Assembly (NCBI GenBank): GCA_020849275.1
Contig: JADLGO010000014.1
Span: forward strand, 1-64,000
Length of the DNA stretch: 64,000 nucleotides
Reading direction: 5' to 3'
DNA from: Chthonomonadales bacterium
GTDB taxonomy: Bacteria; Armatimonadota; Chthonomonadetes; Chthonomonadales; CAJBBX01
Within the stretch, counting starts at the first letter, position 1, and each line of letters opens with the position of its first letter. The position numbers were made by a program, and so were the translations under genes. Of the stretch, positions 1-64,000 are shown piece by piece. The notes under the pieces are model-generated. The model was not told the origin of the DNA. It did not search any database and saw only the letters and a list, made by a program, of their open reading frames with translations.

Positions 1-130
1 CAAGCTTGCCCAAAACCTCCAAACGCCGCTGTTGTCTGACGCTCAATGTGATTGTCCCCATACCCATTAGCATGCGGACAAAGTCCCTGAGCAATAACAC
101 CGGACATATTCCCTGAGCAGTTACAGGATG
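1..130. repeat. AT-richer left edge with 26-bp direct repeat, possible IS end
   Basis: This stretch has no gene and is visibly less GC-rich than the rest. Positions 75-99 and 101-125 are imperfect direct repeats with a 26-base period: both have cggaca, three variable bases, tccctgagca, then a taaca/ttaca end. Multiple short repeats near an end are typical of some insertion sequences, for example the IS21 group. No transposase is present in the window, so the identification is an inference. The feature may be the right end of an element lying outside. Confidence 0.35.
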
Positions 131-141
131 CTGCGGATCGC

Positions 142-170
142 TGGACATTCGGCCGAGACTCCGCTATACT
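142..170 (+). promoter_or_regulatory. Sigma-70-like promoter for the cell-wall operon
   Basis: TGGACA (142-147) and TATACT (165-170) are separated by 17 bases, close to the consensus housekeeping promoter. The predicted start of transcription is near 177, leaving a leader of about 55 bases before the GTG at 233. Confidence 0.6.
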
Positions 171-232
171 GCCCCCACCGCTGCTGAGACGGGCCGCCTC
201 CGCGGTCACATCCACAGACAGAGGTCGATGCC

Positions 233-1915
233 GTGAGGACATGCTCCGCCCTCTCGTGCGCCACCATTCTGGCGTTCGTGCTCTCCATCCTTCTGCCGCT
301 CATGCCGGCGCGCGGCGCCGCCGCGATCCGCCCCGTTGAGGTCCATCTGGGCGACCGGGCGCTTGCGCTGTCGCCTCCGCCGGTGAGCGACGGCACCGAG
401 GTGTACGTGCCACTGTCGTTCCTGGCGGCGCTCAAGGCAAGCTACCGCCTCACCCCGCACGAGGACGCGGCGCTCGTCACCCGCGAGCGGCGCACCACGG
501 AGATCGCCCTGGCGCGGCCGGGCCGGCAGGCGATGCTGCCCCTGAGCGCGGTCGCGCGCGCCCTCGGGCTCTCCTGGCTCGTCGTCGAGGGCTCCTGCGC
601 CGTGTGGCCATCCGGCGAGCGGCCGCCCCTGGCCGTCCGCGAACGGCAGGCCACCGCGAGGTTCGGGCCGAGCACACGCGCGGGGCCAGCGGACGCCGCC
701 GCGACTCGGCGGCAGGGTGAGCACCCTGCGCAGCCGCCTGCCAGGGCACTGACGACCAAGGGCGCGCCAGACGAGGAGCCCGCGTCGCGCCGCTCGGAAC
801 CTCCAGCGGAGCCGGAACCGGCGAAGGGGAAGGGCTCCGCGCCGAACGAACCGCCCGCCGCGCCCGTGCAGACGCCGGGCAGCCCGGATGGCGGCGCGCC
901 CGCGCAGCCATCTTCGCCTCCGGACGCCGCCGCCGCGGCTCCGCGGCCCGCGCCCCGGCCCGGCGACGCCCGCATCACCGACATCCGCTTCGAGCCCATC
1001 GACGATGGTCGCGTCCGGATCCGCGTGGTCACCGACCGTAAGGCACGCGCCACGGCGACGCTGCTCTCGGACCCCTCGCGCCTCGCGGTGGACATTGCCA
1101 ACGCCAGTACTGCCACGCTCGATCGCGACGAATGGACCGTGGACCACCCGCTCCTGCGCGCGTTCCGCGTGTTGGCCGGAGGCAAGCCCGGGGTCACCCG
1201 CCTCGTCGTCGACCTGGCCCGGCTCGTCGGCTACCGCGTTCAGCAGACCGCGAGCGACGGACTGGCCATCTACCTGAGCCTGCCGCGCAACCAGGTGCGG
1301 TCCATCAACGACCTCACCGTCGTGATCGATCCGGGCCACGGGGGCCGCTCCACCGGATGCAGCGCCGTCGTCAGCGGCAAGCGCGTCTATGAGAAATCGG
1401 TCACGTTCGCGTTCGGGAAGCGCGTGCACGCCCTGCTGGCGGGACTGGGCGCCAACGTCATCCTGACGCGGACCGACGATAGCGACGTCGGCCTGGCCGA
1501 GCGGCCAGCGACGGCCACCGAGAACAATGCCCACCTCTTCGTCAGCATCCACATCGACGATTGCCGTGTCGCCAACAGCGCCTCCGGCACCACCGCCTAT
1601 TACCACATGGGCGACGCGAGCAGCCGCGCGCTCGCCCAGTCCCTCGTGACGCGGATCGCCCGGGTCAGCGGCCTGCCGAGCCGCGGCGCCCAGTCCGATA
1701 GCGTCCTCTACGCGAGCGGACTGGCGGTCCTGCGGCACAGCACCACCCCGGCCGCTCTCGTGGAGGTCGGGTATATTAACAACGCGAGGGATCGCCAGAA
1801 GCTGCTCAGCCCCGAGTTCCAGGACGTGGTGGCCCAGGCCATCGTCGATGGCATCCTGGCCTACGTCGAGGCCGAGTTGCCGGAGGGCTCCCCGCCAATC
1901 GCAGCGGAGGAGTAG
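233..1915 (+). CDS. N-acetylmuramoyl-L-alanine amidase with AMIN domain
   Basis: This is a secreted peptidoglycan hydrolase that cuts the bond between MurNAc and the L-Ala of the stem peptide. The 560-residue protein starts with a signal peptide (about 1-29). A copper-amine-oxidase-N-like domain (about 33-125), a Pro/Ala/Glu-rich linker (about 130-240) and an AMIN domain (about 245-350) follow. The Amidase_3 catalytic domain spans about 360-550. Zinc ligands and catalytic residues are visible in DPGHGG (His369), VYEKS, SIHID and LVEVGYINN. The GTG start is used because the ATG at 228 meets a stop at once, and AGAGG precedes it. It heads an operon with the GerMN lipoprotein and murI. The family assignment is secure; the linker may span the envelope. 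Confidence 0.93.
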   Translation: MRTCSALSCATILAFVLSILLPLMPARGAAAIRPVEVHLGDRALALSPPPVSDGTEVYVPLSFLAALKASYRLTPHEDAALVTRERRTTEIALARPGRQAMLPLSAVARALGLSWLVVEGSCAVWPSGERPPLAVRERQATARFGPSTRAGPADAAATRRQGEHPAQPPARALTTKGAPDEEPASRRSEPPAEPEPAKGKGSAPNEPPAAPVQTPGSPDGGAPAQPSSPPDAAAAAPRPAPRPGDARITDIRFEPIDDGRVRIRVVTDRKARATATLLSDPSRLAVDIANASTATLDRDEWTVDHPLLRAFRVLAGGKPGVTRLVVDLARLVGYRVQQTASDGLAIYLSLPRNQVRSINDLTVVIDPGHGGRSTGCSAVVSGKRVYEKSVTFAFGKRVHALLAGLGANVILTRTDDSDVGLAERPATATENNAHLFVSIHIDDCRVANSASGTTAYYHMGDASSRALAQSLVTRIARVSGLPSRGAQSDSVLYASGLAVLRHSTTPAALVEVGYINNARDRQKLLSPEFQDVVAQAIVDGILAYVEAELPEGSPPIAAEE

Positions 1916-1918
1916 TGG

Positions 1919-2428
1919 ATGCGGCGGGCGCTCGTGGCGTTGGTCGTGTGTGTGGCCGCGGCCGGCGCGGGCATGGTCTCGTGCGGACGGCGTGAGGCTC
2001 CAGCGCGCGGAGGGCAAGTGGAGGTCACGCGCCCGGCAGCCGAGGGCAACGATGTGGGCCTCCGCAAGGAGCAGGTGCCGCTCGCACCTGGCCAGGACCG
2101 CCTCCAGGGCGCCCTCCAGAAGCTGATCGAAACGGCCCGGGGCGGTCACACGAGCGCCATCCCTCCGGGAACCCGGCTGCTTGGCGTCGACCGCGACGGG
2201 AGCCGGGTCACGATCCGCCTTAGCGATGAGTTCCGCCAACTCGACTCGTTCGGCGATACCGGCGAGTCGCTCGCCCAGAACGCGCTCCGCGCCGCCATCG
2301 CACAGGTGCCCGGGGTCGAAACGATGACGGTGATCGTGGGCGGCAAGCCCTACGAGGGTGAGCACAGCGGCGAGTGGGCCGACGTGCCCGTGCGCGACGA
2401 GGGCGCGCGCGCGGACGGCGCCCGGTGA
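1919..2428 (+). CDS. GerMN-domain lipoprotein
   Basis: This is a small exported protein of 169 residues. An N-terminal hydrophobic segment ends in a lipobox-like VSC near residue 21, so it is probably lipidated. The rest (about 50-150) matches the GerMN (sporulation/spore germination) domain, with LLGVDRDGSRVTIRLSDEF and an Ala-rich helix before MTVIVGG. GerMN proteins are found in spore formers and in many non-spore-forming bacteria next to amidases and murI, where a role at the cell wall is assumed but not proven. The ATG lies three bases after the amidase stop, and GGAGGAG overlapping that stop serves as its ribosome binding site. Confidence 0.85.
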   Translation: MRRALVALVVCVAAAGAGMVSCGRREAPARGGQVEVTRPAAEGNDVGLRKEQVPLAPGQDRLQGALQKLIETARGGHTSAIPPGTRLLGVDRDGSRVTIRLSDEFRQLDSFGDTGESLAQNALRAAIAQVPGVETMTVIVGGKPYEGEHSGEWADVPVRDEGARADGAR

Positions 2429-3321
2429 CGGGTACCCGGCGGCCGCTCGGCATCTTCGACAGCGGCGTGGGCGGGCTCACCGTTGCCCGCGCCATCCTGG
2501 CGCGTCATCCCGACGAGCCCGTGGTCTACGTTGCCGACCAGGCGCACGTGCCATACGGTGGCCGGCCCCTCGATGAGGTGCGCGGGTACGCCTGCGGGAT
2601 CTCGCGGTTCCTCGCCGCTCAGGGCTGCCGCGCCGTCGTGATGGCCTGCAACATCTCCTCCGCCACGGCCCTGGAGCCGGTTCGCGCCGCGCTCCACCCG
2701 CTCCCCATCCTTGGCATGATCGCGCCGGCCGCCCGGGAGGCCGTCCGGCGCGCGGCGCGCACGCCCTCTGGCGAGGGCCCCCGCGCCGTCGGGATCCTGG
2801 CGACGGACGGCACGGTGCGCAGCGGCGCCTACTCCGCGGCGATCCGCGCGCTCGACGCCCGGCTGCCGGTCACGGAGTCGGCATGCCCCGATTTCGTGCC
2901 GCTGATCGAGGATGGGCGGCTCGACGGCCTCGAGGTGGAGCGCGCGGCCCGGACGTACCTGGCCCCGCTCGCCGCGGCCGGCTGCCGTGTGATCGTGCTT
3001 GGCTGCACGCACTACCCCTTCGTCCTGCCGGCACTCCGAGGTATCGCCTCGGGCCTGTTCAGCGGGCCGGTCACGTTCGTCGACCCGGCGGAGTGCGTTG
3101 CCGCCGAGCTCGCGAGCCGGGTCGACGGCCTGGACCGAGCACCCGTGCCGACGCCCGCCGTCCTCTTCACGACGGGCCCGCCCGCCGCTCTGGCCCGCCA
3201 GCTTCGCCAGTTCCTGCCCTCGCACACCGGCGAGGTGCGGGCCGCCGCCTGGTCGTCTACCGGTACGCTCCATGCCACGCCGGAGCCAGTCGGCGCTGCC
3301 TCCAGCCTGGCCGCGGGCTGA
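2425..3321 (+). CDS. murI: Glutamate racemase
   Basis: The enzyme interconverts L- and D-glutamate in the cytoplasm, supplying D-Glu for peptidoglycan. The two-cysteine, cofactor-independent mechanism is visible: FDSGVGG near residue 9, Cys75 in MACNIS and Cys194 in LGCTHYPF. The first motif reads CNISSA instead of the usual CNTASA, a variation within the active-site loop. The GTG at 2425 overlaps the stop of the preceding gene (GTGA), so translation is coupled. The frame is open further upstream, but those residues are Arg-rich and lie inside the GerMN gene. The C-terminus carries about 35 residues beyond the usual fold. It completes the amidase-GerMN-murI wall operon. Confidence 0.92.
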   Translation: MTGTRRPLGIFDSGVGGLTVARAILARHPDEPVVYVADQAHVPYGGRPLDEVRGYACGISRFLAAQGCRAVVMACNISSATALEPVRAALHPLPILGMIAPAAREAVRRAARTPSGEGPRAVGILATDGTVRSGAYSAAIRALDARLPVTESACPDFVPLIEDGRLDGLEVERAARTYLAPLAAAGCRVIVLGCTHYPFVLPALRGIASGLFSGPVTFVDPAECVAAELASRVDGLDRAPVPTPAVLFTTGPPAALARQLRQFLPSHTGEVRAAAWSSTGTLHATPEPVGAASSLAAG

Positions 3322-3527
3322 GCCACCGTCCGGCCTCGAGCGCATGGACGGGAGCGGCGGTGCGCCCGCCCGCCCACCACCCGTCCGCGCGCAACCAGCT
3401 CCCCCGCCATGTGCCGCCGCCAGGCTTGCCATCCGGGCCCTGCCATGCGTCTCATCCTATCCAGGGCCAGAGCCGCAGGGCCCGCATGGCGGCCAGAGCC
3501 GCTCAGCCTGGCCGGGAGCGGCTGGGG

Positions 3528-3533
3528 TAGAAT
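3528..3533 (+). promoter_or_regulatory. -10 element (TAGAAT) directly before the ABC-F gene
   Basis: TAGAAT ends nine bases before the ATG at 3543. With normal geometry, transcription would start about three bases before the ATG, giving a practically leaderless message. No Shine-Dalgarno sequence and no clear -35 were seen. Confidence 0.5.
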
Positions 3534-3542
3534 GGACCTGTC

Positions 3543-5474
3543 ATGAGTCTGCTCGTCGCTAACCGCATCACACGCTCCTTCGGCGCCGACACGGTCCTCG
3601 CCAGCGTCTCGTTTCGCCTCGGGTGGGGCGAGAAGCTGGGCCTCGTCGGCCGCAACGGCAGCGGCAAGACCACGCTCCTGCGCATCCTCACCGGGCAGCT
3701 CGAGCTCGACAGCGGCAGCGTGACCTACGCCCGCGGGATCCGCTTCGGCTACCTGCGCCAGGAACAGATGGTGGAGCACGGCTGGACCGTGTTCCATGAG
3801 GCGCAGGATGCCTTCGCACCGGTGCTCGCCATGGAGCGGCGCTTGCGCGAGCTCGAGATCGCGATGGCTAGCAGCTCCCGCGAGTCGCAACTCCAGTCTA
3901 CGCTGGACGAGTACGGCTTGCTCCACGAGCGGTTCGAGGCGATGGGCGGCTACGAGAGCCTGCGCGACATCCGCATCGTTCTTAAGCGGCTCGGCTTCGG
4001 TGACGCCGACATGGACAAAGCCACGGCCCGCCTCTCCGGCGGCGAGAAGACGCGCCTCGCCCTCGCCAAGCTGCTCCTCTCCGCCCCCGACGTGCTCCTG
4101 CTGGACGAGCCGACGAACCATCTCGACCTGGAAGCCACCGAGTGGCTGGAGGGCTTTCTGCGCGGCTTTGGCGGCGCCGTCCTCCTCGTTTCGCACGACC
4201 GTACCTTCCTCGATGCCGTAGTGAGCAGGGTTGCCGAGATCGAGGCAGCCACGCTCACCGTGTTCCACGGTAACTTCACCTCGTACTGGACGCAGCGCCA
4301 GGAGCGTCGGCTGCGTCAGGCCGAGGTCCACGAGCGCGAGCAGGCCGAGATCGGGCGGCTGGAGGACTTCTGGCGGCGCAACAAGGCGGGCCAGAACCGC
4401 AACCTGGCCTGGAGCCGCCTGAAGATGGCCGAGCGCCTGCGCGCGGCGAGCGGCGGCCGCCCGGTGGAGGAGAAAGGCCTGAAGGTCGCGCTGCGGGAGA
4501 AGGTCCGCAGCGGCAACGAGGTGGTGATCGCCGATCGGCTCACCAAGCGGTTCGGCGAGCGCACGCTCTTCGAGGACGTGTCGTTCCTCGTCACACGGGG
4601 CATGCGGATTGGGGTGGTGGGCCCCAACGGGGCGGGCAAGTCAACGCTCGTGCGGATCCTCGTCGGGCGGGAGCCGGCGAGCGGCGGGAGTGCGCGCCTG
4701 GGAGCCAACGTGACAACCGGGTACTTCGCCCAGGAGGCCTCCGATCTCGACCTGGATGCGAGCGTGATCGAGAGCATCGCTGCCGTGTCCGAGATGAAGC
4801 CGGGCGAGGCGCGCAACTACCTGGCCCGATTCCTCTTCACGGGCGACGACGTGTTTCGGCAGGTGGCCGAGCTCTCCGGCGGCGAGAAGAACCGGCTGGT
4901 GCTGGCGCAGCTCGTTCTGGCCCGCCCGAACCTGCTGGTGCTGGACGAGCCAACGAACCACCTGGACATCGACGCCCGTTCGGCCCTCGTCGCGATGCTG
5001 AAGGAGTACGACGGCACGGTCCTCCTCGTCTCGCATGACCGTTACCTGCTCGACGAGGTGACGACGCACACGCTCGAGGTGCGCGAGCGCGGCGCCGAGG
5101 TGGTGGAGGGCAGTTACACCGCCTACCGCCGTCTGCGCGCAGCGGTGCCCGCGCCGGAAGCCGACGCTGCGGGTGCGGCCGTGCGTCGCACCAGACCGCG
5201 CGATGCCAACCCGCTCACCGCCGGGATGAACTCGCACCAGCTCGCCAGGGCGCGAAGGAAGGCCGGCCAGCAGGTCGAGCAGACGGAGCGCCAGGTCTCC
5301 GACCTGGAGGACTGGATCCGCCGGATCGAGGAGTCGCTGTCCGCGCCGTTGCCGGGAGAGGACGTCGTGCGGCTGTCGCGCGACTACGAGCGAGCACAGC
5401 AAGACCTGCACGAGGCGATGCGGGCATGGGAGGAGGCCCTCGAGTACGCCGAGGCGATCGGCGCGAGCGCCTGA
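3543..5474 (+). CDS. ABC-F family ATPase
   Basis: This is a soluble duplicated ABC ATPase (643 residues) with no membrane domain. ABC-F proteins act on ribosomes, aiding stalled translation or giving antibiotic resistance. The first nucleotide-binding domain has GRNGSGKTT (about 36-44), signature LSGGEKTRLALAKLLL and Walker B LLLDEPTNHLD. The second has GPNGAGKST near 360, LSGGEKNRL and LVLDEPTNHLD. The two are joined by a charged helical linker (about 250-310), the family's P-site tRNA-interacting motif. A C-terminal coiled coil (about 560-640) resembles that of Uup and YdiF. Which paralogue it is cannot be decided from sequence alone. It is a monocistronic unit with the leaderless-type promoter described at 3528. 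Confidence 0.92.
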   Translation: MSLLVANRITRSFGADTVLASVSFRLGWGEKLGLVGRNGSGKTTLLRILTGQLELDSGSVTYARGIRFGYLRQEQMVEHGWTVFHEAQDAFAPVLAMERRLRELEIAMASSSRESQLQSTLDEYGLLHERFEAMGGYESLRDIRIVLKRLGFGDADMDKATARLSGGEKTRLALAKLLLSAPDVLLLDEPTNHLDLEATEWLEGFLRGFGGAVLLVSHDRTFLDAVVSRVAEIEAATLTVFHGNFTSYWTQRQERRLRQAEVHEREQAEIGRLEDFWRRNKAGQNRNLAWSRLKMAERLRAASGGRPVEEKGLKVALREKVRSGNEVVIADRLTKRFGERTLFEDVSFLVTRGMRIGVVGPNGAGKSTLVRILVGREPASGGSARLGANVTTGYFAQEASDLDLDASVIESIAAVSEMKPGEARNYLARFLFTGDDVFRQVAELSGGEKNRLVLAQLVLARPNLLVLDEPTNHLDIDARSALVAMLKEYDGTVLLVSHDRYLLDEVTTHTLEVRERGAEVVEGSYTAYRRLRAAVPAPEADAAGAAVRRTRPRDANPLTAGMNSHQLARARRKAGQQVEQTERQVSDLEDWIRRIEESLSAPLPGEDVVRLSRDYERAQQDLHEAMRAWEEALEYAEAIGASA

Positions 5475-5499
5475 GCGCCGTCCCGGCCCCGCGTGCTCA

Positions 5500-5695
5500 G
5501 GCCCACCATGGTCAGCACGAACTGGAGGTTGTTCTTGAGTCGATGGTGGATCCCCTGAATGCCAAGCGTCAGCCGCTCGTTCAGCGCGGCGATCTCCATC
5601 TCGGCCTGTTTGCGCGCGTCGATGCTCTGCGTGATGCCCTCGTAGCGCGCGGGCCGCCCATCGGCATCGAAGTAGACCCTGCCGCGCGCGAGAGG
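5500..5695 (-). pseudogene. Remnant of a PAS / HisKA_2-type sensor histidine kinase
   Basis: A minus-strand reading frame encodes the end of a PAS/PAC domain (RVYFDADGRPARYEGI), a linker (DARKQAEMEI) and the phosphoacceptor region HHRLKNNLQ typical of HisKA_2 kinases. The similarity stops a few residues later at the 3' end of the ABC-F gene, and no ATPase domain follows. Upstream there is no complete PAS domain in the same frame. It is therefore a decayed fragment of about 65 codons, not a gene. The original kinase would have phosphorylated a partner regulator. Confidence 0.7.
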
Positions 5696-5908
5696 GGCTT
5701 CGCGCCCGGTGTGGGGTCCGGCGTGGGCATCAGTCCTCCTGACGAGCGACCGGGGTGATTGGACCCGCAGCAGGCGGGCGGCGACGACGCCACGCGGCCG
5801 CGCGCGCTGTCGCCATCCGGATCGTACGTCGATGCGCCAACGCGGGTTCCACTCACGCGGGCGCCAGAGGTCGGGCATCGGCGCAGCGGACGCCTGCTCG
5901 GGTCGCCG

Positions 5909-8991
<3,083 letters not shown>

Positions 8992-8992
<1 letters not shown>

Positions 8993-10704
8993 CAGTGGGC
9001 GTGCCCTTCCTCGCCCAACTCATCCTTCTGGGCTTCCGACTTCAGCAGGAAGGCGCCGGCCGTGACGACCCGCTCCCCTGGCCGGACGCCGCTGAGCAGT
9101 TCGGTCCTACCGCCCACGGTACTCCCGAGCGTCACTCGGCGGCTCCGGAAGGCCCCGCCGTCCTCGACGAACACCGATGCCGCGCCCTCAACCTCGACCA
9201 CTGCCTCCTGGGGCACAAGCAGCGCGCGGCGCGCGATGCCCGTCGCCAACTCCACCTGCGCGAACATCTCGGGTCGCAGCCGCCCCAACCGGTTGCTCAC
9301 AAGGCATCGGACCGCAAGCGCCCGCGTCTTCGGGTCCACGCGCGTCGACAGGCTCTCCACCACGCCGGGGAAGCGCTCCCCCGGATAGGCCGGCACGGTC
9401 ACGCTGACCGCGTTCCCGGCCTTCACACGCGCGATGTCCTTCTCCGGCACGCTGGCGTGCACGACCACAGCGCTCAGGTTCTCCAGCACCAGGAGGACGC
9501 TGCTCCGCTCCACGGCCTCGCCAATGGTCGCCGTCAGCTCTCCCACCGTGCCATCGAACGGCGCGTCGAGCCGAAGGGCGCCGCCCGCCCCCTCCACGTG
9601 TCCGGCTCCCTCCAGGGCGAACAGGTTCTGGCGTGCCGCGACGGCGGCTTCTTGCGCGCCCCGCAGCGCCGCCGCGGCGGCCGCCTCCTCCTTGCGCGCG
9701 CGGCGCACGTCCTGCTCAGCGCGGCGCACGCGCTGCTGAACCTCCACGACGCCGGCCCGGGCCTCCCTCAGGTCGCCCTCCGCTGCCTGCACGGCCTGTT
9801 TGGAGAGCAGATCGCCACCGAACACCTTCTGCTCACGCTCGAGTGCCTTCCTCGCGATCCCCACCCGCGCCCGCGCCGCATCCACCCCGGTCTGGTCGTG
9901 ACGGTGCTCAAGCTGAGCCTGCTCCATTTCCGCCCGAGAGACGATGCCCTCGCGGTAGAGGCGTTCCGCACGGTGCAGCGCCACCGTGTGGGTCTGCAGC
10001 TCGGTTTCCGCTCGAATCAGCTCCGACTGCGCGCCGGCCAGCTCCGACTGGGCCGTCTGCAGCGGCGCCTGCGAGAAGGCGCCGGCCTGCGCGAGCTCCT
10101 TCTGGCTGGCCAGTGCCGAGCTGGCACTCTGCAGGCGCGCCCGCGCCTGCTCGACCTCGGCGCGCGCCTGGCTCACCGCCGCCTGAGCCAGCCCCACCTC
10201 GGCGCGCGCGGTCTGCAGTTGCGCGTGCATCTGCCGTTCGGTCCCGGTCGCCTGGCGCACCGCGGCATGGGCTTGCGCCACCTCGAAACTGTCGAGGGTG
10301 ACGAGCGGCTGGCCCCGACGCACGGACTGGCCCAGGCGAGCGTGGATCCGGACGACCTTCCCGGCGACCGGCGGCGTGATCCTGGCGACGCGGCTGGCGG
10401 CGACCTCCACCGTCCCGGGCACGGTGATGCCCTCGCGCGTCTGCTGCCAGCGCGCAGGCTCGGCACGCACGCCCATGCGGCGGGCGACGGTCGGGTCCAG
10501 GTGCAGCGATACGTCCTCCTCGTGGCCCTCCTCGTGGCCTTCCTCGGGGCGCTCGTCATGCTCGGCATGCTCGCTTGCCTCGGCCGATGCGATGACCTCC
10601 GCGGCCGGTCGGCCACGCGACACCAAGAAGACGGTCGCGGCCGCGCCGAGCGCGAAGCCGATGATCGCTACCAGCAGCGCGGCGCGTGGGGTGATGCTCG
10701 TCAT
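8992..10704 (-). CDS. czcB: RND efflux periplasmic adaptor (CzcB/CusB-like), His-rich
   Basis: This is the membrane-fusion protein that links the CzcA pump to the outer-membrane channel. It has an N-terminal membrane anchor (about 7-30), then a His/Glu-rich stretch (about 44-66) likely to bind metal. Half a lipoyl domain (PPVAGKVVRIHARLGQSV), a very long coiled-coil hairpin (about 140-360), a beta-barrel and a membrane-proximal domain follow. It ends in EEGHAH, a second His cluster. At 570 residues it is longer than typical adaptors (about 400) because the hairpin is extended. The ATG overlaps the czcC stop (ATGA). The His-rich tails support a metal rather than a drug substrate. Confidence 0.9.
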
Positions 10705-11969
10705 CTTGCCCTCCTCGGGCTGGCCTGCCCGGAGGGCAGGAGGTCGGGGGGAACCGCGCCCGTGGCGCGCTCCAACTCGGCAAGCGCCAGCGCCAGGGCA
10801 ACCTGGTGGCCGAGATAGTCGTTCTGGACGGCGCGGTACGTGCGCTGCGCCTCAATGGTGGCGAAGAGAGCCGTCTTGCCCTCCTCATATCCGATGCGGC
10901 TGGCCTCGAGCAGCCGCCTCGCGTCGGCCAGCAGGCCCTTCTCGTAGAGCGCGACCACAGCCTGCTCCGCGGTGACCTGCGTGATGGCCTGCTCGACCTC
11001 CTGTCGCACCTGACGGCGGACCGCGCGCGCGCGCTCCTGCTCGGCGAGTGCGGCCTCTTCAGCCTGGCGAACACGGCCGCGGCGCGCGCCATGGTCGAAC
11101 AGCGGCAGCGTGATGGCTATACCGATTCCCGCCTCCCGCACACCACGGGTCAGCCGCGTGGCGCGGATTTGCGGGGCGAGGTCCGGTAGGCCCTCGGCGC
11201 GGCCCAGCCGGGCCTCTTGCCGCCGCGCCTCCGCGGAGGCATCGGCGGCCACGATGTCCTCCCGCGCGCCCAGCGCTCCGGCGACGAGCGATGCGCGGTC
11301 CTGGGTAGCGGGGGCTACTTCGAGCCCGGCAAGGGCGCCGATCGGGCGGTCCGGGTCCCCGCCGATCCGCGTGGCAAGCGCGATCTCGGCAACTCGCTCG
11401 CGGCCTTCCGCCCGGGTCACCTGTCCCATGGCGCGGGCCACCTCGATCGCTGCCTGGGTCTGATCGATGGCCGGTCGAGTGCCGATCTCGACCTGACGTC
11501 GCGTTAAGCGCTCCAGCTCCTGGGTCGTACGCAGCAGATCGCGCGCGAGCGCCGTCTCGCCACGCGCGCCAAACAGATCGGCGTAGGCCGACTTAGTCGC
11601 GAAGACGAGGGAGCGCAACTCGCCGAGCGCCTCGGCCCGAGCGATGCGCAACCGGGCTCTCGCGGCGCCAGCGCGTGCTGCCCGGGCGCCGTTGAGCTCG
11701 AGCGGCTGAACGACCAGCAACTCCTCGTCTGACCCGAACTCGGTGATGGCCGGCGTGAAGGAGATCTCCGGGTTGGCGAGCGCGCGGGCCGCGCCAACGC
11801 CGTGCTCGGCAGCCTGCGTGTCGCGAACGGCCGCCGCGAGACGAGGGTCGTTCCGAACGGCTGCTCGGACGGCCTGCTGGACGGTCAGCGGCTGTGGCTG
11901 TGGCTCCTGCGCGCCCGCGGCGAAGCGCGCGGCGACGAGGAACAACGGCAAGAGAAGGATGCGTGGCAA
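10701..11969 (-). CDS. czcC: Outer-membrane efflux channel protein (TolC/CzcC family)
   Basis: This is the outer-membrane exit duct of the metal efflux pump. The 422-residue protein starts with a signal peptide (about 1-19). It then shows the Ala/Arg/Glu-rich amphipathic helices and repeated half-domains of the OEP family (about 28-210 and 225-410). Typical landmarks are AVRAAVRNDPRLAAA near the start and EVEQAITQV late in the protein. AGGAGG lies about 13 bases before the ATG, rather far for a ribosome binding site. It is the first of three coupled genes czcC-czcB-czcA, and a small secreted Cys-rich gene ends 82 bases upstream on the same strand. Confidence 0.88.
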   Translation of the reverse strand: MPRILLLPLFLVAARFAAGAQEPQPQPLTVQQAVRAAVRNDPRLAAAVRDTQAAEHGVGAARALANPEISFTPAITEFGSDEELLVVQPLELNGARAARAGAARARLRIARAEALGELRSLVFATKSAYADLFGARGETALARDLLRTTQELERLTRRQVEIGTRPAIDQTQAAIEVARAMGQVTRAEGRERVAEIALATRIGGDPDRPIGALAGLEVAPATQDRASLVAGALGAREDIVAADASAEARRQEARLGRAEGLPDLAPQIRATRLTRGVREAGIGIAITLPLFDHGARRGRVRQAEEAALAEQERARAVRRQVRQEVEQAITQVTAEQAVVALYEKGLLADARRLLEASRIGYEEGKTALFATIEAQRTYRAVQNDYLGHQVALALALAELERATGAVPPDLLPSGQASPRRAR

Positions 11970-12051
11970 GGTCGCCTCCTGAGGGTTCCTGGGAGCCAGG
12001 CGTCAGGCAGGCGGCCGCGAGGAACGGCCGGGGTGCACCCGAACGCCAGGC

Positions 12052-12507
12052 TCAGATAGACTGGAAGTGGGGAACCCGGGAGACAGGGGGCGCGCGAAGC
12101 GTGGGCAGCGAGACGGCGCATGACGACGACGGCGGACCGCGCGTATCGACGGAGTGCGCAACCGTATCGACGGCGAGCGCGAGGTCCTCCCAGGCGGGCC
12201 TGGCGGGCAGGAGCGGATGGCTGGACGGGACGGCCCACGACGCGGCGGTCCTCATGTGCGGGGTGCCATCCGAGACGACCATCACGCAGGCGCATTCGGC
12301 CGGACAGACGTTGGCCATCGCGGGCAGCGGGAACTCCGCGCCACCACAACGTGAGTGGCGCGTGCTGGCCGATGCGAGACAGCAGCAGTACCCGACGGTC
12401 GTGCTGCACACTCGCCCCTCGCAGAACCATGCCGCCGCGCGCGCGGTCAGCAGCGACATCAGCAACAGGAGGGAGGTCAGAAGGCCGATCACGCGCTTCC
12501 GTAGCAT
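12052..12507 (-). CDS. Small Cys-rich secreted protein heading the metal efflux operon
   Basis: The product is a 151-residue exported protein of unknown family. It has a signal peptide (MLRKRVIGLLTSLLLLMSLL, then an AxA site near 25). The mature N-terminus is Cys-rich: eight cysteines lie within about 55 residues (FCEGRVC, YCCC, RCGG, CPAECAC). The remainder is Pro/Ser-rich and probably unstructured. The start at 12507 is chosen because a perfect TATAAT lies nine bases upstream and the signal peptide begins there. The same frame is open further upstream but encodes an Arg-rich, unlikely N-terminus. Its position just before czcCBA suggests periplasmic metal binding or sensing. This is an inference; no homologue was recognised. 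Confidence 0.6.
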   Translation of the reverse strand: MLRKRVIGLLTSLLLLMSLLTARAAAWFCEGRVCSTTVGYCCCLASASTRHSRCGGAEFPLPAMANVCPAECACVMVVSDGTPHMRTAASWAVPSSHPLLPARPAWEDLALAVDTVAHSVDTRGPPSSSCAVSLPTLRAPPVSRVPHFQSI

Positions 12508-12516
12508 AGCGAGACG

Positions 12517-12525
12517 ATTATACCA
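12517..12525 (-). promoter_or_regulatory. Extended -10 promoter TGGTATAAT for the czc operon
   Basis: On the minus strand, TGGTATAAT combines a perfect -10 hexamer (12522 down to 12517) with the extended -10 TG. No TTGACA-like -35 is present, as expected for extended -10 promoters. The ATG at 12507 starts nine bases after the hexamer, so the transcript would be almost leaderless. Confidence 0.6.
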
Positions 12526-12581
12526 CGAGGGCATGCGGCGCTGCCAGCGCGACCAAACCACTGGCGAGAGCGCGCGTCGCG

Positions 12582-12590
12582 TGGTAGAAT
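12582..12590 (+). promoter_or_regulatory. Possible divergent extended -10 (TGGTAGAAT)
   Basis: TGGTAGAAT on the plus strand mirrors the promoter at 12517-12525 about 60 bases away. It is followed four bases later by an ATG opening a 31-codon frame (12594-12689), too short and unconserved-looking to be called a gene. It could alternatively start a longer precursor of the tRNA at 12735. Confidence 0.3.
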
Positions 12591-12660
12591 GAAATGCGCG
12601 TGAGGGTGCTGCATGGTCCGGCCCACCCGCTACACGATGACGGCGCGGCCGCGAGCGGGC

Positions 12661-12690
12661 TTGACAGAGCGGGCGCATCTCGCGCATAAC
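12661..12690 (+). promoter_or_regulatory. Promoter of tRNA-Asn
   Basis: A perfect TTGACA (12661-12666) is followed after 18 bases by CATAAC (12685-12690). Transcription would start near 12697, about 38 bases before the mature tRNA. Confidence 0.5.
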
Positions 12691-12734
12691 TGGATCTTGT
12701 CAGGCTGTCCGCCTGGACCGCCTGGCGCGTCCGT

Positions 12735-12806
<72 letters not shown>

Positions 12807-12999
12807 CTCCACCCCTTGCTCGTCCCGTTGGCCCGTCAGCACTCGCCTGACTCGCGCCAGCACTGGGCGCGCCTTCGCGCCGCATCGATGGGCGCGTCGC
12901 GCCACAGGGTGCCGCCCGGTCATGGCACGCCATGACTCGGCCTCGGGCCCGCGGCCGGTAGGGGCCAACGCGCCATCTCCGGGGTCGACGGCGCCGCGC

Positions 13000-14994
13000 C
13001 TACTGGTTCCACCCCAACCGGCCGTTGATCGAGATGCTGTAGGTGGCCTCGCGCGTGATCATGGCCATCGTGCCCCAGATTCCCTCCGCCGCGAACTCCC
13101 CCAGAAGGATGCCGAACGCCACCATTCGGAGCCGCTCGTACCCCTTCAGGCCGTAGTAGCGCTGCACGAAGACCTTCACTACCAGCACGATCATCAGCCC
13201 GAACCAGTAGTAATCGACGCCGAAATTCATGGCGAGCGCGTAGCCCGCCGGGTGGAGCACGAACCCAGGAACACGGAAACGGATGAAGTCGAGCAGCATG
13301 ACGAACGCGAACGAGCCCGCGATGGCGGCGACGGCGCCAACGTTCGGCGCTCTCGGCGTATCGGTGAGCTGCGCGACCACGTCGGCCGTGTCACCGCCCA
13401 CGTCACCGGGAGTCCAGCGGTACCCAAGGTAGATCCGTACCAGGTGCCCGAGCACGCTTCCCAGCACCGTGGCGAGCAGGATGGCCGCGAACATTCCGCG
13501 CTGGCTCATGCGGGAGCGCTCCGCCATCTTGATGCCCTCGAGTTGCGTCGGCATCGGGTGCGTGCGATGGATGCGATTCATGAAATGGAACGCGGTGACG
13601 GCGCGCGAGACCATGCTGACGCCCACGCCCTGGGTGCCGCGGAGGTCCACCAGAAGCTGGTTCGGCCCCATGAAGGCCATCTCGTGCGTCGGAGGCCCGA
13701 GCTGGGCGCGCAGGCGCGTCAACGCGACGCTAAAGGCGAGGAAGACGACGACATAGGCCAGCACGAACAGGAACGGAAGCCCGATCACCATGCCGATCCA
13801 GCCGAGGCCACCCAGGCTCAGCACGAGGCCGCCGAAGGCGAACCGGTGCGGAACCAGCCGCGCGTCGCGCGGGCCGCCGCGAACGATCTCATGCCAGACG
13901 CCGCGCAGGTAGCCGCGCGCCACCCAGACGGCCGTGACAAACAGGCCCAGAAACGCGCCCCAGGACTGCTCGCTGAAGTACGGGGCGGCCGGCACGAGGC
14001 CTCCGCCCCCAAACACCCCTTGCTCGTAACCCATCGCCGCGGCGGCCACCTGCTGCCCCTTCCGCACGAAGAAGAAGAACACGCACGAGAAGAGCAGGTC
14101 CGTCGGCATGAAGAGCCCGATGGCCGCCATGTAGGGGAAGATGCCGATCGGCGTCCAGCCGACCTGATTCCACGGCGGCGTGTTGAACCATTGCACCATG
14201 TCGCCAAGGAACCGCACATTCACGCGTGGCAAAGCGGGGTAGAGGAAGGCGAGCCCGTTGAGCATGTCGATGCCGAACATGACTGCGAACGCCCCCCACA
14301 TGTACCGGCTCCGCCAGAAGGGCGAGGCCCCTCCGCCCTGCACCATCGCGATGGGAAGCTGGATGATGGGGAACGCCAGCTTCTCGTTGTTGCACCACTG
14401 CTCTCGCATCAGCGAGTTGATGCAGAGCATGGCGAGGCACACGAGCCCGGCGATCAGCGTCCAGGCGACGATCTTGGGCCACCAGATATCGAGGTGCGAC
14501 AGGAAGTACCACGTCGGCTTGCCGCCGGCGGCGAAGTCGGTGAGCTGGGTACGGTCCTTGAAGAAGAGCCAGTCGCTCACGTAGGGCAGGATCTTGCTTC
14601 GGTAGCGCGCGTTTCGGTCGGCGAAGAGGCCGTACGTGGAGACGTACGGCGCGATGACGTCCATCCACTCGGACGCCATCGCGCACATCACCGCCTGCAT
14701 CGCGTAGAAGACGATCAGATCGGCCTCGGTCAGCGCGAAGCGGCGCGCGTAGACGCGCAGCGGGACGTTGGCGATGATGAGCGCCAGGGTCAGCGCGACC
14801 GGCGGGACCATCAACGAGAAGATCCGGTCGACCGCCTGGTCTTGCGCCCAGTAGCAGCATACCGGAGCCAGGACGATGGCAAGAAGCACGCCGCGCACCG
14901 GAAGCCTGCTGAATGCGGCGGGTCGCGCCGACCGACGGCCGGCGGCGGGCGGCGGGGGCTCCTCGTCGCGGCGGGGCGCGGGGGCGGCGCTCAT
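13000..14994 (-). CDS. DUF6785/DUF6784-type polytopic membrane protein
   Basis: The product is a large integral membrane protein (664 residues) with about fourteen hydrophobic segments. It is rich in Trp, Phe and Tyr at the membrane borders (for example FFVRKGQQVAAAAMGYEQGVFG and WFGLMIVLVVKVFVQRYYG). It resembles the DUF6785/6784 proteins that are common and multicopy in Armatimonadota and some Planctomycetes, and whose overall shape recalls oligopeptide/metal transporters. The substrate is unknown. The N-terminus is Pro/Arg-rich and cytoplasmic. Its ATG is four bases past the stop of the cupin gene on the same strand, so the two are co-transcribed. Confidence 0.7.
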   Translation of the reverse strand: MSAAPAPRRDEEPPPPAAGRRSARPAAFSRLPVRGVLLAIVLAPVCCYWAQDQAVDRIFSLMVPPVALTLALIIANVPLRVYARRFALTEADLIVFYAMQAVMCAMASEWMDVIAPYVSTYGLFADRNARYRSKILPYVSDWLFFKDRTQLTDFAAGGKPTWYFLSHLDIWWPKIVAWTLIAGLVCLAMLCINSLMREQWCNNEKLAFPIIQLPIAMVQGGGASPFWRSRYMWGAFAVMFGIDMLNGLAFLYPALPRVNVRFLGDMVQWFNTPPWNQVGWTPIGIFPYMAAIGLFMPTDLLFSCVFFFFVRKGQQVAAAAMGYEQGVFGGGGLVPAAPYFSEQSWGAFLGLFVTAVWVARGYLRGVWHEIVRGGPRDARLVPHRFAFGGLVLSLGGLGWIGMVIGLPFLFVLAYVVVFLAFSVALTRLRAQLGPPTHEMAFMGPNQLLVDLRGTQGVGVSMVSRAVTAFHFMNRIHRTHPMPTQLEGIKMAERSRMSQRGMFAAILLATVLGSVLGHLVRIYLGYRWTPGDVGGDTADVVAQLTDTPRAPNVGAVAAIAGSFAFVMLLDFIRFRVPGFVLHPAGYALAMNFGVDYYWFGLMIVLVVKVFVQRYYGLKGYERLRMVAFGILLGEFAAEGIWGTMAMITREATYSISINGRLGWNQ

Positions 14995-14998
14995 CCGG

Positions 14999-15382
14999 TC
15001 AGATGTCGCCCGGGAAGAGCGGGGCGACCATCACCGTGTCGTCGTGCTCGTAGGCCGGCACGCAGCAGCAGAGGAAGACCAGGTCGGCCGCGCCGGTGTT
15101 GCGGATCTGGTGCGGCGCAGCCGGCGGGATCGCGACGCCGTCGCCGGGACCGATGGCGCGCTCCTCGCCCCCGAGACGCATCAGGCCCTCGCCGCGCAGG
15201 ATGTAGTAGATCTCCTCGATTGCGGGGTGCCGGTGCGCCTGGGTGGTCTGCCCCGGCGGCAGCGTCGCCTCGGCCAGGCTCTGGCGAGCGATGACGGAAT
15301 TGCGGGGAGCGAGTATCTCGCGGATGGTAGAGCCATCCTTGGTGATGAAGGGGGCTGCGCGGTCGCGGTTGACGATGTCCAA
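14999..15382 (-). CDS. Cupin-domain protein
   Basis: This is a small single-domain cupin (127 residues). Motif 1 is visible as AHRHPAIEEIYYILRGEG (metal ligands His, His and Glu, about residues 50-65). Motif 2 lies around IPPAAPHQIRNTG (His near 92). Such proteins bind a metal and act as sugar isomerases, dioxygenases or ligand sensors; the reaction is not identifiable here. The start is TTG at 15382 with GGGAGG seven bases upstream; no ATG or GTG fits better. An unusual run of three cysteines (FLCCCV) occupies the last strand. It precedes the DUF6785 gene by four bases, which suggests a shared function. Confidence 0.75.
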   Translation of the reverse strand: MDIVNRDRAAPFITKDGSTIREILAPRNSVIARQSLAEATLPPGQTTQAHRHPAIEEIYYILRGEGLMRLGGEERAIGPGDGVAIPPAAPHQIRNTGAADLVFLCCCVPAYEHDDTVMVAPLFPGDI

Positions 15383-15503
15383 TCCGGGCCTCCCGACGGA
15401 CGCGCCGGTCTGGAGCGTCGCGGCGCGCGCACTTGCGCGGCATGGTTCGTCCTCGCGCGCGGCGACACCTCCTACCTGTGCCGCCGTTCGCGCCCCGGGG
15501 CGT

Positions 15504-15533
15504 TTGACACCCTCCGCCGGCCGGCGCTACAAT
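15504..15533 (+). promoter_or_regulatory. Consensus promoter directly before the ABC importer operon
   Basis: TTGACA (15504-15509), 18 bases, then TACAAT (15528-15533). The ATG at 15542 is only eight bases beyond the -10, so the predicted transcript begins about two bases before the start codon. There is no room for a Shine-Dalgarno sequence. Confidence 0.75.
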
Positions 15534-15541
15534 GGGCCGGC

Positions 15542-17137
15542 ATGAGCGCACCCTCCTCCTCCCCCATGGTCCAGGCCGCCGGGATCGTGAAGCGCTTCCC
15601 GGGCGGCGTCCTCGCCAACGACGACGTCTCGATCGCCGTCTGGGCCGGCACCCTCCACTGCCTGGTGGGCGAGAACGGCGCGGGCAAATCAACGCTCATC
15701 AACATCCTCTACGGGCGCTACCAACCCGAGGCCGGCCGGATCCGGATCGCCGACGCCGAGGCGCGCCTCGTCCACCCGTCCGACGCGATCGGGCTCGGCA
15801 TTGCCCTGGTATCGCAGCACACCTCGCTCCTGCCCGCGCTCACCGCGCTCGAGAACGTCGTCCTCGGCGCCGAGCCGGCGCGGGCCGGCGTACTGCGCCT
15901 GGGCGCCGCTCGCGAGCGCGCGGCGGCCATCGCCGCGCGGTTAGGAGTCGACCTCCCGTGGAACGCGCCGGTCGAGGACCTGTCGGTGGCCGCCGCCCAG
16001 AAGGTCGAGATCGTCAAGGCGCTCTACCGCGGCGCGCGCGTCCTGATGCTCGATGAGCCGACCGCTCTGCTCGCCCCGCCCGAAGCCGAGGCGCTCTTCG
16101 GCGTGCTGCACCGTCTCGCGGAGGACGGCGCGGCGATCCTCCTCGTGACCCATCGGCTGCGCGAGGTGATGGCGCACGGCGAGCGGGTGACGGTCCTTCG
16201 CGGCGGACGCTCGGTGGCGGAGATGCCGGTGGCCGACACGACGGCGGCCGAGCTTGCCGCCCTGATGATCGGCAACCGAACGGCGACGCCCGGCGTCGTC
16301 CTCGCCGCCGAGTGGGCCCCCGCGCCACCGACGAGGCCCCAAGCTCCGGAGGCGACCCCACTGGCGCGGCAGACGGTGCCGCCGATGCCGGCGCTCGAGT
16401 TGCGCGAGGTCAGCGTCCTGCGGCGGCAGCGCGCCGTCGCCGTCCGGGCCGTCACCATGACGGTGGCGCGAAGCGAGATCCTGGGGGTCGCGGGGGTCGA
16501 CGGGAGCGGCCAGGCCGAGTTGGCGGAGGCGATCGCCGGCCTGACGCCCATCACCTCCGGCTCTGTCCTGCTGGAGGGCGAGGCGATCACCGCGGCGCCA
16601 GTCGCCGAGCGCATCCGGCGCGGCCTCGGATACCTTCCGCAGGATCGACTGGGCGACGGCGTGGTGCTGGAACTCACCGTCGCCGAGAACCTGCTGCTGG
16701 GGCGGCACGGCGATCGCCGCTACGGCGGCGGCTGGCCGCTGTCAACTTCGGCGGCGCGCGCCCGCGCGGCGCGGCTGATCGCGGAGCGGCACGTGCGCGG
16801 CGCAACGCCGGAGACGCCGCTCGCCCAGCTCTCCGGAGGCAACCAGCAAAAGGTGCTCGCGGCGCGCGCAACGGACCCCCCGCCGCGCGTCCTCGTCGCC
16901 ATGCAGCCAACGCGCGGCCTCGACTACGCCGCGACGCGCCAGACCTACGAGGTGTTCCGCGAGCTCCTTCGCGGCGGGACGGCGATCCTTCTCTTCAGCC
17001 TCGACCTGGACGAGATCCTCGCGCTGGCGGACCGGGTGGCCGTGATGTACGCGGGCGGCATCGTGGGCGTTGTGGGCCGGGGCGAGGCCACCCCGGAGCG
17101 TATTGGCGCGATGATGCTCCAGGGGGCGGCGGCGTGA
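15542..17137 (+). CDS. ABC transporter ATPase, nucleoside/BMP (YufO/NupO) type
   Basis: This is the duplicated ATPase that powers import by the two permeases encoded next. Domain 1 has an intact Walker A (GENGAGKST, about residue 44) and VLMLDEPTA, but its signature reads LSVAAAQ, losing the conserved Gly. Domain 2 has a degenerate Walker A (GVDGSGQAE, no Lys-Ser/Thr), as usual in this family, with an intact LSGGNQQK and PTRGLD. One of the two composite ATP sites is therefore doubly degenerate. At 531 residues it is of normal length. The start is set by the promoter at 15504. Homologues import purine nucleosides or sugars; the substrate here is unknown. Confidence 0.9.
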   Translation: MSAPSSSPMVQAAGIVKRFPGGVLANDDVSIAVWAGTLHCLVGENGAGKSTLINILYGRYQPEAGRIRIADAEARLVHPSDAIGLGIALVSQHTSLLPALTALENVVLGAEPARAGVLRLGAARERAAAIAARLGVDLPWNAPVEDLSVAAAQKVEIVKALYRGARVLMLDEPTALLAPPEAEALFGVLHRLAEDGAAILLVTHRLREVMAHGERVTVLRGGRSVAEMPVADTTAAELAALMIGNRTATPGVVLAAEWAPAPPTRPQAPEATPLARQTVPPMPALELREVSVLRRQRAVAVRAVTMTVARSEILGVAGVDGSGQAELAEAIAGLTPITSGSVLLEGEAITAAPVAERIRRGLGYLPQDRLGDGVVLELTVAENLLLGRHGDRRYGGGWPLSTSAARARAARLIAERHVRGATPETPLAQLSGGNQQKVLAARATDPPPRVLVAMQPTRGLDYAATRQTYEVFRELLRGGTAILLFSLDLDEILALADRVAVMYAGGIVGVVGRGEATPERIGAMMLQGAAA

Positions 17138-18123
17138 GGCGCCGCCTGGCGGCGGTCGCGTTCGCGCTCGCGGTTGGCGCGGCCGTGATGGCCATGGCCG
17201 GCGACAGCCCGCTCGAGGCCTACGCCGCCCTCGCCCGCGGCGCGGCGGGCGATTCCACGGCGCTGTTCCGTACTCTGGCCCGGGCAACTCCGCTGCTCCT
17301 GAGCGGCCTGGCGGTCGCGCTCGCCCTGCGGGCCGGGCTGTTCAACATCGGCGCGGAGGGCCAGTTGCTCTGCGGGGCGCTCGCGGCGGGCTGGGTCGGC
17401 TTCGCGCTCCCTCCGCTTCCGGCCGCAGTGCACCTCCCGCTCGCGCTCCTGGCCGGCGCGGCGGCCGGCGGCGCCTGGGGGTTCGTGCCCGGCCTGCTGA
17501 GAGCGTGGCGTGGGACGCATGAGGTCATCGTCACCATCATGATGAACTACATCGCGATCCTCCTCACGCACTACCTGGTCAACGATGTGCTGCGCGACCC
17601 ATCCAGCCTGGCTATAGCGACGCCCTTCGTCCGCCCGGCCGCGCGTCTGCCCGCCGTCGGCGGCAACTCCAACCTGTCGGCCGGCTTCGGCATCGCCCTC
17701 GCGATGGCCGTCGCCGTCAGCCTCCTGGTGCGCCGGACGCCGTTCGGCCTGGGCACGCGCGCGGTCGGGCTCAACGCCGAGGCGGCGCGGACCGCCGGCA
17801 TCCGGGTCGGGCCGCTTATGGTCGCGGCGATGACGCTATCCGGCGCGCTCGCGGGCCTCGCCGGAGCGGTGGAGGTTCTGGGCGTGCATCGCCGGTTCCT
17901 CGACGCCTTCTCGCCTGGCTACGGGTTCGACAGCATCGCGGTCGCCCTGCTCGGCAACCTGGGCTCGGCCGGCGTCTGCCTGTCCGCGCTGCTGTTCGGC
18001 GCCCTCGGCGCCGGCGCGCCCTACATGGAGGCGCTCTCCCACGTGCCCCGGCAGCTCGTGGGCGTCGTGCAGGCGGTCGTGATCCTCGCCGTCGGCGCGC
18101 GCTACGTGGGAAGGCGCGGCTAG
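17134..18123 (+). CDS. ABC importer permease, YufP/BmpB-like (BPD_transp_2)
   Basis: This is an inner-membrane permease subunit of 329 residues with 8-9 hydrophobic segments. Family landmarks are GLFNIGAEGQLLCGALAA (about 65-82), GTHEVIVTIMMNYIA and GYGFDSIAVALLGNL. The start is the GTG at 17134, which overlaps the ATPase stop (GTGA), so translation is coupled. Longer versions of this frame run inside the ATPase gene and are Arg-rich, hence rejected. It pairs with the next permease to form the heterodimeric channel. Confidence 0.9.
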   Translation: MRRRLAAVAFALAVGAAVMAMAGDSPLEAYAALARGAAGDSTALFRTLARATPLLLSGLAVALALRAGLFNIGAEGQLLCGALAAGWVGFALPPLPAAVHLPLALLAGAAAGGAWGFVPGLLRAWRGTHEVIVTIMMNYIAILLTHYLVNDVLRDPSSLAIATPFVRPAARLPAVGGNSNLSAGFGIALAMAVAVSLLVRRTPFGLGTRAVGLNAEAARTAGIRVGPLMVAAMTLSGALAGLAGAVEVLGVHRRFLDAFSPGYGFDSIAVALLGNLGSAGVCLSALLFGALGAGAPYMEALSHVPRQLVGVVQAVVILAVGARYVGRRG

Positions 18124-18996
<873 letters not shown>

Positions 18997-19006
18997 GGCT
19001 TGGCGC

Positions 19007-19954
19007 TCAAGCGATCGGCGCCACCAGGATCTCCTCTTCGGTCGCGCTCGCCGCGCGCGCCAGGTAGCCGCTTCCGTCGGGCGTGGAAGCCGCCGGCGCG
19101 ACGATGGCCGATCGGCCCTCGCCGCGCTCCCCGAGCAACTCGCCGACCATCATGGCGTTGATGCCCGCACGCAGCCCCGGCGTCACCTGGAGCGCCCGCC
19201 ACAGGCCGTTCCGCCACTCCGCCGCCTGCTCGGGGGTCCACGCTCCGTTGTTGAAGGAGGGCTGCAGCAGCACGTCGGCTCCGGCCCGGGCGAGCTGCCC
19301 CACGGCCGACACGTGGAACGCGTCGTAGCAGATGAGCGTGCCCACCGTCGCGAACGGCAGGCGCGCCGGGCGTAACTCGGACTCCGCGGCCGCGCCCAGG
19401 CACAGCCCCTCCGCGCCCTCGATGTTCACCAGGTGAGCCTTCGGCTGAGCGCCGAGCAGCCGACCGTCGGGCCCGAAAAGGTACGAGACGTTGTAGACCT
19501 CACCGCGAGCAGGATCCGGCGCGATGGGCGCGCTGCCCGCGCAGAGGAACACGCCAGACCGGCGTGCCAGAGCGGCGAACGTCTCCCGGTAGATGGGCTC
19601 GACGCGCTCGCCGCTCAGCGCGCGCAGCAGCCCGGCGGTGGGCGACAGACCGAAGCGGCGCCGCGCCGTCGCGACCGCCTCGGCGTTCCGCTCCATGAGC
19701 CGTGCGCTGGCCTCGTGGAGCGTGCGCGCGCCGCGAAGAGCGGGAAGGTCGCCCGCCAGCAGGAGCCCCAGCCCGATGTCCTCGGGCAGCACCACGAGCG
19801 CCGGCCCACGGCCGCGCAGGCGCTCGACCACCCGGCGCATGAGCGCGCCCATCGCCTCCGCGAACGTCCCGGCACTGGCATAGTGCTCGGTCTGCACGGC
19901 GTACTGCGCGGCGACGCCCAGGAACGCACGCGGCGCAGCTTCCTCCCCGGTCAT
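19007..19954 (-). CDS. Carbon-nitrogen hydrolase (nitrilase superfamily)
   Basis: This is a cytoplasmic amidase or nitrilase-fold hydrolase of 315 residues. The Glu-Lys-Cys triad is visible as LPEDIG (Glu, about 62), AQPKAHLV (Lys) and LICYDAF (Cys209). The spacing suits the superfamily, but PEDIG and the long insertion around FGPDGRLLG do not point to a named branch, so the substrate is unknown. GGGAGAG precedes the ATG. It is transcribed towards the ABC importer with only 10 bases between the stops and divergently from the NIL gene. A link with nucleoside or amide catabolism is possible but speculative. Confidence 0.82.
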   Translation of the reverse strand: MTGEEAAPRAFLGVAAQYAVQTEHYASAGTFAEAMGALMRRVVERLRGRGPALVVLPEDIGLGLLLAGDLPALRGARTLHEASARLMERNAEAVATARRRFGLSPTAGLLRALSGERVEPIYRETFAALARRSGVFLCAGSAPIAPDPARGEVYNVSYLFGPDGRLLGAQPKAHLVNIEGAEGLCLGAAAESELRPARLPFATVGTLICYDAFHVSAVGQLARAGADVLLQPSFNNGAWTPEQAAEWRNGLWRALQVTPGLRAGINAMMVGELLGERGEGRSAIVAPAASTPDGSGYLARAASATEEEILVAPIA

Positions 19955-19975
19955 CTTAATCTCTCCCTGCGTTCG

Positions 19976-20035
19976 CGCCGGCGCGCCGGCGCCCGCCGCG
20001 GCATGTGCTCGCCGCCCGGCAGGAGTCCGGGCGGC
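19976..20035. promoter_or_regulatory. Palindrome and hairpin in the nitrilase/NIL divergent region
   Basis: A perfect 16-base palindrome (19976-19991, cgccggcgcgccggcg) is followed by a stem-loop with 9-bp arms (20011-20019 with 20027-20035, loop of 7). There is no T-run, so it is not a classical terminator. It may be an operator or a leader structure for the NIL gene, whose ATG lies 79 bases on. Confidence 0.35.
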
Positions 20036-20114
20036 CTGGAGGGAATCATGGCGCGGGCCGGCGAGCGCGAGCGCCGACGGCCGCCACCATCGCGATCAGA
20101 GGAGCCCCGCCGCC

Positions 20115-20372
20115 ATGCCAGCGATCACGGTACAGGTCAGCACTCGAACGAGCGAGCAGGTGAGGGAACCCATTCTCTACCGCCTGGGCAAGGACTTCAA
20201 CGTGGTCACGAACGTCCGGCGCGCCCAGGTCACCGAGGACTCCGCTTTCATCGAGGTGGAGATCGACGGCTCGCTTGAGGAGGTGCAGCGGGCGATCTCC
20301 TGGCTGCACACCACCGGCCTCCACATCGACGCTCAACAGCGCTCGGTCGGCACCGATACGGTGAACCTCTGA
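20115..20372 (+). CDS. NIL-domain protein
   Basis: This is an 85-residue single-domain protein of the NIL family (ferredoxin-like fold first noted at the end of MetN ATPases and beside 4Fe-4S domains). Landmarks are EPILYRLGKDFNVVTNVRRA and SLEEVQRAISWLHTTG. NIL domains are ligand-binding or protein-contact modules, often linked to methionine or sulfur metabolism; the role of stand-alone versions is unknown. GAGGAG lies nine bases before the ATG. tlyA follows 42 bases later in the same direction. Confidence 0.75.
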   Translation: MPAITVQVSTRTSEQVREPILYRLGKDFNVVTNVRRAQVTEDSAFIEVEIDGSLEEVQRAISWLHTTGLHIDAQQRSVGTDTVNL

Positions 20373-20414
20373 GCGTTACCCGGCCGCGCGCTGGCGCCGT
20401 GGGAGACGGGGGCC

Positions 20415-21227
20415 ATGCCGGAACGACTTGACAGGCTGGTGACGGCGCGCGGCCTGGCTCCGAGCCGCGAACGGGCGCAGATGCTGATCGCGGCCGGACT
20501 GGTGGAGGTCGACGGCGAGCGAGCCGCCAAGGCCAGTCAGCTGGTCGAGGAGACGGCAGAGGTCGTCGTCACAGGCGAGGCGATCCCCTACGTCGGCCGC
20601 GGCGGACTGAAGCTCGAGGCGGCCCTGCGCCACTTCCGCGTGAACGCGCGCGAGGCCGTCTGCCTGGACATCGGCGCCTCAACGGGCGGCTTCACCGACT
20701 GCCTGCTCCAGCGCGGCGCGCGACACGTCGTGGCGTTGGACGTAGGCCACGGCCAGCTCGCGCCGTCGCTCCAGGTCGACCCGCGCGTGGAGCTGCGCGA
20801 GCGCGTGAACGCGCGTTACCTCTCACCCGAGCAGTTCGCCATGCCGTTCGACCTGGTGGCCATCGACGTGTCGTTCATCTCCCTCACGCTCATTCTGCCC
20901 GCTGCCGCGCCGGCCCTGCGCCCCGGCGGCCATGTGCTCGCCCTGGTGAAGCCAGAGTTCGAGGCCGGGCGGGACGCGGTAGGGCCGGGCGGCGTCGTCC
21001 GCGACCCCGAGGCGCGCAAGCGCGCCATCCAGCGCGTCATCCGATGCGCCGTCGACGAGCTCGGCCTGGACCTCCGCGGGACGATGCTCGCGCCGTCGCC
21101 ACGCGGCCGGGCCGGCAACCGCGAATACTTCGCCTGTTTCCGTCGGCCCGTGGAGCGGCCCGACGTGCCGGCGAACGCAGGCGAACCGGGCCCCGAGGGG
21201 GGCCCGCACACGGACGGCGAGGCCTGA
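20415..21227 (+). CDS. tlyA: TlyA-family rRNA (cytidine-2'-O)-methyltransferase
   Basis: This is an RNA methyltransferase of the TlyA/hemolysin A family, 270 residues. TlyA methylates ribose 2'-OH in 16S and/or 23S rRNA using S-adenosylmethionine. An N-terminal S4 RNA-binding domain (about 1-60, RLDRLVTARGLAPSRERAQM) is followed by an FtsJ-like Rossmann domain with SAM motif CLDIGASTGGFTDCLL (about 83-98). Catalytic residues are visible in AIDVSFIS and LVKPEFEAG. The last 30 residues are a Pro/Gly-rich tail beyond the fold. GGGAGAC precedes the ATG. In many bacteria tlyA sits near NAD kinase and isoprenoid genes, not here. Confidence 0.9.
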   Translation: MPERLDRLVTARGLAPSRERAQMLIAAGLVEVDGERAAKASQLVEETAEVVVTGEAIPYVGRGGLKLEAALRHFRVNAREAVCLDIGASTGGFTDCLLQRGARHVVALDVGHGQLAPSLQVDPRVELRERVNARYLSPEQFAMPFDLVAIDVSFISLTLILPAAAPALRPGGHVLALVKPEFEAGRDAVGPGGVVRDPEARKRAIQRVIRCAVDELGLDLRGTMLAPSPRGRAGNREYFACFRRPVERPDVPANAGEPGPEGGPHTDGEA

Positions 21228-21242
21228 CGCGGCCCAGGACGG

Positions 21243-22610
21243 TCAGGCGATGATGTTCGGGATCCCGTCGAGCGCCGGCGCCAGGCTCACGGGCGAGGTG
21301 TTGGTGCCGCAGCCCTGGAAGCGCTCGCCCAGGTCCTCAGCCCACTTCTCCCCCTTCTCCTTGCGCAGCGCGTTGATGCGCTCGCGGAACTCCCAGTCGG
21401 CGTCCTGGACAACCTGCTTCACCGTACGCTTCTCCCCGGTCGCCCGCATCAGTTCCTTGATCCAGCGCGCCCCGAACATCACGTGCGTGCGCTCGTCCAC
21501 GATGTCGTACTCGTGCTCCAGCGCCGAGAGCGGGTCACGCCGGGCCCAGGCAGCGGCGACCCAGGCGCGCTTGGGGGCGAAGCTGCACGCTTCGCCGACC
21601 TGCGTCAGGCTCGCCAGGCGGTGCAGCAGCCCGATGTTCGCCCACACGGCGTAGTGGCCAACAGGAATCGGCACCCGGCGCGGATCGACGCCGAAGGCCT
21701 GGAGCCGCTCCATGCCCATCAAGGTGTGGCGCGCCTCGTCCCAGAGTTGCCGCGTGAAGTCGGCGAAGAACTCGAACGGCAGGCCGGCCGCGCGGCCGTC
21801 GAAGACGATCGTCCCGACGATATCGATCACCGGCAGCTCGGTGAAATGCGTGTACGCCGTCGGGATCGCCTCGTACTCGGGCCAGCCAGGCAGCGTGTAG
21901 CGGTCCGCGCTCAGGAGCTCGAAGCCGTCCAGGGCCATCGCCGACGGAGTCGACCATGCCGGGTACCGCTCGGGCTCGGGGGCATCCTCGGGGCGCTCGA
22001 CGCCCATCGGCCCTCCGAGCGCGCGGAAGTGAGCGCGCAGTGCCTGCTCGAAAGCCGCGTCCGGGCCATCAGCGCCCGCCGCGTCGCGCGCGGCCAGGTG
22101 GGCACTGCCCCAGGCGAGGTCTTCGCGCAGCAAAGGCAGATGCATGGCGAGCATCTCGCGGGTCGGAGCATCGTTCACGGGCAGCGTAAGCCGGTGGTGC
22201 GCCTCGTAGGCGGCAAGCTGCGCCGGCCGGATCACGCGGTAGAGGGCGCTCAGCAGCGCGCCGGGAGTGGGCGCCGCCATCAGGTGGCGCGTGAAGTTCG
22301 CCCACTCAACGAGCACCTGCTTCTCGGGCTCGCGCATCAGGAAGTCGGAGAGCCGGTCGCGGATGGCCCGGGTGCGCAACATGGCCGAGTGAAGGTGGTG
22401 GCTCAGCCCGCACTTCGCGTCGAGGTCACCGAACAGAGGAATGGCCCCGGCGAGCGTCGTGAAGAGCTCGAACTCGAGCGAGAAGTAGTGTTGGTGGATC
22501 GCAGCGCTCTGCTCCACCGTGAAGTAGGTGCGGCGGCGCGCGCGCGGGCCGCCACCAGACACGCGGCGGCCCGCGGCATCCGCGGTTGATCGGACCGGTG
22601 CGACTGGCAT
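21243..22610 (-). CDS. Ferritin-like (di-iron fold) protein of unknown function
   Basis: The product is a 455-residue soluble protein. Two separated helices carry ExxH pairs: DEARHTLMGMERL (about 290) and DERTHVMFGARWIKEL (about 375). An earlier acidic helix reads FSLEFELFTTLAGAI (about 43). This is the pattern of ferritin-like proteins that hold two metal ions between four helices, as in DUF455 and related oxidases. No specific member was recognised and the substrate is unknown. The first 30 residues are Arg-rich and disordered. AAGGGGAGA provides a ribosome binding site. It ends 15 bases from the tlyA stop (convergent) and is divergent from the glycosidase genes. Confidence 0.6.
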   Translation of the reverse strand: MPVAPVRSTADAAGRRVSGGGPRARRRTYFTVEQSAAIHQHYFSLEFELFTTLAGAIPLFGDLDAKCGLSHHLHSAMLRTRAIRDRLSDFLMREPEKQVLVEWANFTRHLMAAPTPGALLSALYRVIRPAQLAAYEAHHRLTLPVNDAPTREMLAMHLPLLREDLAWGSAHLAARDAAGADGPDAAFEQALRAHFRALGGPMGVERPEDAPEPERYPAWSTPSAMALDGFELLSADRYTLPGWPEYEAIPTAYTHFTELPVIDIVGTIVFDGRAAGLPFEFFADFTRQLWDEARHTLMGMERLQAFGVDPRRVPIPVGHYAVWANIGLLHRLASLTQVGEACSFAPKRAWVAAAWARRDPLSALEHEYDIVDERTHVMFGARWIKELMRATGEKRTVKQVVQDADWEFRERINALRKEKGEKWAEDLGERFQGCGTNTSPVSLAPALDGIPNIIA

Positions 22611-22859
22611 TACGTCTCCCCTTCCTCAGCTCGACAGCACTCGCATGTTGCGCGTGAGCGCGGGTTCGGCGCCCGCGCTTAGCGCGGCTAACGGCATGGT
22701 ACCGAAACGGAGCGGCGGCGTCAAGGGCGACCGCATACCATGGCGACGGCATACCAGCGCCTACACCGCGGCGAAGCCGACGGGCGAATGCAGGTCGGCG
22801 CGCCGCCCACGCCGAAACGGGAGAGGGCCGGCGCGGAGCCGGCCACGGGAGGTGCAGCG

Positions 22860-24062
22860 ATGCGCATGACCGCTCTGCTCGTGGCGGGCGCCCTGGTGAG
22901 CGCGGCGGCCGGCGGCCCGGCGGCCAATGAGGCGCGGAGACCGCGGCCCGAGGCCTGGCCGAACGGGCTTGATCGCGACGCGGCCTACTTCCCCATCGCC
23001 GTGTGGCTGCAGAGCCCTCAGAACGCCGCTCGCTACCGGGCGGCGGGCATCAACCTCTACGTTGGCCTGTGGGAGGGACCTACCGAGGCCCAGCTTGACG
23101 CGCTGCGCGCCGCCCCGATGCGCGTCATCTGCGAGCAGAACGCAGTGGGTCTGGCCCACCGCAACGACCGCACGATCGCCGGATGGATGCACGGCGACGA
23201 GCCCGACAACGCGCAGCCGATGCGCGACCCGAAGACGGGAGAGCAGACCTGGGGCCCCTGCGTGCCACCGCCTCGCATCGTTGAGGACTACCGTCGCCTG
23301 CGCGCCGCTGACCCGACGCGACCGATCCTGCTAAACCTCGGGCAGGGGGTCGCCAACGACCGCTGGGTAGGCCGGGGAGCCGGCGCCAGCCTGTCCGACT
23401 ACCGAACCTACGTGGAGGGCAGTGACATCGTCTCGTTCGACGTCTACCCCATCGCCGGGCTCGGCAAGGAGAGTGGCCCCGACCTGATGTGGTACATTGG
23501 CAAGGGCCTGGATCGACTGAGGGACTGGACCGGCGGCGGCAAGCCCGTCTGGAACTGCATCGAGTGCACGGCTATATCCGGTGAGGGCCGCAAGCCCACC
23601 CCCGACGAGGTCGCCTCGGAGGTCTGGATGTCGCTGATCCACGGGTCGCGCGGCCTCATCTACTTCGTGCATCAGTTCGCGCCGACCTTCAACGAGCATG
23701 CGCTGCTGGACGACCCGGCCATGCTCGCCGGGGTGACTCGCGTGAACGCGCGCATCCGGCGGCTCGCGCCCGTCCTGAACGCGCCGACCCTCCCCGATGC
23801 CGTCACACCGGCGCCGAGCGACCCGCGAGTGCCCGTAGACGTGCTGGCGAAGGAGCACGGGGGCAGCCTGTACCTCTTCGCGATCGGGATGCGCAACCGC
23901 CCGACGCGCGCGACGCTGACGATTCGCGAACGGCGAGGTCTGCCCGCCGAGGCCGAGGTTCTGGACGAGGGCCGCCGCGTGCCGATCCGCAATGGCGCGA
24001 TTCGCGACGACTTCGAGCCCTACCAGGTGCACATCTACCGCGTCCGCCTGGCGGCGCGCTGA
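22860..24062 (+). CDS. Secreted TIM-barrel glycosidase-like protein
   Basis: This is an exported protein of 400 residues with a signal peptide (about 1-20, cleavage after the Ala/Gly region). The body looks like a glycoside-hydrolase TIM barrel. FPIAVWLQSP opens the first strand, GWMHGDEPDNAQ (about 108-119) could carry the acid/base pair, and WNCIECTAI and GLIYFVHQFAP are late strands. A C-terminal beta domain begins near 310. Armatimonadota and Planctomycetes encode many such proteins, generally assigned to GH42- or GH5-like clans without known substrate. GGGAGGTG precedes the ATG at 22860; an in-frame ATG at 22740 is rejected because the signal peptide would be internal. Confidence 0.7.
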   Translation: MRMTALLVAGALVSAAAGGPAANEARRPRPEAWPNGLDRDAAYFPIAVWLQSPQNAARYRAAGINLYVGLWEGPTEAQLDALRAAPMRVICEQNAVGLAHRNDRTIAGWMHGDEPDNAQPMRDPKTGEQTWGPCVPPPRIVEDYRRLRAADPTRPILLNLGQGVANDRWVGRGAGASLSDYRTYVEGSDIVSFDVYPIAGLGKESGPDLMWYIGKGLDRLRDWTGGGKPVWNCIECTAISGEGRKPTPDEVASEVWMSLIHGSRGLIYFVHQFAPTFNEHALLDDPAMLAGVTRVNARIRRLAPVLNAPTLPDAVTPAPSDPRVPVDVLAKEHGGSLYLFAIGMRNRPTRATLTIRERRGLPAEAEVLDEGRRVPIRNGAIRDDFEPYQVHIYRVRLAAR

Positions 24063-24099
24063 CGATGCGACGCCGCGACGGTGATCAGAGAGGTGCCGC

Positions 24100-26487
24100 G
24101 TGATACCCGCCGCCCTGTGCGTCCGCGCCGCCGCCCTCGCCCTGCTGGCCGCGAGCCCGGCGGCGGTGGCCGGCCCCGGCGGCGCTCCCCGGTTGCGGCT
24201 CGACGCCGCCGTGCCCGCCGGGTTGGGGGCCAACATCCACTTCACCGACCCGCGCACGGGCGAGATGCGAATGCTGGCCGACGGCGGCTTCCGCTGGGTG
24301 CGCATGGACTTTGACTGGAACGCGATCGAGACGGAGCGCGGCAAGTACGACTTCCGCGCTTACGACCGGCTGATGGCCGCCCTCCAGCGGCACGGCATTC
24401 GGCCCATCCTCATCCTCGACTACGTCCATCGCCTCTACGACGACGCGCAGTCGCCCCACACTCCCGAGGGGCGCGCGGCCATGGCCGCATGGGCCGCGGC
24501 ATCCGCGGTCCACTTCCGCGGGCGCGGCGTCCTCTGGGAGATGTACAACGAGCCCAACATCTCCCCGTTCTGGCGCCCGCGGCCTAGCGTGGACGACTAC
24601 GTGAAGCTTGCCACCGCGGTCGGCGAGGCCATCCGCAAGGCAGCGCCCAACGAGGCCTACATCGGCCCCGCCACCTCCACCATCGACTACGGTTTCCTGG
24701 AGGCCTGCTTCCGCGGGGGTCTGCTCAAGTACTGGGACGCGGTCTCGGTGCACCCCTACCGCCAGGCGCCCCCCGAGACGGCGGCCGCCGACTACCGCAG
24801 GCTCCGGCTGCTGATCGAGCGTTACGCCCCGAAGGGAAAGCACATCCCGGTGCTCAGCGGGGAATGGGGCTACTCCTCGGCGTGGAGGGGCATGGACGCC
24901 GAACGCCAGGGGCTGATGCTGCCACGCCAGTGGCTCACGAACCTCGCGAACGACGTGGGCGTCTCGATCTGGTACGACTGGCACGACGACGGGCCCGACC
25001 CCAAGGAGCCTGAGCACCACTTCGGTACGACCTACTACCCTTACCACGAGGGGCGGGACCCCGTCTACGACCCGAAGCCCGCGTACATCGCCGCCCAGGC
25101 GCTGACCACGGCGCTGCGCGGCTACCGCTTCCACGCGCGGCTGATGACCGGCCGCGCCGAGGACCACGTGCTGCTCTTTGCGCGCGGCGATGATGTGAAG
25201 CTCGCGGCGTGGACGGTCGACCGCGGCGGCGCGGAGGCTCGCATTCCGGCGAGCCCTGGCCGTTTCGGCGTCGTCGGGCACCTTGGCGAGGCCCTCCCGT
25301 CGGTGGTGGCCGGGGACGACGGCCTCGCGCTCCCTCTGACGGAGGCGCCCAGGTACCTGACGCCGGAGGAGCCCAACGCCCTTCTGCGGGTGGCAGCCGG
25401 CTGGGAGCGGCTGCCGCTCGAGGCCCTCACCACACGTGATCGCTATGTGCCGACGGCGCGCATCCGCAACCCACTGGACCGCGCCATCGTGGTGCGCGCC
25501 GCCGACACGAGCCGCCGCATCCGGCCGGGCGCGACGGCCGTGCTCGCCCTTCCGCCCGTGGCCGTCGGGCGGGGCCTCACGCCGATGTCCGTGCGCGCCG
25601 AGTTGGAGGTCGAGGGCATGGGACGCCTCGCCCAGGGGACCTACGTCGCCCACAGGCAGCCCCTCGCCGCCACCATCCTGCCCGCCGCCGGTGCCCTTGG
25701 CCGCGTGCGCATCCAGAACCCGACGGGCCTCCCGCTTCGCGGCTCGGTCGAGTTGCGCGTTCGGCAGGGCAGCGAGACAGAGGCCCGGAGCGCGCCGCTG
25801 CGGCTCTCCTCTGGCGCTCGCGAGGTGATCGTCGAGCTCCCGCTCTCCGGCGAGCCCGCCGACGCCTACTCGGCGAGCGCAGAGGTGCGCGCGGAGGACG
25901 GCAAGGCTCTCCTCCGCGAGGGCCCACGCACGTTCCGACACACCGATCACTTCTCCCGGTATGGCCAGGGCTCGCCGGTCTCCGCCTACGCGGTGGTCGC
26001 CGAGGGCGACAGCAAGGTCACTTCCGAGCAGGCCCTGTCGGTGGCGCAGCCATCGGACGGTCCCGCGACGCCGCGAGGCGGCTCGCTACGCCTGGACTAC
26101 CGCTTCACGCCGGGCTGGAAATACCTGTGCATCAAGCCGACGAGCGCGCCTCTCGTTCCTATCCCGGGCCGCCCGGCGGGATTCGGTCTTTGGGTGCACG
26201 GGGACGGGCGCGGCAACCTGGCGCGCTTGCGGGTGACGGACTCGACCGGCCAGACCTTCCAGCCCGACGGCGGCGCGATCACATGGCGGGGTTGGCGGTA
26301 CGTAGAGTTCCGGCTGGACGGCAGTCAGGGCGGGCACTGGGGCGGCGCGGAGGACGGCGTGATCCACTACCCGCTGCGGTGGGAGACGCTGTTCCTGCTG
26401 GACAGCGCGGGTGGCTCGGCAAGCGAGGGGACGGTCTACGTGGCCGCGCCGACGCTAATCTACGACGGAGACCCAGCCGCGCGCTGA
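24100..26487 (+). CDS. Secreted multidomain glycoside hydrolase (GH39/GH5-like clan A)
   Basis: This is a 795-residue exported enzyme. A signal peptide (about 1-24) precedes a clan GH-A barrel (about 30-345). MYNEPNI carries the likely acid/base Glu151 and LSGEWGY the likely nucleophile Glu255, and the pair is at the usual spacing. Beta-sandwich domains follow (about 350-600), and the last 160 residues look like a carbohydrate-binding module (LRLDYRFTPGWKYLCIKPTS onwards). The start is GTG at 24100 with AGAGAGGTG upstream. It lies 37 bases behind the preceding gene and is probably in one operon with it and the GH172 gene. The exact substrate is undetermined. Confidence 0.75.
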   Translation: MIPAALCVRAAALALLAASPAAVAGPGGAPRLRLDAAVPAGLGANIHFTDPRTGEMRMLADGGFRWVRMDFDWNAIETERGKYDFRAYDRLMAALQRHGIRPILILDYVHRLYDDAQSPHTPEGRAAMAAWAAASAVHFRGRGVLWEMYNEPNISPFWRPRPSVDDYVKLATAVGEAIRKAAPNEAYIGPATSTIDYGFLEACFRGGLLKYWDAVSVHPYRQAPPETAAADYRRLRLLIERYAPKGKHIPVLSGEWGYSSAWRGMDAERQGLMLPRQWLTNLANDVGVSIWYDWHDDGPDPKEPEHHFGTTYYPYHEGRDPVYDPKPAYIAAQALTTALRGYRFHARLMTGRAEDHVLLFARGDDVKLAAWTVDRGGAEARIPASPGRFGVVGHLGEALPSVVAGDDGLALPLTEAPRYLTPEEPNALLRVAAGWERLPLEALTTRDRYVPTARIRNPLDRAIVVRAADTSRRIRPGATAVLALPPVAVGRGLTPMSVRAELEVEGMGRLAQGTYVAHRQPLAATILPAAGALGRVRIQNPTGLPLRGSVELRVRQGSETEARSAPLRLSSGAREVIVELPLSGEPADAYSASAEVRAEDGKALLREGPRTFRHTDHFSRYGQGSPVSAYAVVAEGDSKVTSEQALSVAQPSDGPATPRGGSLRLDYRFTPGWKYLCIKPTSAPLVPIPGRPAGFGLWVHGDGRGNLARLRVTDSTGQTFQPDGGAITWRGWRYVEFRLDGSQGGHWGGAEDGVIHYPLRWETLFLLDSAGGSASEGTVYVAAPTLIYDGDPAAR

Positions 26488-26519
26488 GCCTGACCACATC
26501 AAACTCAACGAGGACATTC

Positions 26520-27608
<1,089 letters not shown>

Positions 27609-27626
27609 CGCCGCGCCAGATCTGGA

Positions 27627-27660
27627 GCGAGGGCCGCTCCTTTCGGGGAGCGGCCCTCGC
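27627..27660. terminator. Bidirectional hairpin terminator
   Basis: A perfect 14-bp stem (27627-27640 with 27647-27660) closes a TTTCGG loop. It sits between two convergent genes (stops at 27608 and 27666) and can end both transcripts. T-runs are weak on both sides. Confidence 0.8.
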
Positions 27661-27665
27661 CTGCG

Positions 27666-28433
27666 TCATTTGCACATGGCGTAGGCGCTGTTGAGGATCG
27701 GGTGCGGGGTACGCCAGTCGAAGTAGTCGATGGCGACCGCGGGATCGATCAGGGTCGCGCGGCGGACCCACTTGGCGTGGCCGTCGCAGAAGCTGAGGTT
27801 CGCGCCGCCGCTGTGCACGATGGCGACCGACTCGATCGGCAGACACGGGTCGACACCGCACCAGAAGGACACGAACCAGCAGTCGTCCTGCTCCTTGGAG
27901 ATGTTGGGCCCGTTCGGATCGCCCATTCCCTGGTCAACGAGGAGCGAGATCCGTGCGGGCAGGTCGATGGCGGCGAGCGCATAGAACGGCGAGAGGTAGC
28001 CGTTCATCGCGTAAGAGAGGCCTCGCCGGGCGTTCGCGCCGCCGTCGGACGGGCAGCGGTAGACGCCCACGCTCTTCACGTACGGGTAGAGGGAGCCGTC
28101 AGTGATGCTCCAGTTGGCGTAGGTCGCCGGCGGAAGCACGCGGCCGCTCGGCACCCAGTGCGCCATCTGGCCGCGCAGGGGATCCGGCGTGCCGCACCCG
28201 CGCTCCAGGCCGCTGCCCGGAAGGTTCTCGTCGTAGTCCTGGGCATAGGCCATGAAGGCGAGCGCGAGCTGCTTCATGTTGCTGAGGCAGGAGACTTGGC
28301 GCGCCTTTTCCCGCGCCTGCGCGAAGACGGGGAAGAGGATGGCGGCCAGGATCGCGATGATAGCGATCACGACCAGCAATTCGATGAGCGTGAAGGCCGC
28401 GCGATCGTCCCGGATGCGCGCACGTCTTGGCAT
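27666..28433 (-). CDS. Prepilin-like protein, DUF1559 (H-x9-DG) family
   Basis: This is a type IV pilin/pseudopilin-like protein of 255 residues. The class III signal is DDRAAF followed by [20 protein letters not shown], so a prepilin peptidase would cut before or near the Phe and leave Glu at position +5. [12 protein letters not shown] follows, a form very common in Armatimonadota. The DUF1559 head ends with the diagnostic H-x9-DG (His of IVHSGG to CDG). Cys pairs in [13 protein letters not shown] and DPC may form disulfides. CAGGAGG precedes the ATG. The role (pilus tip, secretion pseudopilus or envelope assembly) is unknown. Such genes occur in dozens of copies per genome. Confidence 0.9.
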
Positions 28434-28502
28434 GACTGCACCTCCTGTGGTCGTAGTGGCGAACTTCGCCGTTGATGCCTCTCGTTCCCGGCTGTCTACC
28501 CG

Positions 28503-28547
28503 GATTCCTGCCGGGATTCGCACCCGGTTCTCCGTAGTGCAGGAATC
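28503..28547. promoter_or_regulatory. Nested inverted repeats between divergent genes
   Basis: GATTCCTGC (28503-28511) is repeated inverted as GCAGGAATC (28539-28547). Inside lie CCGGG (28511-28515) and CCCGG (28523-28527). The region separates the prepilin gene (minus) from the lipoprotein gene (plus) and may be an operator for either. Confidence 0.35.
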
Positions 28548-28628
28548 ATGCCCAACCGGGACAAAATGCCCGGCGTCGCTCGCGATCGCTGGGTTTCGCG
28601 CTACTGCCCGCGGGGGAGAGGTGAGATC

Positions 28629-28943
28629 ATGCACAGAGGATACGCCGCTGTCGCGTTCGCCGCGGTCCTGGCGGCCGCGCTCACCGGCTGCACAAGGAAG
28701 GAGCCGGCCGCGGCCACGGCGCCGCCCCCAGCCGAGGGAGGGACCGCCTACACGGCCACCGGCCAGCCCTACACGCCCAGCCGCGCTGCATACGGCGCGG
28801 GAGCGCCGTACGCCTCGGCGTCCGACGCGCAGCTTGAGCAGAAGGCCCGCGGCATCCTGCAGCGCACGGGCGGCGACGTGAAGAAGATGACGGACAAGGA
28901 GCGCGAGACCTTCGTCGAGGCCGCGCGCAAGGGTCTGCTCTAG
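28629..28943 (+). CDS. Small lipoprotein
   Basis: This is a 104-residue exported lipoprotein with a clear lipobox, LTGC (Cys near 21). The mature protein has a Pro/Ala/Thr/Tyr-rich low-complexity segment. It ends in a short charged helical domain, [27 protein letters not shown], which may be a folded tail. No family was recognised. GGGGGAGAGGTGAG precedes the ATG at 28629. It is convergent with the LarA-like gene (stops 10 bases apart). Confidence 0.7.
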
Positions 28944-28953
28944 CCGAAGCGCC

Positions 28954-30252
28954 TCAGCCGACTTCCAGCTTCGTGTCGGGGTCGAGCGGGTGAGGGCCTC
29001 CCACCACGCGCAGGTCCTCACGGTCGCGCGCCTCCGCGGCCAGGGGCTGGGTCACCTGAAGCATCCGCACGCGCGCGGTGCTGCGGATGCGAGCGAGACG
29101 CACCGGCCCGCCGCGGCCGCACGCCGCGATGGCGGCGCGCGCGCACGCGGCGCCGTCCTCGAGCACGAGCGGGATGTGGCCGCGCTGTACCCCGCCTTCG
29201 CCGCTGGTGCGGTGGTTCGTCATCGTCGCTTGCCAGTCCACGCGCTCCACCAGGCGGCGCGTCACCATGTCGGCCAGGCCGATCCCGGCGGCGTTGCCGT
29301 GCGAGCGCTCGCTCAGGTCGAGCGCACAGACGATGCGGACATGGGGCCCGTCCCACTCCTCCTCACGAATCGAGGGGATCCGCGCCCGCCCGAGCACGTG
29401 CGTGTCCATGCCCGAGCCGCTGATGTCCTTGCCCATCTCGTCGACGATGAGCACGTCAAGCTCGGCGAAGGGAAGGCGCGGCGACAGTGAGCGCGCGCGC
29501 CGCAGAAGCTCCTCCTCCATCCCGGCGCCGATACCGGCTGGTCCTACGGCGTGCACCTCGGCCGTCTGGCCGTAGAGGTTCTCCAGGATGGCCACGCCCC
29601 CGATCACGTTGGCGCACTCAACGACGCGGCGCGCGATGCGAGGCATACGCTCCCGCAGGCCGTCCGCTCCAAACCGATGAATGGCGTCCGCGCCAAGCCG
29701 TTTGCCGAGACCGATGGAGCACATCTTGGCGAGGCCGCTCTCGATCCGGCCGTGGAAGTCCGTGTGCGGCTTGATGCGGTTCACGACCAGGATGGCGTCG
29801 GCCTCCGAGGCGAGGCGGTCGAGGTAGACGGGGTAGCCATCCTCCAGTGCGGCGAGCTGCACGACATCCATGCTCGCGCGGACCGGCGCGCCGACGCGCT
29901 CCTCCGTCACGCCGTAGGAGGCGAGTACGGCGGCCTGCCCCTCCGCCGTCGCGCCACCGTGGCTGCCCATCGCGGGCACGATGAACGGGCGCAGTCCGGC
30001 GGTCTTGAGCGCCGCCACCACGGCGCGCACGGCGGCCTCGAGGCCCGTGATGCCCCGGCTGCCGACCCCAACCGCGACGCTCGCGCCCGCGGGGAGCCGG
30101 GCCGCGTCCGCCAGAGTCCTCGCCGCCGCGCCGGCCGCCGAGTCGGCGCCATCGAGCAGCGGCGCCGGCTGCAGGCACTCAACGGTCCACACGTCGGGAA
30201 GCGGAACATCGGGATAGTCAAACCAGGAGGGATCGAGAGTGAGGTGGACCAT
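28954..30252 (-). CDS. LarA-like (DUF2088) protein
   Basis: This is a 432-residue protein related to the N-terminal domain family of nickel-pincer lactate racemase LarA (DUF2088). Landmarks are [11 protein letters not shown] (about 60), [14 protein letters not shown] (about 95), [11 protein letters not shown] (about 160) and [13 protein letters not shown] (about 270). LarA-type enzymes racemise or epimerise 2-hydroxy acids. Proteins of this shorter, divergent branch are uncharacterised, and the cofactor-making LarB/C/E genes are not in this window. GGAGG precedes the ATG. It appears to be monocistronic. Confidence 0.78.
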
Positions 30253-30357
30253 GCGGACCTCCGTGGGCGACGCCCGGGAGCCCCATGAAGGGATGGCTCC
30301 CCGGCGCCTATTGGCGCGCTCGGCGCGGAATTCCTGCGACGGGCGACGCCCGGGAGA

Positions 30358-31105
30358 TCACTTCGATGGCTGTCGCGACGGGGGAATCAAGCTCGGCGTC
30401 ACCTGCACGACCTCGCCCTTATGCAGCCCGGCCCTGATCTCGGTGCAGTTGCCATCGCTCTACCCCGTCTCGACGACGGCGGGTCGCCTGCGGCCGTCGC
30501 GGCGCACGTTGACCACCGTGTTGCCCTCGTCGTCACGATCCACGGCCGGTTGCCCTCGTCGTCACGATCCACGGCCTGGCTCGGCACCGCCAGGACGTCG
30601 TCTGCCCCGCCCAGCACAAACGCGACCGCCGGCCTCATGCCGGGCCCGGCGAGCGGCGCCACGCCCTGAGTCCCGACCATCGCGGTGTTCTGCTGATCGT
30701 TGATCCGCCCGGCCACCTCCCTCGATGCGCGAGTCGTGATCGGGTTACGCGCGTTGGCGTAGGCCGTCTGCGCCGCCTTCACCTGCCTGCGCGCCTGCTC
30801 AAGCACCGCCACGACGGCTGGAAACGACGGCTCGACCAGGACCGGGCCCTCGGTGACGCCCTCGCCGACCCTCGCGTCGACCTTCTCAACCAGCGCGCGG
30901 AGGATCGCCGCGATGACGGGGTTGCGCGACGGTGAAACGGCTGTCTCGCCATCCACTACGAGCCTGGCCACGATGTCGCGCTGCGCAACGCGCGCGGGTT
31001 CGGGCCGCGTCGTCACGTAGGCCCAGACACCCAGGCCGATCAGAGCGATGAGCGCGGTACCCGCGGTGATCCACCGACCCCTGCGCAGGGATCTTGGCTA
31101 CCCAT
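30358..31105 (-). pseudogene. Decayed RND/HlyD periplasmic adaptor gene
   Basis: Minus-strand sequence encodes a typical membrane-fusion protein in pieces: membrane anchor (ITAGTALIALIGLGVW), lipoyl half and hairpin (VVAVLEQARRQVKAAQ), then a beta-barrel region ending in LAVPSQAVDRDDEGN. Three lesions are visible. The anchor is out of frame with the only nearby ATG (31105). A 29-base tandem duplication (30521-30576) shifts the frame. The true C-terminus (NTVVNVRRDGRR onwards) contains a TAG at 30460-30462 before its natural TGA at 30358. The hairpin is also short. It once served an efflux pump; no pump gene remains beside it. Confidence 0.8.
30521..30576. repeat. 29-base tandem duplication inside the adaptor pseudogene
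   Basis: A 27-base unit at 30521-30547 recurs identically at 30550-30576 (period 29). Because 29 is not a multiple of three, the duplication breaks the reading frame of the adaptor remnant. Confidence 0.9.
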
Positions 31106-31199
31106 GGACGGTCGCCGCCACCGATCACTCTCATCTCCGCGGCAAGACGGCGACCGGCAGGCGATGCGGACCATGCCCGCCCCCGCCTGTGCGGGCCCC

Positions 31200-31811
31200 T
31201 CAGGCCGCGATGCCGTAGGTGCTCACGGCACCCGCACCGTACTTCGCGAGCACCCCCTCCGCCGTCGGGCGATCCACATCGCCGGACGGGAGGGTGACCG
31301 CCAGGAGCGCCCCGCCCTGCTCCAACGCGGCGTTGTAATCCTCCGCCACCCTGTCGGGCACTCCCTGGTCCTTCAGATACCCGTAGGCGCCGCCGGCCAC
31401 CGCGCCGGCCGCAGTCGTGCCCGCCGCCGCTCCAATGGCCGTTGCGAGCGCGCCGCCGCCGGCGACGAGCCCGAAGCCCGGCACGGCAATCGCCGCCAGG
31501 GCGGCGATGACGCCAACGCCGAGGCCGATGCCGGCCCCCTTGGCGGCGCCGGAGGCGGCGTCGCCAGGCGTCGTCGTCGTGATGCCGCCCTTGGCCGCGG
31601 CCTCGAGGTCGCCCTCGGCGTCTCCGTAGCCGGTCGCATCCGCGGCTACGGTTACGCCGCGCTCGGTGACGAAGTGCGGGCGCGGCCCCGGGGCCGCCGC
31701 GCCGGTCAGGAGGCTCAGATCCCCCTTGCGTACACCGTAGTCCAGGAGCGCGCCGGCCGCCCGCTCGGCGAGCGACGGGTCGGCGAACTGCGCGTAGAGC
31801 GTGTCGGACAT
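31200..31811 (-). CDS. GSP17M-like protein with glycine zipper
   Basis: This is a 203-residue protein. The N-terminal part (about 1-40, TLYAQFADPSLAERAAGALLDYGV) resembles the general stress protein 17M/YflT domain. A long Gly/Ala zipper (about 85-150, GAGIGLGVGVIAALAAIAVPGFG) could insert into or associate with membranes. It ends in a second small alpha-beta part with VAEDYNAALEQGG. Proteins of this kind are stress-induced in some bacteria; the molecular role is unknown. GAGAGGGG lies nine bases before the ATG at 31811, and an in-frame ATG at 31820 is possible. A paralogue with the same layout lies at 57006. Confidence 0.72.
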   Translation of the reverse strand: MSDTLYAQFADPSLAERAAGALLDYGVRKGDLSLLTGAAAPGPRPHFVTERGVTVAADATGYGDAEGDLEAAAKGGITTTTPGDAASGAAKGAGIGLGVGVIAALAAIAVPGFGLVAGGGALATAIGAAAGTTAAGAVAGGAYGYLKDQGVPDRVAEDYNAALEQGGALLAVTLPSGDVDRPTAEGVLAKYGAGAVSTYGIAA

Positions 31812-31955
31812 CGGTATCATCCCCTCTCGAAGCCTGTCGGCTCCGGGAACCAGAAGGCTGGCTAACCGCTGCCGAGAAGACGCGCACGCCTCCGCGACGG
31901 TTCCGGTTGGCAGGCGGGCGCCGGGAGCGACGGACGCCGCCGCGCACCATATGCG

Positions 31956-31992
31956 CGCGGGCCCCCTGGCCGGTGTCGCCAGGGGGCCCGCG
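31956..31992 (-). terminator. Terminator of the glycan operon
   Basis: A perfect 15-bp GC-rich stem (31956-31970 with 31978-31992) and 7-base loop lie 50 bases beyond the stop of the last glycan gene (32043). No T-run follows on either strand. It is placed to end the long minus-strand operon and to insulate the stress gene. Confidence 0.7.
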
Positions 31993-32042
31993 GACGCGCC
32001 CTGAGCATGGCAGATCAAGGCGACCTGCCCCAGGGCGCGCGG

Positions 32043-35000
32043 TCACGCGGCCCGGGCCTCGGCGGCGAGCGCCCGGTTATGGATGGCCTCCGCGTAGTCC
32101 GGCCGCAGCGCGAGCGCGCGATCGTAGGCCGCGATGGCCTCGGCGACGGCGCCGATCTGAAAGCGGGTGTTGCCGAGCACGAACCAGCCGGCGGCGTTCG
32201 CCGGGTCGAGGTCGGTACCGCGCTCCAGGACCCCCGCGGCGCGGTCGTAGACACCGAGACGATACAGCACGTCGGCGGCGTTGAAGTACGCGTTCGCGCA
32301 GGTCGGCGCCGCCTCGACGGCGTCCGCGAAGGCGTCGATCGCGCCGGCATCGTCGCCGAGCGCGGCCAGCACCCGCCCGTGGTTCACCATCAAATCGGCG
32401 CTGCCGGGCGCCTTGCGGCGGGCGCACGCGTAGGCGTCGCGCGCCTCCGCAAGGTGACCGAGCTGCTCGGCGGCGGACGCGCGACCCGCCCAGACGTTGG
32501 GCCCGGCGTCTCGCGCCGCTGTGGCGCGGCGCAGGATCGGGAGCGCGCGGCCCGGGTCGCGCTGGCCGAGCAGGAGGAGACCGAGGTCATCGAGCGCCGG
32601 CCCCATCTCGGGGCGCTGCGCCAGCACGCGCTCGTACTCCTCCACCGCCTCGGGAATCCGCCGGAGCCGCCGATGCGTGTCCGCGAGCAGGTAGCGCGCA
32701 TCGACGAAGGCCTCCTGCTCCGCGAGGACCTGCCGGCACGCCTCCGTGGCCTCCTCCAGGCGCTCTTGACCGACAAGGGCGAGGCCGAGCCCGTAGCGGG
32801 CCTTGTATGAGTAGGCGCCCGCATCGCCAGCGATGGGCAGGGCCGAGCCGGCGCCCTGCTCGAGGGCGCGGCGGAAGCTCTGTTCGGCGCCCGAGTAGTC
32901 TTGTGCCCGGAGGAGCGCGTGGCCACGGGCGAAGTCGATGCCAGGGTGACGCACGCCGAGCGACTCGGCGCGGTCACAAGCGGCGAGGGCGTCCCGCGTC
33001 CGCCCAGTCATGTAGAGCCCGGTGGCGAGTTCGACGAAGAGCACGGCGCAGTACTCCTCGGCCGTGTTCGGGTGCTCGGCGGCGCGCTCGAGCCAGGGAA
33101 CCGCCGCGGTGATGTCACCGGCCGTGAAGTAGGCGTTGCCCAGGTTGAACAGATGGAAGGCGTGGAAAACCGATCCCTCGCCCTCCTCCACCTCGCGGTG
33201 CAGCATCCGGATGAAGCGCTCGTGCTTGTTCCGCTCGTCCATCACCTCCGGCGCGTATCCGAGGTGGTCGACCACGAGCTCGCAGGCCTCAATGCGGTAG
33301 CCGGCCTCCTGAAGCGACCGCGCGTTCTGCTCGTGGACGCGGCCGGTGAACCGAGTGTGCGGAGTGAGACGGAAGAGACGCAGCGCGCGGTGCCAGCAGA
33401 CCTCGGCGTTGTCGCGCGTCTGCATGAAGTTGCGAATGCTCACCAGGTAGCCGCCGACCTCGGCCGGCGCCGACGCGACCAGGGCGCGCACCGCCGCGGC
33501 CTGCCCGGCGGCGAGCCGCTCGTCCGCGTCGAGCCAGAGCGCCCACTCGCCGGTGGCGGCTTGCAGCGACACGTTGCGCGCCTCCGAGAAGTCGTCGCTC
33601 CACACGTGCCGCGCGATGCGCGCACCGAAACCCTCGGCGATCCGAACCGTGGCGTCGGTCGATCCGGTGTCCACGAGCACCATCTCGTCGACGACCTCGC
33701 GCACGCTCTCAAGACAGTCCGGAAGGAACCGCTCCTCGTCACGCGCGATCATCACCAGCGAGACACGCGGCCGGCCCGGCGCGGACGGCTCCGGCCGGCC
33801 GAGCCCCACGAGCGCCTGGTCCGCGCGGCGCACGGCCTCGCGTCCGACCTCGTATGCCGCGTCGGCCTTGCCGGCGCGGCCGGCCTTGCGGAGCCGGCGC
33901 ACATCCCGCGCGACCGCGGCCCGGCACCGCTCGAGCGTCCGCCGGATCTCGGCGGAGTCCGGCGAGGCCCGCGCAGCGGCCAACGCGTGCTCGATCGCCT
34001 CGTGGACGCGCCCGCACTCGAGCAGCACGAACGCCAGGTTGTGATGGGAGTCCCGGTGCTCGGGGTGGCGCTCCAGGCACTCGCACAGCAGCGTCACCGC
34101 GCCCTCCGTGTCGCCGGTGCGGTAGCGCGCGACGGCCAGGCAGTTGGCGATGTCGGCATCCTCCCGATGGGTGGCCCACCAGGCTTGGGCGAGCCCCCTC
34201 GCGGCCTCCCAGTCGCCCGCGCGGGCCGCCGCGAGCGCCCGCTGCTTCGGCGCGTCCGCTGCTTCAGCGGTCTCCTCCCGGCGCCGCGCAAGCGCGTGCG
34301 GAACGCCGCGAGCGAGCGCCGCGATGCGCGCGGCCGCGGCGGTCGCCGCATGCGCCCAGGTCAGGTGGTCGGCAACGTCCTGGGCGGCCCGGACCCCACG
34401 CGCGCGGGCTGCCTCGGGGTCCGCGGCGATCTCCCGGAGCGTGGCCGTGAGCGCCTCGCGGTCCGGCTCGGCCCATGACGGGAAGTCGATCGTCTCCATC
34501 GCGCCGACGCGCCGCTCGCCGAAGCGCGACACCGTGGCCGGAATAAGGAAGGCGTTCGCCTCGTTGGCGTAGTCCAGCGCGGCTCCATGGCCGGTGCAGA
34601 CCACCGGCTTGCCGCAGGCCATCGCCTCCGCGATGGTCAGCGCGAACCCCTCGCCACGGTACGGATGCACGAGACAGTCGCAGGCCGCGTAGAGCCCGGC
34701 GATCTCGTCCTCCGACATGTCCCGCGTCAGGTGCACGATCTCGGGGGCGCCGGGCCGGGCGCGCAGCGCGGCGATCAGCGCGCCAGCGTCCTGCCCCTGG
34801 TAGAACGAGCCGACTCCGAAGTCCTTGACGATGAGCGTCACGTCATCGCGGTCGGTGAACGCGCGGGTGTAGGCCTCGAGCAGCACATCGATTCCCTTGC
34901 GCGCGATGGTGCCGCCGACGAAGAGGAAACGGAAGGCGCGCTCCGTCGGCAGCGGGATCGGCGCGACACCCGGATGGAACCGCCGGGTGTTGACTCCGGC

Positions 35001-35438
35001 CGGCACCACGTGCACCATCTCGGTCGGTATGCCAGCGGCCACGTAGATGTCGCGCACATAGCGCGAATAGGCCCATACCTCGTCCACGTTGTCGAGCACG
35101 CCGGGCACCCAGGCCGCGGGCAGCGACCCGTACTCCCAGGGCTGCATCAGCACGAGAGCCGGCGTGTCCGGCCGGCCGAAGTCGGGCGGCCAGAAGTGCC
35201 GGACCGTGACGGCCGGGTCGGCCGGCCGCACTCGCAGCCGGTCGGCGAGCGCGCCGAAGCGCGAATCGGCCTCCGCCCCGAACGCGGCCTCGGTAGGGTC
35301 ATCGAAGCCGATCTCCGCATGGCCAGCCTCCAACAGGGCGAGCGAGAGCTCGCGGTTGACGAGCGCCAGGCTGCTGTGCACGAACAGCGGTCCGTGCCAG
35401 ATGACCCCGGGCCGGTCGGTGGCGATGCGGATCGGCAT
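32043..35438 (-). CDS. Giant GT4-TPR-GT2-TPR glycosyltransferase
   Basis: This 1131-residue cytoplasmic protein has two glycosyltransferase modules. Residues about 1-395 are a GT-B fold GT4 enzyme (FVGGTIARKGIDVLLEAY, and HPYRGEGFALTIAEAMACG with the nucleotide-sugar-binding Glu pair). A first TPR block follows (about 410-530). Residues about 570-740 are a GT-A fold GT2 enzyme (VSLVMIARDEERFL, metal-binding LDADER). The last 330 residues are further TPRs. Such fusions can add successive sugars while the TPRs bind protein or glycan partners. AAGGAGACC precedes the ATG. It is the last gene of the operon, 11 bases behind its neighbour. Donors and acceptor are unknown. Confidence 0.88.
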   Translation of the reverse strand: MPIRIATDRPGVIWHGPLFVHSSLALVNRELSLALLEAGHAEIGFDDPTEAAFGAEADSRFGALADRLRVRPADPAVTVRHFWPPDFGRPDTPALVLMQPWEYGSLPAAWVPGVLDNVDEVWAYSRYVRDIYVAAGIPTEMVHVVPAGVNTRRFHPGVAPIPLPTERAFRFLFVGGTIARKGIDVLLEAYTRAFTDRDDVTLIVKDFGVGSFYQGQDAGALIAALRARPGAPEIVHLTRDMSEDEIAGLYAACDCLVHPYRGEGFALTIAEAMACGKPVVCTGHGAALDYANEANAFLIPATVSRFGERRVGAMETIDFPSWAEPDREALTATLREIAADPEAARARGVRAAQDVADHLTWAHAATAAAARIAALARGVPHALARRREETAEAADAPKQRALAAARAGDWEAARGLAQAWWATHREDADIANCLAVARYRTGDTEGAVTLLCECLERHPEHRDSHHNLAFVLLECGRVHEAIEHALAAARASPDSAEIRRTLERCRAAVARDVRRLRKAGRAGKADAAYEVGREAVRRADQALVGLGRPEPSAPGRPRVSLVMIARDEERFLPDCLESVREVVDEMVLVDTGSTDATVRIAEGFGARIARHVWSDDFSEARNVSLQAATGEWALWLDADERLAAGQAAAVRALVASAPAEVGGYLVSIRNFMQTRDNAEVCWHRALRLFRLTPHTRFTGRVHEQNARSLQEAGYRIEACELVVDHLGYAPEVMDERNKHERFIRMLHREVEEGEGSVFHAFHLFNLGNAYFTAGDITAAVPWLERAAEHPNTAEEYCAVLFVELATGLYMTGRTRDALAACDRAESLGVRHPGIDFARGHALLRAQDYSGAEQSFRRALEQGAGSALPIAGDAGAYSYKARYGLGLALVGQERLEEATEACRQVLAEQEAFVDARYLLADTHRRLRRIPEAVEEYERVLAQRPEMGPALDDLGLLLLGQRDPGRALPILRRATAARDAGPNVWAGRASAAEQLGHLAEARDAYACARRKAPGSADLMVNHGRVLAALGDDAGAIDAFADAVEAAPTCANAYFNAADVLYRLGVYDRAAGVLERGTDLDPANAAGWFVLGNTRFQIGAVAEAIAAYDRALALRPDYAEAIHNRALAAEARAA

Positions 35439-35449
35439 CTCGGTCTCCT

Positions 35450-37612
35450 TCAGGCTGAGCGGGCCCGCAGGACGTCGCGGGCATGGGCGACCCACGCGCA
35501 CGGCAGCATCGGCAGCGGGCACGCGGCGGCGAGAGCGGGCCCGGCCTCGCCCGAGGTTAACAGCATGTCGCCCTCGCGCCAGACCGGGCAGGCGCGCTCG
35601 GGCTCGATGGGCCGGTGAAGCAGGACAACGTCCAGCTGCCGGCCCTCCGGCAGCGCCAGGTCGTCGTCTAGAAAGCTGGCGACACGGCGGGCGATCGGCC
35701 CGGCATCCGGCTCGATGCGCGGGTCCACGTGCAGCACGACCGTCACCGGGTCGCCTGCGTCCAGGGCAAGAGCGCAGGCGCGCAGCGGCTCCTGCCACTC
35801 AGCCGGCCGGGACCAGTCCGGGCAGGCGAGCAGCCGCAGACGTCCCCCGCCGAGCGGCGGCACCGCCGGGCGGGCGAACGGCTCCAGCCGTGCCCGCCAC
35901 CCGGCGTAGGGTGGACAGCCATCCACGATCGCGAGGAAGCGCGCGGCGTCGCGGAGACAGTCCTCCTCGCGGCCGAGCGCACGCAGCAGCTCGCACAGGT
36001 CGATCCAGAGTTGCGGGTCGAGTGGAGCGACCTCCACGGCGCGCCGCAGCATCGCCCCGGCCTCCTCCCCGCGGCCGAGCGCAAGGAGGGCGAGGGCGGC
36101 CTTGCGGCGCGTGGCTGCCGCGTGGGGAAGCGCGTCCAGCCCGCGCTCGGCGAAGGCCAGCGCCTCCTGATGGCCGCCGGACTCCAGCGCCGCGTCGCAG
36201 AGCAGGTCGCACGCGCGCCACGTGAGCGCGCGCCGCATGCCCTCCGTCCACTCTGGCGAGCCGCGCCGCGCGCTCGCCCAGACGTGCTCCACCTCGACGC
36301 CGAACACGTCGAACTCGCGCGGGAAGTAGGGACCGTCCAGGCCGTCCGGGTCCGGCAAGGGGTCATCGAGTGCGGCCAGGGCTCGCCGCGCGGCGGCCGT
36401 GGCCCCACCGCTGTCTCCAGCGGCCCGGTGCATCCGCGCCAGGTTCAGCAGGCCCGCCGCATCGCCTGGAGCCGCTTCGAGCCCACGAGCGCCGAGCTGA
36501 AGCGCCTCGCGGAGTAGCCCGATCCGGCGCTCGCCATCCGGCAGCCGGCGGGAGAGCTCGGCGAGCATTGCGGCCTGGAGCCGGAGGCCACCGGGCAGCC
36601 CGGCCGCGGCCTCGGCGCGCCGCCACGTCGTCGCCGGGTCCCAGTCCACAAGGAGCGCGTGCCGAAGGTGGCGGTGAAGACGCTCGCGAGGCGGCACGCC
36701 GGCGCGGCGGCCACGGCTCGCTCGCGAGGCGGCCAGCACGTCGGCCAGCCGCGCCAGATGGTGCTCGGGCCCGAACGCCAGGCACCGCGCGCGGCCGGCA
36801 CGCGCCACGCGGGCACGGGCGTCCTCATCGGCGAGGTAGCGCTCGAGGAGCGGCTCCAGGTCGTCGTCTCCGTACAACACGCATTCGAGCCCATCGGCGT
36901 AGTACGCGCCCACCTCCCGGTTGCCGCGCTCCAGGAACAGGAGCGCGCCGCAGGCGGGCGCCTCGAAGGCGCGCATGTTCATCTCGCCGCGAATGCTGCG
37001 GTTGAAGACGATTCGCGAGCGGCTCATCAGCCGCGCGTAGTCCTCTCCGTGCACGTTGGTGGTCACGCACACGCGCCAGCGCGCGGAGAGCGCGGCCACC
37101 CGCGCGAGCCAACGGGCGCGGTCGCTCTGGACGGCGTGGTTGAAGTTGCCGACCATCGCGATGTCGATGTCGCGCTCGGCGCCGGGCACGGGGCGATGCA
37201 CGGCGGGATCAAACGACCAGAACGGAACGTGGAGCACGACGGGAAGGCCGAGGGCGCGGAGCCGTTCGCAGCCCGGCTGGTCGGCCAGCACAACGTCCGC
37301 CGAGCCGGCGACCAGTTGGGCGGCCTGGCCGCCCAGGTTCCAGTCACCGACGAGCGCCGCCGTCAACCAGGGCGCGTCCTCGATTCCGAACGGCGCCGAA
37401 AAGTACTCGACGACGCCGAAGACGAACGCGTCCGGCGTCCACTCGCTCAGTCGACGCTCGAGCGCGTCGATCGGCTCGCGCGCCGCATCCCACGCCACGT
37501 CAGCTTCGGGCCCGCCGTAGGTGCGCAACTCGTGCAGAGCCCCGTCGGAGCCGACCACCGTGGCGATGCCCGCTGCCCTGCACGGGTACGTGTGCGGTAT
37601 CAGGATCCGCAT
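35450..37612 (-). CDS. CgeB-like glycosyltransferase with TPR region
   Basis: The protein has 720 residues. The first 330 form a GT-B-like transferase: DIDIAMVGNFNHAV starts the nucleotide-binding half and NRSIRGEMNMRAFEAPACG is the hallmark of the CgeB/Glyco_trans_1_2 family. Ala/Leu-rich helical repeats of TPR type follow (about 375-575). A small alpha-beta domain closes the protein (RLRLLACPDWSRPAEWQEPLR onwards), also found at the end of other TPR-glycosyltransferases. The transferred sugar is unknown. It is placed between a methyltransferase gene (28 bases upstream) and the giant transferase. Confidence 0.8.
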   Translation of the reverse strand: MRILIPHTYPCRAAGIATVVGSDGALHELRTYGGPEADVAWDAAREPIDALERRLSEWTPDAFVFGVVEYFSAPFGIEDAPWLTAALVGDWNLGGQAAQLVAGSADVVLADQPGCERLRALGLPVVLHVPFWSFDPAVHRPVPGAERDIDIAMVGNFNHAVQSDRARWLARVAALSARWRVCVTTNVHGEDYARLMSRSRIVFNRSIRGEMNMRAFEAPACGALLFLERGNREVGAYYADGLECVLYGDDDLEPLLERYLADEDARARVARAGRARCLAFGPEHHLARLADVLAASRASRGRRAGVPPRERLHRHLRHALLVDWDPATTWRRAEAAAGLPGGLRLQAAMLAELSRRLPDGERRIGLLREALQLGARGLEAAPGDAAGLLNLARMHRAAGDSGGATAAARRALAALDDPLPDPDGLDGPYFPREFDVFGVEVEHVWASARRGSPEWTEGMRRALTWRACDLLCDAALESGGHQEALAFAERGLDALPHAAATRRKAALALLALGRGEEAGAMLRRAVEVAPLDPQLWIDLCELLRALGREEDCLRDAARFLAIVDGCPPYAGWRARLEPFARPAVPPLGGGRLRLLACPDWSRPAEWQEPLRACALALDAGDPVTVVLHVDPRIEPDAGPIARRVASFLDDDLALPEGRQLDVVLLHRPIEPERACPVWREGDMLLTSGEAGPALAAACPLPMLPCAWVAHARDVLRARSA

Positions 37613-37640
37613 CGCCCTCCCCCGCAGGCGGCTCGGCGGG

Positions 37641-38603
37641 TCATCGCGGCGCCGCGGCGGTAGCCGCCACCTCGCCGCGGGCGGCCTCCGCCCAGTCCGG
37701 GTAGCGCGCCTCGATGGCCTCCAGCGCCATCGAGGCGGCGTCCACGCCGCCGGCCGCGAGGCTCACACGCAGAAGCTCCATCAGCGCCTCGGGGCTCTCG
37801 CGCACCGTGAGCGCGCGTTCCACGGCGTCGGCGGCGTCCACTAGCCGACCCGACAGGCGGAGCGAGAGCGCCAGAAGCAGCCACGGGCCATCCTGCGCGG
37901 GCGCCGCCGCCGCGGCGTGCGCCGCCACGCAGACCGCCTCGTCGAACCTGCCGGCGGCCACCGCCTCGCGCACCTCGCCGAGCGCGTCGGTTGCCGCCGG
38001 CCTGACTGCCTCGGGCTTGCGCGCGGCCACGAAGATGTCCTGCCAGCCGGTGGGCTCGTGGCCGCGCTCCCCGACGACCATGCCGATGTCGGCCAGCACC
38101 CGCTCCAGAAGCTCCAGTGGGTAGGGCCGCACGTGCGTGTGGTCGAGCCAGAAGCCGCCGCCGCGCACCTGGTCGTTGGCCCAGTTGGGCGTCCGCACCA
38201 CGAGGAGCCCGCCGGGCTCCAGGGCGCCCGCGCAGGCCTCCAGGAGCGCCACCGCCGCCGGCCCGTCCATGTGCTCGACCACGTGGCCGAGATGGATGCC
38301 GCCCCAGGGACCGCCCAGGCCAGCGCGATCTCGAGCGTCGCCGACGTCGGCGCTGTGCCCGCGCGCACGGCAGCGCGCCACCATATCGGCGTCCAGATCG
38401 ATGCCATGTGCCTCGACGCCGCGCTCGCGCAACAGGTCAAGAAACAGGCCGGGGCCGCAGCCCACGTCCAGCACGCGGCCGCGGCCAGCGAACATGTCGG
38501 CGTACGGAGCCATCCACTGCCGCAGCGAATCCTCCCGTCCCTCGGTGTGGTAGAGGCTGAAGCGCTGGCCTGCGTGGGACGCCTGCGTGGGGGCCTGGCT
38601 CAT
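37641..38603 (-). CDS. SAM-dependent methyltransferase with helical C-terminus
   Basis: This is a class I methyltransferase of 320 residues. The SAM-binding motif VLDVGCGPGLFLDLL lies near residue 45, the acidic motif HGIDLDADMV follows, and HVVEHMDGPAAV is the family's post-motif histidine region. Residues about 215-315 are Ala-rich helical repeats (TPR-like), as in its neighbours. It probably methylates a sugar or chain-end group of the surface glycan. The start at 38603 is chosen because GAGAGGAG lies eight bases upstream. An ATG nine codons earlier lacks a site. Confidence 0.82.
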   Translation of the reverse strand: MSQAPTQASHAGQRFSLYHTEGREDSLRQWMAPYADMFAGRGRVLDVGCGPGLFLDLLRERGVEAHGIDLDADMVARCRARGHSADVGDARDRAGLGGPWGGIHLGHVVEHMDGPAAVALLEACAGALEPGGLLVVRTPNWANDQVRGGGFWLDHTHVRPYPLELLERVLADIGMVVGERGHEPTGWQDIFVAARKPEAVRPAATDALGEVREAVAAGRFDEAVCVAAHAAAAAPAQDGPWLLLALSLRLSGRLVDAADAVERALTVRESPEALMELLRVSLAAGGVDAASMALEAIEARYPDWAEAARGEVAATAAAPR

Positions 38604-38647
38604 TGGTTGCACTCCTCTCGGGCGGCTCACTCGACCACCGCGGCGCG

Positions 38648-40402
38648 TTACGCGGCCCGGAGGCCCGTCAGCGCGCCGGCGTGGGTGGGGTCGGCGGCGA
38701 GCGCCGCGGCGTACAGGCGCCTGGCGTCTTCCGTAAGGCCCAGGTCGTCCAGGCCGGCCGCCGCCTCGCGAAGCCTGTCGGGATCGCCGGGCCGCGCGCG
38801 CACCGCGTCGAGCAGCGCCGCGACGCGCATCTCGGCGAAGAACCGGTCCTCGTCCGCGGTCGTGCGGGCGCGCTCTTCCGCCGTGGGCGGAGGAGAGGCA
38901 GGCCCGCGCCCGAGCACGAAGGCTGCCGCGCGGTCCAGGTCGGCGTCGCGCCCCGGCAGCAGTTCGTCGGAGCTGGTGAACGTGAAGCCGGCCAGCGTGT
39001 AGCTCTCCGAGGGGACGCGCACCTGTCGGATCGGCACGCTGGCCGTGCGAAAGAACCGGTACAAGTATCGGTACGCGAGGCGGCTCGCCTCACGGGATCG
39101 CGGCATCGCCATCGCCAACTCGAGCTCGGCGCCCGGCCGGGCGGGGTCATCGGGCTCCAGCGTGAAGCCCGCGCCCCGATACATCCCCCCGCCCGCGTGC
39201 GCCACGGGCAGACCCGCGCACGCCATCTCGAGCCCGATGGTCGAGGCGTAGACGAGTCCCGCGGTCGCGCAGTCGACCAGGGCGTACGTGTTCACGGGCT
39301 CGTGGGGCAGCACGCAGAACCCATTCGGCGGCAGGCCGGCGCGGAACGCCTCGAGGCGGGGCCGTACCTCCGTGGCGTAGGCGGGGTCGCCGGCGGCTGA
39401 TGGATGGAAGCGGATGACGAGCACGTACTCCGGGCGCGCGGCGAACCACTCGATGGCCGAGGCCATCCAGGCATCCTGCGAGACGGTGGGCGCCAGGTCG
39501 ACGAGCGACGGCTCATGGTCGCACGATGTGCAGAGCAGCGCCATCGGGCGGTCGCCTGGAAGCCCGAGGGCCGCCATCGCCGCGGCGCGGTCCTCCGGCC
39601 ACGGGTTGAAGCCGAACCAGCCGGTGTTCTTCCCCTTGCGCCGGGCGGCAAGGATCGCTTCGGCGTCGCGCAACTCCTGCGCCGCCAGCGGCACGGCGCG
39701 CCAGGCGCTCCAGAAGCTGTCCAGCCGCGCGCGCTCCCACACCGGGCCGCCCTCGTGGAACGTGACCGCGTTGTCGACCATCGCGCGCTCGTGGGTGACC
39801 ACGCGCACACCGCGCGCGCGCAGTGCCTCCAGCACGGGCCGATGGAGCGAGAAGGAGCCGTTCAGCAGAACGGCGGTCGTCGGCAGGAACTCGTTCGCGA
39901 TGCGCTCGACGCCCGTGACGGCGATGGCGGCTGAGACGAGGTTGTCGAGGTAGACCCGCCGGACCTCGGGATCCCGCGTGTCGAGGTCGCGCCGACGGCA
40001 GTAGCCCACTGTGCCCGCGAACACCCATTCGCCAAGGGGCATCCCGTTCCACGTCGCGGCGCGAAGCTCAGCCGGAGGCAATTCCCTCGCCCAGGCGCGG
40101 ATCGCCTCCCTCTCCCCGGCCTCGACACGATCGGACGCGAACGCGTGGGCGAGCGCCAGGCCCTCCATCACGCGGACGGAGACCGAGCGGCACCGGGCAC
40201 AGACATCGGAGGGACGGCCGGTGCGCCGGGGCACCAGGTCGCAGTCCGGCAGGCCCCCACAGTTGACGAAGAGCGCCTCCGCGCCGCGCAATTGCGCCGC
40301 GAAGGCCAGCGTGGCCTCCCAGAACGTGTGCGGCCACCAGGAAACGAACGGGGTGAAGAACAGGATGCGCTCCACGGCCTTCCCCTCCACGGCGCCGCTC
40401 AT
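38648..40402 (-). CDS. Putative surface-polysaccharide biosynthesis protein
   Basis: The protein has 584 residues and no signal or membrane segment. The N-terminus has VNCGGLPDCDL and DVCARCRSVS, possibly a metal-binding Cys cluster. The central part (about 290-470) resembles the second half of capsule-synthesis or CDP-glycerol-transferase-like GT-B folds, with VLVIRFHPS and STIGLEMACAGLPVAHAG. The end (about 545-580) is a TPR-like helix pair. No defined family was recognised; glycosyl- or phosphosugar-transfer is likely from fold and context. The ATG overlaps the upstream methyltransferase stop (ATGA). The same frame is open much further upstream but then overlaps that gene with Arg-rich, unlikely sequence. 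Confidence 0.65.
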   Translation of the reverse strand: MSGAVEGKAVERILFFTPFVSWWPHTFWEATLAFAAQLRGAEALFVNCGGLPDCDLVPRRTGRPSDVCARCRSVSVRVMEGLALAHAFASDRVEAGEREAIRAWARELPPAELRAATWNGMPLGEWVFAGTVGYCRRRDLDTRDPEVRRVYLDNLVSAAIAVTGVERIANEFLPTTAVLLNGSFSLHRPVLEALRARGVRVVTHERAMVDNAVTFHEGGPVWERARLDSFWSAWRAVPLAAQELRDAEAILAARRKGKNTGWFGFNPWPEDRAAAMAALGLPGDRPMALLCTSCDHEPSLVDLAPTVSQDAWMASAIEWFAARPEYVLVIRFHPSAAGDPAYATEVRPRLEAFRAGLPPNGFCVLPHEPVNTYALVDCATAGLVYASTIGLEMACAGLPVAHAGGGMYRGAGFTLEPDDPARPGAELELAMAMPRSREASRLAYRYLYRFFRTASVPIRQVRVPSESYTLAGFTFTSSDELLPGRDADLDRAAAFVLGRGPASPPPTAEERARTTADEDRFFAEMRVAALLDAVRARPGDPDRLREAAAGLDDLGLTEDARRLYAAALAADPTHAGALTGLRAA

Positions 40403-41463
40403 TGGTGGGCTCCCTGGAGGCGTCGCGCCAGCACTCGCAGGTCCCCGCAGCCGAACTTCTCGCGACCCCAGCGGTCCTTCGCGATGACGTCGTGGTCGAA
40501 GTCGGTTGGGTAGCCGCCCACCAGACGGCGGAAGCAGCCGAACCCGGCGGCGCGCAGCCGCTCCTCTACCTCCTCCAGGGTCGAGTGACCGTAGACGGCG
40601 TGCAGGCTGTCGCCCAGGTGATAGCGCTTCCCGGCGCCGAGGTTCAGGTACCGCAGGTAGTCGAGGGTCAGGTCGGTCGGCACGTTGGCGAGGATCTGAA
40701 CCGAGGCGTCCCAGAGGTCGTGACTGATTGCGCCGGCGCCGTCGGTGTAGTACCATAGCCAGCCGCCGGGGCGCACGACGCGCGCGACCTCGCTCAGCGC
40801 CGCCGGCTCGTCCTCCAGATGGTGGAAGACGCCATTCTGCACGGCCAGGTCGAAGCCTGCGTCCGGCTCGCCGACATCGTACACGGTCGCCACACGGAAG
40901 CGCAGGCGGTCCGGGCTCACGCCGAGGCGATCGCGCGCGGCCTCCGCATACGCGACGCTCTCCTCCCCATAGTCGACGCCGACGACGAGCTCGGCCCCCG
41001 CGGCCAGAAGCGCGTGGGCGAAGTTGCCGTGGCCGCAGCCGAAGTCGATGCAGCGCATGCCACGCGCCCAACCGTCGGCGAGGCCGTTGACCCGCAACCG
41101 GTGCACGTAGCGGTCGATTCGCGCACGGTACTCGTCCGGCGAGAACTTGACCCAGAGCTTCTGGAACAGGTCGTGGTGGGATTCCTCCATCGCCGCCGGC
41201 CGATCGCGCTCCAGAGGCTCGCGGCCCTCCTCGACGAACGCGACCTCAGACCAGGCCCGCAGGTGGGCGCTCGCCTCGCGGACGAGGTTCGCAACCAGCG
41301 GGTACGGATGCGTCGGCAGGTCGCGATCGAGCATGATCCGCTCGTAGCGCATGTTGAGGAGGACGAGCGCGCTGACCCTGGCCAGCGACAGCATGCGCGT
41401 GGTCGGAAGGCTCTCGGCCAGCGCCTTGAGCGCCTCCAGCTCCGCCAGGTAGACCTTCTCCAT
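40399..41463 (-). CDS. SAM-dependent methyltransferase
   Basis: This class I methyltransferase has 354 residues. A helical N-terminal domain (about 1-130) precedes the Rossmann core with MRCIDFGCGHGNFAHALL (about 138) and VVGVDYGEESV. FDLAVQNGVFHHLEDEPA is motif IV, and the C-terminal part contains YLNLGAGKRYHLGDSLHAVYGHST-type sequence found in glycan-cluster methyltransferases. It is coupled on both sides: its ATG overlaps the upstream stop by one base (TGATG) and its stop overlaps the next ATG by four. The substrate is presumably an activated sugar or glycan. Confidence 0.8.
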   Translation of the reverse strand: MEKVYLAELEALKALAESLPTTRMLSLARVSALVLLNMRYERIMLDRDLPTHPYPLVANLVREASAHLRAWSEVAFVEEGREPLERDRPAAMEESHHDLFQKLWVKFSPDEYRARIDRYVHRLRVNGLADGWARGMRCIDFGCGHGNFAHALLAAGAELVVGVDYGEESVAYAEAARDRLGVSPDRLRFRVATVYDVGEPDAGFDLAVQNGVFHHLEDEPAALSEVARVVRPGGWLWYYTDGAGAISHDLWDASVQILANVPTDLTLDYLRYLNLGAGKRYHLGDSLHAVYGHSTLEEVEERLRAAGFGCFRRLVGGYPTDFDHDVIAKDRWGREKFGCGDLRVLARRLQGAHQ

Positions 41464-43421
41464 CAGCTCGCGCCCTCCACCGCGACCTCCAGGATCTCGA
41501 ACGTCAGCAGCATCCCGGTGCCCACCACGAGTTGGTGCGGGTCCTCCTCCGTGGCCATCGTCCACGCGCGGAGCGGGTCGCCCGAGGGCGGCAGCGCAAA
41601 CGGCATGCGGAAGGGGTGCCACGACCATCGGCAGCGCGGCAACAGCCGCCGCAAGCACCGCTCGTAGGTCTCGCGGCCGCGCGCGTTGAAGGCGACCTCC
41701 CACGCGCTGAGCGGAGTGGCGGACCGGCGGTGCCTCAGCAGCACGTCGACGCCGTGCGGGTTCACGGTGTCGAGGATCAGCAGTCGCCCCCCGGGCGCGA
41801 CGAGGCGCAGCAGGTTGGTCAGCGGCACCCCCAGGTCGTCGAAGAGGCTCATCGTGCCCAGACAGGTGCACACGTCGAAGCGGCCTGGTGGCGCGAACGC
41901 CGGGTCTGTTATAGAGCCGCGCACGAACCGCGCGGCGGGCACGGCAGTGCGGGCCGCGTCCAACAGCGCGGGCGCCACGTCGATCCCGAGCGCGGCGCTC
42001 AGGCGCAAGCGCTGCGCGGCGTGATGCAGGAACGCTCCCGACGCGCACCCAACGTCCACCAATGACAGCGGGCGATCCCCGGCGCGAGCGGCGATCCGGT
42101 CGAGCACACGGACGAAGGCCGCCTTGGGCTCACGGTACTGCTGCTCGTCGGCGAGGTAGACGGGGTCGTCAACCCGGTACCGCGCCTCGATCCGGGAGCG
42201 AGGCGCCCCGGACGCTCCCGCCGGAAGCGCGGAGCCGGCCGGGCTCAGGAAGGCGAGGAGCGTGCGCTTGCCGCTGGGCTCGCGCAGCCGCTCCAGGCGC
42301 GCCACGTCGAGGCCGGCTCGCATGGCCGTCAGGGAGAGAGAGGCCGCGCTGAACGCGTGTCGATGGTCGAGCGTGAACTCCTCGCGCTCGAAGCCCTCGT
42401 GCGCGGCGGTCTCACCATCCGGGACCTCCAAGTAGAGGAATCCCCCTTCGGCCACCAGATCCCCGGCCCGCCGGAGCATGGCGATGGGATCGGCCACATG
42501 CTCCAGCACGCGGTTAAGAGTGACGACGGCAAACGGGCCGCCGGGCTCGGAGGCCAACAAGTCTCCGCACAGGGCCTCCACCCCGACGACCGCGCGTGCG
42601 TGCTCGGCCGCGCGGTCGTCCGGATCGAGCGCCAGGCACCGCCATCCGGCCGCGCGCATTCCATGCAGAAACACGCACAGCCCGGAGCCGACGTCCAGAA
42701 CCGACGGCCCGACGGTGCCGTCACCGGCTCCGCACTCGGCGGCGAAGGCGAGCACGCGCCGAACGCGCCCGGCGTTGTCGGATCGCTCCGGAGGGAGCGC
42801 CACGATGCGCTCGAAGGCGGCCTGGATGCCAGCCGCGTCGCCGTAGTTCGCGTCGACGTAGCCGGCCGCGTAGAGCGCCGCCTCGTCGAGCTCGTGGACG
42901 GCGAGGAAGTGCCCGCACGCGCGGCACCTCAGCAGGTCGCGGGGATAGGGGGAGCCAACGCACCCGGGCAGCGGCCGCTCGCACGCCGGCGGCGCCTCGT
43001 AGCGCCATGCCAACTCAAGGTCCGTCGCGCCGCAGACGCAGGCCCGCTCGGCGCCGGTTCGGCCGTCGATGCGGGCTAGGTCCGCGGTCTCATCGAGCCA
43101 CGCGACGACGCGCATGTGCTCGGCCGCCAGGTACGCGTCGAGGTCGGCGAGGCGCGCGCGCTCGGCAAGCAGGACGTAGTGGCGGCCCTGCGCGTTGCGC
43201 ACAACGGCGGTCCGCCATCCCTGGGCCGCGAGCCGGCCATCGGTCGACGGCGTGGCGTAGAAGCCCCATGCCTTGCGCGCCACGTCATACTCGGCGCCGC
43301 CCGGCGTGACGAACGTGACCTGCTCGTCCGGCTCGGCCTCCATCTGGCCGCAGTCGCTCATCGAGACAGCGCGCGCTCCCACCGGGAAGCGCCGCGGCGG
43401 CTCTACAGGATGGAACCTCAC
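41463..43421 (-). CDS. Tandem methyltransferase with zinc-binding head
   Basis: The protein has 652 residues and two class I methyltransferase domains. After an N-terminal region there is a Cys cluster (CVCG about residue 127 and CRACG about 165), like the zinc-binding head of sugar C-methyltransferases. Domain 1 has VLDVGSGLCVFLHGM (about 235) and LNRVLEHVADPI. Domain 2 has LVDVGCASGAFLHHAA (about 455) and FDVCTCLGTMSLFDDLG. Two different methyl transfers, or one active and one structural domain, are possible. The GTG start at 43421 overlaps the upstream stop (GTGA) and has GGAGG in front. A longer frame from 43463 would lie inside the previous gene. Confidence 0.82.
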   Translation of the reverse strand: MRFHPVEPPRRFPVGARAVSMSDCGQMEAEPDEQVTFVTPGGAEYDVARKAWGFYATPSTDGRLAAQGWRTAVVRNAQGRHYVLLAERARLADLDAYLAAEHMRVVAWLDETADLARIDGRTGAERACVCGATDLELAWRYEAPPACERPLPGCVGSPYPRDLLRCRACGHFLAVHELDEAALYAAGYVDANYGDAAGIQAAFERIVALPPERSDNAGRVRRVLAFAAECGAGDGTVGPSVLDVGSGLCVFLHGMRAAGWRCLALDPDDRAAEHARAVVGVEALCGDLLASEPGGPFAVVTLNRVLEHVADPIAMLRRAGDLVAEGGFLYLEVPDGETAAHEGFEREEFTLDHRHAFSAASLSLTAMRAGLDVARLERLREPSGKRTLLAFLSPAGSALPAGASGAPRSRIEARYRVDDPVYLADEQQYREPKAAFVRVLDRIAARAGDRPLSLVDVGCASGAFLHHAAQRLRLSAALGIDVAPALLDAARTAVPAARFVRGSITDPAFAPPGRFDVCTCLGTMSLFDDLGVPLTNLLRLVAPGGRLLILDTVNPHGVDVLLRHRRSATPLSAWEVAFNARGRETYERCLRRLLPRCRWSWHPFRMPFALPPSGDPLRAWTMATEEDPHQLVVGTGMLLTFEILEVAVEGAS

Positions 43422-44536
43422 TGCCACCTCCAGTCGGGCACGAGGAAGTCGTCGATCACCCACCGACCCTCGCGGCGCGTCCAGACGCCGGGATTGCGGA
43501 AGCTGTCGGCGATCTCGCCGAAGCGCGCGCGCGACATGCCGACGAACTCGCAGAAGCGCGCGATGTCGCGGCGCGGAGTCTGGTCGCCGGACCGTCGCAC
43601 CACGTCGATGGCCTCGTCGCGCGACATGCGGCCGTGCCGGATCTCCAGCGAGAGGTTATCGAAGAGGCGCGTGATCCCGAACTTGTGCCACTTCAGGTGG
43701 TGGTGGACCGATATGAGGTGGTCGTCGACGTCGGCGAACGCGTAGTAGCCGGTCCGTGGCCCCGAGGCGCGCTCACGGAAGCCGTGCCGTGCCGCGACGG
43801 CGGCGGTGTGCGCCGGGTCCCAGGGGAAGTAGTAGCCAAGGAAGACGGCGTTGACGCCCGCGGCCTCCATCTCGGCATCGGAGGGACCACGGTAGGCGAC
43901 GAGGTCTCGCTCGCTCAACGCCTCGCCGACCCAGTCGCGCCACGTCGTTCCGTGCGTCACCCCGAAGCGCCGCAGCCACGCAGCGTCAAGGCGGAAGCCC
44001 GTGCGCTCCTCCTCCGATCCGCCATACTCGAACGCCGAGTTCTCGCCCCAGACGACCAGCGGGACTCGGAAGCTCACCGCGACGGCGAGCGGGATGGCGA
44101 AGAGCGCCATGTGCATCGGGATGGCGGTGGAGCCGAGGCGCTCATAGGCCGCCGCCATGAAGCGACGCTCAACATCGGGGCGGATGCGGTAGTCGATGTG
44201 GTCGACCCCGATCTCGACGAGGCTGCGCAGGTTGCGTCGGCCGAGCTCGGTGCGCGCCGGCGGGCACCAGGTGACGGCCAGCGGACGAAGGCCGTGCTCC
44301 AGGCAGGTAACGACCTGCCAGGTGCTGTCCTTGCCGCCGCTCACCGGGACCACGCAGTCGTAGCCGCCCGCGCGGACTCGCGCCGCGTGGGCAACCTCCG
44401 CGAACGCCTCGGCGCGGCGCCCCCAGTCGGTGTTGGCCCGCGACTCGAAGGCCCGACAGGCGTTGCAGACGCCCTCGCCATCGAGCGTGATGCTCGGGCG
44501 CGTGTCCGGGGTGATGCAGCGGCGACAATACCTCAT
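43418..44536 (-). CDS. N-acetyl sugar amidotransferase (PseA/WbpG/LegG-like)
   Basis: This ATP pyrophosphatase (372 residues) is of the family that converts an acetamido group of a sugar to an acetamidino group, as in pseudaminic and legionaminic acid derivatives and Pseudomonas B-band O antigen (WbpG). The PP-loop VSGGKDSTWQV lies near residue 65. The zinc-binding Cys clusters CRRCITPDTRP at the N-terminus and CNAC near 24 are intact. The family uses ammonia from a glutaminase (WbpH/HisH-like). No HisH homologue is in this window; the adjacent asparagine-synthase-like gene might supply ammonia, but that is an inference. Start and stop overlap neighbours by four bases each. Confidence 0.9.
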   Translation of the reverse strand: MRYCRRCITPDTRPSITLDGEGVCNACRAFESRANTDWGRRAEAFAEVAHAARVRAGGYDCVVPVSGGKDSTWQVVTCLEHGLRPLAVTWCPPARTELGRRNLRSLVEIGVDHIDYRIRPDVERRFMAAAYERLGSTAIPMHMALFAIPLAVAVSFRVPLVVWGENSAFEYGGSEEERTGFRLDAAWLRRFGVTHGTTWRDWVGEALSERDLVAYRGPSDAEMEAAGVNAVFLGYYFPWDPAHTAAVAARHGFRERASGPRTGYYAFADVDDHLISVHHHLKWHKFGITRLFDNLSLEIRHGRMSRDEAIDVVRRSGDQTPRRDIARFCEFVGMSRARFGEIADSFRNPGVWTRREGRWVIDDFLVPDWRWQ

Positions 44537-46365
44537 GCGCCGAACTCCTCTAGAAAGAGCTTCAAGCTCACGACGCTGAACAGGAACTTGCTGCGGCTGT
44601 TGGTGAGGTCTCGCTCCGTCAGGAGCTCCTCGATGGCGTCGCGCCGGACCAGGTCGAGCACGGGCGATTCCGCCAGCAGCGCCGCGCGAACCCGCGGGTC
44701 GTCGACGGCAAGGAACGAGTGGATCGGCGCGTTGAAGCCAACCTTGCGTCGGTTATCAACGATGGCGTCCGGCGCGATGCCGCGCACCGCCTCGCGGAGC
44801 ACCGCCTTGGCGTAGCCGTCGCGCATCAGGTGCCGGGTCGGGATCGTGGCGCAGAACTCAAACAGCGCGCGATCGAGGAACGGCGAGCGGTTCTCGACGG
44901 AGTGGTACATCGCATTGAGGTCGTCCTCATGCAGAATGACCGGCACGTTCTCGTGGAACATCTCGTTGAGCATGCGGTTGCGCAGGAGGTCGCCGCTGTA
45001 GCGCTCCTCGGCGAACTCCTCCCGCCAGGGCTGCGTCAGGGCCGCGGCGAACCACTCCGCATCCAGATAGATGTGACCGCGAAAGCCAGGGTCCCGCACA
45101 AACCGGTCCGGGTCAGCGAGGAACGGGTTGCGCACCATGGGCCGTACGTGCTCGCACCAGGCCGCCAGCGCCGGACCGTAGACCTCCGGCCTGGCGCGCA
45201 CCTCGCGCAGGTAGGCCAGATGGTGGTCGTAGTAGCCGCTGAACAGCTCGTCGGCCGCGGTGCCGCTGATCGCGATGCGGCAGCCCGCGCGCGCCACCGC
45301 CTCCATCAGGAGCCAGTGGGCATAGTACGTGACCGTGTAGACCGGAGCATCGTGATAGCGGACGAGCTCGCGCAGCCCATCGAGGAAGCCATCCGTGCGC
45401 ACGGGCACCGATGTGTGCTGGACGCCAAGCTCGCGCACGGATGCCTCCACCATCGCCTGCTCCTCATAGCGGGCGTCCGTGTTCACCACAGTGAACCCGC
45501 GCGCGTCAGAGCCGAACACGCGGCGCGCGATGGCGATGAGCGCATTGGAGTCGACACCGCCGCTCATGCAGAAGGCCAGCGGCACGTCGGCGCGAAGCCG
45601 AAGCTCGACGGAACGGATGAGCCGCTCCCGCGCCCCCGCGACGGCATCCACAAACGACATCGACTCGGCGGGCGCGTGGCGAGGCGCCCAGTAGCGGCCG
45701 GTCCTCTCCCTGCCGTCGGGGTCCACGCGCAGCCAGGACGCCGCGGGCAACTCGAGCACGCCCTCGAAGAAGGTGTCGGAGCCTTTGTACAGCGCCTTGT
45801 AGCCGTTCACCAGGAAGCGGCGCGCCTGGCGCAGGTTGGGCCGCAGTGGCCGGCCGAGCAGCGCCGCGATCAGCTTCGCTTCCGACGCGAAGTAGAGACC
45901 GCCGCCGTCACGGTACAGGTAGAGCGGCTTCTCGCCGAAACGGTCGCGGCAGAGCGTTACCGAGCCGTCCCGAGCATCGTGCAGTGCGAACGCCCACATC
46001 CCCTCAAGGTCATCCAGCGCCTCGATACCGTCCATGGCGACGGATGCCGCGAGCACCTCCGTGTCCGATGTCGTGCCGAACGTGACGCCACGCCGGGCCA
46101 GCCGGTCGCGCGCCTCAACGTAATTGTAGAGCTCGCCGTTCAGCGCGATCGTTACGGCACCGGCCGTCAGGGGCTGATGGGACCGAGCATCCAGGTCGAT
46201 GATGCTGAGGCGGCTGTGCAGCAGGCACAGCGCGCGCCCGCTGGGCAGCGTCCAGCGCCGTGAGGCGGCATGGTCGGGGCCGCGCCGGCCCATCCGGGCC
46301 AGGCAACGGCGGACGCGCTCGTCGCACGGCGGCGTCGGCCCGACGTACCCGGCTATGCCGCACAT
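44533..46365 (-). CDS. asnB: Glutamine-dependent asparagine synthase-like amidotransferase
   Basis: The enzyme has 610 residues. The glutaminase domain starts with MCGIAGYVG, so Cys2 becomes the N-terminal nucleophile; SRLSIIDL, NGELYNY and SDTEV complete the site. The synthase domain has the ATP pyrophosphatase motif FCMSGGVDSNALIAI (about 270) and SGTAADELFSGYYDHH. This is the asn_synth_AEB family. In glycan clusters such proteins amidate uronic acids or other carboxyls instead of making asparagine. The start is fixed by the essential Cys2; an in-frame ATG eight codons earlier would bury it. The stop overlaps the sugar amidotransferase gene. Confidence 0.9.
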   Translation of the reverse strand: MCGIAGYVGPTPPCDERVRRCLARMGRRGPDHAASRRWTLPSGRALCLLHSRLSIIDLDARSHQPLTAGAVTIALNGELYNYVEARDRLARRGVTFGTTSDTEVLAASVAMDGIEALDDLEGMWAFALHDARDGSVTLCRDRFGEKPLYLYRDGGGLYFASEAKLIAALLGRPLRPNLRQARRFLVNGYKALYKGSDTFFEGVLELPAASWLRVDPDGRERTGRYWAPRHAPAESMSFVDAVAGARERLIRSVELRLRADVPLAFCMSGGVDSNALIAIARRVFGSDARGFTVVNTDARYEEQAMVEASVRELGVQHTSVPVRTDGFLDGLRELVRYHDAPVYTVTYYAHWLLMEAVARAGCRIAISGTAADELFSGYYDHHLAYLREVRARPEVYGPALAAWCEHVRPMVRNPFLADPDRFVRDPGFRGHIYLDAEWFAAALTQPWREEFAEERYSGDLLRNRMLNEMFHENVPVILHEDDLNAMYHSVENRSPFLDRALFEFCATIPTRHLMRDGYAKAVLREAVRGIAPDAIVDNRRKVGFNAPIHSFLAVDDPRVRAALLAESPVLDLVRRDAIEELLTERDLTNSRSKFLFSVVSLKLFLEEFGA

Positions 46366-46399
46366 GGCCGCCCATCCTCCAACGCCCATGTGCTCGCTC

Positions 46400-47422
46400 T
46401 CAGGCGCATCGCTCCAGCAACTCCTGGCCGGCCTCGAACGGCGTGCCCGCCACCATGGGCCGCGCGAGGCGCGCGCCGATGACGCCCGCCTCCTCGCCGG
46501 GAGAAAGCCCGCCGCCTGGTCGGAGCCAGACCACGTCCTCCGCGCGCACCAGGTGCCCGGCCGGCAGGTCACCGGAGGCCGCGATCGACCGCCGCATCGC
46601 AACGCGGTTCCCCTCCTCGCACGGCATCACGCGCTTGTGGCCATCGCCCAGCATCGCCTCGAGATCGCGGATCGCGCGGACCATCTGGCGCAGCTCTGCC
46701 GGATCCGCGGACAGACGGTGGTCGCGGAAATCGGACAGTCCCTTGTCGAGCGTGAAGTGCTTCTCCACGATGCGCGCTCCAAGCGCCACGGAGGCCAGCA
46801 CCGCCGCGGTGCCCAGGCAGTGGTCCGAGTAGCCCGCCGTCAGGCCGTAACGGCGACGCAGCGAGCCGATGGCCAGCAGATTGGCCTCCTCGGCGGGCAC
46901 CGGGTAACTGCTGACGCAGTGCAGCAGCGCCACGCGCTCGCCCGCCGGCCATGCCCCGTGCGCCGAAAGGCAGCGTACCGCGCGGTCCACGGTGGCCAGA
47001 TCGGCCAGGCCCGTGGAGAGCAGGACCGGTAGCCCGGTTCCGGCCACCCGCGCGAGGAGCGGCTCAAAGTCGTTGTCGCCCGAGGCCACCTTGAGGGCCG
47101 CGGCGATCGGCGCAAGGACGTCGACGCTGGGCAGGTCGAGCGGCGTAGAGATGAACAGCACGCCCTCCTCGCGAGCGACGGCAGCGAGTTCGGCGAAGGC
47201 AGCCGGGGGCAGCTCGAAGGAGTGGAGGCGCGCGAAACGCGCGGCGTCGAGCGGCGAGGCGAAGAGCTCGACTCGGAAGGTCTGAAACTTCACCGCGTCC
47301 GCGCCGGCGGCCGCTGCCTCGCGCACCATCCGCCGCGCGCGCTCCAGACTCCCCTCGTGGTTGTTGCCGATCTCGGCCACTACGAGCACGCCCTCGCTCG
47401 TGTCCCGGCACCCTATGCGCAT
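46400..47422 (-). CDS. neuB: NeuB-family nonulosonic acid synthase
   Basis: This enzyme condenses phosphoenolpyruvate with a six-carbon amino sugar to give a nine-carbon 2-keto-3-deoxy acid (sialic, legionaminic or pseudaminic type). It has 340 residues, the usual length. The TIM barrel (about 1-270) has VVAEIGNNHEGS, ADAVKFQTF, LHCVSSYP and the metal-binding VEKHFTLDK. The C-terminal SAF/antifreeze-like domain (about 280-340, MRRSIAASGDLPAGH) covers the active site. The ATG at 47422 overlaps the end of the formyltransferase gene by ten bases. Which sugar it uses cannot be told from sequence alone. Confidence 0.92.
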   Translation of the reverse strand: MRIGCRDTSEGVLVVAEIGNNHEGSLERARRMVREAAAAGADAVKFQTFRVELFASPLDAARFARLHSFELPPAAFAELAAVAREEGVLFISTPLDLPSVDVLAPIAAALKVASGDNDFEPLLARVAGTGLPVLLSTGLADLATVDRAVRCLSAHGAWPAGERVALLHCVSSYPVPAEEANLLAIGSLRRRYGLTAGYSDHCLGTAAVLASVALGARIVEKHFTLDKGLSDFRDHRLSADPAELRQMVRAIRDLEAMLGDGHKRVMPCEEGNRVAMRRSIAASGDLPAGHLVRAEDVVWLRPGGGLSPGEEAGVIGARLARPMVAGTPFEAGQELLERCA

Positions 47423-48360
47423 CGCGCCATCACCCCCATGAGCGCCGCCGCGGCCGCGCCGCGCACCGTCGCCAGTGTCTCGTAGCGCGCGATCGCCGGG
47501 AGGGCGTCGGCGCCATCGTCGAAGCGAGCCTCGGTGACCCACAGGCAGCGGTCGCTGGCGCACACGAGCACCCCGGTCGCGTTGGCCAGGTAGACCCGCC
47601 CGGGCTCGCCCAGCCGCCGATCACGCGCCATGCGCGTGCGAACCAGAGAGACGCGGCGACCCCGCCAGTACGTGAACGCGCACGGAAACGGACGGGTGAG
47701 GGCCCGCACGCGGTTGTGCGCCTCCCTGGCGGTTAACTGGTCCCAGAGGATCAGCCCATCCTCCGGGAAGCGCAGCGGGTAGTAGGCCGCGCGAGCGGAA
47801 TCCTGGCGCCGACCGGAGACCGGGCCCGCCTCGATGCGGCGGACAAGCCCGGCCAGCATCTCCGCGAAAGCCGGATCCGCGCGCTCGGTCAACTCCGCGA
47901 TGGTCTCGTCGGACCCGACCTCGATCTCCGTCTCCGCAAGCACCTCCCCGGTGTCGACGCCCTCGTCGACGGCGATGATGCTCAGGCCGACCGCCGAGTC
48001 ACCGTTGAGGATCGCCCAGTTGAGAGGCGAGGACCCGCGATATGCCGGCAGCCTGCCCGCGTGCAGGTTCACGCACCCGCGCGGAGCCAGGTCGATGACC
48101 TCGCGCGGGAGGATCTGCCCATAGCCGGCGAGCACGAGCAGGTCGGGCGCGGTCGAGCGCAGCCCGGCGATGGAGGCCGTGTCGCCGATCCAGGCCGGGC
48201 GAAACAGCGGCGCGCCGAGGTCGCGGGCTACCTGCGCCACGACCTCCGCCGAGTGGCCGACGGGGTGCGTCACGACGCCAACTACCGTGTGCCCCTCGGC
48301 GGCCAGCCGCTCCAGGCAGAGGGCGCCGCGCCTCTTGTTCCCTGCCAGCAGGATCCTCAT
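47413..48360 (-). CDS. Sugar N-formyltransferase (methionyl-tRNA formyltransferase-like fold)
   Basis: The 315-residue protein has the formyltransferase Rossmann domain: LVLAGYGQILP, then NLHAGRLPAYRGSSPLNW with the catalytic Asn-His pair, and EGVDTGEVL with the catalytic Asp. A C-terminal OB-like domain follows (about 215-300). It uses N10-formyltetrahydrofolate. Its place in the glycan operon points to N-formylation of an amino sugar rather than initiator tRNA, as in ArnA, VioF or FdtF. It could formylate the amine installed by the DegT enzyme. The gene lies 14 bases behind the epimerase gene. Confidence 0.85.
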   Translation of the reverse strand: MRILLAGNKRRGALCLERLAAEGHTVVGVVTHPVGHSAEVVAQVARDLGAPLFRPAWIGDTASIAGLRSTAPDLLVLAGYGQILPREVIDLAPRGCVNLHAGRLPAYRGSSPLNWAILNGDSAVGLSIIAVDEGVDTGEVLAETEIEVGSDETIAELTERADPAFAEMLAGLVRRIEAGPVSGRRQDSARAAYYPLRFPEDGLILWDQLTAREAHNRVRALTRPFPCAFTYWRGRRVSLVRTRMARDRRLGEPGRVYLANATGVLVCASDRCLWVTEARFDDGADALPAIARYETLATVRGAAAAALMGVMARCA

Positions 48361-48374
48361 GGTCGCGCTCCCTC

Positions 48375-49415
48375 TCAGGCAGCCAGCCGCGCGAGGGCGC
48401 GCGGCTGGGGGATCAGGTCGTGGTACCACTGAACGTAGCGCGGGAAGCCGGCCTCAATGGGGACCGTCGGGCGGTAGCCCAGCAAGTCCCGAGCGCGGTC
48501 GATGCACAGGGTCCCGCGCAAAGGCATCAGGCGGTCCCGCGGCACGTACTCGACGGCGGCGCCCGGAAACTCAGCCCGCACCACGCCGACCAGGTCGTTG
48601 ATGGAGCGCGACTGGCCGTAGGTGATGTTGAAGACCTGGTTGCGCGCGCTCGGGTGCGTCAGCACGAGCTCGATGCCTGCGACCAGGTCGTCGATGTAGG
48701 TGAAGTCCAGTCGCTCGGTGCCGTCGCCGTCCACGCGCAGCGCCCCTCCCTGGATCGCGCTCTCGACAAAGACCTGCCCCACCCGCCGGCTCACGCAGCG
48801 CGGACCGTAGAGCGCCGACGGGCGGATGATCGTGTACGGCAGGTCGAACACCTGCTGGTAGGCGATCACCATCTTCTCGCCGGCCACCTTGAGGGCGCCG
48901 TAGATCCCCATCGGCTCGAGCGGGTGCTCCTCGGTGACCTCGCAAGCGCGGAAGGTGCCGTAGGCCATACTCGACGACAGGTAGACGAAGTGCTCAAGCT
49001 GGCCGCGCGCCGCGTCGAGCGCGTTCTCCAGAGTCCGCAGGCTGTGGTCAAAGGTGCTGTAGGGGTCCTTGTTGGAGTGCCCGGCGTGCGCGACCGCGGC
49101 CAGGTGAACGATGGCGTGAGGCTGAACGTGGTTCAGCAAGCGGGTGAGTGCGTGGTAGTCGCGCGCGTCCTGGATGTGCAGTGGCACTCCGGCCTCGCGC
49201 AACAGGTCCAGGCGCTGGTTGATGATCCGCAGGTAGAGGTCGCGGTCGTGGAACTCGTTGGAGGCCGAGGCGAAGGTCAGCAGGTTGTTCACCTGGAGCC
49301 CATCGATGATCTCGACATGGGCTCCCTGACTGGCCAGCGATAGCGCCAGGTTGTGCCCGATGAAGCCGGCGCCCCCGATGAGCGCCACCCGGCGCCCCTG
49401 CAAGCTCTGCATCAT
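48375..49415 (-). CDS. NAD-dependent sugar epimerase/dehydratase (extended SDR)
   Basis: This extended short-chain dehydrogenase (346 residues) probably acts on a nucleotide-activated sugar. The NAD-binding GGAGFIG lies near residue 14. The catalytic triad is visible as YLSSSMAYG and YGALKVAGEK (Tyr-x3-Lys). The C-terminus (about 260-345) is of the UDP-glucose-4-epimerase/dehydratase kind. It could be a C4 or C2 epimerase, a 4,6-dehydratase or a reductase. Two ATGs stand in tandem at the start; the first overlaps the aminotransferase stop. Confidence 0.85.
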   Translation of the reverse strand: MMQSLQGRRVALIGGAGFIGHNLALSLASQGAHVEIIDGLQVNNLLTFASASNEFHDRDLYLRIINQRLDLLREAGVPLHIQDARDYHALTRLLNHVQPHAIVHLAAVAHAGHSNKDPYSTFDHSLRTLENALDAARGQLEHFVYLSSSMAYGTFRACEVTEEHPLEPMGIYGALKVAGEKMVIAYQQVFDLPYTIIRPSALYGPRCVSRRVGQVFVESAIQGGALRVDGDGTERLDFTYIDDLVAGIELVLTHPSARNQVFNITYGQSRSINDLVGVVRAEFPGAAVEYVPRDRLMPLRGTLCIDRARDLLGYRPTVPIEAGFPRYVQWYHDLIPQPRALARLAA

Positions 49416-50572
49416 ACCTGGACCTCCTTGACGGCCTCGCTCACCGCGTCGGCGATGCGGTCGATGCCTTCGAGCGAAACGTGCGGGGCCACCGGCAGCG
49501 CGATGGACGCGTCGCTCAGGCGTGCGGCCTCTCGGTAGGCCTCCGGATCGAGGGCATAGCGGTTACGATAGTAGTCGAGGCGCGGCACCGGGTGCGGGTA
49601 GTAGACGCTGGTCCCGATGCCGTGCGCGTTCAGCGACCGAACGATGTCATCGCGGCTCCGCGCCAGCGCGCGGCCGAGCACCAGGCTCAGGCAGTAGTGG
49701 CTGCTGGCGCAATCCGGCGACGCAGAGTCGAGCACGCGGACGCCCGGGAGGCCCTGGAGGGCGGCGCAGAGGCGCTCGAAGCGGGCCCGTCGCGCCTCCA
49801 GCATGGCTGGCACGCGCAGAAGCTGAGATCGCCCGAGCGCGGCCTGCATCTCGCCCATCCGGTAGTTCAGCCCGAGCGAGGGAACGTCGTAGGCGCCTGG
49901 AATGGACGCCGCCGATCCGCTCCGCTCGACGCCGAAGGCGCGAAGCCGCGCCACGGCCGAGGCAGTCTCCGCGTCGCGACTCACGAACATGCCGCCCTCG
50001 CCCGTGGTCATGTGCTTCACCGGGTAGAACGAGAAGCAACCGGCGTCGCCGAGCAGGCCGACGTGCGTGCCCCGCCAGCGCGAACCGACGGCCAGGGCAC
50101 AGTCCTCCACCACGGGGAGGCCGCGCCTGTGGGCGAAGCCAACGATGTCCCCCATCTCGCACGGGATGCCGACGAAGTGCACGAGCACGATGCCCCGTGT
50201 GCGCGGAGTCAATGCCCGCGCCAGCGTGTCGGCGGTGACGTTGCCCGTGCAGGGGTCGCAGTCGGCGAACACCGGGCGAGCCCCCACCCACTCCACCGCG
50301 TGCGCCGTCGCCGCGTGGGTCTGCGCGGGCACCAGCACGTCGTCGCCAGGCCCGAACCCCACGCGCAGGCAGGCCAGGTGCAGAGCCGCCATGCAGGAGC
50401 TCACCGTCACGCAGTGGGCGCCCGGCCCGAGGAAAGCGGCGAACTCCTCCTCGAAGGCCCGGCACTGCGGGCCGTGGGTCAGGATCGGCGTGTCGAGCAC
50501 GGCGGCAACCGCCGCACGGTCCTCCTCCGTGATGGAGGGGCGCCCAAACGGTATGGCGCGCGGATCGCTCAC
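49412..50572 (-). CDS. DegT/DnrJ/EryC1/StrS sugar aminotransferase
   Basis: This is a PLP-dependent enzyme (386 residues) that turns a keto-sugar nucleotide into an amino sugar, with glutamate as donor. FSFYPVKHMTTGEGG carries the PLP-binding Lys186. IPCEMGDIVGFAHRRGLPVVEDCA provides the Asp that holds the pyridine nitrogen, and LGLNYRMGEMQAALG is a family signature. The start is GTG at 50572, overlapping the oxidoreductase stop (GTGA). With the epimerase and formyltransferase it fits synthesis of an N-formylated amino sugar. Confidence 0.92.
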   Translation of the reverse strand: MSDPRAIPFGRPSITEEDRAAVAAVLDTPILTHGPQCRAFEEEFAAFLGPGAHCVTVSSCMAALHLACLRVGFGPGDDVLVPAQTHAATAHAVEWVGARPVFADCDPCTGNVTADTLARALTPRTRGIVLVHFVGIPCEMGDIVGFAHRRGLPVVEDCALAVGSRWRGTHVGLLGDAGCFSFYPVKHMTTGEGGMFVSRDAETASAVARLRAFGVERSGSAASIPGAYDVPSLGLNYRMGEMQAALGRSQLLRVPAMLEARRARFERLCAALQGLPGVRVLDSASPDCASSHYCLSLVLGRALARSRDDIVRSLNAHGIGTSVYYPHPVPRLDYYRNRYALDPEAYREAARLSDASIALPVAPHVSLEGIDRIADAVSEAVKEVQV

Positions 50573-51582
50573 GCGTAGCCGACCTCCTCATCGTGTCCAG
50601 AGCGAAGCGACTCATCGGCCGCGATGCAGGCCGCCATTACATCGAGGTCGTGCCGTGTGGCGGGGTCGGGGTCGCGGCCGGCGAGGATGGCCTCGACGAG
50701 CGGCGCGATGAGCGCTCCCTTGTGGCGCTCGCGGTCCGGCAGCTCGCGGAGCGGCGCCGCGGGGGCCGGGTCGCGCTCGCGGGAGATGCGCGCTCCGGCG
50801 TCATCGTGCACCACGGAGGCCGCAGTCCCGAAGACGCGGACGACGTGCTGATGCCGGTGGACGCAGCCGAAGTGCGCCGTGACGCGCCCAACCAGGCCCG
50901 ACGCAAAGGCGAACGTGGCCGCGACGAAGTCCGCCTGCCGAAACGCGGTTCCGCGCGTGCAGATCCCGTTGCCCACGGCGCGCACGCGCCGGGGGCGCTC
51001 GCCGCAGATCCACATCATCAGGTCCACGAGATGGACGCCGCCGCCGGCCATCACGGAGTAGCCCGGCATGTCGCCGCGCCAACCGTCGGTGATCTTGCTC
51101 AGCCGCCCGTAGAGGTAGTCGCCATCGAACGCGTAGAGCTGCCCGAGGCCGCCCGAGGCCGCCTCGTCGCGCAGCCATCGGTAGAGCGGCGCGGCGCGCA
51201 GGACGAGGTTGCTGGCGAGCCTCACTCGGCCCCCGTGCCGCCGCCACGCGTGGCGAATGCGCGCGAGCTCCGCGCCCGTCCGACACAGGGGCTTCTCCAC
51301 GAACACATGCTTGCCCGCATCCAACGCGGCCACCACCTGCTCCGCGTGCGCGTCGTCGTAGCTGGCGAGGACCACCAGGCCGATCGCGGGGTCGGCGAGC
51401 ATCTCGTCGAACGAGCGCACCGGGGGTCGGCATGGGAGCGCCGCCGCCAGCGCGTTAGCGCGCCGTGGATCGATATCGACAAGCGCCGCGAGTCGGCACG
51501 CCTCGTTCGCGACGATGGCGCGCGCGTGCTGCTCGCCTACGCCGAGACCCACGACGGCCACGGCGAGGCGCTCGCGGCTCAC
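50569..51582 (-). CDS. Gfo/Idh/MocA-family oxidoreductase
   Basis: This NAD(P)-dependent dehydrogenase has 337 residues. The nucleotide-binding AVVGLGVGEQHARAI lies at the N-terminus, and FVEKPLCRTGAEL is the family's EKP motif (catalytic Lys near residue 93). AGGGVHLVDLMMWICG provides the active-site His. Family members oxidise or reduce sugars at C3 or other positions, and in surface-glycan clusters often make the 3-keto sugar for an aminotransferase like the one encoded next. The start is GTG at 51582, overlapping the cytidylyltransferase stop (GTGA). Confidence 0.88.
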   Translation of the reverse strand: MSRERLAVAVVGLGVGEQHARAIVANEACRLAALVDIDPRRANALAAALPCRPPVRSFDEMLADPAIGLVVLASYDDAHAEQVVAALDAGKHVFVEKPLCRTGAELARIRHAWRRHGGRVRLASNLVLRAAPLYRWLRDEAASGGLGQLYAFDGDYLYGRLSKITDGWRGDMPGYSVMAGGGVHLVDLMMWICGERPRRVRAVGNGICTRGTAFRQADFVAATFAFASGLVGRVTAHFGCVHRHQHVVRVFGTAASVVHDDAGARISRERDPAPAAPLRELPDRERHKGALIAPLVEAILAGRDPDPATRHDLDVMAACIAADESLRSGHDEEVGYA

Positions 51583-52271
51583 GCCGCGCTCCGATGGCTG
51601 CTCGCAACGGCTATACGCCAGGGCAGCGGCGAAGGGAGCGCCTCGAGGCGCCGCAGGTCGTCGACGGTGTCCACGGCCAGGCTCAAGGACCCGAGAGCGG
51701 GATCGGTGGAGCGCACGCTCGCCACGCGCCACGCATCGGCGCGAGCGTAGAACCAGGCGGTCACGTGCTCGCGGTCCTCGACGCCGCGCGCCAGGCGGTC
51801 CGCGGCGCGCAGCGCGCCGGCGCGCACGCACTCCGCGTTGAGGCCCGCAGGGAACGTGCGGGGCCGCGTCGTCGTCGCTACGTCGGCGCGCACGGCGATG
51901 GCGGCGTCTCGCACGGCGCGGATTACGGCGGGCGACACCAGGGGGCTGTCGGCACAGAGCCGGACCACCCACTCGCAGGGCCAGGTATCGAGCGCGACGA
52001 CGAACCGGCCCAGAACGTCCTCAAGCGCCCCGCGGCACACCGGCACACCCAGGCTGCCGCAGTAGGCGGCCACGGGGTCGTCGGACGGCTCGCGGCTTGT
52101 CAGGACGACCGTCGCGCCCGCGCCCAGGGCGCTCTCCGCCGCCGTCACGACGTGAGCCAGCATGGGCCGGCCCCGGAAGGGCGCAAGGACCTTGCCCGGG
52201 AACCGGGCCGAGCTCATGCGGGCCTGCACGAAGGCGCGGACGCTTCTGTGGTTGGTCTCGTCGAAGTGCAT
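51579..52271 (-). CDS. SpsF-like cytidylyltransferase
   Basis: This enzyme has 230 residues. FVQARMSSARFPGKVLAPF is the nucleotide-binding start of the SpsF/acylneuraminate cytidylyltransferase family, and WVVRLCADSPLVSP carries the metal-binding Asp. It probably activates a nine-carbon or other acid sugar with CTP. It is the only candidate for a CMP-sugar synthetase next to neuB, although the classical NeuA family is longer and differs in its start. The ATG is 35 bases after the MerR gene, with no strong ribosome binding site. Confidence 0.78.
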   Translation of the reverse strand: MHFDETNHRSVRAFVQARMSSARFPGKVLAPFRGRPMLAHVVTAAESALGAGATVVLTSREPSDDPVAAYCGSLGVPVCRGALEDVLGRFVVALDTWPCEWVVRLCADSPLVSPAVIRAVRDAAIAVRADVATTTRPRTFPAGLNAECVRAGALRAADRLARGVEDREHVTAWFYARADAWRVASVRSTDPALGSLSLAVDTVDDLRRLEALPSPLPWRIAVASSHRSAA

Positions 52272-52306
52272 CGTGGTTCGTCGGAAACGAAGTAGGGCTC
52301 TGCCGC

Positions 52307-52588
52307 CTACGCGGCGCGCCGCTCGGTATCGCGCCCGCCAATAATGGCGAGGACGCGCCGGGCGCCGGCAATGCTGTAGATCTCCTGCTTCAGGAGCCGC
52401 CGGATCTCGATCAGCGTGGCGATGTCCTCTGCATCGTAGCGCCGCTGCCCGCCAGGAGTCCGCGAGGGGCACACGAACTCCGCGAACTCACGCTCCCAGT
52501 AGCGCAGGGTATGGATCTCGATGCCCGTGAGGGCGCTGACGGCGCCGATGGAGAGGGCCCGGCCGGCTCGCTTGCGCGCGGTTGGCAT
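52307..52588 (-). CDS. MerR-family transcriptional regulator
   Basis: This is a 93-residue DNA-binding protein, essentially one MerR winged helix: LSIGAVSALTGIEIHTLRYWEREF (about 12-35) and RRYDAEDIATLIEIRRLLKQE. The effector domain is absent or reduced to about 20 residues, with no Cys ligands. It therefore is not a metal sensor of the usual sort. It is the first gene of the minus-strand glycan run and the most likely regulator of it. Confidence 0.87.
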   Translation of the reverse strand: MPTARKRAGRALSIGAVSALTGIEIHTLRYWEREFAEFVCPSRTPGGQRRYDAEDIATLIEIRRLLKQEIYSIAGARRVLAIIGGRDTERRAA

Positions 52589-52656
52589 GGATGTCGTTCC
52601 GAATGCTGACAGGTCACTTCAGGTTCTGGAGCACGGAGCGCCGCCCTCCGCGTACC

Positions 52657-52662
52657 ATTATC
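52657..52662 (-). promoter_or_regulatory. Possible -10 (GATAAT) of the MerR-glycan operon
   Basis: GATAAT lies about 70 bases upstream of the MerR start. The hexamer 17 bases further upstream is CTGAAG, a poor -35, so an activator may be needed. This is the only promoter-like sequence seen for the operon. Confidence 0.3.
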
Positions 52663-52962
52663 GGCATGCCCGGCAGTTTCTTCAGTGCCGGATGCGACGC
52701 GCGCCTCCGGCCGGCCACGCGCGGCAGGAAGGCCGCACCAGCCCGGGGAATCCACTATTGCCCTACCGCGCCGCCGGCGCCTGGAGGGACCACGCAGCGG
52801 GCCGCTTCGGCAGATGGCGCTCGGCCACGACCGGCCGACCATGCGCGTGTACGGAGGGTCGTCGCCCGAGCCATCAACGGCGCGCCTGGCCCGGGATCCG
52901 GTCGCCCCGCCCTCAGCCGAACGGCTCCGCGTTTGGCGGCCGCTCGAAGGAGAGAGACAACC
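52663..52962. other. Intergenic region without recognisable gene
   Basis: This stretch, GC-rich like its surroundings, separates the divergent MerR and outer-membrane-protein genes. Frames crossing it have no family resemblance or ribosome binding site. Apart from AAGGAGAGAGA (52948-52958), which serves the next gene, nothing was identified. Confidence 0.5.
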
Positions 52963-53745
52963 GTGAGGATACGCCTCGCCGTCGCCGTCCTGCTGCTTCT
53001 GCCGCTGCGCGCGGGCGCGGTCCCGGACCCGCTGCGCGGGCCGGATCGCTTCCCGCAGTTTCGGCACCTCTCGGGCCTCGCGGGCGCCGGCTACGGGACC
53101 GACGAGCAGGGCTACCCTTCGCTGTCCGGCCCTACCGCGTTCAGCACGCCGACCGCCTATGTGCTGGGCCACGCCCACCTGCGCATCGCGGGCGCGCGAA
53201 CGAGCTTCGACGGCCTACCGCGCCTCGGCGGGGCGAGAGCCAACGGCACCTGGTACGCCACCTACGGACACAGCTTCGGGCGCGTGAACGTGGCCATCTC
53301 GGACATGGTGCTCAGCAGCGCGTCAGACCAGGTCTACAACTGGCAGATCGGCTACGTTCCGGAGCCCGAGACGCCCGTAGCCTTCTCCATCGGGATGCAG
53401 GATTGGGCCGGGACCGGCGGCTCGGCGGGCCAGGATGTGCCCGGCGACAACAGAAGCTCCCAGTCGGTGTTCGGCGCCGCCACTCTGCGCGTGCCGATCG
53501 GCGGCAGCCCGCTCTACGTGAGCGGCGGCGTCGGGTCGCGCCGGTTCCACCACGGGTTCGCCTCCGTGAGTTGCCAGGTAGCCCCTCCGGTGCGCGTGTG
53601 GGCGGAGCATGACGGCTTTGGCTTCAACACCGGCGCGCTGTACTCGCTGCGCGTGGGCGGGGGCCGGCGCTCCGCCGAGCTCAACGTGCTCGCCGGGGTC
53701 GTGAAGATGCGGTTCTTCACGCTGGCGGCCGGGATCGGGTTCTGA
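52963..53745 (+). CDS. Probable outer-membrane beta-barrel protein
   Basis: This exported protein has 260 residues with a signal peptide (about 1-20, LLLLPLRAGA). The mature sequence alternates polar and aromatic residues in strands (TWYATYGHSFGRVNVAISDM, PLYVSGGVGSRRFHHGF). It ends in AAGIGF, a C-terminal Phe typical of barrels inserted by BamA. It resembles YjbH/DUF-type porins linked to exopolysaccharide clusters, but no family is certain. The start is GTG at 52963 with AAGGAGAGAGA just upstream. Its place beside the glycan operon could indicate a role in surface glycan export. Confidence 0.6.
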   Translation: MRIRLAVAVLLLLPLRAGAVPDPLRGPDRFPQFRHLSGLAGAGYGTDEQGYPSLSGPTAFSTPTAYVLGHAHLRIAGARTSFDGLPRLGGARANGTWYATYGHSFGRVNVAISDMVLSSASDQVYNWQIGYVPEPETPVAFSIGMQDWAGTGGSAGQDVPGDNRSSQSVFGAATLRVPIGGSPLYVSGGVGSRRFHHGFASVSCQVAPPVRVWAEHDGFGFNTGALYSLRVGGGRRSAELNVLAGVVKMRFFTLAAGIGF

Positions 53746-53784
53746 CACAACGCGGCCGGCCAGGCCGCCAGGATTCAGCGACCG

Positions 53785-54693
53785 ATGGACCCCGTGATCA
53801 TCGCAACCTGGCACTTCGGGCAGCCCGCCTGCGCCGCGGGATGGCAGGTGCTCGAGGCGGGAGGGAGGGCGCTCGACGCGATTGAGGCCGCCGCCAACGT
53901 GACCGAGGAGGACCCCGGCGTCGCGTCGGTCGGGTACGGCGGCCTGCCGAACGCCGACGGGGTGGTTGAGCTGGACGCCGCCATCATGGACGGCCCCACG
54001 CACGCCACGGGCGCGGTGGCCGGACTCAGCGGCATTCGGCGCCCGATCTCGGTGGCCCGGCGCGTGATGGAGCGCACGCCCCATGCCCTGCTCGTCGGCG
54101 CCAACGCGCGCCGCTTCGCGCTGGCACAGGGCTTCCCGGAGACCGACCTGCTCACCTCGGACGCGCTTGGGCGCTGGCGCGCGTGGGCCGCCTCCGACAG
54201 GGCTGCCGAGGCGGCGCACTTCTACCGAGCGCCCGACGACTCCCATGACACCATCGGCCTGTGCGCGCTGGACCGGGGCGGCGACCTGGCCGTTGGGTGC
54301 ACCACCTCCGGATTGGCCTGGAAACTACCCGGGCGCGTGGGCGACTCCCCCATCGTGGGCTCAGGGCTCTATGTCGACAACGGCGTGGGCGCCGCCGCGG
54401 CGACCGGTAACGGCGACGAGATCCTGAAGGTGTGCCTTTCGTACCGCGTGGTGATGTCGATGGATCGCGGCCTCTCGGCCCAGGAGGCGTGCGAGGAGGC
54501 CGTGCGCTACCTGCTTCGAAAGCGCCCGGCGCATCAGGCGCACGGCGCGGCCTGCATCGCCCTGCGCGCGGACGGCACGATCGGGAGCGCCGCGACGGCC
54601 GAGGGGTTCAGCCGCCCCGACCGACGATGGCAGCACGCCATCTGCCGCAGCGGAGAGGCACTCCTGGAGGAAGGGATCTACGTGTCGCCGTAG
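53785..54693 (+). CDS. Ntn-type asparaginase / N4-(beta-N-acetylglucosaminyl)-L-asparaginase
   Basis: This is an N-terminal nucleophile hydrolase of 302 residues (asparaginase-2 family). The precursor would self-cleave before Thr156 in DDSHDTIGLCALD, giving alpha and beta chains, with Thr as nucleophile. GCTTSGLAWKLPGRVGDSP and NGVGAAAATGNGDEI are family landmarks of the glycosylasparaginase branch. It may free Asn-linked glycans or isoaspartyl peptides. There is no signal peptide, so it acts in the cytoplasm. It is convergent with the MFS gene. Confidence 0.88.
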   Translation: MDPVIIATWHFGQPACAAGWQVLEAGGRALDAIEAAANVTEEDPGVASVGYGGLPNADGVVELDAAIMDGPTHATGAVAGLSGIRRPISVARRVMERTPHALLVGANARRFALAQGFPETDLLTSDALGRWRAWAASDRAAEAAHFYRAPDDSHDTIGLCALDRGGDLAVGCTTSGLAWKLPGRVGDSPIVGSGLYVDNGVGAAAATGNGDEILKVCLSYRVVMSMDRGLSAQEACEEAVRYLLRKRPAHQAHGAACIALRADGTIGSAATAEGFSRPDRRWQHAICRSGEALLEEGIYVSP

Positions 54694-54703
54694 CCGGCGC
54701 GGC

Positions 54704-55918
54704 TCAGGTGCGGGCCACGGCCGCTTCATGCGCCTCGTGAGCGCGCGCCGGCTCGCGCACGGCGCCGTACAGGACGCACGCGCCGACCACGGCGACAGCG
54801 CTCAGGAACCAGTAGAGCCCGCGGAGGCCGAAGTGGTCCGCCACGCTCCCGGCGAGCAGCGGGCCGAGCGCGTAGGCCGCCGAGCTGGCGGCGTTCAGCA
54901 CCGCCTGCCCCGTGGCGCGGTGCTCCGGGGGCGTCAGGTCCGCCATATAAGCGAACGGCACGATCGCGATCACGCTGAATGTGAGGCCGTGCGTGGCCTG
55001 AAGCAGCACGACGGCCGCGGGCGACGCTGCCAGCGCGTAGCCGGCGAGCCGGATCGGCAGCACGGCGAACGCGAGCCGAAGCGGTGCCATGCGGCCGTAG
55101 CGATCGGACAGACGGCCCATCACGGTGAGGAACGGCAACTCGATGCCGGCGCTCACGGCGAAGGCGAGCGGCAGGATCCAGACGGGCGGGATTGGTCGGA
55201 ACGCCGTCAGGTAGAGGCCCAGGTTGGCTGTCGACGACATGAGGGCCATGTAGAAGACGAAGTAGGCCGCCACGAACGCCAGCGCGCGCGGCGCGAGGAG
55301 CAGGCGCGCGGCCGCCCGCAGGCTTGGCAGCTCGCGCGCCGTCGCGCGCGCCGGGCGCCGCACGATCAGCACGGCCGCGCCGGCCACGGCGTAGAGCGCC
55401 GCGGCGCCGTGGAGGAACGTGTGGCCGGCAACGGCCTCCGGCGCCACGAAGACCACCGCCATCGTCACCAGGAACCCCACCGTCCCCCAGGAGCGCACGC
55501 CCGCGAAGGCCCTCCCCGAAGCGCCGCGCCGAAACACGTCGGCCCCGAGCGCGCTGACCACCGCCACGCTCATCGTGCCGCCCAGGCCGATCACGAGTTG
55601 CGCCACCGCGAACTGCCCGAAGCCGTGCAGCGAGGGGAAGGCGCCGTAGCCCGCCGCCATCAGCGTGGTGCCGGCAACGACGAACGGCCGCCGCGCACGC
55701 AACCGGTCGCTGAGAGCGCCCACCGGCACCAGGGCCGCCGCTCCCGCCACCGATGAGAGTGCGATCAGCGCCCCGATCTGGCGATAGCTGAACCCGAGCG
55801 ACCGCCAGTAGATGGGCAGGAAAGGCGTGATGAACCCGACGCCCGCGAAGTAGAGGAAGAAGAAGGCCGACAGTCCGAAGTGGTTGCGGCGCTCCAGGGC
55901 GGGGTCCACGAGTGGCAT
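54704..55918 (-). CDS. MFS transporter
   Basis: This is a twelve-helix inner-membrane carrier of 404 residues in the MFS_1-like (LacY/nucleoside permease) group. FSYRQIGALIALSSVAG and GALSDRLRARRPF form the conserved loop 2-3 motif. A second copy, GRLSDRYGRMAPL, is in the C-half. The central loop after helix 6 is short. The substrate is unknown, probably a sugar or nucleoside. The ATG lies nine bases from a -10 hexamer, and there is no ribosome binding site. Confidence 0.86.
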   Translation of the reverse strand: MPLVDPALERRNHFGLSAFFFLYFAGVGFITPFLPIYWRSLGFSYRQIGALIALSSVAGAAALVPVGALSDRLRARRPFVVAGTTLMAAGYGAFPSLHGFGQFAVAQLVIGLGGTMSVAVVSALGADVFRRGASGRAFAGVRSWGTVGFLVTMAVVFVAPEAVAGHTFLHGAAALYAVAGAAVLIVRRPARATARELPSLRAAARLLLAPRALAFVAAYFVFYMALMSSTANLGLYLTAFRPIPPVWILPLAFAVSAGIELPFLTVMGRLSDRYGRMAPLRLAFAVLPIRLAGYALAASPAAVVLLQATHGLTFSVIAIVPFAYMADLTPPEHRATGQAVLNAASSAAYALGPLLAGSVADHFGLRGLYWFLSAVAVVGACVLYGAVREPARAHEAHEAAVART

Positions 55919-55927
55919 TACAGGGGC

Positions 55928-55933
55928 AGTATA
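55928..55933 (-). promoter_or_regulatory. -10 element TATACT of the MFS gene
   Basis: TATACT on the minus strand ends nine bases before the ATG at 55918, so the mRNA would start about three bases upstream of it. No good -35 was seen. Confidence 0.5.
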
Positions 55934-55975
55934 CCCTCCGGCGCCGCCCGGCGACCGTGCGCCGCGACGCCGGGC

Positions 55976-56164
55976 TCAGGGCGCGCCGTCGGCCGGCTTG
56001 CTCCCCTCGCCTCGCGTCCGGGTCGCCGCCGCCGCGAGCGCTTGCTGGTAGGCCCGCCACCCGGGGCACCAGCGCGTGTGCCAGCGCCACAGCCTCGCCA
56101 CAAACGAGCCGGGATCGCGCTCAGCCTTGCTCCGGGCCGGGCAGGTCTCGCAACGGTGCGTCAT
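55976..56164 (-). CDS. Small conserved-looking Cys protein
   Basis: This is a 62-residue protein with a compact motif-rich core: HRCETCPARSKAERDP, then RLWRWHTRWCPGWRAYQ. Three Cys (CxxC plus one) and two His could bind a metal or form a redox centre. Similar small proteins occur beside cyclic-nucleotide-binding proteins in other bacteria, as recalled from memory and not verified. GGGGGTG precedes the ATG at 56164. It is divergent from the cyclic-nucleotide-binding gene. Confidence 0.6.
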   Translation of the reverse strand: MTHRCETCPARSKAERDPGSFVARLWRWHTRWCPGWRAYQQALAAAATRTRGEGSKPADGAP

Positions 56165-56266
56165 CGCGGCACCCCCTGCGCGCGCCTCGCGGCGGCGATC
56201 GCGCGCTGCCCCCTTCGCCGGGCCATCGATCTGCTCCTTCGCCTCGCGCCAGCGGCCAACCCCGCC

Positions 56267-56295
56267 TTGACAGGCCAATGGTTCTGCTGTAGAGT
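56267..56295 (+). promoter_or_regulatory. Promoter of the cyclic-nucleotide-binding gene
   Basis: A perfect TTGACA (56267-56272), 17 bases, then TAGAGT (56290-56295). Transcription would start near 56302, 30 bases before the ATG at 56332. This is a leadered promoter with GGAGGGA as ribosome binding site. Confidence 0.7.
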
Positions 56296-56331
56296 ATCGC
56301 CATTCAATGTCGGTGCCCGATGGAGGGAGCC

Positions 56332-56814
56332 ATGGAGAGCCTTGAACGGGTGCTCCGACAGCACCCCTTCTTCGCCGGGCTGGACGAACGATGCCTGGCC
56401 TTGCTCGTCGGCTGCGCGGCGAACCAGCGCTACGCGGCGGGCGACTACCTGTTCCGCGAGGGCGGCGAGGCCGAGCGCTTTTACCTGTTACGCGACGGGC
56501 ACGTCACGCTCCAGGTGGAGACCCCTGCGCGCGGCGCCATCCCGATCGAAACCCTGGGACCCGGCGATGTGTTCGGCTGGTCCTGGCTGATCCCGCCGTA
56601 CCGCTGGCGCCTCGACGCGCGGGCCGCCAACGAGGCGCGCGTGTTCGCGATGGACGGCACGTGCCTGCGCGCCAAGTGCGAGCAGGACCATGCGCTCGGT
56701 TACGAGGTAATGCGGCGCTTCTCCACCATCGTCCAGCGGCGGCTCGACGCCACGCGGCGCCAGCTCATCGAGATACACAGCGCCTACTGCGACCTGGTGG
56801 AGGGGCGCACCTGA
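56332..56814 (+). CDS. Cyclic nucleotide-binding (CAP-like) protein without HTH
   Basis: The 160-residue protein consists of a Crp/Fnr-type beta-roll (about 5-120) with GDYLFREGGEAERFYLLRDG and LGPGDVFGWSWLIPPYRWRLDARA. The phosphate-binding cassette differs from that of E. coli Crp, so the ligand may not be cAMP. It stops after a helix (about 125-150) with no DNA-binding domain. It may act by binding a partner rather than DNA. The start at 56332 is preferred over the ATG at 56320 because GGAGGGA lies just before it. It is divergent from the small Cys gene. Confidence 0.82.
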   Translation: MESLERVLRQHPFFAGLDERCLALLVGCAANQRYAAGDYLFREGGEAERFYLLRDGHVTLQVETPARGAIPIETLGPGDVFGWSWLIPPYRWRLDARAANEARVFAMDGTCLRAKCEQDHALGYEVMRRFSTIVQRRLDATRRQLIEIHSAYCDLVEGRT

Positions 56815-57005
56815 CGGATGCGCTCGGGGCCTGCCTGCCCGAACCCGCTCGAAGCGATGGCGCCCATGCCCGGGCTGCTCGGAACCCTGGCCGAACGAGC
56901 CCGTCTTATCACCATCTGTCGGTAGCCCGCGCGGAGCATGTCCTCGCCGGGGCCGCCGACCGTCGGCGTCGCGAGGGCGCGCCGCCGCGGAGAGGGAGTG
57001 CTGCG

Positions 57006-57950
57006 ATGGGCATGGTCGTGATCGGGCTGTTCGACCGCCTCGACGACGCGCGCGACGTCGTCGAGGAGCTTGAGGTCAACGGGTACGCGCGAGAGAACAT
57101 CAGCCTGCTCGCCGCCGACCAGAGCGCGGCCGCGCTAACGATGGCGACGCGCCAGACGGCCGGCCTGGACGCCGTAGACGCAGGCGACGCGGCCGTCGCG
57201 GGAGCGGGCGCCGGCGCGACGGTGGGCGCGGTGGGCGGCGGCGCGGTGGGCCTGCTGGCGGGCCTGGGGGCCATCCTGATCCCCGGCTTCGGGCCGATCA
57301 TCGCCGCCGGACCGCTCGTGGCACTCATCACCGGCGCCGGCATCGGCGCCGCCGGGGGCGCCGTCGCGGGGGGCCTGATCGGCGCGCTGACGAGTGTCGG
57401 CGTGCCGGAGGAGGAGGCAGGCCACTACGCCGAAGGTCTCCGGCGCGGCGGCACACTGGTCACCGTGCACACAAGCGACGACATGGCGGCGGCCGCGCGC
57501 GACACCATGGCGCGGCACGACGTGGTCGACATTCGGCAGCGAGCGGGGACGTGGAGCCGCGAGCGGCTCGAGGGACAGGACCCGAACGCCGCGCCGTTTC
57601 TCGACGACGAAGCGCGCGCCGCCCTGGCCACGCCCGCCGCCGCCCACGCCACGACGGCCGAGCGGCCCGCAGTGGCCAGCCGGGCGCCGGAGGCCCGCTT
57701 CGAGGACTTCGACCAGGATTTCCGGGCCGACTGGCGTGAGCGCTACCCGGCGGGATCGCCGGACTACGCGATGATGACTCCCGCCTACCGCTACGGGTAC
57801 GACATCGCGATCGACCCGCGGTACCGGGGGCGAGACTGGATCGACCTGGAGCCCCGGGCCCGCAACGACTGGGGCGGGCGCGGCGGCCTGCTGTGGGAAG
57901 ACGTCGAGGCGACGGTGCGCGGCGCATGGGACCGCACCCGCGACCGGTAG
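57006..57950 (+). CDS. GSP17M-like protein with glycine zipper and acidic tail domain
   Basis: This 314-residue protein has an N-terminal GSP17M/YflT-like domain (about 1-40, VVIGLFDRLDDARDVVEELE). A Gly/Ala zipper follows (about 65-130), then a second alpha-beta part (EEEAGHYAEGLRRGGTLVTVHTSDD, about 138-165). The last 100 residues are different from its paralogue at 31200: Arg/Asp/Trp-rich, with FRADWRERYPAGSPDY and YGYDIAIDPRYRGRDW. That tail resembles a region found at the end of several stress-associated membrane proteins. Function is unknown. GAGAGGGAG precedes the ATG. Confidence 0.72.
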   Translation: MGMVVIGLFDRLDDARDVVEELEVNGYARENISLLAADQSAAALTMATRQTAGLDAVDAGDAAVAGAGAGATVGAVGGGAVGLLAGLGAILIPGFGPIIAAGPLVALITGAGIGAAGGAVAGGLIGALTSVGVPEEEAGHYAEGLRRGGTLVTVHTSDDMAAAARDTMARHDVVDIRQRAGTWSRERLEGQDPNAAPFLDDEARAALATPAAAHATTAERPAVASRAPEARFEDFDQDFRADWRERYPAGSPDYAMMTPAYRYGYDIAIDPRYRGRDWIDLEPRARNDWGGRGGLLWEDVEATVRGAWDRTRDR

Positions 57951-57966
57951 GGCCGTGCCGCCGAAC

Positions 57967-58000
57967 GGGCAGGCGGGGTCGACACCGGCCCCGCCTGCCC
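57967..58000 (+). terminator. Hairpin after the GSP17M gene
   Basis: A 12-bp GC-rich stem (57967-57978 with 57989-58000) and 10-base loop lie 16 bases after the stop at 57950. No T-run follows. Confidence 0.65.
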
Positions 58001-58039
58001 CCTGCGGCGGGCCGGTCGTCGGCGGACCCTGGACCCGGA

Positions 58040-58255
58040 GGCCATCGGTAGGCCACGAAGCTCCGCCGCCTCCAGACCGTCCTCCTCGCCCGGCATCGCG
58101 ACGTCCATCAGGACGATGTCCGGCAGCGCCCGTCTCGCACCATCGACGCCCTGCTCGCCGGCGCCCGCGACCACCTCCGATCCGCCGCGCTCGACGATGA
58201 TGTGCTACCGAATCCGCGTCATGCCCTCGTCATCGACGATGAGGCCGCGCTTCAC
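58040..58255 (-). pseudogene. Response-regulator receiver remnant
   Basis: From the GTG at 58255 the minus strand reads LIVDDEGMTRIR, then a TAG (58205-58207), then HIIVERGGSEVVAGAG and LPDIVLMDVAMPG in the same frame. This is the first two thirds of a receiver domain with the phosphorylated Asp in LMDV. An extra Glu follows (GEEDG), and the similarity ends soon after, with no output domain. A nonsense mutation and truncation make it a pseudogene. Confidence 0.75.
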
Positions 58256-58290
58256 GGCCGGTGCAATGGCCATGGCCTGCTACACGCGCA

Positions 58291-58329
58291 CGCGTGGTCC
58301 CGTGCCGATTCCCGGCACGGGACCACGCG
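58291..58329 (-). terminator. Terminator of the alcohol dehydrogenase gene
   Basis: A perfect 17-bp stem (58291-58307 with 58313-58329) with a 5-base loop lies 25 bases beyond the dehydrogenase stop at 58354. It is the longest perfect hairpin noticed in the window. Confidence 0.8.
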
Positions 58330-58353
58330 AGTGGGCAAGGCGTGGCGCCGCGG

Positions 58354-59469
58354 CTACTCGAAGCGGATCACGGACCGAATGACGTTGCCGGTCTCCATCT
58401 CGTGGAAGGCGTCCTCCACATGGTCGAGGCCGATGTAGCGGGTGATCATGTCGTCGAGGTCGAGGCGGCCCTGCAGGTAGAGCTGTGCGAGGAGGGGGAA
58501 GTCGTGAGCCGGGAGCGTGTCACCGGCGTGGCTCACGCGCAGGGCCGCCTTGTTCCAGTAGAACCCGGTCGCCATGTCGCCGAGGTTCAGCGTCACGCTG
58601 TCGTCGGCGGCCGGCAGGCCGATGTTGGTGGCGGTGCCGGCGTAGGCCAGCATTCGCACGGCCTGCTCGATGCACGCGGGGATGCCGGTGGCCTCGAAGG
58701 CGAAGTCGACGCCGCCATCCCAACCATCGTCGGTGAGCTCCCGCACCCTTGTCACCGCGTCGGTCTCGCGGGCGTTGACCACGTCGGTAGCGCCGAACTT
58801 CGCCGCCCATTCGAGCTTTCGCGGGTTCACGTCCACGGCGATGATGCGGCTTGCGTGGCGTAGGCGCGCGCCCTGGATGACGCTGAGGCCGACCCCGCCG
58901 CAGCCGATGACGGCCACGCGGGCGCCGGCCCACACGGGCGAAGTGTTCATGGTGGCGCCCACGCCGGTGACGACGCCGCAGGCGATCAGGCACGCCCTAT
59001 CGAGCGGCATCGCCTCCGGCATCTTGATCGCCGCCTTCGCGTGCACGATGGTCCGCGTCGCGAACGTGCCGCACCGCAGCACCTGCGCGCAGAGGGCATC
59101 GTCGCTCTTGCGATGGAGCCGGGGCTTCGGCCGAAGGGCCATGTAGCAGCGACGCGGGTCGCCGCGGCGGCAGGCCGGGCACTGCTCGCACGGCGCGCGG
59201 TACGCGATCACGACGGGGTCGCCCGGCTTGAGGTGCGTGACGCCCTCACCGGCCTCCTCTACGTAGCCAGCGCCCTCGTGCCCCAGCACGATCGGGAAGG
59301 CCATCCCCATCCCATTGAGGCTCTTAACGCTCAGGTCGGTGTGGCAGACGCCGCTGGCCGCCAGCCGGACCTGAACCTCGCCGGGACCCGGGGGGTCCAA
59401 CCGGATGTCGATCACCTCCGCCGGCTCGCCGGGGGCGGAAAGAACGGCGGCGCGGCCCTCTCTCTCCAT
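58354..59469 (-). CDS. Zinc-dependent alcohol dehydrogenase (class III-like)
   Basis: This medium-chain dehydrogenase has 371 residues. Catalytic zinc ligands are visible in GVCHTDLS (Cys, about 39), LGHEGAGYVEEAG and IACGVVTGVGA. The structural zinc loop CEQCPACRRGDPRRC has all four Cys. The NAD-binding VIGCGGVGLSVIQGA lies near 195 and FEATG follows. It is closest to the class III/aryl-alcohol branch (formaldehyde or mycothiol/glutathione adducts), but the substrate is not settled. AGGAGAAG precedes the ATG at 59469. The M42 peptidase gene ends 55 bases upstream on the same strand. Confidence 0.9.
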   Translation of the reverse strand: MEREGRAAVLSAPGEPAEVIDIRLDPPGPGEVQVRLAASGVCHTDLSVKSLNGMGMAFPIVLGHEGAGYVEEAGEGVTHLKPGDPVVIAYRAPCEQCPACRRGDPRRCYMALRPKPRLHRKSDDALCAQVLRCGTFATRTIVHAKAAIKMPEAMPLDRACLIACGVVTGVGATMNTSPVWAGARVAVIGCGGVGLSVIQGARLRHASRIIAVDVNPRKLEWAAKFGATDVVNARETDAVTRVRELTDDGWDGGVDFAFEATGIPACIEQAVRMLAYAGTATNIGLPAADDSVTLNLGDMATGFYWNKAALRVSHAGDTLPAHDFPLLAQLYLQGRLDLDDMITRYIGLDHVEDAFHEMETGNVIRSVIRFE

Positions 59470-59524
59470 GCGCTTCTCCTGTGTGTAGGGTGTGACTGCG
59501 AGCACGCGCGGTGGAACCGGGCGA

Positions 59525-60577
59525 TCACCCGGCCATCCGGCGCAGGTAGGCGACGAGCAGATCGGCCAGGCGCGCGGGCGCGTCGCGGTGCATGATCTCG
59601 CAGCCATGCGAGTTCTCAACCGCCAGGCCGAAGGTGATGGGGCGCGCGGTGATCCCGGCGGCGGCGGCGCACGAGGCGTCCGATCCGCCGCGCGATAGGG
59701 CCTGCCAGCGCGGCTCGAAGCCGAGGTCGGCGGCAACGTTTGCGATGGCGTCCAGGTCGTCGGCGGACGTAGCGCTGAAGCTGTCGCGAACCCAGACGGT
59801 CGGGCGCTCGTCCGGCACGAAGCAGCACTCGGGCACCGACGGGCCGATCTCCAGCGCGACGGTGGTCTCCGGTCGCAGCGCGTGCAGCAGGTACCGGGCG
59901 CCCTCGCCCCCGACCTCCTCGGCCGCCGTGGCCGCGAAGACGACGCCTTCCGGTAGCGATCTGGAGCGTAGCTCCTGGAGCGCGAGCAGCCAGGCCGCCA
60001 GGTCGGCGCGGTCGTCAAGGAAGTAGGAGGCCAGGTAGGGACCGAACTCCGTGACCGTGCGCCGCTCCGGCGCGAGCACGACGCGGGTGCCTGGCCGCGC
60101 GCCGGCCCGCGCCAGCTCCGCGCGCGGGAGCCCGGTGAAGACGTATGCGTGGGCCCACGTGAGCGGCCCCGTCCGTGCCTGCTGCGCCGAGCTCTCCGGC
60201 GCCTCGGTGTGGACCGAGCCGAAGGAGACGATGCCCGTGATCGGCCCGGCGGAGGCCAGCACTCGCACGGGCTGCTCGCCCCACTTCCACGGGTAGAGGC
60301 CGCCGAGCGGCGCCACGCGCAGCGCTCCGTCCTCGGCGATCTCGACGACCATCAGCGCGATCTCGTCCAGGTGGGCGGTCACGACGATGCGGGCGCCGGC
60401 CGCCGCCGCGATGGGGTCCTGCGCGGCCCCCACGATCAGGTTCCCCTTGGCGTCGGCGGCGCAGGCGTAGCCGAGAGCGCGCGCGTGCGCGGCCACCGCC
60501 TCGCGGACAAGGGCCTCCTGGCCCGGCGGTCCCGGCAGGGCGACGAGCTCGCGAACCAGCGTCAGCGCATCGAGCAT
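59525..60577 (-). CDS. M42-family metallo-aminopeptidase
   Basis: This is a cytoplasmic dinuclear metal peptidase (350 residues) of the M42/tetrahedral aminopeptidase type. Metal ligands and catalytic residues are visible: TAHLDEIALMV (His, Asp), FLDDRADLAA (bridging Asp), AAEEVGGEGA (catalytic Glu pair), LEIGPS and ENSHGCE (last His). Position and spacing fit the family. LEIG has Glu where Asp is common. It removes N-terminal residues from peptides, often as a large self-compartmentalising complex. The start at 60577 is one of two possible ATGs; it has GGGAGACC before it. Confidence 0.85.
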   Translation of the reverse strand: MLDALTLVRELVALPGPPGQEALVREAVAAHARALGYACAADAKGNLIVGAAQDPIAAAAGARIVVTAHLDEIALMVVEIAEDGALRVAPLGGLYPWKWGEQPVRVLASAGPITGIVSFGSVHTEAPESSAQQARTGPLTWAHAYVFTGLPRAELARAGARPGTRVVLAPERRTVTEFGPYLASYFLDDRADLAAWLLALQELRSRSLPEGVVFAATAAEEVGGEGARYLLHALRPETTVALEIGPSVPECCFVPDERPTVWVRDSFSATSADDLDAIANVAADLGFEPRWQALSRGGSDASCAAAAGITARPITFGLAVENSHGCEIMHRDAPARLADLLVAYLRRMAG

Positions 60578-60598
60578 CGAGGTCTCCCGAACATGGAG

Positions 60599-60629
60599 CG
60601 GGGGCAAAGGCCCTCGGCCCCTGCCCCCG
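60599..60629 (-). terminator. Terminator of the RRM gene
   Basis: An 8-bp stem (60599-60606 with 60622-60629), extended inward by an imperfect GGCC/GGCC pairing, lies 30 bases after the stop at 60659. Confidence 0.55.
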
Positions 60630-60658
60630 ATCGTGCTGTCCTCAGCCGCGCGTGGACC

Positions 60659-60964
60659 TCACCAGCGCGCCTGATCCGATCGCCCGCCCGAGCGCGCCGC
60701 TCCGCGAGGCGCCGAATCGCGCTGGCGGGCCTCGCTCACGACGAGCGTGCGCCCGCTCATGCTCGTTCCGTTCAGCGCGCGGATGGCCTCATCGGCCTGC
60801 GCATCGTCGGCCAGTTCAACGAACGCGAAGCCCTTGGCCTGGCCGCTGAACCGATCCGTGACGACGTACACCTCGTTGATGGCCCCATACGGGGTGAACA
60901 TGTCCGAGAGTTGCTCGTCGGTGACGCTGTAGGGAATGTTGCCGACGTAGAGACGCTTCGCCAC
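60659..60964 (-). CDS. RRM RNA-binding protein
   Basis: This 101-residue protein is one RRM: RNP2 is LYVGNI (about 4-9) and RNP1 is KGFAFVEL (about 44-51). The tail is Gly/Arg/Ser-rich. Such single-RRM proteins are common in cyanobacteria and some other phyla, where many are cold-induced and act as RNA chaperones. The start is GTG at 60964 with GGAGAGGGG eight bases upstream. An unusually long untranslated stretch precedes it. Confidence 0.9.
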   Translation of the reverse strand: MAKRLYVGNIPYSVTDEQLSDMFTPYGAINEVYVVTDRFSGQAKGFAFVELADDAQADEAIRALNGTSMSGRTLVVSEARQRDSAPRGAARSGGRSDQARW

Positions 60965-61347
60965 AGGGGTACCCCTCTCCTTCGGCCGGCCGCCCGTTTC
61001 GGCACGGCACGAACGCGCCCACGGCCGGCGGACCCGCCGCAGGCAAGCCTGCACAGTCTCGGATCGCGTCGGCCGTCGAGCGTCGCCAACATCCCGGCAC
61101 CCCGGACACGCGGGACAGCGCACGCAACCATCGCGATCGCGTGCTGCCCCCTTTACGGCGACAGCACGTTGGCCGTCGCACCACGCGTTCACAAGCCGGA
61201 CGAAAGAGCGCCTGCATCGGGCGTACGCGGCATCGTGACCGGATACGTGCAACCCGATGGTAGTTTATCATGCTAAGCAGCGTTGGTCAAGGGCCAGATT
61301 CGCGCGGCAACCGCTCCGCACGCCCTGGCGCTGAAGCTTCGCGCGCC
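60965..61347. other. Long non-coding stretch upstream of the RRM gene
   Basis: No gene fits here. It probably holds the RRM promoter and a leader; an AT-rich patch around 61260-61272 is the best promoter area, which would give a leader of about 290 bases. No riboswitch or tRNA was recognised. Confidence 0.35.
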
Positions 61348-61686
61348 CTATGCGAAGAGCCAGCGCCAGAGCGTGCGGAGCGCCTGGCCCAGACGTCCGC
61401 CCAGGGCGAGGACTCCGACGCCCCCGAGACGGCTCACGTCCGTCAGATCCTCGAGCGCCAGCTTGCCGTACGCGCGCTCGACGTCGTCCATCGCGACGCG
61501 AACGACGTGGCGGCGCCTCTCGAACCGCCCACGCCAGCCGCATACAAAGCACTCGCGGTTTGCGGCGAGGTTGAGCGCGCCGCACAGGTCGCAGATCTTC
61601 AGGTCGTTTTCGCGAAAGGGCCCGGCCTCGGGCGAGCCCGCTGTTTGCCATGACATGCCCACAACCCCGTCCATGCCTGGCGCCAC
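61348..61686 (-). CDS. Small RanBP2-type zinc-finger protein
   Basis: This is a 112-residue protein with one zinc finger near residue 32: C-x2-C-x3-N-x6-C-x2-C (CDLCGALNLAANRECFVC), exactly the zf-RanBP spacing. The second half is Leu/Arg-rich helical and may be membrane-associated at the end (LRTLWRWLFA). Start uncertain: GTG 61686, ATG 61674 or ATG 61656. It lies 12 bases after the M28 gene, likely in the same transcript. Confidence 0.65.
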   Translation of the reverse strand: MAPGMDGVVGMSWQTAGSPEAGPFRENDLKICDLCGALNLAANRECFVCGWRGRFERRRHVVRVAMDDVERAYGKLALEDLTDVSRLGGVGVLALGGRLGQALRTLWRWLFA

Positions 61687-61698
61687 GCCGCCGCGCGT

Positions 61699-62676
61699 CT
61701 AGGGTACCGGCTTCTCGCGGTACACGAGCGCCGCGAGCGTCTCTCCCACCGCCGCCAGCGACTCCGGACTGCAGCGGTCCGGCGTGTCATCCAGCGTGTG
61801 CCAGTAAGCGTAATCGAAGTCTATTAGATCGACGCTCGGAATCCCCGCGCGGTTCAGCGGAATGTGGTCGTCCGTGATGGCGTACCGGGGCTCGTCAACG
61901 AACTTCGCCCCGTGGCGGAGCTCCCTGGCGATCGCGAAGATCCGGTCGTTGAGGTCGCGCGCATAGCGGTCGCTGTTCCTCTCACGGTAGATCGTCAGGT
62001 CCTTGTCGCCCACCATGTCCAGAAGGACCCCGTAGGCGGGGCGGCACAGCGCCCGGTAGGTACGCGCGAAGTGCCGTGAGCCCAGGAACACGCCCGTGTC
62101 CCGCTCGAAGTCGCCGTAGTCCTCGCCGTCGAACAGGGCGATCACGACGCCGACGTCGGGCTTGCGCGCGTGGAACACCCGGGCGAGCTCCAGCAGCACG
62201 GCGACCCCGGACGCCCCATCGTTCGCTCCCGGTATGGGCCGGCGCTTCCTCGCTTCGTCGATCTCCATGTCGGCGCGTGGGCGCGTGTCCCAGTGGGCGC
62301 ACAGAAGGACCTGCTTGCGAGCCTCCGGACGGATGAGCCCGATCACGTTGCTGAATCGGACGCCGTCGTACCGGAAGTCCTGCGTCACCACGCGGTCAGT
62401 ACTCCCCTTCAGCTCGTCGATGAAGTACTGGCGCGCCCGCGCATGGGCCTCCGTGCCCGGGACGCGCGGCCCGAACTCGCACTGCCCGACAAGGTGCTTC
62501 CAAGCGGCCTCCCGGTCGAAGGCCAGCCGCTCCGGCGCCGCCTTCGCGGCGGCGGGCATGTCGTCCCCCGTCGCCGAGACGGCACGCGCCCGGCATCCGC
62601 TCGTCAGCAGCCCGCAGGCGGCCGCGAGCCCCAGTCCGAGCGCCCGGGCACGTCCCGCCCTACTTGCGGAAGACAA
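61699..62676 (-). CDS. M28-family peptidase / glutaminyl cyclase-like lipoprotein
   Basis: This exported lipoprotein has 325 residues with lipobox LTSGC (Cys about 28). The M28 fold has the zinc ligands in AHWDTRP (His, Asp), GANDGASG, FDGEDYG (Glu) and DDHIPL (His). YAYWHTLDDTPDRC is the last ligand region and resembles glutaminyl-peptide cyclotransferases. It is either an aminopeptidase or a cyclase acting outside the inner membrane. The start is TTG at 62676, overlapping the previous gene by 17 bases; GGAGGAG lies directly before it, which supports this codon. Confidence 0.85.
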   Translation of the reverse strand: MSSASRAGRARALGLGLAAACGLLTSGCRARAVSATGDDMPAAAKAAPERLAFDREAAWKHLVGQCEFGPRVPGTEAHARARQYFIDELKGSTDRVVTQDFRYDGVRFSNVIGLIRPEARKQVLLCAHWDTRPRADMEIDEARKRRPIPGANDGASGVAVLLELARVFHARKPDVGVVIALFDGEDYGDFERDTGVFLGSRHFARTYRALCRPAYGVLLDMVGDKDLTIYRERNSDRYARDLNDRIFAIARELRHGAKFVDEPRYAITDDHIPLNRAGIPSVDLIDFDYAYWHTLDDTPDRCSPESLAAVGETLAALVYREKPVP

Positions 62677-63319
62677 GCCGCTCCTCCGCCTTGCCCAGCG
62701 AGGGCCGCGCTTCCACGTAGGCGATCACGGCCTGCTCCAGGGTCTTGCCGGTGTCGTGCTCAACATCGGACCGGCTCCAGACGCGGTCGTATACGAGCGC
62801 GCCCCGGGCGAGCGGCGCGGGCATCGCGACCGTGTAGGTCTTCGTGTCGGAGATCGGGTCCTTACCGACGCGCACGCTCACGACGCGGCTCCCCTTCGGA
62901 GCGTCCGGGTTAATCGTCGCGGTGATGCCCGAGACCTGCAAGAGCGCGCTGCTCTTCTGGGGATAGAGCGACAGCCCGTGCTCCAGGGCCTTGCGGACCT
63001 GAGCGCCCGTCAGGCGCACCACTACGACCGTGTCGCCGCGGAACACGAGTGCGCCAACCACGTCGGCCGGAGTCACGTTGCCCTTCGGCAACGTCACCTC
63101 GGCGAAAGCCGTCGCCGGCATGAAGGCGATGTCGGACTTGTCGACGGCGCGCACGGCGTCGGCGATCACGCCCGCCAGGTTGCTCTCCGCGGTGCGCGCG
63201 TCGCGTGTCGTGAGCTCCACGGAAGATGGCGCGGCCGCGGCGTAGCTCGCGGAGTGCCCGATCGAGAGGCACAGCGCGATCGCCGCCATCAGCAGACGGC
63301 CTGCGTGTCTGCGCTGCAT
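62660..63319 (-). CDS. Secreted 5'-nucleotidase C-terminal domain protein
   Basis: This 219-residue protein has a signal peptide (about 1-29). The rest is the 5_nucleotid_C domain (about 40-205), with VVVVRLTGAQVRKALEHGLS and YTVAMPAPLARGALVYD. The metallophosphatase domain that normally precedes it is missing, so it is unlikely to hydrolyse nucleotides alone. Such stand-alone C-terminal domains exist; binding of nucleotides is possible. It lies 8 bases after prfB. Confidence 0.8.
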   Translation of the reverse strand: MQRRHAGRLLMAAIALCLSIGHSASYAAAAPSSVELTTRDARTAESNLAGVIADAVRAVDKSDIAFMPATAFAEVTLPKGNVTPADVVGALVFRGDTVVVVRLTGAQVRKALEHGLSLYPQKSSALLQVSGITATINPDAPKGSRVVSVRVGKDPISDTKTYTVAMPAPLARGALVYDRVWSRSDVEHDTGKTLEQAVIAYVEARPSLGKAEERLVFRK

Positions 63320-63327
63320 CGTGGTGC

Positions 63328-64000
63328 CTAACCCCTTCTGCCCGGCCACTGCAGGTAGGCCTGCAGGAACGGGTCGATGGCGCCGTCCATCGTACGGATG
63401 ACGTCGCCGGTCTCATGCCCCGTGCGGTGGTCCTTGATCATCGTATATGGTTGGAACACGTAGGAGCGGATCTGGTTGCCCCATTCGATGGCGTGCTGCT
63501 CGCCGCGAAGCTGGGCCATCCGGGCCTCCTCCTCGCGCCGCTCTCGCTCCAGCAGGCGTGCCTGCAGCACCTTCAGCGCCGTTGCGCGGTTCTTGTGCTG
63601 CGAACGCTCGTTCTGGCACGAGACGACAATACCGCTCGGAATGTGCGTGATGCGCACCGCCGAGTCGGTCTTGTTGACATGCTGGCCGCCGGCGCCGCTC
63701 GAACGATAGGTGTCCACCCGCAGGTCGTCCGGGTTGATCGTCACCTCGTCGGTCTCCTCCACGTCCGGGACCACATCGACCGACGCAAAGGAGGTATGCC
63801 GGCGCTTGTTGGAGTCGAACGGCGAGATGCGCACGAGCCGGTGCACCCCGCTCTCCCCCTTCAGGTACCCATACGCGTTGCGGCCGACGACCTCGAACGT
63901 GACGCTCTTGACGCCCGCAACGTCACCGGGCACCTCGTCGGCGACCTCCACCTGGAAGTTGTGTTCCTGCGCCCATCGCATGTACATACGCAGGAGCAGT
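63328..64000 (-). CDS. prfB: Peptide chain release factor 2 (5' end outside window)
   Basis: Translation termination factor reading UAA and UGA. The part present covers about the last 224 residues. [15 protein letters not shown] carries the SPF codon-reading tripeptide of RF2 and [17 protein letters not shown] the GGQ that triggers peptide release. The N-terminal domain, and any programmed frameshift site, lies beyond the right edge; the frame is open to base 64000. The following genes form an operon-like minus-strand series with it. Confidence 0.95.

What the first reader, a model, noticed from the sequence alone, without database searches (positions are those of the whole stretch)
43418..52271. 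NeuB pathway carrying formyl- and amidino-forming enzymes but no hydrolysing epimerase
NeuB, an SpsF-like cytidylyltransferase, a DegT aminotransferase, a formyltransferase and a PseA/WbpG-like amidotransferase are encoded together. This predicts a nonulosonic acid with N-formyl and/or acetamidino groups. The usual NeuC/LegG/PseG hydrolysing step, NeuA and a HisH-like ammonia source are absent here. The SpsF protein may replace NeuA and the AsnB protein may give ammonia.
Basis: inference. Interest (0 to 1): 0.6.

Follow-up and report, generated by a model that had tools for sequence, protein, structure and literature searches.

The report
Hydrolase-free nonulosonic-acid gene cassette
This is a real operon for an unusual nine-carbon surface sugar; the enzyme that normally frees its six-carbon precursor is missing not only here but from the same operon in about 60 related loci of some fifteen phyla, so the sugar is probably made by a route that nobody has yet worked out.

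Summary
Eight tightly spaced minus-strand genes (43418-52271) encode SpsF, a Gfo/Idh/MocA oxidoreductase, DegT, an extended SDR, a formyltransferase, NeuB, AsnB and WbuX. The 99.9%-complete genome has one NeuB, no NeuC, no second HisH and no NeuA-type enzyme except SpsF and KdsB. Its only PseG-like gene is unlinked and has orthologues in sister genomes without NeuB.

The same cassette, mostly in the same order, recurs in about 60 NeuB loci of 15 named phyla, one archaeal. The formyltransferase slot usually holds a GNAT acetyltransferase, so this is the formyl version. None of 54 well-covered cassettes has NeuC or PseG within 9 kb, and 27 of 50 genomes lack both. In 19 of the other 23 the hydrolase sits beside a second, non-cassette NeuB. 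The SDR lacks the acid/base pair of 4,6-dehydratases and an arginine typical of nucleotide-sugar SDRs, so 'legionaminic-type' is unsupported. WbuX of this class occurs with AsnB and never with HisH (37/37), which favours AsnB as ammonia source.

Best reading: a new variant of nonulosonate biosynthesis that forms its amine by oxidation and transamination, without an NDP-sugar hydrolase. Product and intermediates are unknown.

The parts
51579..52271 (-). SpsF-like CMP-sugar synthetase (cytidylyltransferase), first gene
   Evidence: PF02348 66.8 bits, no NCBIfam equivalog reached; best PDB match 6oew 'Cytidylyltransferase', then KdsB; only PF02348 protein of the genome besides KdsB and GlmU
50569..51582 (-). 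Gfo/Idh/MocA oxidoreductase; GTG start overlaps the SpsF stop by 4 bases
   Evidence: PF01408/PF22725; EKP, H182 and D185 invariant in 43 sequences; AlphaFold pLDDT 94.3, nearest PDB folds inositol/L-glucose dehydrogenase, GenD2, KanD2
49412..50572 (-). DegT/PseC-like aminotransferase; overlaps its neighbours by 4 bases on each side
   Evidence: PF01041 347.6 bits; PseC 275 bits, below the 423.5 cut-off; nearest PDB perosamine synthase/ArnB
48375..49415 (-). Extended SDR of a cassette-specific subfamily, 4-epimerase-like active site, no dehydratase acid/base pair
   Evidence: PF01370; 55-69% identical to 43 cassette relatives incl. an archaeal one; SSM triplet 51/54, Leu or Val at the usual Arg position 58/58; model pLDDT 88.5, nearest fold UDP-glucose 4-epimerase
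47413..48360 (-). Sugar N-formyltransferase (Fmt/ArnA type, N- and C-terminal domains) in the acyltransferase slot
   Evidence: PF00551 + PF02911; NLHAGRLP...VDEGVDTG with the N, H, D catalytic residues; the same slot holds GNAT in 38 and Fmt in 11 of 53 cassettes
46400..47422 (-). NeuB-type nonulosonate synthase of the cassette class
   Evidence: PF03102 + SAF; NeuB 282 and PseI 226 bits, both below cut-off; class signature AEIGNNHEG, SGDNxF and SxFRDHQLSADP absent from NeuC/PseG-linked NeuBs; only true NeuB of the genome
44533..46365 (-). AsnB-type glutamine-dependent amidotransferase with N-terminal Cys (MCGIAG)
   Evidence: TIGR01536 345 bits, over cut-off 267.1; present in 49 of 53 cassettes
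43418..44536 (-). WbuX/PseA/WbpG-like N-acetyl sugar amidotransferase, HisH-independent class; overlaps AsnB by 4 bases
   Evidence: TIGR03573 310.7 bits, over cut-off 203.2; SGGKDS ATP loop; class A 37/37 near AsnB, 0/37 near HisH
41463..43361 (-). Double methyltransferase with an N-terminal cassette-associated domain (EPDEQVTFVTPGGAEYD...)
   Evidence: Methyltransf_23/12, two stretches; homologues follow WbuX in about 35 loci, the N-terminal domain as a separate gene in 27
37641..42048 (-). Further methyltransferases and unidentified genes of the same surface-glycan island
   Evidence: Methyltransf families at 40399-42048 and 37641-38630; membership of the pathway is inference from neighbourhood
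32043..37612 (-). Glycosyltransferases with TPR repeats (GT1/GT2), possibly the transferases of the island
   Evidence: Glyco_trans_1_2, Glyco_trans_1_4, Glycos_transf_2, TPR; role inferred

Best explanation
The operon is a complete-looking nonulosonate (NulO) pathway and one copy of a widely transferred cassette, SpsF - Gfo/Idh - DegT - SDR - N-acyltransferase - NeuB - AsnB - WbuX - methyltransferase. Proposed working: the NAD(P)-dependent Gfo/Idh enzyme and the 4-epimerase-like SDR oxidise and set the stereochemistry of a sugar hydroxyl, DegT turns the ketone into an amine, and the formyltransferase N-formylates it (most relatives N-acetylate it with a GNAT). NeuB condenses the six-carbon aldose with phosphoenolpyruvate, and SpsF activates the nine-carbon acid as its CMP sugar. 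AsnB supplies ammonia with which WbuX turns an N-acyl group into an amidine, and methyltransferases may methylate it. No NeuC/LegG/PseG hydrolase belongs to this cassette, and the intermediates before CMP activation are probably not nucleotide sugars. Shown here: gene content, synteny, absence of linked hydrolases, residue signatures. Inferred: every reaction, their order, the substrate and the product.
For: Cassette conserved in 62 NeuB loci, exact order in 36 of 53 well-covered ones, 15 named phyla. Hydrolase within 9 kb: 0 of 54 Gfo/Idh-bearing NeuBs against 15 of 23 others. 27 of 50 cassette genomes have neither NeuC nor PseG over cut-off; in 19 of the other 23 it lies beside a second, non-cassette NeuB. 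SDR: acid/base positions Ser/Met instead of the Asp-Glu, Asp-Lys or Ser-Glu that PMC8987622 (Table 1) lists for dehydratases, and Leu (56) or Val (2) for the Arg seen in 11/11 ordinary SDRs. Gfo/Idh fold nearest to inositol/L-glucose dehydrogenases, GenD2 and KanD2; KanD2 and GenD2 work with a DegT enzyme to oxidise and aminate a sugar (own knowledge). NeuB class has its own active-site signature incl. an inserted residue and an extra Arg. Class-A WbuX always with AsnB, never HisH.
Against: DegT is closest to enzymes that act on nucleotide-linked 4-keto sugars (PseC, perosamine synthase, ArnB), and the SDR profile matches Pal of the B. thuringiensis pseudaminic pathway best among solved structures. 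Loss of one Arg does not prove loss of nucleotide binding. This genome has two large FlaA1/WbpM-like PF02719 proteins that could supply a 4-keto-6-deoxy sugar nucleotide in trans. The Gfo/hydrolase contrast is partly by ascertainment, since most comparison NeuBs were found through their hydrolase. Three cassette-class NeuBs have SDR + DegT but no Gfo/Idh nearby. Many relatives are incomplete MAGs.
Confidence: 0.5

Rival explanations
1. A conventional nucleotide-sugar route as in B. [quoted passage not shown]
For: DegT, acyltransferase, NeuB and SpsF correspond one-to-one to SpsC, SpsD, SpsE and SpsF (PMC7439481); the genome has two FlaA1/WbpM-like proteins; Gfo/Idh is present where the hydrolase is missing.
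Against: About 12 of 51 cassette genomes have no strong PF02719 protein; the EKP lysine and catalytic His of ordinary Gfo/Idh dehydrogenases are kept, whereas GH109 enzymes differ there as far as I recall; the role of the conserved SDR is left unexplained.
Confidence: 0.33
2. In this genome the hydrolysis is done in trans by the PseG-like protein on contig C11 (about 55.5-56.6 kb), so that the pathway is an ordinary Pse/Leg route with scattered genes.
For: PseG family 104.8 bits, with the GxGHxxR N-terminal motif of PseG.
Against: Below the curated cut-off; sits by mnmE and a GT2 gene, not with NeuB. Orthologues (40-52% identity) occur in seven same-family genomes with no NeuB and not in three that have NeuB. 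46 of 50 other cassette genomes have no PseG over cut-off.
Confidence: 0.07
3. The product is not a nine-carbon nonulosonate: this divergent NeuB condenses a different aldose and makes another ulosonic acid, which Gfo/Idh, SDR and DegT then modify, as KdnB and KdnA do for Kdo8N.
For: NeuB scores below the curated cut-offs of both NeuB and PseI and carries its own active-site signature; SpsF resembles KdsB as much as PseF; no dehydratase and no hydrolase in the cassette.
Against: All NeuB core motifs and the SAF domain are kept; DegT is nearer to NDP-sugar aminotransferases than to the Kdo8N transaminase (183 against 138 bits).
Confidence: 0.1

Closest known systems
B. subtilis Sps CMP-legionaminic acid pathway (SpsM-C-D-G-E-F; PMC7439481)
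   Same: DegT (SpsC), N-acyltransferase (SpsD), NeuB (SpsE) and the SpsF-type cytidylyltransferase; SpsF in place of NeuA.
   Different: No SpsG hydrolase and no SpsM dehydratase in the cassette; Gfo/Idh and a non-dehydratase SDR instead; formyl- instead of acetyltransferase here; AsnB, WbuX and methyltransferases added.
Pseudaminic acid pathway (PseB-C-H-G-I-F) and its Pen/Pal version in B. thuringiensis
   Same: PseC-like DegT, NeuB-family synthase, cytidylyltransferase, N-acyltransferase slot, WbuX/PseA-type amidotransferase; the SDR profile matches Pal best.
   Different: PseG missing; PseB dehydratase missing from the cassette; the SDR lacks dehydratase residues; NeuB and DegT are below the Pse cut-offs.
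Neu/Leg pathways with a hydrolysing 2-epimerase (NeuC/LegG)
   Same: NeuB condensation and CMP activation; both kinds can coexist in one genome with separate NeuBs.
   Different: No NeuC in this genome and none linked to any cassette NeuB.
PseA/WbpG/WbuX amidotransferase with HisH
   Same: TIGR03573 member over cut-off.
   Different: Partner is AsnB, not HisH; a separate sequence class.
KanD2/GenD2 (Gfo/Idh) with DegT aminotransferases, and KdnB/KdnA of Kdo8N
   Same: Oxidise-then-transaminate logic; KanD2 and GenD2 are among the nearest folds.
   Different: Those act on aminoglycosides or Kdo; here a NeuB and a CMP-sugar synthetase are in the operon. Analogy, not membership.

Membership tests
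Nonulosonate (NeuB) biosynthesis | NeuB-family synthase with PEP-condensing TIM barrel and SAF domain | tested here: met
   PF03102 224 bits + PF08666; core motifs kept in 81 sequences
Nonulosonate (NeuB) biosynthesis | CMP-nonulosonate synthetase encoded with it | tested here: met
   SpsF-like PF02348 protein as first gene; catalytic activity not tested
Pse/Leg (Sps) pathway | NDP-sugar hydrolase (PseG/SpsG or NeuC/LegG) in the pathway | tested here: not met
   None in the operon; no NeuC in the genome; only an unlinked PseG-like gene below cut-off
Pse/Leg (Sps) pathway | 4,6-dehydratase as first enzyme | tested here: not met
   Cassette SDR has SSM instead of [ST]DE, [ST]DK or [ST]SE (motif table in PMC8987622); candidate dehydratases only elsewhere in the genome
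Pse/Leg (Sps) pathway | PseC/LegC aminotransferase over the curated cut-off | tested here: not met
   PseC 275.4 of 423.5, LegC family 183.8 of 420 bits
Neu5Ac pathway (NeuABC) | NeuC and NeuA present | tested here: not met
WbuX/PseA/WbpG N-acetyl sugar amidotransferase | TIGR03573 over cut-off | tested here: met
   310.7 against 203.2 bits
WbuX/PseA/WbpG N-acetyl sugar amidotransferase | HisH-type glutaminase partner | tested here: not met
   Single HisH, next to HisA; class-A WbuX 0/37 with HisH
Conserved SpsF-Gfo-DegT-SDR-acyl-NeuB-AsnB-WbuX cassette (defined here) | Gene order and NeuB class signature | tested here: met
Formyl-bearing nonulosonate | N-formyl group in the product | not testable with these tools
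   Formyltransferase with the N/H/D catalytic residues present; the product needs mass spectrometry

The most novel reading that the evidence does not exclude
A widespread nonulosonate pathway that never uses a nucleotide-sugar precursor: Gfo/Idh, SDR and DegT oxidise and aminate a free sugar, or the nonulosonate itself after NeuB, so that neither a 4,6-dehydratase nor an NDP-sugar hydrolase is needed and CMP activation is the first nucleotide step.
Probability: 0.35. Interest if true: 0.75.

Novelty: new variant of a known kind. Interest (0 to 1): 0.55.

Why it matters
Nonulosonate structure is commonly predicted from NeuB phylogeny and from which of the NeuC, LegG or PseG genes are present. 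A cassette in some fifteen phyla that lacks all of them, and has a dedicated Gfo/Idh-SDR-DegT set, means that a common class of bacterial and archaeal acidic sugars may be mis-predicted as sialic, legionaminic or pseudaminic acid. It also gives a testable set of six enzymes, a formyl/acetyl swap at one position, and a HisH-free WbuX class with a likely ammonia donor. I found no description of this cassette in the open-access literature searched; subscription papers and preprints were not covered.

Tried and rejected
Orphan PseG-like gene as the missing hydrolase: rejected as the general answer. WecB pair as hidden NeuC: both are non-hydrolysing wecB (276-466 bits; NeuC 50-75 against a cut-off of 236). 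GNAT as a hydrolase-bearing fusion: by sequence it looks like a plain GNAT-type acetyltransferase and it is absent from the formyl cassettes (a Pfam scan of these failed, so GNAT rests on reading the sequences and on the annotation of the Azospirillum copy). SDR as 4,6-dehydratase: rejected on active-site residues. A missing 4,6-dehydratase as a universal trait of cassette genomes: not supported, most genomes, including this one, have a PF02719 protein elsewhere. AsnB as a simple HisH substitute: only partly, because it occurs with HisH-bearing WbuX (L027, L028, L065) and in eight cassettes without WbuX. Literature searches led to the Sps, Accumulibacter and dehydratase papers, not to this cassette. 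A NeuB tree separated the Gfo- and hydrolase-linked labels with 2 changes but was weakly resolved, so the number of acetyl/formyl swaps (12 at the fewest on that tree) is not relied on.
Full report
1. What is there. On the minus strand, read from 52.3 kb down to 43.4 kb, eight genes follow each other with short overlaps or gaps of at most about 35 bases: SpsF-like cytidylyltransferase, Gfo/Idh/MocA oxidoreductase, DegT aminotransferase, extended SDR, Fmt/ArnA-type formyltransferase, NeuB, AsnB, WbuX. Only AsnB and WbuX pass a curated NCBIfam cut-off; NeuB (282 of 399.65 bits), DegT (275 of 423.5) and the others stay below every named equivalog, so each belongs to a known superfamily but to no named pathway. 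A methyltransferase with two catalytic domains follows, then more methyltransferases and TPR-bearing glycosyltransferases.

2. The absences are real in this genome. The assembly is 4.80 Mb, 73 contigs, 99.9% complete. PF02350 gives two proteins, both non-hydrolysing wecB. PF03102 gives one true NeuB; the other three read as DAHP synthases. HisH is single and followed by HisA. PF02348 gives KdsB, GlmU and this SpsF. TIGR03590 gives one PseG-like protein, 104.8 bits, below cut-off, next to mnmE. Its orthologues occur in seven same-family genomes in which no NeuB was found, while three NeuB-bearing sister genomes lack it, so it most likely serves something else.

3. The cassette is widespread. 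A scan with NeuB returned 80 loci at 42-57% identity. Searching them with the window's proteins showed the same genes in the same order, SpsF-Gfo-DegT-SDR-X-NeuB-AsnB-WbuX-methyltransferase, in Elusimicrobia, Planctomycetota, Pseudomonadota, Chloroflexota, Omnitrophota, NC10, a methanogen and others. X is a GNAT-like acetyltransferase in 38 of 53 well-covered cassettes, a formyltransferase in 11 and neither in 4. The window is therefore the formyl version of a mostly acetyl cassette. The exact six-gene order occurs in 36 of 53. The SDR is 55-69% identical across this range, which speaks for horizontal transfer; in the window's own order only 6 of 31 genomes have any NeuB hit (the window's own among them) and the other five are distant (34-44%).

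4. The hydrolase is missing from the class, not just from this copy. Of NeuBs with at least 4.5 kb on both sides, 54 have Gfo/Idh nearby and none of these has NeuC or PseG within 9 kb; of 23 without Gfo/Idh, 15 have a hydrolase (most of that second group was found through its hydrolase, so the contrast is partly by construction, but the zero is not). In 50 whole genomes with the cassette, NeuC passes its cut-off in 20 and PseG in 4, together in 23 genomes, so 27 have neither. When the surroundings of those hydrolases were fetched, 19 of 23 genomes had the hydrolase within about 9 kb of a second NeuB of the other class. Incomplete MAGs cannot easily explain 27 of 50.

5. Residue-level evidence. 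The review PMC8987622 (read) lists the acid/base pairs of nucleotide-sugar dehydratases as Asp-Glu, Asp-Lys and the like behind the catalytic Ser/Thr, and none for GalE. The cassette SDR has Ser-Met there (SSM in 51 of 54) and replaces the Arg of the (T)RDFxYVDD motif, which in nucleotide-sugar SDRs contacts the diphosphate (own knowledge), by Leu (56) or Val (2); ordinary SDRs in the same loci with the motif have Arg in 11 of 11. Its model is closest to UDP-glucose 4-epimerases, its profile to Pal of the B. thuringiensis pseudaminic pathway. The Gfo/Idh model (pLDDT 94.3) is closest to inositol/L-glucose dehydrogenases, GenD2 and KanD2. Cassette NeuBs share a signature absent from hydrolase-linked NeuBs, including an inserted Phe followed by Arg (SxFRDH for GPDH) and Phe for Asn after SGD; this points to a different aldose substrate, which is inference.

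6. Amidine formation. WbuX homologues fall into two groups: those close to the window's (37 full-length) always lie near AsnB and never near HisH; the distant ones have HisH in 9 of 14 cases. AsnB is however also found in eight cassettes without WbuX, so it has some further role, for example amidation of a carboxylate (inference).

7. Mechanism. I favour oxidation (Gfo/Idh, SDR), transamination (DegT), N-formylation, NeuB condensation and CMP activation by SpsF, with no nucleotide sugar before the last step, because that accounts at once for the missing hydrolase, the missing dehydratase residues and the lost Arg. The strongest counter-argument is that DegT resembles enzymes of nucleotide-linked 4-keto sugars and that two FlaA1/WbpM-like proteins elsewhere in the genome could feed them. 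Whether the amine is made before or after NeuB cannot be decided from sequence. A C3 amine on the hexose is unlikely, since hexose C3 supplies the ring oxygen of the nonulosonate (own knowledge of the chemistry).

8. Known and new. The nearest described system is the B. subtilis sps pathway (PMC7439481), in which SpsF is the cytidylyltransferase of the CMP-legionaminate pathway; 'SpsF replaces NeuA' is therefore not new. New, as far as the searched open-access papers go, are the hydrolase-free class, its spread, the Gfo/Idh-SDR pair, the acetyl/formyl swap in one slot and the HisH-free WbuX class. A copy in a cultured organism, Azospirillum brasilense MTCC4039 plasmid p5, offers a handle for genetics, with the caution that its Gfo/Idh is annotated in two pieces and DegT is not annotated.

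Noticed in passing
window 28954-30252 (-): Nickel-pincer (LarA-like) isomerase, NCBIfam group 22, 451 bits, over cut-off, beside a DUF1559/prepilin-like gene; no homologue found in the other cassette loci.
   Followed up: partly
G000 contig C11 about 55.5-56.6 kb (L103 9028-10086): Orphan PseG-like protein directly after mnmE, conserved in most of the window's family without NeuB; likely a glycosyltransferase or another hydrolase of unknown role.
   Followed up: partly
L036 and L060, about 5-9 kb: Cassettes with a second DegT-SDR pair (and Gfo/Idh in L060) inserted before NeuB; possibly a doubly aminated product.
   Followed up: no
L056, L083 and about 15 others, after NeuB: A recurring pair of a weakly formyltransferase-like protein (about 240 aa) and a polysaccharide-deacetylase-like protein directly downstream of cassette-class NeuB (clusters 15 and 16).
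   Followed up: no
L135 (Haematobacter massiliensis plasmid): A distant SDR relative (36%) directly followed by DegT in a locus without NeuB, suggesting that SDR and DegT form an older functional pair.
   Followed up: partly
window 41463-43361, N-terminal ~110 aa: A conserved domain (EPDEQVTFVTxxGxEYDxxxKxWGFYATPSxNxRL) encoded as a separate small gene in 27 relatives and fused to the methyltransferase here; no family matched it.
   Followed up: no
contig C14 64560-65663 (L104): Transposase-like gene at the contig end just beyond the window (identified by eye).
   Followed up: no
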